In this document: positions 1 to 34,293 of the stretch, one piece after another | Numbering within the stretch: the first letter of the stretch is position 1 | Layout of the letters: each line of letters starts with the position of its first letter | Assembly: GCA_910585575.1 (NCBI GenBank) | Contig: CAJUFS010000024.1 | Location: forward strand, 1-34,293 | Length of the DNA stretch: 34,293 bases | Source of the DNA: an uncultured Adlercreutzia sp. | Lineage (GTDB): Bacteria > Actinomycetota > Coriobacteriia > Coriobacteriales > Eggerthellaceae | Direction: 5' to 3' | The notes under the pieces: generated by a model | What the model was told of the DNA's origin: nothing | The model's database searches: none | What the model saw: the letters and a program-made list of their open reading frames with translations, nothing else | Made by a program: the position numbers and the translations under genes

Positions 1-41
1 AGAAGACGGAGGTAGGACTTGCCGGAAAGATTCACAGGCAT
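1..41 (-). CDS. arcB: Ornithine carbamoyltransferase, N-terminal fragment (cut by window edge)
   Basis: Only the first 13 codons lie in the window; the gene runs off the left edge. An ATG at 41-39 (minus strand) is preceded by a good ribosome binding site (GAAAGGAAA) and reads MPVNLSGKSYLRL. This matches the usual start of ornithine carbamoyltransferases, which open with MPVNL, a basic G-rich turn and a leucine-rich stretch. The enzyme converts citrulline and phosphate to ornithine and carbamoyl phosphate. It lies 96 bp downstream of arcA in the same direction, the normal arcA-arcB order. The call rests on a very short peptide plus context, so it is likely but not certain. Confidence 0.72.
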   Translation of the reverse strand, partial: MPVNLSGKSYLRL

Positions 42-73
42 AATGTTTCCTTTCAGTGAAAACGTATCAGGTG

Positions 74-100
74 GGGCGGCCGACGGGATGCCGGCCGCCC
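74..100 (-). other. Intercistronic hairpin between arcA and arcB
   Basis: A perfect 9-bp stem (GGGCGGCCG with CGGCCGCCC) and a 9-nt loop lie between the arcA stop and the arcB start. On the minus strand no T-run follows directly; the first TTTT is about 12 nt downstream. It therefore looks more like an mRNA-stability or polarity element than a strong terminator. Confidence 0.5.
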
Positions 101-137
101 GAAAGTGCTAACGCTCAAGCCGCGTCAGGCTGCGTGC

Positions 138-1361
138 TTAGATAGCCTCGCGCCAGGCCGGCATGGACATGCAGCGCGGGCCACCACGGCCGCGGGACAG
201 CTCGGCCGACGGCATCTCGAGCACGTTGATGCCCGACTTGTACAGGATGTCGTTGGTGACGTTGTTGCGCTGGTACACCACCACGGTGCCGGGGCGCACG
301 CACAGCGTGTTGGAGCCGTCGTTCCACTGCTCGCGCTCGGCCGCGATGCGGTCGCCGCCGCCGCAGGGGATCAGCGTGACCTTCTCGCCGACGTACTCGG
401 ACAGAACGCTCTCGAGGTCCTCGTTGCGCTCGCGGATCTTGGTGCCGCCCTTGCCGTCCGGGGTGATCTCGAACACCGTCAGCGGGCCCATGATGCCGGG
501 GTGGATGGTGAACTTGTCGCGGTCGATCTGGGTGAACACCGTGTCCAGGTGCATGAAGGCGCGGGACACCGGGATGTTGAAGGCAAGGATGGTGTCGATG
601 GTGCTCGTCTCGTCGTTGAAGACGTTGTGGGCCAGCTGATCGATGGCGTCGGGCTCGGTGCGCTGGGAGATGCCGATGGCCAGCACGTGCTCGTTGATGT
701 TCAGGATGTCGCCGCCCTCGATATGGAAGGTCATATCGCGGTGGTAGTACTCCGGCGTACCCTGGAAGTCCGGATGATACTTGAAGATGTAGTCGCCGTA
801 GATGGTCTCGCGGTTGCGCGTCTGGCTGTACATACGGTTGATGGACACGCCGTTGCCGATCATCGCGAACGGGTCGCGGGTGAAGTACAGGTTCGGCATG
901 GGGGCGCACACGAGCTTGCAGCGGTCAGACACCATGTCCACCAGCAGGTGGGTGTCGCGCTGGGGCAGCTCCTGCAGGTTGATGCCGGCCATGGTCTTCA
1001 TGACCATGTCCTTGGTGCCCGCGTAGTTGGAGTTGATGTAGTCCTTGATGATGTCCTTGTAGGTGTCGGTGCGGATGCCGGCCTCGAAGATCCACTGATC
1101 CAGGAACTTCTCGCGCAGCTCGGGATGAGCATCGATAACCTCGGCCATGAGGTCCTCGAGGTACACCACCTCGACGCCCTCGCCGCGAAGAATCTTCGCG
1201 AAGGTGTCATGCTCCTCCTGGGCCACAGGCAGGAACGGGATGTCGTCGAACAGCAGCTCTTCCAAGGTGTTCGGGGTGAGGTTCAGCAGCTCGTCGCCGG
1301 GGCGATGAAGGATGACCTTTTTGAGGTCGCCGATCTCACTTTTGACGTTTACTCCTTGCAT
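138..1361 (-). CDS. arcA: Arginine deiminase
   Basis: Cytosolic enzyme that hydrolyses L-arginine to citrulline and ammonia, first step of the ATP-yielding arginine deiminase pathway. The 407-residue length is normal for the family. Family motifs are present in order: FTRDPF at about 160-165, IEGGD at 214-218, MHLDTVFT at 270-277, and the catalytic cysteine Cys397 in GGPRCMSMP near the C-terminus. The ATG at 1361 has an AGGAGA ribosome binding site. The next gene downstream on the same strand is the start of arcB. Carbamate kinase is not adjacent; the only copy in the window is at 11662-12609 in another operon, so the two pathways may share it or another copy lies outside. Confidence 0.96.
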   Translation of the reverse strand: MQGVNVKSEIGDLKKVILHRPGDELLNLTPNTLEELLFDDIPFLPVAQEEHDTFAKILRGEGVEVVYLEDLMAEVIDAHPELREKFLDQWIFEAGIRTDTYKDIIKDYINSNYAGTKDMVMKTMAGINLQELPQRDTHLLVDMVSDRCKLVCAPMPNLYFTRDPFAMIGNGVSINRMYSQTRNRETIYGDYIFKYHPDFQGTPEYYHRDMTFHIEGGDILNINEHVLAIGISQRTEPDAIDQLAHNVFNDETSTIDTILAFNIPVSRAFMHLDTVFTQIDRDKFTIHPGIMGPLTVFEITPDGKGGTKIRERNEDLESVLSEYVGEKVTLIPCGGGDRIAAEREQWNDGSNTLCVRPGTVVVYQRNNVTNDILYKSGINVLEMPSAELSRGRGGPRCMSMPAWREAI

Positions 1362-1783
1362 AAAGCTCTCCTATCCTAATCGGATGATAGAAACTTTGCC
1401 AGCCACACAAGATCGTCCGCCGCCTCGAAGTGAAAACCCGGAGTCGGTGAGGTGGTCTGTTGTGTTTGGGCTGCGATAAACATCCCACATCATGGGGTTC
1501 GACACCCGTCAAGAAGGCTTTGTTTGACGGCACGGTATCGAGATGACACCGTTTCGTCACTTAAATATAAGCAAAAAGGTTTTCTTTTTAATGAGCCGAG
1601 AAGTATTCGTTATATAAGCTGGTAAACGATGATATCTTCCGTTGGAAATGCCCACGGAATAAAGCCGCTCTCACCATCGAAACCTCTGCTATAATCAACG
1701 GCTGCGGCACGCATCGCCTTCGTTTGTCTGCCGTTTTCGCGCACGAGTCGCTTTCGGGCTCGTCGTGCACTCTTCGTTCGCGT
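1362..1783. promoter_or_regulatory. Divergent intergenic region, arcA leader and tRNA-Pro promoter
   Basis: About 420 bp with no credible gene. It is clearly more AT-rich than its surroundings around 1560-1625. It holds a 7-bp hairpin (CCGTCAA 1506-1512 with TTGACGG 1524-1530) that would sit in the arcA upstream region. No clear arginine-repressor box was recognised. A TATATT on the minus strand at 1564-1569 could be an arcA -10 element but has no good -35. Small reading frames here read through the tRNA or are low-complexity and are not supported. Confidence 0.4.
1687..1695 (+). promoter_or_regulatory. Extended -10 promoter (TGCTATAAT) for tRNA-Pro
   Basis: TGCTATAAT is a perfect extended -10 element on the plus strand, about 90 bp upstream of tRNA-Pro. 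No good -35 hexamer is seen at the usual distance, which is tolerated with an extended -10. Assignment to the tRNA is by position. Confidence 0.5.
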
Positions 1784-1860
1784 CGGGACGTGGCGCAGTC
1801 TGGTAGCGCGCCTGCTTTGGGAGCAGGATGTCGCAGGTTCGAATCCTGTCGTCCCGACCA
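1784..1860 (+). tRNA. tRNA-Pro (anticodon TGG)
   Basis: A 77-nt cloverleaf. The acceptor arms CGGGACG and CGTCCCG pair perfectly, the anticodon stem CCTGC/GCAGG encloses the loop TTTGGGA with anticodon TGG at 1818-1820, and the T-loop GTTCGAATC is canonical. The 3' CCA is encoded. TCTTTTTTG follows directly and may act in 3'-end formation. Confidence 0.97.
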
Positions 1861-1910
1861 TCTTTTTTGTTCCGCCGTTGCTGACGCAACGTCGTTCACG
1901 CCGATGCTGC

Positions 1911-2011
1911 GGGTCCGACAGGCACCTGGCCTTGCCCCTTGTTTTGCCCACGGCGCGTACCCAAGTACGCTTGGGGCAAAGGCGGGGCAATTCCAGGCAC
2001 CTGTCGAACCC
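1911..2011 (+). other. Long interrupted hairpin (about 100 nt)
   Basis: Nested complementary segments form one long rod: GGGT 1911-1914 with ACCC 2008-2011, CGACAGG 1916-1922 with CCTGTCG 2000-2006, CCTGG 1925-1929 with CCAGG 1993-1997, TTGCCCC 1932-1938 with GGGGCAA 1984-1990, TTTGCCC 1943-1949 with GGGCAAA 1974-1980, and GCGTAC 1955-1960 with GTACGC 1965-1970 closing a CCAA loop. It lies 50 nt after tRNA-Pro and before the DUF3810 gene. It could be a small structured RNA, a processed tail of the tRNA transcript, or a MITE/REP-like repeat. The rest of the 238-bp gap (1861-2098) is an AT-rich leader of the next gene. Confidence 0.6.
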
Positions 2012-2098
2012 TCGCTGACTTCCTTGGGCTCACCAGTGCGACAAAAGTTTATTAATTGTATTTGGATTTGTGGGGCTTTCTGCTCTACTCTGTCTTCT

Positions 2099-3196
2099 AT
2101 GGAAAAGCTGAAGCTCAAAAGATTGTGGTTGCTGGTGCCAGGCGTTGTTGCCTTGGTGCTGACGTGGCTGGCGCAGATTAGCCCCGCTGTCACCGACGCC
2201 GTGTTCAGTCGGGGCTTGTACCCCTGGTTGTCTTCGGCTTGGGGCTTTCTTCCCTCTCTGGTGCCGTGGTCGGTAGCCCAGTGGGTGGTGGTGGCGTTTC
2301 TGCTCTTCTGCGTAGGCTTTGTGGTGTGGTACGGGCGTGCCTTCGTGAAGGAGAAAGGCGCACGCCGCTTTGTGCTGTGGCGCGCGGTGGTCACGGCGCT
2401 GGCCGTGGTGTCGATCGGGTTCACCATCTTCGCCCTGATGTGCGGCCTCAACTACTACCGCCTCACCTTTGCGGAAGATGCGGGGTTCGAGCTGCGCGAG
2501 TCCACCACCGAGGAGCTGACCGCCCTCTGCGAGACGCTGGCCGCCAACACCAACGAGGCCCGAGCGGAAATCGACGGCAGTCCCGACGACTACGCCGCCA
2601 GCCAGGGCGGCTTCGAAGCCTACGCCCAAGCCGCGGCTGCCAACATGGAAGCGCTGGCCCAGACCTATCCGGCCCTCGAACGGCCGCTGTACTCCCCGCC
2701 CAAGCCAGTACTGTTCTCGGAAGCGCTCAGCTACCTGGACATTGCCGGGATGTACTTCCCCTTCACCGTCGAGTCGAACATCAACGTGGACGGCCCCTTT
2801 TTCACCATCCCCGCCACCATGGGCCACGAGCTGGCCCACCAATGCGGCTTCATGCGCGAAGACGAGGCCAACTTCATCGGGTATCTGGCCTGCAAGAACG
2901 CCGCCGATCCCCTTACCCGTTACAGCGGCTACTCGCTGGCCTACGACTACGCTATCTCGGCGCTGGTGCGGGCGGATCGGGACCAGGCGGTGGCCGTCAA
3001 CGACACGCTGTCGGAGGCAGTGAAGGAAGACCGTCTCGCCCGCAGCGAGTTCCTGAGGAAATACGAAGGCCCCGTTGCCCAGGCCTCGAACGCCGCCAAC
3101 AACGCCTACTTGAAGGCCAACCAGCAGCAGGACGGCACCCGCAGCTACGGCCGCATGGTGGATCTGCTGTTGGCCGAGGCACGGGAGGAACAGTAA
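2099..3196 (+). CDS. DUF3810-type membrane protein with zincin-like motif
   Basis: 365-residue protein with about three hydrophobic segments in the first 120 residues (first from about residue 7, then around 45-75 and 95-115). A long soluble domain follows, carrying GHELAHQ followed by an EDEANFIGYL segment. HExxH with a downstream acidic motif is typical of gluzincin metallopeptidases and is the hallmark of DUF3810 proteins, whose substrate is unknown. ATG 2099 is chosen because the first membrane segment begins right after it; the frame upstream only reads through tRNA-Pro. No ribosome binding site is visible before this ATG, which is unusual here and raises the possibility of a leaderless transcript. 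It converges on cimA with a 71-bp gap. Confidence 0.8.
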   Translation: MEKLKLKRLWLLVPGVVALVLTWLAQISPAVTDAVFSRGLYPWLSSAWGFLPSLVPWSVAQWVVVAFLLFCVGFVVWYGRAFVKEKGARRFVLWRAVVTALAVVSIGFTIFALMCGLNYYRLTFAEDAGFELRESTTEELTALCETLAANTNEARAEIDGSPDDYAASQGGFEAYAQAAAANMEALAQTYPALERPLYSPPKPVLFSEALSYLDIAGMYFPFTVESNINVDGPFFTIPATMGHELAHQCGFMREDEANFIGYLACKNAADPLTRYSGYSLAYDYAISALVRADRDQAVAVNDTLSEAVKEDRLARSEFLRKYEGPVAQASNAANNAYLKANQQQDGTRSYGRMVDLLLAEAREEQ

Positions 3197-3267
3197 CCCC
3201 CGTCAGCCGGGCCCGCTTGATCCCTTTCGGCACTCCCCTCGCGGTTCAGCCCCCGCCCTGCGAACGC

Positions 3268-4854
3268 TTACTCCTGCACCAAATACAGCCCGTACTCCAA
3301 AGCGTCCACCAGGGCGTTCCAGGAGGCCTCGATGACGTTTTCCGACACGCCGACGCTGCCCCAGGTGTCGCTGCCGTTGGTGGTGGTGATGGTCACGCGG
3401 GTGATGGCGTCGGTGCCCTGACTCTCGTCCAGCAAACGCACCTTGTAATCGATAAGCTCCATGGCTGCCACCTGCGGATACGATGCCGCGATGGCCATGC
3501 GCAGCGCCGCGTCGAGCGCTCCCACGGGACCGGCGCTCTCACCCGTGGCCACGAAGCGCTCCGGCCCCACATGAATTTTCACCGTGGCCTCGGACAGCGC
3601 GTCTTTGGCCAGCGCGCCGGTATCTTCCCGATCGTCCACAATCACGCGGAAACTTTCCAGCGTGAACGACGGGCGATACAGGCCCAGATGGCGCAGCAGG
3701 AGCAAACCCAGCGAGCCGTCGGCCACCTCGTAGGCAAAGCCGTGGGCCTCGCGCTCTTTGATGTCGTCGAGCACTGCCTGCACGTCCACCCCGGCCCCCT
3801 CCAAGTCGAATCCCAGGCTGCGGGCCTTGGCCAGAAGCGACGCCTTACCGGCCAGCTCGCTGACCAGCATGCGATTGGCGTTGCCCACCGATGCCGGATT
3901 CACATGCTCGTAGGCCTCGGGGAAGCGGGCAATGGCGCTGGCGTGCAGGCCGCCCTTGTGGGCGAAGGCGCTGGCGCCCGTATAGGGATGGTGGGGCGAA
4001 ACGGACAAGTTGCACAGTTCGGCCACATACTGGGAAAGGCTCGTAAGCTGCGTCAGGCTATGCGCACCGACGCATTCCGCGCCCATCTTCAGTTCCAAGT
4101 CGGCGATGACCGTGCAGAGGTCCGCATTGCCCACGCGCTCACCGATGCCGTTCACCGTGCCCTGCACCTGAGTGGCGCCGCCGCGCACCGCAGCCAGGGT
4201 GTTGGCCACCGCGCAGCCGGAATCGTTGTGGCAGTGGATTCCAAAGCGAGCCTGCGGAAAGGCGGCCACTACCTCGCGTACCGTTTCTTCCACCTGGAAC
4301 GGCAGTGCGCCGCCGTTGGTTTCGCACAGATCCACCGACGCGGCCCCCGCCTCCACGGCGGCCCGCACGCAGGCCAGAGCGTAATCGGGATTGGCTCGAT
4401 AGCCGTCGAAAAAGTGCTCGGCATCGAACACCACCTCGCGGCCAGCGGCTGCCAAATAAGCCACCGATTCGGCAATCATCCGCAGGTTCTCCTCAAGCGA
4501 GGTGCGCAGGGCGCGCTCCACCTGGGCATCCCAGGTTTTTCCCACAATGGTGACCACGGGCGCGCCACAGGCAAGCAGGTCGGCCAGACCGGAATCGCCG
4601 GCTGGCGCCACGCCCTTCTTGCAGGTGCTGCCGAAAGCCGCAATGCGCGCATGGCGCAGGTCCATGGCCGTCACCTGTTGGAAGAACGCCACATCCTTGG
4701 GGTTCGATCCCGGGAAGCCGCCCTCAATGATGTCGATGCCGAAGTCGTCGAGCCGCGCCACAATGGCCAGCTTGTCCTCTAGCGACAGCGTCACGCCCTC
4801 GCATTGCTCGCCATCCCGCAACGTGGTGTCATAGGTGAAAACGCGCTGGCCCAT
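3268..4854 (-). CDS. cimA: (R)-citramalate synthase
   Basis: 528-residue cytosolic acyltransferase of the isopropylmalate/citramalate synthase family; condenses pyruvate with acetyl-CoA to citramalate, the threonine-independent entry to isoleucine synthesis. DTTLRDGEQ sits at residues 9-17, EGGFPGSNPKD around 46-56, and the metal-binding HCHND motif mid-protein; a C-terminal LeuA-type allosteric dimer domain completes the normal length. The EGGFPGSNPKD signature separates this group (TIGR00977 type) from 2-isopropylmalate synthase. ATG 4854 follows an AAGGAAG ribosome binding site, so an in-frame upstream start at 4950 is not used. No other isoleucine genes are nearby. Confidence 0.88.
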   Translation of the reverse strand: MGQRVFTYDTTLRDGEQCEGVTLSLEDKLAIVARLDDFGIDIIEGGFPGSNPKDVAFFQQVTAMDLRHARIAAFGSTCKKGVAPAGDSGLADLLACGAPVVTIVGKTWDAQVERALRTSLEENLRMIAESVAYLAAAGREVVFDAEHFFDGYRANPDYALACVRAAVEAGAASVDLCETNGGALPFQVEETVREVVAAFPQARFGIHCHNDSGCAVANTLAAVRGGATQVQGTVNGIGERVGNADLCTVIADLELKMGAECVGAHSLTQLTSLSQYVAELCNLSVSPHHPYTGASAFAHKGGLHASAIARFPEAYEHVNPASVGNANRMLVSELAGKASLLAKARSLGFDLEGAGVDVQAVLDDIKEREAHGFAYEVADGSLGLLLLRHLGLYRPSFTLESFRVIVDDREDTGALAKDALSEATVKIHVGPERFVATGESAGPVGALDAALRMAIAASYPQVAAMELIDYKVRLLDESQGTDAITRVTITTTNGSDTWGSVGVSENVIEASWNALVDALEYGLYLVQE

Positions 4855-4887
4855 TGCGACTTCCTTCCGTTGATTTCTCCTGGCGTC

Positions 4888-4893
4888 ATTATA
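4888..4893 (-). promoter_or_regulatory. -10 element (TATAAT) for cimA
   Basis: Perfect TATAAT on the minus strand, 34 bp before the cimA start codon. The -35 region is not recognisable. Position fits a short leader containing the AAGGAAG ribosome binding site. Confidence 0.5.
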
Positions 4894-4923
4894 GAAGTTT
4901 CCCGCGCCCAGCGAACGGATTAC

Positions 4924-4994
4924 CTGACAGGAGGAGCGTTGCTGCCTCAAGCGAGGCGATTATCCCTGTCAGATCCAGGCATTCATGGCATAAT
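4924..4994 (+). promoter_or_regulatory. Promoter and dyad operator for the LuxR-type gene
   Basis: CTGTCA (4966-4971), 17 bp, then CATAAT (4989-4994) gives a reasonable promoter 28 bp ahead of the regulator's start codon. An inverted repeat, CTGACAGG (4924-4931) and CCTGTCAG (4965-4972), has its right arm over the -35 element, with a smaller GCCTC/GAGGC dyad between. This geometry suits an operator, perhaps for the adjacent LuxR protein. Function is inferred. Confidence 0.4.
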
Positions 4995-5022
4995 TCCTTT
5001 CGAGACATTTCAGGAGGGGACC

Positions 5023-6489
5023 ATGAAAGCCGCAGAAACCGACCAGAGCCTTTCCGGGCAGCGTGCCCTGTTTGTTACCACGGCAGGATTCTCGCTCTTC
5101 TACGCCGTCTGTGTTTCCTTCTTCTATTCAACGTGGCTGGTTGGCCATGCCGAAGAAGCCGTGCAGAGCTTCGACAATGTGCTCAACCTGGCCATGCTCG
5201 CTGCCGCCGCCCTCTTCTTTCTGCTCGTCCGCCACTGGAGCAATGCCACGCAAAAAGCCTGTCTCCTCCTTGGCTACCTCGCCTTGGCCGCGGGCATCGT
5301 CGTGCTTTTCTTCAATACGGTCACGCCCCTGAGCCCTACCTTTGTTCTCTTCTCCGCCGTCTGCGCGGGCGCCGGTATGAGTCTCACGGCTCCCTTCTTC
5401 TTCGCCTCCCTGGCTTCCTTTTCGCCGAAGCAGACCGCTCTCGGCTGCGGCACCATGGCCCTCGTGGGCATGGCCCTGGACATGGCCTGGTCCTTCGCAG
5501 CACCCCCGCTTTTGCTGGCCGTTCAGCTGATCGCCCTTGCTCTCTCGGCGCTGTGTCTGAAGCGCTCGTTCCAGAACTCCCCTTCCGAAGCGACACCCGA
5601 AACCACCGCCTCAGGACCCGACCCGCTTACCGCTTCGGGACAGCGCGACTTCTTCAACGTCTTTCTGGTGTCCATTATCGGCACCTTCGCCCTTTCGGTG
5701 GTTTACGGCATCATCGATACCACGGCCGCCGGCATTGGGCCTTCCGTTAAGGCAACCGCCGGTATCTCCCAAGTAGGCGGCCTGGCGGCGGCGCTGGTAT
5801 TTCTGGGATACTTCGCCCTAGCCAAGCGTACCTCGGCGACGTTTCTCTTCAACCTGGTTTTCGGACTCTTGGCCTCCGGCATGCTGCTCATCCCCTTTTT
5901 GCCGAACGACTACATGGTCACGCTGAACATTGTGGCCGCAGCGGGTTGGAAGCTTGTCATGCTCTCGCTGTTTTACCTGGTGGTCATCACCTACGCCCAT
6001 GCGCGAACGCAGCTGCTGGCCGCCATGGCCATGGCCTACGCGCTTCCCCGCTTTGGCCTGTTCATCGGCCTCAACGTCGCCCTGCTCTTTAACGTTGGTG
6101 ACGGCACGGACATTGCCCGCACCACCACCGTGGCCTTTTTCTTGCTCTACCTTATTTTCATGGCCGTGTGGTTTGCCAACACCCACGAGCGCCGCCGAGC
6201 TCTTAAGGAGATGCAGGCCGCCTACGAGGAGCTCGGCCGCTTCACCAAAGAGTCCGGCGACTATCGCAAGAACCTTGCCGAGGAGTTGGCAGCAGAGCAC
6301 GGCCTGACCAACCGCGAGAGCGACATCCTTCAGCTTCTGGCCCAAGGACGCGATGCGGCCTACATCAGCGAGACCCTTTTCCTTTCGCGCAACACGGTCA
6401 AAAGCTACCAGAAGAGCATCTACGCCAAGCTCGGCGTCCACTCAAAACAAGAGATCATCGAGTTGTTCACTCCCAAGGAAGCCTCATAG
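5023..6489 (+). CDS. Membrane-anchored LuxR-family transcriptional regulator
   Basis: 488 residues. The first about 395 residues are a chain of roughly twelve hydrophobic helices resembling an MFS-like sensor. A charged linker (about 395-420) leads to a C-terminal LuxR helix-turn-helix starting at LTNRESDIL, with LSRNTVKSY as recognition helix and KLGVHSKQE at the end. One-component regulators of this build are common in Eggerthellaceae beside respiratory reductase genes; they are thought to sense a ligand at the membrane and bind DNA. ATG 5023 has a strong AGGAGGGG ribosome binding site. The flavin reductase 153 bp downstream in the same direction is the likely target. Ligand unknown. Confidence 0.88.
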   Translation: MKAAETDQSLSGQRALFVTTAGFSLFYAVCVSFFYSTWLVGHAEEAVQSFDNVLNLAMLAAAALFFLLVRHWSNATQKACLLLGYLALAAGIVVLFFNTVTPLSPTFVLFSAVCAGAGMSLTAPFFFASLASFSPKQTALGCGTMALVGMALDMAWSFAAPPLLLAVQLIALALSALCLKRSFQNSPSEATPETTASGPDPLTASGQRDFFNVFLVSIIGTFALSVVYGIIDTTAAGIGPSVKATAGISQVGGLAAALVFLGYFALAKRTSATFLFNLVFGLLASGMLLIPFLPNDYMVTLNIVAAAGWKLVMLSLFYLVVITYAHARTQLLAAMAMAYALPRFGLFIGLNVALLFNVGDGTDIARTTTVAFFLLYLIFMAVWFANTHERRRALKEMQAAYEELGRFTKESGDYRKNLAEELAAEHGLTNRESDILQLLAQGRDAAYISETLFLSRNTVKSYQKSIYAKLGVHSKQEIIELFTPKEAS

Positions 6490-6520
6490 GCGCCTCGCGT
6501 TTCCCCAGATGAGCGTCCCC

Positions 6521-6544
6521 ACCCCAAGGGGGGTTTCGGCTTTT
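6521..6544 (+). terminator. Possible terminator after the LuxR gene
   Basis: ACCCC (6521-6525) can pair with GGGGT (6530-6534); a GC-rich segment and TTTT (6541-6544) follow. The stem is short, so this is a weak call, but it sits 32 bp after the stop codon and would separate the regulator transcript from the reductase gene. Confidence 0.35.
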
Positions 6545-6642
6545 CCCTCTTCAGGCGGGGTGCGTCAAAGCATCCTTTCCTCCTATGCTGCAAACGTCGA
6601 AACGACCAAGGCAATTCAGCAATGCATACCAAGGAGGAACTT

Positions 6643-8202
6643 ATGAGGGAGATCGCCACGAACGTATCGCGCCGCCGCTTCATCACGGGCACCGCCATGG
6701 CCGGCGCCCTGACTGCGCTGGGTCTGGCCGGCTGCGCCCCGAAGGCATCGGGTGCCGACGAGCTGCCGCAGACGGGAGTCACTCAGGATATGAACTGGGA
6801 CGAGGAGTGCGAGGTGCTGGTGGTGGGCAGCGGCTATGCCGGACTGGCCGCCGCCATCGAGGCCAAGACAGCTGGCGCCGATGTTAAGATCATCGAGAAG
6901 ACGAATCGCGTGGGCGGCAACTCGGCCTTTGCTGCCGGCGACATGGCCGTCTATGGCTCCAAGGTGCAGGAGCGCGAGGGCATCACCGACTCCATCGACG
7001 CCTTTGTTAACGATATGCTGGTGGCGGGCTTGTACCTGAACGACGAAGAGAAGTGCCGCCTCATTGCCGAAAAGTCCAACGAAACCTGGGAGTGGTCCGT
7101 CGAGATGGGCGCCACCTGGGATCAGGACGAGAACGGTGAGCCCTACCTGTACCCCTATGGCGGCCACAGTATCATGCGCACCATCTGCCAAGGTGCTGGC
7201 GGCGGCTCCAATGTAACCGGCCCGCTGTCGGAGCGCCTGGGCGAGATGGGCGTTACTGTGGAAACCGAGCGCATGCTTGTCGAACTGGTGCAGAACGGTG
7301 AAGGACGTGTGATCGGAGCCATTGTGCGCGACGGCGCCATGGACAACGACGTGGAGAGCGGGACGGCCGTCAGCATTCACGCTACGAAAGCCGTCGTTCT
7401 GGCAACGGGTGGTTTCGGACGCGACCTGGAGTTCCGCATGGCCCAAGACCCGCGCCTGGACGAAACCGTCGACTGCACGAACCAGGAAGGCGCCACCGCC
7501 GAGGCCCTCAAGGCCTCGATCAAGGCCGGTGCCATGGCCGTCCATACGGACTGGATCCAGCTTCTTCCGTTCATGAGCCCCGACGAGCAGGGCTATGGCG
7601 TGGCGGCCTTTTACACCGACGGCCAGGCCAGCTACGCCCCCACGCTCTCGAAGGCCACGGGTAAGCGCATCGTCAACGAGCTGACGGACCGCAAGCGCTA
7701 TGCCGACGCCATCCTTGAAACGGGCGAGCCCTGCATCCAGATTACCTGCGCGAAGGCGCTCTATGGCAACGGGCTCCAGGATGCCATCGATGCCGGCATT
7801 ACCAAAGAGTTCGCTTCCGTGGAAGAGGCCGCTGCCTTCTACGAGATGCCCGTGGACGTCGTAGTGGAAGAGATCAAGCGTTACAACTCCTTTGTGGCCA
7901 GCAAGGTGGACGAGGATTTCGAGAAGCCCATCCCCGATGACGCCCAGCCCATCGACGAGGCACCGTACTACGGCGTGCGCCTGTGGCCGAAGGTACACCA
8001 CTGCATGGGCGGCGTGAAGACCGATCTGGATTGCCGCGTCCTGGATATGGACCTCACTCCCATTCCGGGGCTCTTTGCGGCCGGCGAGGCCGCGGGCGGC
8101 GTTCACGGCGCCTGCCGCTTGGGCTCTTGCGCCACCACCGACTGCCTGGTCAACGGGCGTATTGCTGGCCAGAAGGCTGCAGCCGAAACGGCCGAGGCCT
8201 AA
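6643..8202 (+). CDS. Tat-exported FAD-dependent (fumarate reductase-like) oxidoreductase
   Basis: 519-residue flavoprotein of the FAD_binding_2 family (fumarate/urocanate reductase type). The N-terminus has a twin-arginine signal (SRRRF at 9-13), a hydrophobic stretch and GLAGC with Cys31, which could be a lipobox, so the protein is probably exported folded and lipid-anchored. The Rossmann FAD motif VVGSGYAGLAAA is at 60-71. Active-site signatures are retained: GKRIVNELTDR with Arg350 at the family's proton-donor position, HHCMGG from 452, and AGEAAGGVHG near 480. ATG 6643 is chosen because AAGGAGG lies directly before it, so the upstream ATG at 6622 is too early. No heme or FMN-binding domain is present, so electrons must come from a separate carrier. 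Acceptor substrate unknown. Confidence 0.9.
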   Translation: MREIATNVSRRRFITGTAMAGALTALGLAGCAPKASGADELPQTGVTQDMNWDEECEVLVVGSGYAGLAAAIEAKTAGADVKIIEKTNRVGGNSAFAAGDMAVYGSKVQEREGITDSIDAFVNDMLVAGLYLNDEEKCRLIAEKSNETWEWSVEMGATWDQDENGEPYLYPYGGHSIMRTICQGAGGGSNVTGPLSERLGEMGVTVETERMLVELVQNGEGRVIGAIVRDGAMDNDVESGTAVSIHATKAVVLATGGFGRDLEFRMAQDPRLDETVDCTNQEGATAEALKASIKAGAMAVHTDWIQLLPFMSPDEQGYGVAAFYTDGQASYAPTLSKATGKRIVNELTDRKRYADAILETGEPCIQITCAKALYGNGLQDAIDAGITKEFASVEEAAAFYEMPVDVVVEEIKRYNSFVASKVDEDFEKPIPDDAQPIDEAPYYGVRLWPKVHHCMGGVKTDLDCRVLDMDLTPIPGLFAAGEAAGGVHGACRLGSCATTDCLVNGRIAGQKAAAETAEA

Positions 8203-8454
8203 CCTGGCCGACAACCCAACTCTCCCCCTCGGCTCGAGCGCGCTTTTGCACCCTGGCAGAAGCGCGCTTGCCGTTTTCCAGGACTCCGACTCTTGGCGCA
8301 ATCGTTTTCCTCAAGCGGACAACAGAAGACTCACAGGACGGTGGCTCCGCAGCCGCCAATTCGCCGATCGCACGATAATGAAGGGGTCAACTAATTACGA
8401 CCCTGGCCCGGGACGCCCCCTCAAGTCGGTGCCCCTCTTCAAAGGCGGTATTCC
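8203..8454. other. Intergenic region with terminator, no gene
   Basis: 252 bp between the flavin reductase and the next plus-strand gene. Apart from the terminator hairpin at 8237-8277 and a GATAAT (8374-8379) that might be a -10 element for the downstream gene, nothing convincing is visible. Confidence 0.5.
8237..8277 (+). terminator. Rho-independent terminator after the flavin reductase
   Basis: AGCGCGCTT (8237-8245) pairs perfectly with AAGCGCGCT (8260-8268) across a 14-nt loop, followed after TGCCG by TTTT. It lies 34 bp after the stop codon. Confidence 0.6.
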
Positions 8455-9501
8455 ATGAACGGCACTTCTTCGCGCAGATCCTCCTCTTCACGTCCCTGGG
8501 AAAAAGCACTGGTCGCCTTAGGCACCGTAGCCGCTGCGCCCCTGGGAGCGGCCGCGGCATACCGCCACTACGTGCACCATCGCTGCGCGCGTTTTCTGGC
8601 AACCGCCGAAGCGGCTTTCGACGCGCCCGGCCTTGCAGAGAATTTCGTGCCCCAGGACCTCGACTATCTTTCTTCCTGCGACGGTTTTGTCTTCAGCGGC
8701 TACAACGGCAAAGGCGGCCCTTCGCCCCTGTATCTGTGCCCCAAGGGAAAGGATCCCTTCCCTGTCTTCATTGAGCTGCCCGACGGATCGCTTTACTGCG
8801 GGCACGGGGCGGCCGTGGCCACCGACGGACAGCGGGTGCTGGTCACCACGGCAACCGGGTTTATGGCCCTTGAGGCCGCCGATCTTGCCTCTGCCGAGCC
8901 CAACGCGCAGCTTCGTCCCGTCGACCATCGCTTCGTCGACCTGACGCCGGCCTTCATGGGCATTTACGACGATATCCTCTATCTGGGTGCCTATTACTAT
9001 CCCGTGCTGTTCAACACGCCGGGGCGCATGCACGTGACCACTCCCGACGGCCAACAGGACAAGGCGGTCATGTACGCCTTCCACCGCGACGAAGCAGAGC
9101 CCTGCGGGTTTGCATCCGCGCCTTTCGCCGTGTACGCGTTGCCGAAAGAGGTGCAGGGCATGGCGGCGCTGCCCGACGGACGCTTCGTCTTCTCGTGCTC
9201 CGTAGGATTCGTCAACTCTCACCTGCGCATCTACGACTCGCGCTCACTGGCCGCCGACGGCACTTACTTGGCTCAATGGCACGTCGTGCCACGCTATGAT
9301 CTGGACGATCGCACCCTGGTGGACACGTGGACCGTACCGCCCATGAGCGAGGGCATCACCCTGCACGACGGCGCTCTGTATCTGCCGTTCGAGGCCGCCA
9401 GCACCCGCTACCGCATCGGCGCTCTGACGGGAGGCAAGCACGTCTACCGCCTTCCGCTTTCTGCATTTGACGAGCAGACGTCCCTCGAGGATGCGTCCTA
9501 G
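8455..9501 (+). CDS. Membrane-anchored extracytoplasmic protein of unknown function
   Basis: 348 residues, family not recognised. A Ser/Arg-rich N-terminus is followed by one hydrophobic helix (about residues 19-35), then a large domain expected outside the membrane. That domain repeats short turn-like units (LPDGSLY, TPDGQQD, LPDGRFVF) between beta-prone stretches, which suggests a beta-propeller; this is inference from pattern only. ATG 8455 has a moderate AAAGGCGG ribosome binding site. The stop codon overlaps the stop of the convergent GNAT gene within a shared CTAG. No catalytic motif is seen. It follows the flavin reductase but a terminator separates them. Confidence 0.7.
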   Translation: MNGTSSRRSSSSRPWEKALVALGTVAAAPLGAAAAYRHYVHHRCARFLATAEAAFDAPGLAENFVPQDLDYLSSCDGFVFSGYNGKGGPSPLYLCPKGKDPFPVFIELPDGSLYCGHGAAVATDGQRVLVTTATGFMALEAADLASAEPNAQLRPVDHRFVDLTPAFMGIYDDILYLGAYYYPVLFNTPGRMHVTTPDGQQDKAVMYAFHRDEAEPCGFASAPFAVYALPKEVQGMAALPDGRFVFSCSVGFVNSHLRIYDSRSLAADGTYLAQWHVVPRYDLDDRTLVDTWTVPPMSEGITLHDGALYLPFEAASTRYRIGALTGGKHVYRLPLSAFDEQTSLEDAS

Positions 9502-10010
9502 AGCACTTTCTCGAAGGCGATGCGCGCACCCCCGGCTTCGGGGCCTTCAGTAAGCGTGATGGCACCGCAGTACGTGAAGCCGAACTTCTCCACGGCGCGG
9601 CCCATGGGGGCATTGTCGGCGTGAGTGTCGATGCGCATCGAAGTCATGCCCTCCGCAGCCGCCTTGTCGCAGGCGAATTGGAAAAGCTCGGCGATAAGGC
9701 CGCGCCCACGCTCGTCCGGATCGACGGCGCAGCGGTGGATGGTTGCGTAGGGGCCGGCCGTCAGCCACTCCCCCTCCAGCGTGTCATAGGCCGCCTCGGG
9801 GGCATTGCTGTAGCGGAACACCGCAACGACGCGGCCCCCTTCCAGCCCCACGTAGGCCATGCCCTCGGCCACGTCAGCTTCCCACGTGGCACGATCGGGA
9901 TAGCCAGCCTGCCACTGATCGATGCCCATAGCCGCCATGTTCGCCTTGGCCCGGTCGGTGATGGCCGTCATAGCCTCCACATGCTCCGGCCGTGCAACGA
10001 TGATGTCCAC
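9498..10010 (-). CDS. GNAT family N-acetyltransferase
   Basis: 170-residue single-domain acetyltransferase. The acetyl-CoA binding motif A appears as ERGRGLIAELFQFACD around residues 97-112, after the beta strand TIHRCAVDPD, and the C-terminal part ends FGFTYCG before the last strands, as in GNAT proteins. The substrate cannot be told from sequence. The start is GTG at 10010, supported by AAGGAGG six bases before; no ATG fits. An extended -10 (TGCTATAGT) lies about 40 bp upstream. Its 3' end overlaps the convergent gene by 4 bp. Confidence 0.88.
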   Translation of the reverse strand: MDIIVARPEHVEAMTAITDRAKANMAAMGIDQWQAGYPDRATWEADVAEGMAYVGLEGGRVVAVFRYSNAPEAAYDTLEGEWLTAGPYATIHRCAVDPDERGRGLIAELFQFACDKAAAEGMTSMRIDTHADNAPMGRAVEKFGFTYCGAITLTEGPEAGGARIAFEKVL

Positions 10011-10080
10011 AACGCCCTCCTTGATTCTTTTCAGCGGACTATAGCATACCGACGAAAGAGCGCGACCGGCTCAAAATGCC

Positions 10081-11511
10081 TCACTCACCAATCGATGCCT
10101 CTTCCAGTCCCATATCCGACAGCGCGATCAAGGTGGCCCCGACCTCTTCTGCGGCTTCTCGGCAACGGTCGGTGAAGCCCCTCTTAGCAAACAGATAGAG
10201 TTGAATGCCGCGGTCACCCTGGATGATGGCAGCGCGGTGCCTTAACGTCTCAAGCACGTCGACATCGACAAGTTTGTTCTGCCACTTGCACTCTCCGCAG
10301 ATGAGGGATCCGTCATCGCGCGTTGCCACCACATCGATCTCCGCCTGCTCCTTGCGCTGTGGATCCGTCCCCCACCAGCGCCCGATATCCAAGATAAAGG
10401 GAGTGTCTTCCAGACCCGCCCCAGCGAGAAGCCACTGTCGACACACCTCTTCAAACACGGGCCCCGTGAACGTAGACAGGTGATTCTCGCATACAAGCTC
10501 AGCCACCTCCGCAGCGCGACCCGCTTGCAACGGCGTCAAATAGCGTGGCACGAAGCGATACCAGAAGCGAAAGAGGTTATCAGCGAGCGCATAGCGCATT
10601 TTTTTGCGGTTGGCGTCCACAACAGGAAGCTCTTGACGCACAATGCCCAACTCAATCAGGTTTTTCAGATAGGTCGCCACAGCAGTTCGATCAATGCCCG
10701 ACACACTCGCTATGTCCGACAATCGACCCTCTCCCTCGGCGATGGCGCGGATGATGGCATTATAGCGCGCAGGCTCCCGCACCTCTTGCTGCAAGAACGC
10801 ATCGGGCTCCCCATACAGAAAAGCGTCAGGCTGGAACACATTAAGGGCAAGATTCTCTTCGATCCCCTTTTCCTGATCAATCTGTTGCAGGTAGAGAGGA
10901 ACGCCGCCCGCAATGCCATACCACGTGACCAGATTCTCCGCCTTTATGCCCGCAAGCAGCTGTGATGCCTGAAGGATGTCGAAGGGTTCCACCTTTATCT
11001 GAGCCGTGCGCCTTCCGTACAGCGGGCTCTTGTATCCCAGCACTTGGTGTTCCATAAAGCTCATGGAAGAACCGCACAGGATCAGAAAGAGTTTGCTTTT
11101 TTCCTTCCTGCCGTCAACGAGATGCTGCAGAACGGACGATACGGATCGATCGCTTTCCGCCAGGTAAGGATATTCGTCAATGACGAACACGATGCGCCTT
11201 TCGGCAGCGAGGTCGAACACATACTCGAAAGCCTGCTCGAACGTAGCAAAGACCGGCGAAGGCGCATCGCTTGCCTTCAGGAGGCCATCCGGCTCAAGAC
11301 GCCCGATGGCAACGCTGAGCGCCTCAAGGTTCTCTCGCGCCGTCGATTCTCGGGCGGAGAAATAAACAGCAGGCTTCCCCTCGATAAAGTGAGTGATAAG
11401 AGAAGTCTTTCCCACCCGTCGTCGACCGTAAATAACGGGCATCTGGAAGGAGCCTGCTGTATAAAGCCTCTCCAGCGTTGAGAGCTCGTGTTCTCGTCCA
11501 ACAAAAGTCAT
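10081..11511 (-). CDS. AAA ATPase with DUF234 nuclease-like C-terminal domain
   Basis: 476 residues. An ATPase_2-type (STAND/AAA) domain fills the first half: Walker A GRRRVGKTS around 29-37 and Walker B IVFVIDEYPYL around 130-140. A winged-helix-like segment around 255-300 is followed by the DUF234 domain, whose AEIDVVA and ICGECKW segments give the D...ExK pattern of PD-(D/E)XK nuclease folds. Members are scattered in archaea and anaerobic bacteria, often mobile, with unclear roles; a defence or DNA-transaction role is only a guess. ATG 11511 has an AAGGAG ribosome binding site. Upstream is a very AT-rich 70 bp, and the gene itself looks less GC-rich than its neighbours, which suggests acquisition by transfer. 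Confidence 0.87.
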   Translation of the reverse strand: MTFVGREHELSTLERLYTAGSFQMPVIYGRRRVGKTSLITHFIEGKPAVYFSARESTARENLEALSVAIGRLEPDGLLKASDAPSPVFATFEQAFEYVFDLAAERRIVFVIDEYPYLAESDRSVSSVLQHLVDGRKEKSKLFLILCGSSMSFMEHQVLGYKSPLYGRRTAQIKVEPFDILQASQLLAGIKAENLVTWYGIAGGVPLYLQQIDQEKGIEENLALNVFQPDAFLYGEPDAFLQQEVREPARYNAIIRAIAEGEGRLSDIASVSGIDRTAVATYLKNLIELGIVRQELPVVDANRKKMRYALADNLFRFWYRFVPRYLTPLQAGRAAEVAELVCENHLSTFTGPVFEEVCRQWLLAGAGLEDTPFILDIGRWWGTDPQRKEQAEIDVVATRDDGSLICGECKWQNKLVDVDVLETLRHRAAIIQGDRGIQLYLFAKRGFTDRCREAAEEVGATLIALSDMGLEEASIGE

Positions 11512-11529
11512 CCACCACTCCTTATGGAT

Positions 11530-11570
11530 TTTTGTATATTCGTATTTATACTAAAAAGAATTATACAAAA
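11530..11570 (-). promoter_or_regulatory. AT-rich inverted repeat and promoter region of the ATPase gene
   Basis: TTTTGTATATTC (11530-11541) and GAATTATACAAAA (11558-11570) form an inverted repeat with one extra base in the right arm. On the minus strand it contains TATAAT- and TATAAA-like hexamers 20-55 bp before the ATPase start. It may be an operator with overlapping promoter. Confidence 0.45.
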
Positions 11571-11612
11571 TTGCATCGAGGAGGACAAGGCAGAGGGCGC
11601 AGAGAAAGAGCA

Positions 11613-11640
11613 CCCGCCAGCTGCAAGGGACCGGCGGGCG
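11613..11640 (-). repeat. 28-nt hairpin repeat, copy 1 (after carbamate kinase)
   Basis: Identical over 28 nt to 12645-12672. CCCGCC (11613-11618) pairs with GGCGGG (11633-11638). Lying just past the carbamate kinase stop and followed on the minus strand by a pyrimidine-rich tract, it may serve as the operon terminator. Confidence 0.6.
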
Positions 11641-11661
11641 CTTCAAACACGCGACGGAGGT

Positions 11662-12609
11662 TTACGCGTAAGTGAAGTGGGTGCCGGTCTTCCCCTCCAG
11701 GGCTTCCTTGGCCTTGCCGAGACTCGTAATAATGGCACGTTTGGCGGGGTTGGCGCGGACGAACTTCATGCAAGCCTCCACCTTCGGCTGCATGGAGCCG
11801 CTACCGAACTGGCCCTCGGCGCAGTAGCGAGCAGCCTCCTCAAGCGACAGATGGTCGAGGTCCACCTGATCGGACGTGCCGAAGTTCACGGCCACCTTCT
11901 CCACCTCGGTGAGGATGAGCAGCGTATCGGCAGCTACGTCCTCGGCCAGAAGCTCAGCGCCGAAGTCCTTGTCGATGACAGCGGCTACGCCATCGAGCGA
12001 GCCGTCGGGGTTCTGCACCACCGGGATGCCACCACCGCCCACACACACGACAATGGCCTGGGGCCACAGCAGCTTCACGGCCTCGATCTCGACGATCTTT
12101 TGGGGCTTGGGGCTCGCCACCACACGGCGCCACCCGCCACGGGCCTTGTCCTCCTGCATGACATAGCCGCGCTCGGCCTCCAGCTGCTTGGCCTCACCCT
12201 CGTCGTAGAAGGGACCGATGGGCTTGGTGGGATGGGCGAACGAGGGATCGGCGCCGTCCACAATGGTCTGAGTGACCAGCGCCACCACCGGCACATCTAC
12301 CCCATGCTTGGCCAGCTCATGACCGAACGCCTGCTGGATGTGGTAGCCAATGTAGCCCTGACTCATGGAGCCGCACACTTCCAGCGGCATGGGCGGCACA
12401 ACGTCCTTGGCCGTCTCGGAGGACAGCAGGATGCGACCCACCTGCGGACCATTGCCGTGCACGACAGCCATCTCGTAGCCAGCAGCGGACAAGTCGGCGA
12501 GAATCTCGACAGTGTTTTTCACCACTTCAAGCTGGGAGGCCGCCGTACCATCGCTCTCCTTGGACTGCAAGGCGTTACCACCCAGCGCGATAACCACTTT
12601 TTCTGCCAT
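11662..12609 (-). CDS. arcC: Carbamate kinase
   Basis: 315-residue cytosolic kinase that transfers phosphate from carbamoyl phosphate to ADP, giving ATP, ammonia and CO2; the energy-yielding last step of deiminase pathways. The amino-acid kinase fold is clear: VIALGGNAL at 6-14, VVHGNGPQVG in the first third, and VCVGGGGIPV mid-protein, with normal length. ATG 12609 has an AAAGGAA ribosome binding site; an in-frame extension upstream crosses the hairpin repeat and is rejected. It is last in the operon after the MFS carrier (stop 12716). It is the only carbamate kinase in the window, so it may also serve the arcA-arcB pathway. Confidence 0.95.
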   Translation of the reverse strand: MAEKVVIALGGNALQSKESDGTAASQLEVVKNTVEILADLSAAGYEMAVVHGNGPQVGRILLSSETAKDVVPPMPLEVCGSMSQGYIGYHIQQAFGHELAKHGVDVPVVALVTQTIVDGADPSFAHPTKPIGPFYDEGEAKQLEAERGYVMQEDKARGGWRRVVASPKPQKIVEIEAVKLLWPQAIVVCVGGGGIPVVQNPDGSLDGVAAVIDKDFGAELLAEDVAADTLLILTEVEKVAVNFGTSDQVDLDHLSLEEAARYCAEGQFGSGSMQPKVEACMKFVRANPAKRAIITSLGKAKEALEGKTGTHFTYA

Positions 12610-12644
12610 GGGATTCCTTTCTGCTTGGTTCAACAAGAGGTTCG

Positions 12645-12672
12645 CCCGCCAGCTGCAAGGGACCGGCGGGCG
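12645..12672 (-). repeat. 28-nt hairpin repeat, copy 2 (between MFS carrier and carbamate kinase)
   Basis: Exact 28-nt copy of 11613-11640 in the same orientation; here flanking bases extend the stem to 9 bp (TCGCCCGCC with GGCGGGCGA). No T-run follows on the minus strand, so it is more likely an mRNA processing or stability hairpin than a terminator. The two copies bracket arcC. Confidence 0.65.
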
Positions 12673-12715
12673 AACGAATGCGCGCGCTGTTAAGGAGCGC
12701 ACCGGGAAAAGCAAC

Positions 12716-13996
12716 TTAGCGAGCGGCAGCCAGTTCCGCTTCCACCTCGGGATCGGCCTCCTCGGTAACATGGGGCAGTTTCTTGCCAAAAACGCCCGCG
12801 CCGATCACGGCCAGCATGATGACCACAATGGTGCCGATGCAGAACATGAACACGGCCTCGAAGGAGCCCGTCATCTCGTACAGCGACGCGATGATGAAGC
12901 CGCCCACCGAGCCGGCCGCAAAGCCGAACACGGTAATGTAGGCGAAGATCTTGCCGTAGTCCTTCGTGCCGAACACCTGTGAGGCCACGCTGGCAATGCC
13001 CACGCCCAACAGCACGTACAGCGTGTCGCCCAGGCCGGCGCCCAGGTAGGCCAGAATGGTGTTACCCGCGCTGACCATGAGGATCACCATGGCCAGAATA
13101 CCCACGAGCATCCAGGCAACAAAGGCACGGATGGCGCCGAACTTGTCGATCGTCCAACCGATCAGCGGGTTCAGGCCGATGTCGAAGATAAGGGCCACTG
13201 AGATCATGAGCGCGCCCACCGTGGGAGCGAACCCGACGCTTTCCGCGTACATGGGGAAGTAGGCGTTGATGACCGAAACGATCTGGGTCAGGGCCAGGGC
13301 GAGCGCCACCAGCACAAAGGCCAGCGACTTCACCGCGCGCTTGGCCGGCACGCCCGACTCCATAACCACCTCGCCGCGTTCCGCAGGGTCGTAGCCATAG
13401 GGCTTCAGGCCCTTGCGCTCGGGGCTGTAGGGCACCAGAAACAGCGCCGCCGGCACCGCCATCGCAATACCCACAACGGCAAAGATAAGCAGACTGGTGC
13501 GCCAATCCATGACGTTCATCAGCTCGACGGTGATCGGGCTCATAATGGCAGAAGCAACACTGGCCAGCGCCCAGGCCAGACCGATGGCCAGGCCCGTCTT
13601 TTTCGCAAACCAGTTGGTCAGCACCGTAGAGATGAACACGATACTGGTAAAGGCCATGCCGACGCCCACCAGAAAGCCGCCGATCCACCACCACACCACG
13701 CTCTGACTAAACGAGAGAATGGCCACGACCACTGACTGCAAGGCCGCAAAGCCCGCGATGCCAATGGGCGGAATCTTGTGCAGCCAGTTGCCCACCACGG
13801 GCAGACCGCAGGCAATGCCGATGTAGACCAGCGTGGAGTACAGCGAAATGCTGGCGTAGTCGGAACCGAGCGCCTCAGAAGCAGGCACGAAGAAGTTGCC
13901 GATCACCACGGTGTAGAACGTTACGGAGCCAGCGATGAGCATGCCGCAGCCCAGCACGGTGAGCCAGGCGCGCACGTTGGATTTCTTGGTATCCAT
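12716..13996 (-). CDS. MFS transporter, probable substrate carrier of the deiminase operon
   Basis: 426-residue membrane protein with about twelve hydrophobic helices in two halves separated by a charged loop near residues 190-215, as in the Major Facilitator Superfamily; it resembles the oxalate/formate antiporter-like branch. Position third in an operon with a deiminase-family enzyme, a carbamoyltransferase and carbamate kinase points to uptake of the guanidino substrate or exchange for the amine product. The equivalent carrier in known agmatine and arginine deiminase operons is usually from the APC family, so an MFS member is a departure. ATG 13996 is preceded by AAAGGATGG. Substrate is inferred from context only. 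Confidence 0.82.
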   Translation of the reverse strand: MDTKKSNVRAWLTVLGCGMLIAGSVTFYTVVIGNFFVPASEALGSDYASISLYSTLVYIGIACGLPVVGNWLHKIPPIGIAGFAALQSVVVAILSFSQSVVWWWIGGFLVGVGMAFTSIVFISTVLTNWFAKKTGLAIGLAWALASVASAIMSPITVELMNVMDWRTSLLIFAVVGIAMAVPAALFLVPYSPERKGLKPYGYDPAERGEVVMESGVPAKRAVKSLAFVLVALALALTQIVSVINAYFPMYAESVGFAPTVGALMISVALIFDIGLNPLIGWTIDKFGAIRAFVAWMLVGILAMVILMVSAGNTILAYLGAGLGDTLYVLLGVGIASVASQVFGTKDYGKIFAYITVFGFAAGSVGGFIIASLYEMTGSFEAVFMFCIGTIVVIMLAVIGAGVFGKKLPHVTEEADPEVEAELAAAR

Positions 13997-14016
13997 GGAA
14001 CCATCCTTTCGGAAAA

Positions 14017-14055
14017 GCGGAGCCACCGTCTCGCCACGCGGCTCGGCGGCTCCGC
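14017..14055 (-). other. Intercistronic hairpin upstream of the MFS gene
   Basis: GCGGAGCC (14017-14024) and GGCTCCGC (14048-14055) make a perfect 8-bp stem in the 76-nt gap between the carbamoyltransferase and MFS genes. No T-run follows on the minus strand. With the hairpins at 12645 and 74 it is a third intercistronic stem in a deiminase operon. Confidence 0.5.
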
Positions 14056-14072
14056 GACTGAAGAGCGAACGG

Positions 14073-15125
14073 CTAGATGCCCATCGTGGCGGCTAGTACG
14101 GCCTTGATGGTGTGCTGACGGTTGCCCGCCTCACGGAAGATCTCGCTAGCGTGCTTCTCGAACAGCTCATCGGAAATCTCCATGCCCTCGGTGATGATTT
14201 TGCGCGATTCCTCGTCCGGGGCCTGGGCAAGCAGCTGCTGGCCCAGGGAGTGATCGGCATTGTGCAGCGACGGCAGCATGTGCAGCACCACCACGTTCGG
14301 GTTATCCACCACTTCCATCAGCTCGCTGGTCAGGCGATAGGGAATGAGGTCCTTGGCGTAGGACATCCAGGCATCGTAGCCGTGGTCGTCGCCAGTGGAG
14401 GAGGTAGTGTACTCCCACTCCTCGGTGGTCACGATATCCATGCCCTTCAGCAGGTTCACGTCGTCGGAAATGACCAGCTTGTTGTTAGGCGCCCACTTCG
14501 CGAACAGCTCTTCCAGCTCCTCCACGTACTCGGGGATCATCTTGTGGTCGTACAGGTCGGGGCCGATGGCGTAGCAGTCCATGCCCAGCAGCGCGCACAT
14601 GCGGCCGTACCACAAAGGCGAGATGGCGCAGGCGCCGGTGTAGGCGAGCTTCTTCCCCTTGCAGGAGCCGGGGCCTCCCCACAACTCCTCCAGCGTCATG
14701 GCGTCAGCCAGCATCTGAGTGGGATGATCCTCGGTGGTCAGGGCGTTGATGACAGGGATGTCGGCGTAGTCGGCAATCTTGTACATGAATTTCTCGGGGC
14801 CCTGGGAGCGCCACACGATGGCGTCGTACATCTCGTTGAACACGCGAATGGTGTCCTTCACCGTCTCCTGCACGCCCACGTGGGAATTGGAGAGGTAGGT
14901 GAAGCCAAGGCCCAGATCATGGCAGGAGGTCTCAAAGGCGCAGCGGGTGCGGGTGGAGCCCCACTCGAATTGGGCGATGACGTCCTTGTTCACGAAACGA
15001 CGCTGATCGACACCAGCGCGCTTCTCGGCCTTCAGCTCATGAGCCAGGTCGAGCAGGTAACGGAACTGGTCGGGGGTGAAGTCACGCAGGTTGATGAAGT
15101 CGCGACCAAGAATCGGGTTTCCCAT
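14073..15125 (-). CDS. Divergent carbamoyltransferase (ornithine/putrescine carbamoyltransferase-like)
   Basis: 350 residues of the aspartate/ornithine carbamoyltransferase family. The carbamoyl-phosphate half is canonical: STRTR at 57-61 and HPTQ at 134-137. The amino-substrate half is not. The GDxxNNM loop that holds ornithine reads TGACAISP (163-170), the DxWxSMG loop reads DAWMSYAK (251-258), and the HCLP motif is HMLP (282-285) with the active-site cysteine replaced by methionine. These do not match putrescine carbamoyltransferase as I know it either. A separate true arcB begins at the window's left edge, so this is a paralogue. By context it should phosphorolyse the carbamoyl product of the upstream deiminase to give carbamoyl phosphate for carbamate kinase. 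Start ATG 15125 has GAAAGGAAA before it. Substrate unassigned. Confidence 0.85.
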   Translation of the reverse strand: MGNPILGRDFINLRDFTPDQFRYLLDLAHELKAEKRAGVDQRRFVNKDVIAQFEWGSTRTRCAFETSCHDLGLGFTYLSNSHVGVQETVKDTIRVFNEMYDAIVWRSQGPEKFMYKIADYADIPVINALTTEDHPTQMLADAMTLEELWGGPGSCKGKKLAYTGACAISPLWYGRMCALLGMDCYAIGPDLYDHKMIPEYVEELEELFAKWAPNNKLVISDDVNLLKGMDIVTTEEWEYTTSSTGDDHGYDAWMSYAKDLIPYRLTSELMEVVDNPNVVVLHMLPSLHNADHSLGQQLLAQAPDEESRKIITEGMEISDELFEKHASEIFREAGNRQHTIKAVLAATMGI

Positions 15126-15165
15126 GATAGTTTCCTTTCAGGATAAAGTGATCAGTTGCGGGGGG

Positions 15166-16413
15166 TTAGGCACGGGCGGGCACGTAGACGTTCTTCGTCC
15201 AGCAGTGCACGCCGCCGCCGGCCATGTTCAGTGCCAGGGAGTCGATCATGACCACCTTGCGGTCGGGGAAGCAGGCCTTCAGCGCGGCCTCGGCCTGGGC
15301 GTCCTTCTCCTTGATGGCCTCGTCCATACCCTCCTGCCAATAGCGCTGGCCCAGCACCACGCCGTTGCACACCAAGAAGTTGCAGTAGCTGGTAGCGCCG
15401 AACAGGTGCAGCTCGTCTTCGGGCCAGGGGGTGCCGTCCATAAAGGCATCACCCACCAGCTCGTGGTAGTAGTCGTACAGGTCGTCGCCGGGACGCTGGA
15501 TGTACTGGATGTGGGCCGACGCAGGAATGCGCACGATCTCGAAGGGGTTGCCGTCCACGTCGGTGGCAGCGGCCAGCACCTCATAGGCGGCGTCGAGGCG
15601 GCGCTTGTTCTCGGCGGAGATGCGGTTCTCGGCGGCCTCTTCCTCGGTTACCTCAGCCAGGAGGATCTTGTTCTTGTCAATGAAGCGGCACATCTCGTCG
15701 GTATGGGCGGCGAAGCTGGCGCCCACGATGGGGGTGCCATCGGCTTCGTAGTCGAGCGGGGCCACGCGGAAGTCGTCGTCATCGTAGAGCGGCTGGGGCA
15801 GCCAGATGATCTTCTCCACGTTCCACAAGCGCTTGTACTCTTCCTCGATCTGCTCCTTGGTGTATTCCGGGTTGCGCTTGCGCACCTCCGTGTCCTCGAT
15901 GGCAATGAGAACGCCGGCACCGTTGAACTCGCGGTCACCGCCCTCGGACACCATGTCGGAGCTGACCACGTCGTAGCAGCCCAGGGCGATGGCTGACTGC
16001 ACGCCGATCTGACGGGAGTAGTCGCGCAGGCCCTCGTTCTTGGGGTAACGACCGTAGAAGCTCCAGCTGGGGTTCACCACCAGCGTCTCGCCCTCGTCGT
16101 TCACCAAGACGTTGGGGCCGTTGTCGCGGAAGTAGAACGAGTTGGGGTCCTCGTTGAATTGCGTGAAGTCGATCTTCTCAAGATCAAGGCCTGCGGCACC
16201 CAGGGTCTGCTTACAGGATTCCATCAGCCCCTCGACCATGGGGCAGCAGTTGATGTGCACCTGCACGTCGCCGTGCTCCATCAAGTTGCGCACTACCTCC
16301 GTGACCGGCGCCAGGGCGTTGTAGCCCTCAATGGGTTCGCCGTACGGCAGCCACTCGACGAACACGTCAGTCTGCGGCTCGAACTCCCCTGGATAGCGAA
16401 ACGCACTGCTCAT
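15166..16413 (-). CDS. Agmatine deiminase family protein (PAD_porph fold)
   Basis: 415 residues, first gene of the operon. The N-terminal RYPGEFEPQ (6-14) and the catalytic set of the guanidino-group-modifying superfamily are present: FRDNGP (95-100), SEGGD (156-160), HTDE (237-240) and Cys404 in GGGVHCWT. It differs from classic agmatine deiminases: it is about 40-50 residues longer, has GGD where they have GGS(F/I)H, and HTDE in place of GHVD. Activity on a guanidino compound (agmatine or another) yielding a ureido product and ammonia is therefore likely, but the exact substrate is not. ATG 16413 has a strong AAAGGAGG ribosome binding site. It is divergent from a membrane LuxR regulator. 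Confidence 0.85.
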   Translation of the reverse strand: MSSAFRYPGEFEPQTDVFVEWLPYGEPIEGYNALAPVTEVVRNLMEHGDVQVHINCCPMVEGLMESCKQTLGAAGLDLEKIDFTQFNEDPNSFYFRDNGPNVLVNDEGETLVVNPSWSFYGRYPKNEGLRDYSRQIGVQSAIALGCYDVVSSDMVSEGGDREFNGAGVLIAIEDTEVRKRNPEYTKEQIEEEYKRLWNVEKIIWLPQPLYDDDDFRVAPLDYEADGTPIVGASFAAHTDEMCRFIDKNKILLAEVTEEEAAENRISAENKRRLDAAYEVLAAATDVDGNPFEIVRIPASAHIQYIQRPGDDLYDYYHELVGDAFMDGTPWPEDELHLFGATSYCNFLVCNGVVLGQRYWQEGMDEAIKEKDAQAEAALKACFPDRKVVMIDSLALNMAGGGVHCWTKNVYVPARA

Positions 16414-16722
16414 ACATCCTCCTTTGGGATTGGGTTTGCAGCCCCGCGGCACCGAGGCTGCCTCTCTGGCCCACACCCTAAAGGCGGAAATGACGCTTGC
16501 GAAGACAGAACCGAGTTGATTTTTCTTGAGGACGTGCTTCTACTTCCGATAAACTTTCACAATTGCAAAATAAACTCGCGTAAACTCAGCGATGAACTGG
16601 TAATCCTCGGGGCAGCTTCTGAAGAAATATGAAGTCCAGCATCTTTTCTGCCGCAAAAAAGCCGCCTCATCTTACAATCAAACTATCGCCCTTACCCAAA
16701 GGACTGCCGAGAGGAAACGACC
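16414..16722. promoter_or_regulatory. Divergent control region with phased TAAACT repeats
   Basis: 309 bp between the deiminase operon and the LuxR regulator, with no gene. TAAACT occurs at 16550-16555, 16571-16576 and 16581-16586, spaced 21 and 10 bp, that is on one DNA face; a near copy TGAACT is at 16593-16598. A TACAAT at 16673-16678 may be the regulator's -10 element. GCAGCC/GGCTGC around 16439-16462 could form a small hairpin in the operon leader. Binding by the LuxR protein is inferred. Confidence 0.45.
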
Positions 16723-17691
16723 ATGGCTCTTTCTTATCTCATTGCGATTATTTTGATTGGCGTCTGCATCGGAGCCGCCTTCGTCGGATTCTCAGCCTAT
16801 GCCGTTTCCCAAAGAAAGATGCTGTTTTATCTTGCCGGATTCTCGTTGTGCTACGCCATCGAGCAATGCCTTATTTTCTTCCACGAGTTTCTCGGCCAGA
16901 ACCTCTCGTTCCACGCTGAAAATTTCAGCGGGCTGGAAGACCCCTTTCTTCATCTGATTGCCGGATCCGTCCTTTGTGAATGTCTTTGGCTCGCCTGCTT
17001 GTCGTTCTTCCACCGCAACGAGGGAAACTTGAGATGGGTTCCTACGGGCGCGTTTATCGTGCTCTCGATTCTGGTCGCCGTGTTTCCCTTTGAAAGCGAC
17101 AGCCTCAAGAAATGGATGTTCTACAGCATACGCCAGCTATTCTTCCTGTGGGTGGCAGCCTATTGCGCGTATCGCTACGTTAAAGCCTCGTCGGAAGCTA
17201 CCAAATCGCGGTACCGCAGCCACGCCTTGGTATTTGCCGTGTTCGTTGCTCTGGTGCTCTTTACCCTCGCAGAAGACACCGTGGTGATGCTGTTTGTCAA
17301 TCCCAGCCTTTTCGACGATGATTTTATTCTGGCCTATCTCTACCGCCGCAACACCATGGAGGCGCTGCTCGTGCTTTGCATTATCGGCTACACCACCTAT
17401 CTTTCCATCCAGTCCTTGCGGCTAAAAAGCGAAGACGCACCTCGGCCCGTTGAAGAGCGTCAGCAGGCTCACATGCGCGATATTCTCCCCTATTTCGCCC
17501 GCAAGCACGACCTCACAAGTCGCGAGGAAGAAATCCTCGCCTATCTCATCGACGGAGAAGACAACGCCTCCATTGCCCGCCGTCTGCAGGTTTCCCTCGG
17601 CACCGTAAAAACCCACACTCACCATATTTTCAAGAAGACAGGGTCTTCAAACCGTAAAGAGTTGCTGCAGATATTCTGGTCCGATCGCTGA
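16723..17691 (+). CDS. Membrane-anchored LuxR-family regulator of the deiminase operon
   Basis: 322 residues: about seven hydrophobic helices fill residues 1-225, then a linker and a C-terminal LuxR helix-turn-helix beginning LTSREEEIL with VSLGTVKTHTHHIF as recognition helix. Smaller sensor than the regulator at 5023 but the same overall plan. Divergent placement next to the deiminase operon suggests it controls it. Lactococcal AguR, the activator of the agmatine deiminase operon, is likewise described as a membrane LuxR protein, so the arrangement has a functional parallel. ATG 16723 has AGAGGAAA upstream. Ligand unknown. Confidence 0.88.
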   Translation: MALSYLIAIILIGVCIGAAFVGFSAYAVSQRKMLFYLAGFSLCYAIEQCLIFFHEFLGQNLSFHAENFSGLEDPFLHLIAGSVLCECLWLACLSFFHRNEGNLRWVPTGAFIVLSILVAVFPFESDSLKKWMFYSIRQLFFLWVAAYCAYRYVKASSEATKSRYRSHALVFAVFVALVLFTLAEDTVVMLFVNPSLFDDDFILAYLYRRNTMEALLVLCIIGYTTYLSIQSLRLKSEDAPRPVEERQQAHMRDILPYFARKHDLTSREEEILAYLIDGEDNASIARRLQVSLGTVKTHTHHIFKKTGSSNRKELLQIFWSDR

Positions 17692-17804
17692 GAAAGCGTC
17701 TGGCTCTGTCGCACTCTCCCCCACTCGCAATCCTGTTCAAGACCGCTCGCTGCGAATGCGATAAAGTAGGCTGACACACCAAGGAAAGAAGGAGCGGAGA
17801 AGCG

Positions 17805-18722
17805 GTGCGGTACCACCTGATTGCGTTGTTCACGGTGTTCGTGTGGGGCATCACCTTCGTGTCCACGAAGGTGCTTCTCGTGGACTTCTCGCCCTTCTGG
17901 ATTCTGCTGCTGCGCTTCGCCGTGGGTTTTCTGGGTCTTTGCGTGCTGCGACCCCGTATCCTCGCGCTGAAGGAGCGGCGGCATGAGGTGCTTTTCGTGA
18001 CTGCAGGCGCCACGGGCGTAGCGGCCTACTTCCTCATGGAGAATATTGCCCTGCAGTGGGCCACAGCTACCGCCGTAGGCGTCATCGTGGCCGCCGCTCC
18101 CCTGTTCACCGCACTGTTCCAGGCCGTTCTCGGCGATCGCTCCGCTCTAAGCGCCCGATTCTTTCTCGGTTTCGTCGTGGCCATGGCAGGACTCGTCGTT
18201 GTGGGTCTTGGCAGCACGGGCACCACAACGCTGCTTTCCTGGGACACCGCGAGCCTGCTGGGTTACTTGCTTGCCTTAGGCGCGGCCGTGGTGTGGGCCA
18301 TCTATTCGTTGCTGGTCAAGCGCATTGGCGATCTGGGCTATGAGACCGTAGCGGCCACCAAGCGCATTTTCCTCTGGGGCCTCGTCTTCATCGTGCCCGT
18401 CACGTTGCTGTTCGGCGGCAGTGTCCCCGCCGCAAGCAGCTTCGCCAACCCCGTCAACACGGCGAACCTGCTGTTCCTGGGCGCGGTGGCCTCGGCGGCC
18501 TGCTTCGTCACCTGGGGCGTAGCCGTCAAGCACCTGGGCGCCACCACCACAACGGCCTACATCTACCTGGTGCCCGCCATCACCGCCACCGCCTCGATTC
18601 TCATCCTCAGCGAGCCGCTGAACGCTCTTATCGTCAGCGGTATCGCCCTCACCATCGTCGGCCTGGCACTTTCACAAAGCAAGAAAACGAAAGGGGCATC
18701 CGTGAGACGGCCAACCGTCTGA
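17805..18722 (+). CDS. EamA/DMT family transporter
   Basis: 305-residue membrane protein with about ten hydrophobic helices made of two EamA repeats (helices 1-5 to about residue 140, and 6-10 after), typical of the drug/metabolite transporter superfamily. WGITFVSTKVLL near the N-terminus and the conserved loop before the fourth helix (ENIALQWATAT) fit the family. Substrate unknown; members export amino acids, metabolites or drugs. The start is GTG 17805 with GGAGCGGAG upstream. The stop lies inside the 29-nt repeat at 18703. Confidence 0.86.
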   Translation: MRYHLIALFTVFVWGITFVSTKVLLVDFSPFWILLLRFAVGFLGLCVLRPRILALKERRHEVLFVTAGATGVAAYFLMENIALQWATATAVGVIVAAAPLFTALFQAVLGDRSALSARFFLGFVVAMAGLVVVGLGSTGTTTLLSWDTASLLGYLLALGAAVVWAIYSLLVKRIGDLGYETVAATKRIFLWGLVFIVPVTLLFGGSVPAASSFANPVNTANLLFLGAVASAACFVTWGVAVKHLGATTTTAYIYLVPAITATASILILSEPLNALIVSGIALTIVGLALSQSKKTKGASVRRPTV

Positions 18723-18731
18723 CTTGTCTCA
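18703..18731 (+). repeat. 29-nt palindromic repeat, copy 1
   Basis: Matches the reverse complement of 19887-19915 at 27 of 29 positions. It can fold TGAGACGG against TTGTCTCA with two G-U pairs in plus-strand RNA. It covers the stop codon of the DMT transporter and sits between two convergent genes. Confidence 0.65.
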
Positions 18732-18780
18732 TCCCAGCGCCCGTCAGATGACGAACCACAGCGACGGAGGCCTGGTGCGC

Positions 18781-19566
18781 TTAGCCGAACACCTCGGCGG
18801 CGGCTACGACACGCAGTAGCTCCTCGTTTACCTTGTCTCTTCCGTAGGCATCGAGGAAACGAGCGTGGTAGCGATCGGTTTTCAGATTGAAGGCAAAGGT
18901 CCAAACGCCCCAGAACAGATCGATGTGGCGGTCTCCCACGCCCCCGCAGCCTACATCGATGAAACCGGACACCCTCCATGCGTTCAGCATGATGTTCGGC
19001 AGACAGTAGTCGCCGTGCAGCAGCACACGGCTCCGCAGCTCGCCTTTTCCCTCTTCCAGCACGTCATGCGCCTCCTTAGCTGAGGAGAAAGCGAAACCTC
19101 CCGTGAAGAGCGAGACGTCGAAGCGGCCCGCACGATAGCCTTCTTCGGCAAAAGCAAGGTATTCGGCTGTACGGTCTTGCACAGGACATGAGGCGAAGTC
19201 GCATTCGTGGAGCGCCCGCAACGCCGTAGCCGTCACGTCGCACAGCTGCTGCGGGTCGGCCAAATGCGTATCGCTTACCCCGTCTTCCCCCGGCACGGCC
19301 GCCGTAACCAGCCAATCATCCTCGCCCGAAAAATACAGCAACACTTCGGCGCCGAGGCCCAATTCGTGAAAATAGCGTGTCATGACCGCCTCGCGCGCCA
19401 GCGAACCCCTCGCAGCGCGCTTCACATAGCAGCCGCCTGTGCGCTCCACGTAGTAGACACGGGCCTCGGGCGAGCAAGAGCTGTCCCACACGGGAGCGTT
19501 GCCCACCAGCTCACGTACCTCCCACGGCACTTCGCCGGGAATAACCGCTAACAACTGCTTTTGCAT
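18781..19566 (-). CDS. APH(3')-like phosphotransferase
   Basis: 261 residues of the aminoglycoside phosphotransferase/choline kinase superfamily, close in build to APH(3'). The ATP lysine is Lys49 in CYVKR, the catalytic loop is HGDYCLPN at 184-191 (Asp186, Asn191), and the metal-binding Asp204 is in FIDVGCGGVGDRHIDL. The spacing and the GDRHIDL continuation are those of aminoglycoside 3'-phosphotransferases, whose length is also about 260. Whether it inactivates an antibiotic or phosphorylates another hydroxyl compound cannot be told. ATG 19566 has AGGGAGG upstream. Its gene is bracketed, with the next small gene, by the inverted 29-nt repeats. Confidence 0.85.
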   Translation of the reverse strand: MQKQLLAVIPGEVPWEVRELVGNAPVWDSSCSPEARVYYVERTGGCYVKRAARGSLAREAVMTRYFHELGLGAEVLLYFSGEDDWLVTAAVPGEDGVSDTHLADPQQLCDVTATALRALHECDFASCPVQDRTAEYLAFAEEGYRAGRFDVSLFTGGFAFSSAKEAHDVLEEGKGELRSRVLLHGDYCLPNIMLNAWRVSGFIDVGCGGVGDRHIDLFWGVWTFAFNLKTDRYHARFLDAYGRDKVNEELLRVVAAAEVFG

Positions 19567-19618
19567 ACGCCCTCCCTAGGCATGGAGCCTCCTCTATTGC
19601 GCCCGCGCCTAACCGCCT

Positions 19619-19646
19619 TTGCCGCGCTCGAGCATTTTCCTATAAT
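19619..19646 (+). promoter_or_regulatory. Promoter (TTGCCG-16-TATAAT) for the small coiled-coil gene
   Basis: TTGCCG at 19619-19624, 16 bp, perfect TATAAT at 19641-19646, giving a start near 19653 and a 30-nt leader with an AAAGGGA ribosome binding site. Confidence 0.6.
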
Positions 19647-19682
19647 AGCCTGATCCGCACCGGCAGCACGAAAGGGACAGGC

Positions 19683-19889
19683 ATGTCCTACACCAATAAA
19701 GAACTCAGCGAGGCACTGCGTCAGATCGACTCCACGCTGCACAAACTACGCGAGACGAAGAAGACCCTGGAAGCCAAGGACGAGCCGACGCGCTACAAGT
19801 CGCAGATCACCCTGGCAACGCGGCGTATCGAGGCCTTCGGCATCGCCCGCGACCTGATAGCACGCGAGCTGGAGCGCATGACCCAATGA
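19683..19889 (+). CDS. Small helical protein of unknown function
   Basis: 68 residues, strongly charged (Lys, Glu, Arg), with two predicted amphipathic helices (about 5-30 and 37-66) likely to form a coiled-coil hairpin. No signal or membrane segment. ATG 19683 has AAAGGGA eight bases before and a good promoter at 19619, which supports it as a real gene in spite of its size. Family not recognised. Its TGA stop overlaps the second 29-nt palindromic repeat. Confidence 0.72.
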   Translation: MSYTNKELSEALRQIDSTLHKLRETKKTLEAKDEPTRYKSQITLATRRIEAFGIARDLIARELERMTQ

Positions 19890-19915
19890 GACAAGTCAGA
19901 CGGTTGGTTGTCTCA
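19887..19915 (-). repeat. 29-nt palindromic repeat, copy 2 (inverted)
   Basis: Inverted copy of 18703-18731 (27 of 29 positions). Here the stem TGAGACAA/TTGTCTCA is perfect over 8 bp. It lies between the convergent small protein and LysR genes and includes the stop of the first; no T-run follows. Confidence 0.65.
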
Positions 19916-20788
19916 CGGCAGCGTGTCGGCTGCGGCCTCGATGTGGGCCATGAAGCGCTTGGCGGCGATGGGGAGACGGGCCTCGTCCTTGTAGGCCAGC
20001 GCCAGGGTTCGGGTGATTGGTGGGTCCGTGGGGCGCACCTCCAAGGGGTACGGACACTTCTCCATGATGAGGTCGGCCAGCACGGTGACACCCAGGCCCT
20101 CGTGCACCATGGCCATGATGGAGTAATCGTCGTGGATGGTGAACTTCACCCGCGGCTCAAGACCGCAGGCGGCAAAGGCCTCCAAGGGCTCGTAGTAGCC
20201 ACCCTCCTCCAATAAGATGAACGGCTCGCGCGCCAGTTCTTCCAGCGACACCCGCTGCCGCCGTGCCAACGGATGGCCGGCGGGCAGCACCGCCGACATG
20301 GCCCCGGTCTTCAGTACGCGCGTCTGCAGCCCCGTGACCGCCGCCGGATTCACGAAGCCGAAATCCACCAGACCGCTGCGAATCCATTCGGGAATGAGGG
20401 TGTAATCGCCCTGATGGATGACGAAGCGCACGTCCGGGTGCTGCTCCTCAAAGGAGCGAATGAGGCTCGGCAGCCAATGGGCGGAGATGCTGGCAATGGT
20501 GCCCATGCGCACCACGCCCGTCTCCAGGCCGTTGATGGCCGCCGCTCGCTCGGCCACAGCGCGCTGGGCGTTCAGCACCTGCTCCATCAGGGGAAACAAC
20601 TCCTGGCCCTCCAGCGTAAGGCGGCTGCCCGTGCGCGTGCGGTCGATAAGCTTCAGGCCGAGCTCCGCTTCCAGCCCGGTCATCATCTGACTGAGTGCCG
20701 ACTGGGTGTAGCCCAGATCCTGCGCCGCCTTCGAGAACTGCCCCCGCTCCACAATGCGCTTGAGCGCCTCGTACTTTCTTGTGTCCAC
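19913..20788 (-). CDS. LysR-family transcriptional regulator
   Basis: 291 residues. The N-terminal winged helix-turn-helix (residues 1-60) contains FSKAAQDLGYTQSALSQMMTGLE, split here as a standard LysR signature; a periplasmic-binding-like effector domain follows from about 85. GTG 20788 is taken as the start because AGAAGG lies seven bases before it; the in-frame ATG at 20806 lies upstream of that site. It is divergent from an MFS gene, the usual layout for a LysR regulator and its target; inducer unknown. Confidence 0.9.
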   Translation of the reverse strand: MDTRKYEALKRIVERGQFSKAAQDLGYTQSALSQMMTGLEAELGLKLIDRTRTGSRLTLEGQELFPLMEQVLNAQRAVAERAAAINGLETGVVRMGTIASISAHWLPSLIRSFEEQHPDVRFVIHQGDYTLIPEWIRSGLVDFGFVNPAAVTGLQTRVLKTGAMSAVLPAGHPLARRQRVSLEELAREPFILLEEGGYYEPLEAFAACGLEPRVKFTIHDDYSIMAMVHEGLGVTVLADLIMEKCPYPLEVRPTDPPITRTLALAYKDEARLPIAAKRFMAHIEAAADTLP

Positions 20789-20821
20789 CGGTGAACCTTC
20801 TCTCATTATTAGCAAATCTTA

Positions 20822-20857
20822 ATACCGCATAAGATAGTTTCGTTTTACTTATGGTAT
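20822..20857. promoter_or_regulatory. Candidate LysR operator (inverted repeat)
   Basis: ATACCGCATAAG (20822-20833) and CTTATGGTAT (20848-20857) are inverted with two extra bases in the left arm. The site is in the AT-rich 115-bp divergent gap between the LysR and MFS genes. Confidence 0.4.
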
Positions 20858-20903
20858 CGCATCTCAGAGAATTAACCTCCGAAAGTTGACCAAGGAGGTT
20901 CCC

Positions 20904-22142
20904 GTGCGAGAAAACCAGCGTGCGCCGCAGCGCCAGAATGCGTCGATGGGCCTGGCGGGCGCCATCGGTTTCGGCCTGGTTGCCTGCGTGCTCTACGGCG
21001 TCGGCGCCGGCTTGCGAGGCGATATCGGCATTCTGCTCACGCCGCTTTCCGAGCACTGCGGTCTGCCCTACGCCGACGTGAGCTTCTGCATCGCCGTCAT
21101 GAACCTGGTGTTCGGTGCAGCCCAGCCAGCCTTCGGCCTGCTGGCGGCGCGGCGCTCCAATCGGTTCGTTCTGCTGTGCGGCACCGCTCTTCTGGCAGCC
21201 AGCCTAGTGGGCATGAGCGTTGCCCACAGCTTCTGGGCCCTCTTCTGCTCGCTGGGGCTCTTGTTCGGCCTGGGGGCCGGCGCCCTAGCCTTCGGGCTCA
21301 TCCTCAGCTCGGCCATGCGCCGCGTGGGGCCCGAGCGGGCCATGATGATCTCCGGCATGCTCAACGCCGCCGCTGGCCTGGGCGCCTTCGTCCTCTCCCC
21401 CACCATCCAGGGGCTCCTGGATGCCGGCGGCACCTCGTTCGCCCTCACCACGCTGCTTGTACCCGTGGCAGCGCTTGTGCCCATCGCCTTCGTGGTGACG
21501 AGCGCTGACGGGAGAAGTGATGCGCCAGAAGATTCGCAATCACCCCGCACTGCCGATCCTTCCAGCCCCGGCCTGTTCCGCCGCGCCTTCTCCAACCGAA
21601 CGTTCCTATTGCTGGTGGCCGGGTTCAGCACTTGCGGGTTCCATATGGTCATCATCGAGTCCCATCTGTTCTCCCAATATCTCTCCTACGGCATCCCCGC
21701 CACCAGCGCCTCCTGGGCCTTCTCGCTCTACGGCATCGCCACCATCTTCGGCGCGCTTCTGTCCGGCTGGCTGTCGGTGAAGGTGCCGAAGGGGCGGCTG
21801 CTTGTGTTCTACTACGGGTTTCGAGCCCTGTGGGTGCTGGCGTTCATCTTCCTCATGCCGAAGACGCTCGCCACGGCCATCTTGTTCAGCACTGGCCTTG
21901 GCCTCACCGGCGATGCCACCGTGTCCCCCACGGCGGGCCTCGTCAACCAGCAGTTCTCGCTGGCCGAGGCGGCCACGCTCATCGGCGTGCTGTTCTTCGG
22001 ACACCAGATCGGCGGCTTCCTCAGCGCATGGCTCGGCGGTGTGCTCCTGGGAGCCACGGGCAGCTACACCGTGCTCTGGGTGCTGGACGCCGCACTGTGC
22101 GCCCTGGCTGCCCTCGCCTCGGCGAACATACGGAACCGATAG
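20904..22142 (+). CDS. MFS transporter controlled by the divergent LysR
   Basis: 412-residue Major Facilitator Superfamily protein with about twelve hydrophobic helices, two halves separated by a polar loop around residues 200-225. The start is GTG 20904 because AAGGAGG lies five bases upstream; an earlier TTG in frame lies before this site. The last codons and the following bases form a 7-bp hairpin (CGGAACC 22131-22137 with GGTTCCG 22150-22156) across the stop codon, perhaps part of a terminator. Substrate unknown. Confidence 0.86.
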   Translation: MRENQRAPQRQNASMGLAGAIGFGLVACVLYGVGAGLRGDIGILLTPLSEHCGLPYADVSFCIAVMNLVFGAAQPAFGLLAARRSNRFVLLCGTALLAASLVGMSVAHSFWALFCSLGLLFGLGAGALAFGLILSSAMRRVGPERAMMISGMLNAAAGLGAFVLSPTIQGLLDAGGTSFALTTLLVPVAALVPIAFVVTSADGRSDAPEDSQSPRTADPSSPGLFRRAFSNRTFLLLVAGFSTCGFHMVIIESHLFSQYLSYGIPATSASWAFSLYGIATIFGALLSGWLSVKVPKGRLLVFYYGFRALWVLAFIFLMPKTLATAILFSTGLGLTGDATVSPTAGLVNQQFSLAEAATLIGVLFFGHQIGGFLSAWLGGVLLGATGSYTVLWVLDAALCALAALASANIRNR

Positions 22143-22233
22143 AAAGGCAGGTTCCGCATAAACCGAGGAGTTTGCGCCACCCCTTCCCGTCCTGTGCGTT
22201 AATGGGTTCAAGCAACGCGGAGAAGGAGAACCT

Positions 22234-22998
22234 ATGGCCCTGCTTGATGACGCCCTCGGAGGCACTCGTTTCAGCGACAGCACGCCTATGCTCGATTTGG
22301 TGCGGCGCCATCGCGAGGAGATTGCCTCGCAGATGGTGGCGCGGCTTGCCGAAAGCGACGAGTTCGCGCAGATGATGGAGCGAAACTTCGGCCCCTACCA
22401 GCGACTCATGACTTACTACGAATGCGCCATGATGGAGGTGGAGACGAAGTTTCGCGTACTGGACGCCGAATATGGCCTGCAGCACGACCGCAACCCCATC
22501 GAGTCCATCAAAACGCGCCTGAAGAGCACCGACAGTCTGGCGAAGAAGCTGGTGCGCAAGGGATTCCCACTGTCAGTGGAGTCGGTGGAACGCAACATCT
22601 ACGACGTGGCCGGCGTGCGCGTGGTGTGCACCTTCCCCGAGGACATGTTCACCCTGGCCGAAGCCCTGCTGGCCCAAGACGACGTGACGCTTATCGAGCG
22701 GCGCGACTATGTGGCGAATCCCAAGCCGAGCGGATATCGCAGCCTGCACCTCATCATCGAGACCCCCATCTTCCTCCAAAAGGAGAAGCGCCTGGTGAAA
22801 GTGGAGGTGCAGCTGCGCACCATCTCCATGAACTTCTGGGCATCGCTGGAGCACCAGCTGCGCTACAAGAAGGACCTCGACGAGGAAACGGCCGCCGCCG
22901 TAGCCGCCGAGCTAGCTGACCTGGCCGAGGTATCTGCCAACATGGACGCCCGCATGCAAGCCCTGCGCAACTACCTAGACGGAATGGAAGAGGGGTAG
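22234..22998 (+). CDS. Small alarmone synthetase (GTP pyrophosphokinase, RelQ/YjbM type)
   Basis: 254 residues with a RelA/SpoT synthetase domain and no hydrolase, TGS or ACT domain, as in small alarmone synthetases. Recognisable segments are SIKTRLKSTDSLAKKL (about 91-106), DVAGVRVVC (about 122-130), PSGYRSLHLIIE (about 165-176) and the EVQLRT motif (about 190-195), followed by helical C-terminal residues. It would transfer pyrophosphate from ATP to GTP/GDP to make (p)ppGpp. ATG 22234 has AGAAGGAGA upstream. It stands alone, 88 bp before tRNA-Gly. Confidence 0.9.
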   Translation: MALLDDALGGTRFSDSTPMLDLVRRHREEIASQMVARLAESDEFAQMMERNFGPYQRLMTYYECAMMEVETKFRVLDAEYGLQHDRNPIESIKTRLKSTDSLAKKLVRKGFPLSVESVERNIYDVAGVRVVCTFPEDMFTLAEALLAQDDVTLIERRDYVANPKPSGYRSLHLIIETPIFLQKEKRLVKVEVQLRTISMNFWASLEHQLRYKKDLDEETAAAVAAELADLAEVSANMDARMQALRNYLDGMEEG

Positions 22999-23064
22999 GC
23001 CGTCTCATCCGGGGCGCTCCGCAACGTAGTTCTGTTTTCTTACTGTGATGCGGGCGCGATGCGC

Positions 23065-23070
23065 TATACT
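23065..23070 (+). promoter_or_regulatory. -10 element (TATACT) of tRNA-Gly
   Basis: TATACT ends 16 bp before the tRNA-Gly 5' end, the expected position for transcription starting about 10 nt upstream of the tRNA. The -35 is unclear. Confidence 0.55.
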
Positions 23071-23086
23071 GTTCAGGCTGCATTTC

Positions 23087-23160
23087 GCGGGTGTAGTTCA
23101 ATGGTAGAACTCCAGCCTTCCAAGCTGATAACGCGGGTTCGATTCCCGTCACCCGCTCCA
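23087..23160 (+). tRNA. tRNA-Gly (anticodon TCC)
   Basis: 74-nt cloverleaf with acceptor stem GCGGGTG/CACCCGC, D-arm GTTC/GAAC, anticodon loop CTTCCAA (TCC at 23119-23121), T-loop TTCGATT and encoded CCA. One C-A mismatch sits at the first pair of the anticodon stem. Its last 20 nt are duplicated at 23339-23358. Confidence 0.96.
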
Positions 23161-23358
23161 GAAAACCTCGCAACTCCGTCTATCAGGCGGAGTTGTTTAC
23201 GTTTCAAGGCCATGTAAGGAATCGAACCGAGAGGCGAAAGCCCGTTAAGCAAACGCATCAGTGATGCGTTTGTAGGGCTTTGGCCCGAGGACGCGAAGCG
23301 CCCGCAGGGCTATGAGCGTTCGCCGTAGGCGGACGCGGGATTCCCGTCACCCGCTCCA
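23141..23358 (+). repeat. tRNA-Gly 3'-end direct repeat flanking a 178-bp insert (att-like)
   Basis: The last 20 nt of tRNA-Gly (23141-23160) recur exactly at 23339-23358. The second copy lies 10 bp before a strong terminator, which suggests that the intervening 178 bp was inserted between tRNA and terminator. The insert has no gene but three hairpins: CAACTCCG/CGGAGTTG (23171-23195); a nested stem AAAGCCC/GGGCTTT (23237-23281) around a perfect 11-bp palindrome CAAACGCATCA/TGATGCGTTTG; and GCGTTCGCC/GGCGGACGC (23316-23336). It looks like a remnant or minimal element at a tRNA attachment site. Confidence 0.65.
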
Positions 23359-23367
23359 CGAAACACC

Positions 23368-23395
23368 ACGGCCCCGCACGCGCGGGGCCGTTTTT
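23368..23395 (+). terminator. Rho-independent terminator (tRNA-Gly unit)
   Basis: ACGGCCCCGC, loop ACGC, GCGGGGCCGT: a perfect 10-bp stem followed by TTTTT on the plus strand. It also lies directly after the convergent HEPN gene, whose stop is at 23397. Confidence 0.88.
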
Positions 23396-23396
23396 G

Positions 23397-23825
23397 CTAG
23401 GCTTGTTCTTCTTCCATTTCCTGCAACTGAGCAGCTGCCGTCTCTTTCAACTTCTCCATCAGCGGAACGTACTCGTCCTCAATGAGCTTGCAGTAATGCT
23501 CATGATCAGTACTCATGTAATCATGCGTACTGAGGTTGCGATTGCGAAGCATCGCGAGCCACAGCTCCTGATCGTCGATAAGTCCCACCGAGCCCGCCTG
23601 TTTGATAATATCGCGGGGAGAAGGCTTGATCTCGCTCAAACCATAGAACTCCGAGAGGGAGTCTTTCATAAGCTTCCACGAAATGTCGAACAGGCTATTG
23701 AAGGCATAAATAATCGCCGCGCCATCGCGCTTGCGATACTCGGGCATTTGCCCGATAAACTCTTGCGTATCCTCCAGTAGCCGCAGAAAGGAGTCGTATC
23801 GATCACGCAATGCTAATCCAGGCAT
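23397..23825 (-). CDS. HEPN-domain protein (nucleotidyltransferase substrate-binding type)
   Basis: 142-residue all-helical protein of the HI0074/NTase_sub_bind group. MLRNRNLSTHDYM around residues 98-110 holds the R-N-x3-H active-site motif typical of HEPN RNases. ATG 23825 with AAAGGAA upstream overlaps the preceding MNT gene by 23 bp, and a TTG two codons earlier is less likely. HEPN and MNT proteins form toxin-antitoxin pairs (type VII in some cases), where the MNT protein modifies or blocks the HEPN toxin. The genes are AT-richer than neighbours. Confidence 0.87.
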   Translation of the reverse strand: MPGLALRDRYDSFLRLLEDTQEFIGQMPEYRKRDGAAIIYAFNSLFDISWKLMKDSLSEFYGLSEIKPSPRDIIKQAGSVGLIDDQELWLAMLRNRNLSTHDYMSTDHEHYCKLIEDEYVPLMEKLKETAAAQLQEMEEEQA

Positions 23826-24102
23826 CCTCAATTCCTTTCTTATAGGGCAAGCTTAAATCAACAAGGTCAACGAGAAAGACCGTGTCAAGAGCCTCGACGC
23901 TCTCTTCGATGGAGTCAAAGTCATCGCCAAGCACTGCGACATCGATATCGCTGCCAAAATGCGCGCTTCCTTTAGCATGAGAACCAAACAACCACGCTTT
24001 GGCATGGGCGCGCTGGCAGATAGACGCGATGGCGCCGATCGTCTCATCTGCCGTGGTGAGCACTTTGGATGGCTGCGATGCTATGTCCCAATATTCGTAC
24101 AA
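23803..24102 (-). CDS. Minimal nucleotidyltransferase (MNT), antitoxin partner of HEPN
   Basis: 99 residues with the nucleotidyltransferase signature WLFGSHAKGSAHFGSDIDVAV around residues 37-57, given here by its key residues Gly-Ser and Asp-x-Asp. This is the size of standalone MNT proteins. The predicted start is TTG 24102 with AGGAG a few bases upstream, an uncommon codon, so a downstream start is possible. The tRNA-Arg terminator ends only about 10 bp before this start, leaving no room for an ordinary promoter between them. Expression may come from read-through, from a promoter inside the tRNA region, or the true start lies further in. Confidence 0.85.
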   Translation of the reverse strand: MYEYWDIASQPSKVLTTADETIGAIASICQRAHAKAWLFGSHAKGSAHFGSDIDVAVLGDDFDSIEESVEALDTVFLVDLVDLSLPYKKGIEDAWISIA

Positions 24103-24112
24103 AGCACTCCTA

Positions 24113-24140
24113 TAAAAGGAGCCGGGCCTTTGCCCGGCTC
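24113..24140 (-). terminator. Rho-independent terminator of tRNA-Arg
   Basis: Minus-strand stem GAGCCGGGC/GCCCGGCTC (9 bp, 4-nt loop) then CTTTTAT, 11 bp downstream of the tRNA 3' end. Confidence 0.85.
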
Positions 24141-24150
24141 AGCACTTTTC

Positions 24151-24226
24151 TGGTGCGCCCAGCAGGAATCGAACCTGCAACCGTCGGATTAGAAGTCCGA
24201 TGCTCTATCCGTTGAGCCATGGGCGC
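24151..24226 (-). tRNA. tRNA-Arg (anticodon TCT)
   Basis: 76-nt cloverleaf on the minus strand: acceptor GCGCCCA/TGGGCGC, D-loop CTCAACGGATAGAGC, anticodon stem TCGGA/TCCGA around CTTCTAA (anticodon TCT), T-loop GTTCGATTC, encoded CCA. Confidence 0.96.
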
Positions 24227-24255
24227 TTAAGGTCGAGCCGTCTCGACGGTTTGCC

Positions 24256-24261
24256 ATTATA
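24256..24261 (-). promoter_or_regulatory. -10 element (TATAAT) of tRNA-Arg
   Basis: Perfect TATAAT on the minus strand 29 bp before the tRNA. A short hairpin CCGTC/GACGG (24238-24249) lies in the leader. No clear -35. Confidence 0.55.
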
Positions 24262-24354
24262 GCGCATTCGCCGCCGACCGCGCTTGCCACTCCCCTCGTC
24301 GTCGCCGATGCGGCGAATGGTATGGAAGGCGGTGCGGAGCCGTGGGGACGGCGC

Positions 24355-25272
24355 CTACACCCACCGCTCGCGCATGAAGGCCCATTGGGCGTCGCGAACG
24401 GCCTCGAGGGCGGCCAGGTCGGCCTCGTCATCGGCGCTGAAGCGGCCCTGACGACGCAGATAGGGCTCAATGGGCTTGAACTGCTTCGGGTTGCGGTTCA
24501 GACGGAACACCCCACCGGGCACGCCGCTGACCGCGTCGCCCTCGTACTCGGCCAGGTACCACAGGCCCGTGTCCACAATCTCCTTTGCCACATCCACCAT
24601 GTCGGCGCTGGGGAAGCCCCACCCCACGGGACAGGGCGCCATCACGTGGATGAAGCGGGTGCCCTTGATATCGCGGGCGCGCTCCACCTTCTTGATGAAG
24701 TCGTTCAGATAGCCCACCGACGCCGTGGCAGCATAGGGAATATGATGGGCGGCCACAATTTCGAAAAGGCTCTTCTTGTTGGTGAGGCAGCCGTGGGCGT
24801 TCTTGCCCGCCGGCGTCGTGGTGGTAGACGCGCCCCGCGGCGTAAGGCTCGACTTCTGAATGCCCGTGTTCATGTAGGCCTCGTTGTCGTAGCAGATATA
24901 GAGCACATCGTCGTTGCGATCGATGGCGCCGGACAGCGCCTGCAGGCCGATATCGGCCGTGCCGCCGTCGCCGGCGAAGCCCACCACAGTGCACTCCTCG
25001 GGCTTCTTGCCCTGGGCGCGCAAACCCGCCTCAATGCCCGAAAGCACCGAGGCCGTGGCGGCGAAGGGCGTGATCATGGCGTTGTTGCCGAAGGCCAGCT
25101 GCGGGAAGTTGAAGCCCGTGGCGCTCATGCAGCCGGCGGGCAGCGCGGCCACAGCCTGGGGTCCCAGCACCTTCAGCACCTGGCGCACCACCAGGGCACC
25201 ACCGCACCCCGGGCAGGCCTTATGGCCGTAGAAGAACTCCTCGTCGGTAATGGTACGGGCGTTGACGCTCAT
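24355..25272 (-). CDS. porB: 2-oxoacid:ferredoxin oxidoreductase, beta subunit (pyruvate synthase)
   Basis: 305 residues, thiamine-diphosphate-binding subunit of the four-subunit Por enzyme, which oxidises pyruvate (or another 2-oxoacid) with CoA to acyl-CoA, CO2 and reduced ferredoxin. The cluster-ligating CPGCGG at 20-25, Cys48 in PAGCMS, APCPVGW later, and the TPP motif GDGGTADIG (101-109) with the following NEAYMNTG are all present. Its ATG overlaps the porA stop as ATGA, with AAGGAGG inside porA, so translation is coupled. It is the last gene of porGDAB. Confidence 0.93.
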   Translation of the reverse strand: MSVNARTITDEEFFYGHKACPGCGGALVVRQVLKVLGPQAVAALPAGCMSATGFNFPQLAFGNNAMITPFAATASVLSGIEAGLRAQGKKPEECTVVGFAGDGGTADIGLQALSGAIDRNDDVLYICYDNEAYMNTGIQKSSLTPRGASTTTTPAGKNAHGCLTNKKSLFEIVAAHHIPYAATASVGYLNDFIKKVERARDIKGTRFIHVMAPCPVGWGFPSADMVDVAKEIVDTGLWYLAEYEGDAVSGVPGGVFRLNRNPKQFKPIEPYLRRQGRFSADDEADLAALEAVRDAQWAFMRERWV

Positions 25273-26486
25273 CGCGCACCTCCTTCCGTTGCCGATGCCG
25301 AAACAACCTGCACGTCGTCGATGCCCAGGAACCGCACGGGATCGATCGGGCGCTCCTGCGTGGCCGCCAGCTGCTCCAAGGCGGCAAAGGCGTCCTCCAT
25401 CTGGGCGCGGGAGATATCGTCGCCGCCCAGGCCGCCGATGAAGTTCAGGGCCGGCGGACAAGCCCCATGCCGGGCCAAGGCCGACAGCACGTTGGTGAAC
25501 ACGGTGCCCTCGGCGCCGAAGGAAATATCCTGTTCCAGCACGCCCACGGCGCGCACGCCTTCCAGAGCATGCGCAATCAGGCGGTCGGGCATCGGACGCA
25601 GATAGCGAATGCGCAGCATACCGGCGCGCTTCCCCGCCGCCCGCAGGCCGTCTACCACATCGCGAGCCAAACCCGCCGCCGAGCCTAGCGTGACCAGCAC
25701 GAACTCCGCGTCATCGCACTGGTAGGTCTCGACCATGCCCGGATACTGGCGTCCCACAGTTTCCGCAAAGCGCTCCTCCACCTCTGCGATGACCGCTTCC
25801 GCCGCCCGCATATCGCGATGGTGCTGGTACTGGTAGTAGCGGTTGTACTCGGGGCCGGCGGAGTAGCCGATGTTCTTCGGAGCGCCGAAATCGAACTGAT
25901 TGTCGGTGCGATACGACGGCAGGAAGGCATCAGCTTCCTCGGCCGAGGGAATCTCCACCGACTCGTAGGTATGAGTAAGCGCGAAACCGTCCACATTCAC
26001 CATGATCGGCAGCGACACGCGCTCGTCCTCAGCCACGGCGTAGGCCATGAGCGCCAGATCCAGCGCCTCCTGGTTGTTCTCGGCGTACACCTGGATCCAG
26101 CCGTGATCCAACAGCGACAGCGAGTCGCGCTGGTCGCCGTAGATGTTCCACGGCAGGGCCAACGCGCGGTTCGCGTTCATCATCACAATGGGGAACCGGC
26201 CGCCTGAGGCGTAAGTCAGACACTCGGCCATGTACAGCAGACCCTGGGAAGACGTGGCCGTAAAGGTGCGTGCGCCCGTGGCCGCCGCGCCGATGGCCGC
26301 CGACAGCGCCGTGTGCTCGCTTTCCACGTGCAGGTACTCGCAATCCAGCGAGCCCTCCTCCACCATGACCGACAGCGCTTCCACCACGGTAGTCTGGGGT
26401 GTAATGGGGTACGCGCTGATCACCTGGGGACGCGCCAGACGCACACCTTCGGCAAAGGCCTCGTTGCCTGAAAGAAACTTCCGCAT
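25269..26486 (-). CDS. porA: 2-oxoacid:ferredoxin oxidoreductase, alpha subunit
   Basis: 405 residues. The pyrimidine-binding domain carries SGNEAFAEGVRLARPQV near the N-terminus, AYPITPQT (25-32) and the conserved VESEHTALSAAIGAAATGART (given in part), with a C-terminal transketolase-like domain containing LEQDISFGAEGTVF. ATG 26486 follows a GGAGGTGG ribosome binding site and starts directly after the porD stop codon. Pyruvate is the likely substrate from the gene order and overall likeness, but branched-chain 2-oxoacids are not excluded. Confidence 0.93.
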   Translation of the reverse strand: MRKFLSGNEAFAEGVRLARPQVISAYPITPQTTVVEALSVMVEEGSLDCEYLHVESEHTALSAAIGAAATGARTFTATSSQGLLYMAECLTYASGGRFPIVMMNANRALALPWNIYGDQRDSLSLLDHGWIQVYAENNQEALDLALMAYAVAEDERVSLPIMVNVDGFALTHTYESVEIPSAEEADAFLPSYRTDNQFDFGAPKNIGYSAGPEYNRYYQYQHHRDMRAAEAVIAEVEERFAETVGRQYPGMVETYQCDDAEFVLVTLGSAAGLARDVVDGLRAAGKRAGMLRIRYLRPMPDRLIAHALEGVRAVGVLEQDISFGAEGTVFTNVLSALARHGACPPALNFIGGLGGDDISRAQMEDAFAALEQLAATQERPIDPVRFLGIDDVQVVSASATEGGAR

Positions 26487-26909
26487 CTATGCCACCTCCC
26501 CAATGGGTCCGTCGACGGGCGGCAGTCCCGCGGCCGTTTCCTCGTCAACGGGGGCACCCTCGTTCTCGCCGGCATGCTCGTCCACCATGGCAATGCAGTC
26601 AGCGGGACACACCTTGGCGCACACCCCGCAGCCTTTGCAGAAATCGTAGTCGATGGCCACGGCCGTGAGCACGCCCTCCTCGTCGCGCACCTTGAACACG
26701 GTGCCGTCGGGGCAGTACATGTAGCAGTTCAGGCAGAGCGTGCACTGCACCGGGTCGATAAGGGGCTTCTCGCTGCGCCAACCGGCATTGATCGAGGTCA
26801 GGAAGCCGGCGGTATAGCAAGTGCTGCGCGCGTACTCCTCGGGCGGTGTTGAAAGCCCGTCGCGCAGAAACGGCGTGAAGGGCCGGCGCGGGCTAGAAAT
26901 CGCGTCCAT
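26487..26909 (-). CDS. porD: 2-oxoacid:ferredoxin oxidoreductase, delta subunit (2x[4Fe-4S])
   Basis: 140 residues. Two canonical 4Fe-4S motifs: Cys56, 59, 62, 66 (CTLCLNCYMYCP) and Cys91, 94, 97, 101 (CKGCGVCAKVCP). It passes electrons from the TPP site to ferredoxin. The long N-terminal stretch (1-50) before the first cluster is usual for separate delta subunits, and a Glu/Pro-rich tail follows the second. Overlaps porG by 17 bp, with GGAAAGGAG inside porG. Confidence 0.93.
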   Translation of the reverse strand: MDAISSPRRPFTPFLRDGLSTPPEEYARSTCYTAGFLTSINAGWRSEKPLIDPVQCTLCLNCYMYCPDGTVFKVRDEEGVLTAVAIDYDFCKGCGVCAKVCPADCIAMVDEHAGENEGAPVDEETAAGLPPVDGPIGEVA

Positions 26910-27582
26910 TGGCGCTCCTTTCCTCTCCCTCGGTCAGGGAATCGCCCTCGACCAGAATCTCGGCGGCCAAGTTGAACAGCGGGTCTTTCTCGCTCAGGGA
27001 CTGCGTGACTTCCACAGCCGGCTGCTCGCCCTCGACGAACGAGCGTGTGCCCGCAATTTCCCGTTCGACCATCTGCCTGTAAGCCGCCTCCACAATGGCC
27101 AGGTTCTTCTCGTGAAGCTTGGCCGGCATGGTGGCGCGGATGCCCTCCTGGACGTCGGCCAGATTGACCACGTCGGTCAGGGCCGGAATGACACCCAGGA
27201 ACACGGTGTTGGGAATGGGGCGCTTCAGCACCACCTGGGAAATGCCGTCGGCATCCACCGCCACAATACGCGGGTCGTCGACAGCGCGCCGCGCGTTCAG
27301 CAGCACGAGGCCGCCCTCTTTCAGCTCGGATTCCCAACCGTCCTCCAGCAGCGTCTCGTCCAGATACACCACGAAGTCGGCCTTCTGCACCGCGCTGCGA
27401 TCGCCGATGGGCGCGTCCGAGATCTTCGTGAAGGCCCGCATGGGCGCGCCGCGCCGCTCGGGACCGAACGTGGGAAACGCCAGCGCTGAGCGCCCCGCGG
27501 AAAGCGCCGCCGCGGCCCCCAGGCACCGAGCCGCTGTAAAGGCGCCCTGACCCCCGCGGGCATGCCAAATAACTTCCACCAT
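26893..27582 (-). CDS. porG: 2-oxoacid:ferredoxin oxidoreductase, gamma subunit
   Basis: 229 residues, first gene of porGDAB. The family signature WHARGGQGAFTAAR (6-19) near the N-terminus and FPTFGPERRGAP (36-47) are intact; the CoA-binding gamma domain follows. The last about 45 residues are acidic and poorly conserved. ATG 27582 has AAAGGA upstream and the operon's -10 element TATACT lies 58 bp before. Confidence 0.93.
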   Translation of the reverse strand: MVEVIWHARGGQGAFTAARCLGAAAALSAGRSALAFPTFGPERRGAPMRAFTKISDAPIGDRSAVQKADFVVYLDETLLEDGWESELKEGGLVLLNARRAVDDPRIVAVDADGISQVVLKRPIPNTVFLGVIPALTDVVNLADVQEGIRATMPAKLHEKNLAIVEAAYRQMVEREIAGTRSFVEGEQPAVEVTQSLSEKDPLFNLAAEILVEGDSLTEGEERSANGRDF

Positions 27583-27639
27583 AGGTTTGTCCTTTGTAAT
27601 TGCCCTTTAAAACGCGCGCCGCTCAAGCGCACCACGTTC

Positions 27640-27645
27640 AGTATA
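27640..27645 (-). promoter_or_regulatory. -10 element (TATACT) of the por operon
   Basis: Minus-strand TATACT in the 113-bp gap between the upstream chaperone gene and porG; -35 not convincing. A 5-bp hairpin CCGCA/TGCGG (27651-27665) precedes it and may help end the upstream transcript. Confidence 0.45.
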
Positions 27646-27695
27646 GTTGACCGCACAGCCTGCGGGGCTCCCCAATGGACGAAAGGCGACCAGGC

Positions 27696-28376
27696 CTAGT
27701 AGCCGCACCGATGCGCAGCAATTTGCAGCAGCGCCGTCCACAGCAGCAACGGCGGCCAGGTGCTGAGGCGCTCAATGCCCTGGCCCACGGCGCTGGCCAG
27801 AGGCCCCAAGTGCCGCTCGGCGAACACGGTGCGGCGACGCTTCCAGACAAGCGCCTGGGCACCGTTGCCCTCGCGCCCGAAAGCAAGCTCCTGACCCAGC
27901 ACCGCAGCAAGAAAGTCCAGCTCGGTGGGCAGGGCATCGGCCCGCTCCACCACCCCGACGCGCAGCTTCAGGCCGGCGGCACGGTAGCTCTGCGCCACGC
28001 TGGCCGACTCCCCCAGACGCGCCTCGGGCTCGGCGGGATCGCGACGCACCCAGCGCCGGCCCTCCAGCGGCACGGGGGCCTCGGGGCGATAGCACAGGCG
28101 CGTCAGCTCGCGGCGCATTGTCTGGCCCCGCTCATCGGCGGGCTTGGCGGCCCAGGCCAGAGCCTGGGAAGCCCGCTGCTCCAAGAGGGCGTCGGGCGCC
28201 TGGATACGAGCAGCCAAGCCCATGAGAAACTGCACCGACTCGCCGTCGGTGAACACCCGGGCCTCCTCGACGGAGGGATAGGAGAACAGGCGCGCCAAAC
28301 TGGAGGCCAGAAGGCGCAGGGCCTCCAGTTCCTCCTCGTCGGCCGGGCCGAAATCAAGCAGCGCCTCGTCTACCAT
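27696..28376 (-). CDS. TorD-family molybdoenzyme chaperone (second copy)
   Basis: 226 residues of the TorD/DmsD helical family, cytosolic chaperones that bind the signal peptide and apo-form of molybdopterin reductases. Conserved segments are LLASSLARLFSYP (around 23-35) and LPTELDFLAAVLGQEL, with ERHLGPLASAVG later, matching the usual ELxFLxxL and HLxxW blocks. It follows the winged-helix gene with an 8-bp gap and an AGGGG ribosome binding site, so it belongs to the polyferredoxin-winged helix-TorD cluster. The partner molybdoenzyme is presumably the one at the right edge. Confidence 0.85.
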   Translation of the reverse strand: MVDEALLDFGPADEEELEALRLLASSLARLFSYPSVEEARVFTDGESVQFLMGLAARIQAPDALLEQRASQALAWAAKPADERGQTMRRELTRLCYRPEAPVPLEGRRWVRRDPAEPEARLGESASVAQSYRAAGLKLRVGVVERADALPTELDFLAAVLGQELAFGREGNGAQALVWKRRRTVFAERHLGPLASAVGQGIERLSTWPPLLLWTALLQIAAHRCGY

Positions 28377-28384
28377 GGGCGCCC

Positions 28385-29227
28385 CTAGGAGAACAGGTAC
28401 AGGACGTACTGCAACAGCTTACCCAGGGCCGTGCGCTCCGGCACGGACAGTGCCTCCCACTTCTCGGCCTGAGCGGCCGCCAAGCGCTGGGTGAAGTCGG
28501 TGATGCGCTGGAACCCTGCCTCGGTGCAGCCCAGGACATCGCCCTCAAGAACCAGCCCGCGGTCGCGCAAGCCCTCCATCTGCACGTCTAGAAAACGCTC
28601 GGACAGCCCCAGGTCCTCGGCCCGCGTCCCCGCGGAAAGCCCCGGACGACTGACGCACACCCGGCCCAGCACCACCACCTGCAGCGACGTCATGCCGAAC
28701 CGCGCGGCAATGAGCACCACCCGGTGCCAGAATGCGACCAGCTGACGCAGCACCGGCGCCGGGAACAGGCCCGCAGTCGTGGCAGGATATCCCGCAGCCC
28801 GAGCATAGCCGTAGCCCAGTTCGACCAGTTGATCGAAACTCTCCTCCGTCAAGCCCGGAAACGCCTCCACCATCCGGGCCCCGAGCGCACGATCGATCAA
28901 CGCCGAGCGCTCCGCCCCCTTGGCCGTGGCGCACAGGGCCAGGGCGCGGCGGTCCTCGGCGCTGCGTCCCAGCGCCGCCAGCTCACGCTCGGCCAGGGGC
29001 CGCACGAACGGCGCCGTCCCCTCGGCGGCCTCGGCGCAGAACCCGTAGTCCTCGCGCAGCTTCCGCAGGGAAAGGCCTTGGCTGCGGGCGGTCACATCAG
29101 CCAGCACGGCCGCGCCGGGCAAGTCAAGATCGCTCGCCCTGCGGCAGGCATCGTCCATCAGCTCGTACAGCCGGTGCAGCACCGCCACGGTGGCGGGATC
29201 GGACAACCGGGCCGGAGTCGCGCTCAT
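28385..29227 (-). CDS. Protein with MarR-like winged helix, function unknown
   Basis: 280 residues. The first about 160 are Ala/Leu-rich and helical with no recognised family. Residues about 165-250 follow a MarR-type plan: a helix (FWHRVVLIAARFGMT), a helix-turn-helix (AEDLGLSERFLDVQMEGL), then DRGLV, a short wing and TEAGFQRI. A DNA-binding role is therefore plausible but unproven. The ATG at 29227 overlaps the polyferredoxin stop as ATGA, so it is translationally coupled to an electron-transfer protein, an odd place for a regulator. It could also be a degenerate chaperone-like protein. Confidence 0.7.
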   Translation of the reverse strand: MSATPARLSDPATVAVLHRLYELMDDACRRASDLDLPGAAVLADVTARSQGLSLRKLREDYGFCAEAAEGTAPFVRPLAERELAALGRSAEDRRALALCATAKGAERSALIDRALGARMVEAFPGLTEESFDQLVELGYGYARAAGYPATTAGLFPAPVLRQLVAFWHRVVLIAARFGMTSLQVVVLGRVCVSRPGLSAGTRAEDLGLSERFLDVQMEGLRDRGLVLEGDVLGCTEAGFQRITDFTQRLAAAQAEKWEALSVPERTALGKLLQYVLYLFS

Positions 29228-30471
29228 GGCCGCTCCCCCTCTCCGTTGACCTTGGGGGCATCATCCCGGGCTTCGGGCACGACCTCCCAGGCCCGACCGC
29301 CCTCGCGCGCAGAGCGCTCAGCGGGCGATTCCACGCCCAGTTGGGCCCGGATGCGCGACACCAGACTGGGGCGCGCCGCCTCGGCGGCGCAGGGCGGGCA
29401 CAAACGGTCGTCGGCGCCGCTCAGCACGGGCATACCGCAGCGCTCGCAGCGGTGGGCGTCGCGCGAGAAGCACTCCACTCCCTGGAAGGGGTGAGCGAAC
29501 GCGCGGTAGTCGCGAGAGAGTGCGCCCTCGGGGCACACTGCCAGACACAGCCCGCAGTTCACGCAGGTGCCGGGCACGAACACGTGGGAGAACACGCCAT
29601 CCTCGAGGTAATGGCTGATGGAGCCCGTGGGGCACATCTGCATGCACACACCGCAGGCCCGGCACTTCTCAGGGTCGGCCACCAGCTCGGGCCACGCGAA
29701 GTCGCAGGCTCCCGAGGCGGAAAATCCCTGGCGCGTCCACAGCTCGGCCGCACGGCGGCGCCAAGCGGGCACGTGCTTGCTGCGCTGACGCAGGGCCAGC
29801 GGCGAGCGCTTCTTCGCCGGCGACGCCTGGCGACGCACCCCGCCGAACAGCGCGCGAATGCTGGCTCGGGCCGAGGGCGCTGCCAAAGGAGAATCTCCCT
29901 GGGGCACGGTCAAGCGCGGCAGGAACAGCGGCGCCGACTCCGTAAGGTTCGCCGAGGCGCGCACGCCGTGCAGCATGCGGAAAGCGGCCGTCACGTTGGC
30001 CTCGAAGGTGGGGCGCAAGCGCGCGAACAGGCCGCAGCTCTCGCAGCGCTCGGTGCGCAGCTCACAAGGACGGGAAAGGGCCAGTTCGAACAGGACGCCG
30101 GGGCTCAGCGAAGCCAGGCAGGCGCCCAGCTGGTAGGTGCGCGGCCCCTGGCCGAGGGCCTCCAGTTGCCCGTAGGGCAGAAAGCACCGCAGACTCACCG
30201 GCTCCTCGCCTTTAATGCGGTTCACCAGCTGACGCTCGGTGAAACTGGGGGACTCGAACACCTCCAGGGGGCACGCCGTCAGGCACTGGCCGCACTGCAT
30301 ACAGCGCGCCGGGTTGATAACGGGCGCACCGCCGGGCCCCTCGAGCCGCAGAGCGGTGCCAGGGCACGAGTCGGCGCACAACGAACAGGCGCTGCCCACG
30401 CTGCGCGCATGCAGGCAGCGCTCGCCGTGCAGCTCGATGACGATCTTGTTCGTGCGGTCGCCGGTGGCCAT
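29224..30471 (-). CDS. Polyferredoxin, multi [4Fe-4S] protein
   Basis: 415 residues, cytosolic by lack of signal or membrane segment. Four cluster-like cysteine sets: an irregular one near the N-terminus (Cys19, 29, 32, 36), CMQCGQCLTACP around 58-69, CRACGVCMQMCP and CVNCGLCLAVCP in the C-terminal half; a CxxC...CxxC zinc-like pair (CERCGMP, CPPC) follows. The middle (about 85-240) has CELRTERCESCG and a basic stretch. The start is ATG 30471 with GGGAGGGG before it. It resembles NapG/NapF- or HycB-like accessory electron carriers, but no exact match is claimed. It may deliver electrons or help assemble the neighbouring molybdoenzyme. Confidence 0.83.
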   Translation of the reverse strand: MATGDRTNKIVIELHGERCLHARSVGSACSLCADSCPGTALRLEGPGGAPVINPARCMQCGQCLTACPLEVFESPSFTERQLVNRIKGEEPVSLRCFLPYGQLEALGQGPRTYQLGACLASLSPGVLFELALSRPCELRTERCESCGLFARLRPTFEANVTAAFRMLHGVRASANLTESAPLFLPRLTVPQGDSPLAAPSARASIRALFGGVRRQASPAKKRSPLALRQRSKHVPAWRRRAAELWTRQGFSASGACDFAWPELVADPEKCRACGVCMQMCPTGSISHYLEDGVFSHVFVPGTCVNCGLCLAVCPEGALSRDYRAFAHPFQGVECFSRDAHRCERCGMPVLSGADDRLCPPCAAEAARPSLVSRIRAQLGVESPAERSAREGGRAWEVVPEARDDAPKVNGEGERP

Positions 30472-30565
30472 GCCCCTCCCCTCTCCAACGCGGCCGATGC
30501 ACCCTATGATAGCGAAGCCGGGGCTTCGGCGCACGGGCCGCGCCCGCCGCTGCCAGCCCCGCGCG

Positions 30566-31186
30566 CTACAAGGCTTCGACCAGCTTCTTCTGCAGTTGAG
30601 CCAAGGCGCGGTAATAGGAAATGCGCGACTGTTCGATTACCTGGTCGCTGAATCCGGGCACCCACTGGCGCATATGCTCGTCCACGAACTCCGTCAGCTT
30701 CTCCTCGGCCGACAGCCCGTGCTCGGCCAGATAGGCCGGGTCTTCGGCCAGAATGCTGCAGAAGTACCACTCGTTGTCGATCATATCCACACTGTCGTTG
30801 TAGCCTGCGGGCCGCACCACACCGCAAGCGCGCATGAAGTCCTGCACGCCGGTAGAGATGTCGTTGATCATGTAGAACACAGTATCCTGCCCGTTGGCCT
30901 TCTTGCGCCACGGCCCCTCCGTGTGCTCGATCAGGTGATCAACCAGGAACAGCCGTGTGTACTCGCAGCGAATCTCGTGGAGCACCTCTTCGGCATCGCG
31001 CCCCTCGTAGGCAGCCATGGCCTCGGCAAAGGCCGTGGCATCTGCCTCGTCAAGTTCGAGTGCCCGCCACGTTTCCCCTACCTCACGGGCGAAAGTGCCC
31101 TCGGTCATCAGCCGCGCTCGCTCGATGGTGGGCGCAGCAAAGCCCACAGACAGCAGCGAGAACATATTCGAAAGGTTGGTAGCCAC
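30566..31186 (-). CDS. TorD-family molybdoenzyme chaperone (first copy)
   Basis: 206 residues, TorD/DmsD type. Conserved blocks: EIRCEYTRLFLV (around 76-87), VDMIDNEWYFCSIL mid-protein and FVDEHMRQWVPGFSDQV (around 168-184). It would guard the maturation of the catalytic molybdenum subunit encoded just upstream. GTG 31186 is chosen because AAGGAGG lies five bases before it, inside an earlier in-frame GTG at 31201. A strong terminator separates it from the Fe-S subunit gene, so it may need its own promoter or read-through. Confidence 0.87.
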   Translation of the reverse strand: MATNLSNMFSLLSVGFAAPTIERARLMTEGTFAREVGETWRALELDEADATAFAEAMAAYEGRDAEEVLHEIRCEYTRLFLVDHLIEHTEGPWRKKANGQDTVFYMINDISTGVQDFMRACGVVRPAGYNDSVDMIDNEWYFCSILAEDPAYLAEHGLSAEEKLTEFVDEHMRQWVPGFSDQVIEQSRISYYRALAQLQKKLVEAL

Positions 31187-31222
31187 AGCGGCCTCCTTCA
31201 CAACAATGCACCGACCGGCGAA

Positions 31223-31262
31223 AAACCGACGCGCGCATCGACCCGGTTCGGTCGATGCGCGG
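31223..31262 (-). terminator. Strong terminator between Fe-S subunit and TorD genes
   Basis: Perfect 12-bp stem CGCGCATCGACC (31233-31244) with GGTCGATGCGCG (31251-31262), 6-nt loop, followed on the minus strand by CGTCGG and TTTTT (31227-31223). It ends the molybdoenzyme operon, or attenuates it, before the chaperone. Confidence 0.75.
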
Positions 31263-31321
31263 TCATGATACCATCGCGCGGGCCGACCCCGTGGGAGGGG
31301 CCGGGGCCGGCCGGCGATTAC

Positions 31322-31945
31322 CTAGGACAGGTAGTAGATGTTGGGACCGGTGCCCTCTTCGGGCAGCAGCGTGAAGTTCTCGCGCTCGGCCAGAAGCTTC
31401 GACACCTCGGAGTTCGGATCGTCCAAATCGCCGAAGAAGCGGGCGCGGCCCGGGCAGCCCTCGACGCAGGCCGGGTCCTTGCCCTCGGCCACGCGGAAAT
31501 AGCACAGGTTGCACTTCTCCACGGTGTTGCCGCGGTGCTCTTGGGCCAGCTGGTTGCCCACGGGGAAGTCCACGTAGTACTGGGGCTCGGCATCCAGCAA
31601 GGTGCGCACGCCCTCATAGGGGCAGGCTTGCACGCAGCTCTGGCAGCCGATGCACTCATCGGTGGTCTGCATGACGATGCCCGTCTCGGTATCCTTGTAG
31701 GTAGAGCCCGTGGGGCACACCTCCACACAAGCCGGGTTGTCGCAGTGGTTGCACTGCACCGGTGTGAAGGACATCTGGCAGTTGCCGTAGGTACCCGATG
31801 GAGTGTTCGGCTGGTCGCCGCCCACGGTCAGGGTGCGATTCCAAAACACATCATTGGGAATATTGTGCTCCAGCTTGCAGGCCACGCCGCAGGACCAGCA
31901 GCCGATGCAGCGCTTCGTATCGACGACGATTGCGTAATGTGCCAT
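31322..31945 (-). CDS. DmsB/NrfC-type iron-sulfur subunit of a molybdoenzyme
   Basis: 207 residues carrying four ferredoxin-type cysteine sets: CIGCWSCGVAC (13-23), CNHCDNPACVEVCP, CIGCQSCVQACP and CNLCYFRVAEGKDPACVEGCP, the pattern of DmsB, NrfC and PsrB electron-transfer subunits that hold four [4Fe-4S] clusters. It carries electrons to the catalytic subunit encoded 3 bp upstream. GGAG lies six bases before ATG 31945. No membrane quinol-oxidising subunit is present in the window, so the electron donor is unknown. Confidence 0.92.
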   Translation of the reverse strand: MAHYAIVVDTKRCIGCWSCGVACKLEHNIPNDVFWNRTLTVGGDQPNTPSGTYGNCQMSFTPVQCNHCDNPACVEVCPTGSTYKDTETGIVMQTTDECIGCQSCVQACPYEGVRTLLDAEPQYYVDFPVGNQLAQEHRGNTVEKCNLCYFRVAEGKDPACVEGCPGRARFFGDLDDPNSEVSKLLAERENFTLLPEEGTGPNIYYLS

Positions 31946-31948
31946 GAT

Positions 31949-34293
31949 TTACTCCTCCACCGTTCCGTCCCAGGGCTCCACGGCCACGCGGTTGTCGAAG
32001 AACGAGCAGTTCACCGCGTAGGGATCGACGTAGTCGGTCGTGATGGCGCCCATGGAGCCGGACTTGCTCTCGTTTTCAGCGTACCCCTTGAAGTAGCAGG
32101 TCATACCCGGTCGCATACCCACATGGTAGGCGGCCTTCATAACGCAGTGACCCAGCCAGTTGTGCACCTTGATGTCCTGGCCGTCCTCGATGCCGTACTT
32201 CTTGGCATCGTCGGGATTGATGAACAACATGGGCTCGGGAGCCACTTCCTTGGCCCAGCTGCCCATGAACTGGGTCATGTGCACGCGGGTGGGGTTGCGC
32301 CACGAGATGCACACGAGCGGGTAGTCCTTCGCATACTCGGAGTTCTCGCCGGCAATCTTGTTCTCGAAGTAGGTGGGCATCTTCTCGCGATCGAAGGTAG
32401 ACTCCACGTCGAAGTTCGAAGGCGTACGGGGCACCGGGGTGTCCACGTAGAAGTACAGGCGACCGGTGGTGGTGATGAAGTTGTTCAGGCCCTTGTTGCC
32501 GATGTAGGGCTGTTCCTTCACGTAGCGCATCTCCTTGTTCTGGCGCAGCGTCTCCAGCGTGATGCCGCACTCCACGGCTGCCGCCACGTCGTCGAAGGTG
32601 CCCTTCCACCAGTCCTCGTCAGTGACGTCGCACACGGCGTCCTCAACACCCAGGTAGGGTGCCAGGAAGCGGGCGATCTCGGCGTCGGGCTTCGCCTCGT
32701 ACATGGGGTCGATGCACTTCTCGGACAGGCGCACATTGTGCTCATGGGACAGCGGCACCACGTCCTCGAACTCGTACATATCGCAGGCGGGCAGCACAAT
32801 GTCGGCCATCTTGCAGGTGTCGGTCATCCACGGGTCGATGACGACTACCTGCTCCAGCTTGCGCAGGAACTCGTCCTTCACGCGGTTGGAGTTCACCGAA
32901 CCACCGATCATGCCGCCATGGGAGATGATGATGTCCTTCACCGGGTAGTCCTCGCCCATGAGCTTGCCGGAGCTCATCACGTCGCAGGCCGCCAGGAAGG
33001 TCACCGACGATACCATCTTACCGTTGGAGGGCGCGCACAGGGCATGGCCGAAGAAGTTGCCGTACATGGCGTCGAAGCCGCCGACGGAACGGCCGGGCTC
33101 GCCGAAGTTGCCCGTCATGGCAATGAGGGCCGACATGGCGTAGGCCTGATGCAGGCCGTTCTCATAGGCACCGCCGCCGAAGTTGATGTAGTGGGCAATC
33201 TTGTTGGCCGGCTGCAGCATGTCATAGAGGAAGTTGAAGTCCTCCTCGGAGATGCCGGTCACCTGCATCACGTAGTCCAGGGTGTAGGACTGCACGTGCT
33301 CCTTGAACATATCCCAAGCGGTCACGTACTTGTCGTCACCGGAGGACCAGGCGGGGTTCGTGGATTCCTGGTAGGACACGGGCTTTTTCTGATCGGCGTC
33401 CCACACCAGGTTCGGCTTGATCATCTGCGGCTCGCCTGTTACCCAGAACGGCGCGCCCTCCACCTCGGTGTCGCCGGTCAGGTAGGTGCCGTTGGCCTTG
33501 TTGATGAGGAAGGGAGCGCAGGTGTGGTTCAACACGAAGTCGGCGTTGTAGGTCTCCTCGTCCATGAACTTCTTGATGAGACCGAGGAACAGCGCCGGGT
33601 CGGTGCCGGGCTTCACGGGAATCCACTTATCGGCCTTGGCCACGGTGGGGCTGAACAGCGGGTCGACGCACACCAGCTTGGTGCCGGCCTCCTGGGCGTT
33701 GGCGATGTGCTGCCACATCTGAATCTGGGCGCCCACAGGATTCGCGCCGCATAGGAAGATGTAGTCGGAGTTCACGAAGTCCTGGGGCTCGGACTGGTCG
33801 AACCACTGGATGCCCGCACGGGTCAGGCCCGTGTTGGTGGCGTTGTCGAAGGAGTAGTCCCACTTCGTGCAACCCGTGGCGTTGAACAGGCGCATGATAA
33901 GGCCCGCATTGCCGTTGAGCGAGCCCTGGGCACCGCCGCCGCCCTGATAGTAGGTATTGGCCAGATCGCCGTACTTCTCGGCCGTGCGCTTCCACTGCTC
34001 GCCGATGAGCTCGCCGGCCTCTTCCCAGGTGATGCGCTCCCACTCGTCCTTGCCGCGCATCTCGCCGTTGGGGTTGTCCAGGCTGTAGCCGGCGCGTTTC
34101 ATGGGATACTGCACACGAGAGGGCGAATAGGCGCGCAGAATGCGCGAGCGGCCCTTCAGGCAGGTACGATAGGTGTAGTCGGGCTTCGGCAGCATATGGC
34201 TCACGTTGCCGTTGCGCGTGTAGATGTTGTACTGGCAGAACGAGCAACTCCACGAGCAGGTGCAGAAGAATTCCTGCTCATCGACGAGCGACG
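31949..34293 (-). CDS. Molybdopterin oxidoreductase catalytic subunit (5' end beyond window)
   Basis: About 781 codons are visible; the frame stays open to the window edge, so the N-terminus, including any Tat signal, is missing. The ATG-like codon at 34204 is internal: upstream in frame are FCTCSWSC and SFCQYN, the cysteine set of the N-terminal [4Fe-4S] domain. A bis-MGD enzyme of the DMSO reductase superfamily follows, with LCGANPVGAQIQ and VCVDPLFSPTVAKAD for cofactor binding, and a C-terminal molydopterin-dinucleotide domain (LVCISWRNPTRVH, FINPDDAKKYG). The Mo ligand cannot be told; a DYS segment in KWDYSFDNAT is a candidate. It looks related to Eggerthellaceae reductase and dehydroxylase subunits; substrate unknown. 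Confidence 0.9.
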   Translation of the reverse strand, partial: SLVDEQEFFCTCSWSCSFCQYNIYTRNGNVSHMLPKPDYTYRTCLKGRSRILRAYSPSRVQYPMKRAGYSLDNPNGEMRGKDEWERITWEEAGELIGEQWKRTAEKYGDLANTYYQGGGGAQGSLNGNAGLIMRLFNATGCTKWDYSFDNATNTGLTRAGIQWFDQSEPQDFVNSDYIFLCGANPVGAQIQMWQHIANAQEAGTKLVCVDPLFSPTVAKADKWIPVKPGTDPALFLGLIKKFMDEETYNADFVLNHTCAPFLINKANGTYLTGDTEVEGAPFWVTGEPQMIKPNLVWDADQKKPVSYQESTNPAWSSGDDKYVTAWDMFKEHVQSYTLDYVMQVTGISEEDFNFLYDMLQPANKIAHYINFGGGAYENGLHQAYAMSALIAMTGNFGEPGRSVGGFDAMYGNFFGHALCAPSNGKMVSSVTFLAACDVMSSGKLMGEDYPVKDIIISHGGMIGGSVNSNRVKDEFLRKLEQVVVIDPWMTDTCKMADIVLPACDMYEFEDVVPLSHEHNVRLSEKCIDPMYEAKPDAEIARFLAPYLGVEDAVCDVTDEDWWKGTFDDVAAAVECGITLETLRQNKEMRYVKEQPYIGNKGLNNFITTTGRLYFYVDTPVPRTPSNFDVESTFDREKMPTYFENKIAGENSEYAKDYPLVCISWRNPTRVHMTQFMGSWAKEVAPEPMLFINPDDAKKYGIEDGQDIKVHNWLGHCVMKAAYHVGMRPGMTCYFKGYAENESKSGSMGAITTDYVDPYAVNCSFFDNRVAVEPWDGTVEE

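Follow-up and report, generated by a model that had tools for sequence, protein, structure and literature searches.

The window, i.e., the entire stretch of 34,293 nucleotides analysed here, contains genes for a deiminase, a transcarbamylase, an MFS carrier and a carbamate kinase, which form one operon facing a LuxR-type regulator (Table 1). This four-gene operon had been described in the initial annotation and was recovered in full by gene calls and domain matches, including the assignment of the carrier to the MFS rather than the APC type. No additional gene was found in the gene call of the operon. The transferase is preceded by the Shine-Dalgarno-like sequence GAAAGGAAA.

Table 1. Coordinates of the operon, its regulator and the separate arginine genes in the window.
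Feature	Position	Strand	Basis or remark
Deiminase (pentein, PAD_porph family, PF04371), 415 aa	15166..16413	(-)	gene call and domain match
Transcarbamylase (carbamoyltransferase), PF02729 and PF00185, 350 aa	14073..15125	(-)	gene call and domain match
MFS carrier, PF07690	12716..13996	(-)	gene call and domain match
Carbamate kinase (ArcC)	11662..12609	(-)	above the arcC cut-off
Divergent LuxR-type regulator, GerE domain at C-terminal end	16723..17691	(+)	
Intergenic region between the divergent genes, presumed promoter/operator	16414..16722		Shine-Dalgarno-like AAAGGAGG before the deiminase
arcA, arginine deiminase, separate pathway outside the operon	138..1361	(-)	PF02274, 401 bits
Presumed arcB, first ~13 codons, rest lost at the contig end	1..41	(-)	

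Deiminase-transcarbamylase pairs are divided here by pocket and carrier into class A (Trp/HMLP pocket, MFS carrier), class B (Trp with HELP or HMLP, another MFS carrier) and class C (Met/HMLP; NhaC-, YfcC- or ArcD-like carriers). In a genome-collection scan, the order of regulator, deiminase, transferase and carrier was kept in all ten class A loci (four named species and six MAGs), and the arrangement is therefore more than chance. Carbamate kinase then follows the operon in only 3/10 of these loci, a point against the pathway proposed below; among the ten, locus L034 stops 465 bases past the carrier. Relatives of the LuxR-type regulator adjoin the operon in 10/10 class A loci and are also found next to many agmatine operons of the family. 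The carbamate kinase itself reached 388 bits with TIGR00746 (cut-off 358), which assigns it to ArcC, and it is the only one in its own genome above the family cut-off. For the carrier, no NCBIfam model scored above its cut-off; the nearest were lactate, bile-salt and oxalate/formate carriers, so that any hint from the carrier toward a substrate lies under every cut-off.

The deiminase contains the motifs EGGD and FAAHTDE and thus the GGD and HTDE quoted earlier, but falls well short of both agmatine deiminase models (TIGR03380, 111 bits of 382; PRK13551, 124 of 483). Its structure model (pLDDT 78, pTM 0.82) has the fold seen in agmatine deiminases and in 1xkn (deposited as a putative peptidyl-arginine deiminase); identity to the 17 best structure chains is 21–25%. 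The catalytic residues Asp97, His237, Asp239 and Cys404 are retained, and D94, H224, D226 and C366 (Medicago numbering) are intact in 29/29 deiminase rows of classes A–C. The substrate side is different. In an alignment to relatives at 21–25% identity, D89 is Asp in 46/46 AguA-family rows and in 0/29 class A–C rows, whereas position 220 is acidic in 42/46 AguA-family rows and Ser in all 29 of the others. According to the available part of PMC6447857, D89 contacts the amine of agmatine through water and forms, together with D/E220, the amine-contacting acids. In addition, some 20 extra residues are inserted ahead of HTDE in the deiminase, and its gate-loop region is longer. A pairwise HMMER alignment showed Arg at the tunnel position Trp125, which would have hinted at a carboxylate substrate; this was rejected as evidence, since multiple alignments give Tyr, which also occupies this position in 22 of the 46 AguA-family rows.

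A similar picture was obtained for the transcarbamylase, in which STRTR, HPTQ and HMLP match the SxRT, HPxQ and HxLP motifs of the superfamily; TGACAISP and DAWMSYAK were found as well, so that every motif named in the initial annotation is present. Nevertheless, the protein missed the cut-offs for ornithine transcarbamylase (OTC; TIGR00658, 208 bits of 281; PRK04284, 245 of 515), for putrescine transcarbamylase (PTC; TIGR04384, 143 of 500, and 126 in the genome search) and for YgeW (TIGR03316, 52 of 500; PRK07200, 60 of 453). For agmatine, putrescine and ornithine, the residues that confer specificity were taken as named in the available text of PMC6447857, PMC3282769 and PMC4581275. At about 36–38% identity to the best plasmid OTCs, Trp55 stands where OTC has Lys, and Glu235 where OTC has Asp. 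Among the 27 class A–C rows, OTC Lys53 is replaced by Trp or Met and Asp231 by Glu, while Asn167, Ser235, Met236 and Cys273 are altered throughout (27/27), Ser235 being already Gly in 2/5 OTC rows. On the other hand, the carbamoyl-phosphate residues counted (S55, R57, H133, Q136, L274, R319) are retained in 27/27 rows. The OTC signature (Lys in FxKxSxRT, DxxxSMG loop, HCLP) is thus replaced by Trp, an enlarged 240s loop in which the stretch EYTTSSTGDDHGY takes the place of SMG, and HMLP. The PTC signature consists, in the portion of PMC3282769 available, of Gln before STRT, a (Y/W)(G/W)(V/L/I)x loop, HCLP and a C-terminal extension; here, Trp precedes STRT, the loop is EYTT, HMLP is present and the chain stops at the OTC end. 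Hence, the proposed alteration of the amino-substrate side stands with regard to the changed residues, but DAWMSYAK lies after the substrate loop and is not part of it. With the cut-offs for both families missed and their specificity residues absent, the view that this enzyme fits neither ornithine nor putrescine is supported. A structure prediction from 11 close relatives reached a pLDDT of 36.7 and was set aside as evidence.

Phylogenetic trees were searched for clustering with PTCs and agmatine deiminases, using annotated reference sequences, not every one of which is biochemically proven. Such clustering was not found; both enzymes fall into well-supported clades of their own, although a long-branch warning applies to the decisive joint in either tree. 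The deiminase clade of A, B, C and D (30 rows) has an SH-aLRT of 100 and a very long branch of 2.58. The transcarbamylase clade (support 100/100) has ArcB from the same bacterial family as its neighbour (98/98), and the PTC family, represented by annotated plasmid genes, is separate at 100/100 with the transcarbamylase outside. Monophyly of the OTC rows was not rejected by the topology test (p-AU 0.17), which counts against the placement. The transferase tree covers 53 of 73 rows, leaving out YgeW and 19 near-copies; the alignment omits proteins that span less than 75% of the best reference, as well as four duplicate loci (L045, L054, L055 and L057). The two enzymes have diverged together (Mantel r 0.97 over 27 pairs; 0/9999 permutations as high). 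The pair was seen only in the window's own taxonomic order, with the coverage outside Actinomycetota consisting of one pattern-seeded scan.

Since the catalytic residues are kept, the operon context is that of an energy-yielding pathway and its carbamate kinase is the only one above cut-off, we consider it probable that the operon serves substrate-level phosphorylation of the ‘dihydrolase’ type on a guanidino compound that is neither arginine nor agmatine. In line with this, neither AguA nor PTC scored above cut-off in the window's own genome (90% complete). The proposal agrees with the earlier suggestion of an ATP-yielding fermentation that leads via a ureido compound to an amine, which our sequence comparisons support. 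The compound, R-NH-C(=NH)NH2, would be imported by the MFS carrier, possibly by exchange against the amine that is formed. The deiminase, judged by its fold and retained catalytic residues, would then release ammonia and leave the ureido compound R-NH-CO-NH2, which the transcarbamylase, given its intact carbamoyl-phosphate site, may convert by phosphorolysis to R-NH2 and carbamoyl phosphate. From the latter, carbamate kinase would form ATP, CO2 and ammonia. The LuxR-type regulator presumably controls the operon, as its position and kin suggest. Known relatives recognise ornithine by its alpha-amino acid end, and agmatine or putrescine by the free amine; as both enzymes are without the residues involved, the far end of the compound is most likely of neither kind. 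Our best guess, a weak one, is a small omega-guanidino acid or a neutral or acylated guanidine; the first of these is weakened by the loss of the OTC Lys, which disfavours a carboxylate in the position it has in OTC.

Three other explanations were weighed against this proposal. The operon might be a strongly diverged agmatine deiminase pathway, with the same substrate and product and merely other amine-binding residues and another carrier. The fold common to agmatine deiminases and the identical enzyme set would fit, as would the finding that no AguA-family deiminase was detected in 8/11 class A genomes and that none scored above cut-off in the window's own genome. However, both amine-contacting acids are gone in all 29 deiminase rows, the transferase branches on the OTC side without any PTC signature tested, and AguA-family enzymes do occur in addition to the pair in the class A genomes G086, G087 and G095 and in several class B genomes, which makes this explanation unlikely. 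Classical agmatine operons are also carried by genomes with a class B pair, namely G005, G051, G052, G053 and G062.

It is highly improbable that the operon forms a second route from arginine via citrulline to ornithine, in which an AguA-like deiminase would work with an offshoot of OTC. The neighbourhood of the transferase to ArcB in the tree, its OTC-like C-terminal end and the retained Arg319 would be in line with such an origin, yet OTC Lys53, Asn167 and Met236 are lost in 27/27 rows, and a genuine arcA, together with the beginning of arcB, lies in the same window. Of the separate arcA-arcB reported for the window in the initial annotation, arcA is thus confirmed, but arcB amounts to only about 13 codons. 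A biosynthetic or detoxifying role, with the transferase running forward to a ureido compound or the deiminase just clearing a toxic guanidine, is conceivable in that transcarbamylases are reversible (PMC3282769, available text) and biosynthetic DPTCase and DBTCase are known (PMC4581275, available text). We regard this as very unlikely, as the deiminase of the operon would itself provide the ureido compound, the operon includes the genome's only carbamate kinase above cut-off, and the gene call adds no other gene to the operon.

Compared with known systems, the fermentation proposed here resembles the agmatine deiminase pathway (aguA, PTC, APC carrier, carbamate kinase) in its implied chemistry, its enzyme superfamilies and an operon with carrier and carbamate kinase; it differs in that its enzymes neither join the AguA and PTC clades nor reach the respective cut-offs, their substrate-site residues are lost, and the carrier is MFS instead of APC. 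The gene order had been taken for that of an agmatine pathway. This applies to the enzyme set, but not to the arrangement: the agmatine operons on two reference plasmids run PTC-APC-AguA-CK, whereas the window operon is deiminase-first. With the arginine deiminase pathway (arcA, arcB, arcD, arcC) it has in common a transferase on the side of catabolic OTC and an ArcC-family carbamate kinase, in contrast to its deiminase, which is of the AguA/PAD_porph type and not ArcA, and to the lost OTC substrate residues. In the transcarbamylases DPTCase, DBTCase, UGTCase and YgeW, the HxLP motif or the 240s loop is altered (PMC4581275, in the part available); the window enzyme shares this trait, but has neither HDLP or H(T/S)LP nor the TRWQ loop. 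For Eggerthella lenta, of the same bacterial group, the accessible text of PMC10234575 describes an uninduced ‘second agmatine operon’ and suggests its use for ‘a related compound’. Judging from its gene numbers, that operon is apparently an AguA/PTC/APC operon located at about 2.57 Mb in G052, and not a pair of the window type. No paper on the present pair was found in the open-licence PMC literature.

Fuels for ATP from carbamoyl phosphate comprise arginine and agmatine as well as a purine-derived ureido compound, according to a review that expects further, undiscovered transcarbamylases (PMC4581275, available part). If our proposal holds, an operon family of gut Coriobacteriales would contribute one fuel and an enzyme pair with novel specificity, and it might act as a sink for guanidino compounds that are relevant to kidney disease and nutrition. 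Annotation of these genes as agmatine deiminase or ornithine carbamoyltransferase would be avoided as well. More tentatively, with a likelihood we would place a little short of even, Coriobacteriales may harbor an undescribed radiation of such pairs with at least three pocket classes and different carriers (A, B, C). Each class would then serve an ATP-yielding fermentation of its own, with a different guanidino compound from the host or the diet, e.g., guanidinoacetate, creatine, guanidinobutyrate or acylated agmatine. Neighbouring genes in class B and C loci name no compound.

Transferases are 95–98% identical across some genera. Recent horizontal transfer was rejected as the cause, since fourfold sites differ by 0.25–0.43. 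This difference is similar in deiminase and transferase (class A loci L034, L035, L037 and L040), for which reason stronger constraint on the transferase may be the better reading of the near-identity; L043, in which both proteins are 83% identical, is a counter-case. Finally, in six class B loci, a gene family lies divergent to the operon, which is of the TetR type in the one member scanned.

The order deiminase, transcarbamylase, carrier and carbamate kinase, proposed in the initial annotation, was borne out by the gene calls at 11662-16413 on the minus strand, where short gaps separate the four genes. Of the arcA-arcB pair also claimed for the window, arcA is present, and arcB comprises about 13 codons before the contig ends, the window being the entire contig C24 of a 2.76 Mb assembly. 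A second GerE-domain regulator adjoins a FAD-binding flavoprotein (PF00890) at 5023-8202, and the stretches 24355-27441 and 29224-34204 encode 2-oxoacid:ferredoxin oxidoreductases and, close to a molybdopterin oxidoreductase, a protein of the 4Fe-4S ferredoxin type.

Genes of the operon and further features of the window
Feature	Position	Strand	Remark
Deiminase	15166-16413	-	matches PF04371
Transcarbamylase	14073-15125	-	
MFS carrier	12716-13996	-	
Carbamate kinase	11662-12609	-	
LuxR-type regulator	16723-17691	divergent to operon	GerE domain
arcA	138-1361		

Among the operon genes, only the carbamate kinase passed the cut-off of its curated model (388 bits vs. 358). The deiminase reached 111 bits with the agmatine deiminase (AguA) model (cut-off 382), the transcarbamylase 245 and 208 bits with the two best ornithine carbamoyltransferase (OTC) models (cut-offs 515 and 281) and 143 bits with the putrescine carbamoyltransferase (PTC) model (cut-off 500), and the top model of the carrier, a lactate MFS carrier, gave 89 bits (cut-off 320). 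In the whole genome as assembled (90% complete), the window's deiminase was the sole AguA match, the PTC model found the window's gene and a weak match on contig C30, presumably pyrB, all below cut-off, and no other carbamate kinase exceeded the cut-off.

Related loci were classed by transferase motifs and carrier: class A, as in the window (Trp, HMLP; MFS carrier), class B (Trp, HELP or HMLP; another MFS carrier) and class C (Met, HMLP; NhaC-, YfcC- or ArcD-like carriers). In the Medicago enzyme, D94, H224, D226 and C366 are described as catalytic, and D220 and, via water, D89 as contacting the amine of agmatine (PMC6447857). The catalytic four are kept in all 29 class A-C deiminase rows. In contrast, Asp at position 89 occurs in 46 of 46 AguA-family rows and in none of the 29, and position 220, acidic in 42 of the 46, is Ser throughout classes A-C; this loss of amine-contacting acids speaks against a substrate whose far end is a free amine. 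The deiminase further has an insert of about 20 residues ahead of HTDE and a longer gate-loop region, and its predicted model (pLDDT 78) best matched 1xkn, deposited as a putative peptidyl-arginine deiminase, followed by agmatine deiminases, at 21-25% identity.

For the transcarbamylases, Lys53, Asn167, Asp231, Ser235 and Met236 are given for OTC, and a Gln, a YG(L) loop and a C-terminal extension for PTC (PMC3282769, PMC4581275). In 27 class A-C rows, S55, R57, H133, Q136, L274 and R319 are invariant, while Lys53 is replaced by Trp (23) or Met (4), Asp231 by Glu (27) and Ser235 by Tyr/Phe (26) or Asn (1), although two of five OTC rows themselves have Gly at position 235; Asn167 and Met236 are absent from all 27, and Met (17) or Glu (10) stands where HCLP has its Cys. 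Like human OTC (PMC4581275), the 11 class rows listed carry His in place of the 80s-loop Gln. Below both cut-offs and with its substrate residues lost, the enzyme indeed fits neither the ornithine nor the putrescine type, and loss of the Lys and SMG of OTC speaks against an alpha-amino acid. The contrast between HMLP in class A and HELP in most of class B (10 of 12 rows) suggests that these classes differ in substrate.

Tree placement agreed with the initial annotation, both enzymes forming clades of their own and the transferases lying outside the PTC group (itself 100/100). In the transferase tree (53 of 73 rows), classes A-C form one clade (100/100, branch 1.01) adjoining ArcB of Eggerthellaceae (98/98), with class A nested inside class B; a quick tree of 67 rows gave the same picture (supports 100 and 90). 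The placement within OTC is tentative, since the OTC rows may still be monophyletic by the AU test (p-AU 0.17) and a long-branch warning applies to the joint with OTC. In a quick deiminase tree, also with a long-branch warning, a single clade unites classes A-D, 30 of the 78 rows (SH-aLRT 100, branch 2.58). Distances of the two enzymes are correlated over 27 pairs (r 0.97; none of 9999 permutations gave as high a value), partly owing to shared species history. Compared with four class A loci from different genera (L034, L035, L037, L040), the window's transferase is 95-98% and its deiminase 84-85% identical at similar fourfold-site divergence; L043 is the exception, with 83% for both.

Transferases at least 83% identical occur in 11 of 138 genomes of the family, including the genome itself, a second tier (55-63%) in seven, and fragments in G104 (68%) and G042 (49%). 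When the genome collection was scanned with a sequence pattern as seed, 10 loci were obtained (transferase 83-98%) from Parvibacter caecicola, Raoultibacter timonensis, Senegalimassilia anaerobia, Slackia exigua and MAGs, all with the order regulator, deiminase, transferase, carrier, and three with carbamate kinase downstream. Within the order, deiminase searches (E up to 1e-15) matched 35 of 395 genomes, AguA-family matches included; in another family, f4, matches reached 57% (five genomes), 45% and 31% (one each). In an even phylum sample 6 of 396 genomes matched, the only one outside the order weakly (29% identity). Of 396 genomes sampled from the class, 18 contained the pattern FEWxSTRTRCAFE, which covers neither class C nor the FMW members of class B, and every one of the 18 belongs to the window's order; the same pattern reversed, as a control, had no match among the genomes listed.

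Most likely, the carrier would import a guanidino compound, perhaps in exchange for the amine, the deiminase would yield a ureido compound, phosphorolysis would give amine and carbamoyl phosphate, and carbamate kinase would make ATP, under control of the divergent LuxR-type protein. What the sequences show is gene content, protein families, kept catalytic and lost substrate residues, separate clades and paired divergence, whereas the direction of the reactions, the role in energy supply and the exchange of substrate for amine are inferred. Judging from the active-site residues, the remaining candidate substrates are small omega-guanidino acids and guanidines that are neutral or acylated. Eggerthella lenta is reported to grow on agmatine and to have one complete 'agmatine' operon that agmatine fails to induce (PMC10234575); this published observation hints that operons of this kind may act on related compounds. 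A review of transcarbamylases anticipates that new members with catabolic roles will be found (PMC4581275). No description of this deiminase-transferase pair was found in the open-licence literature.

In five genomes that hold class B pairs, namely G005, G051, G052, G053 and G062, ordinary operons of PTC, APC carrier and AguA lie elsewhere (PTC about 57-63%, AguA about 46-63% identical to references), often with carbamate kinase. An extra AguA-family enzyme is present in three of the 11 genomes of class A (G086, G087, G095); none was seen in the other eight, among them G042, which additionally carries a deiminase of class B. Eggerthellaceae are rich in paralogues of both enzymes (loci L088-L127; G051, G052, G053, G019 and others): G051 has 12 transferase matches, possibly including pieces and pyrB, and nine deiminase matches representing six distinct genes by coordinates. 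Among 40 PTC-family rows, nine lack the PTC Gln and seven the HCLP Cys, which could indicate further specificities. In an AguA subgroup of eight rows (L094, L088, L098, L101, L106, L113, L117, L121), AQDKGP replaces RD(C/T)GP and EGGA replaces EGGS, with PTC and/or APC genes alongside in several loci; its G052 member may be the operon uninduced by agmatine. Class D, at L091:8193-10576, combines a deiminase from the superclade of the window's enzyme with a neighbouring transferase of the PTC side (HFLP) and a different MFS carrier, so lineages may have swapped partners.
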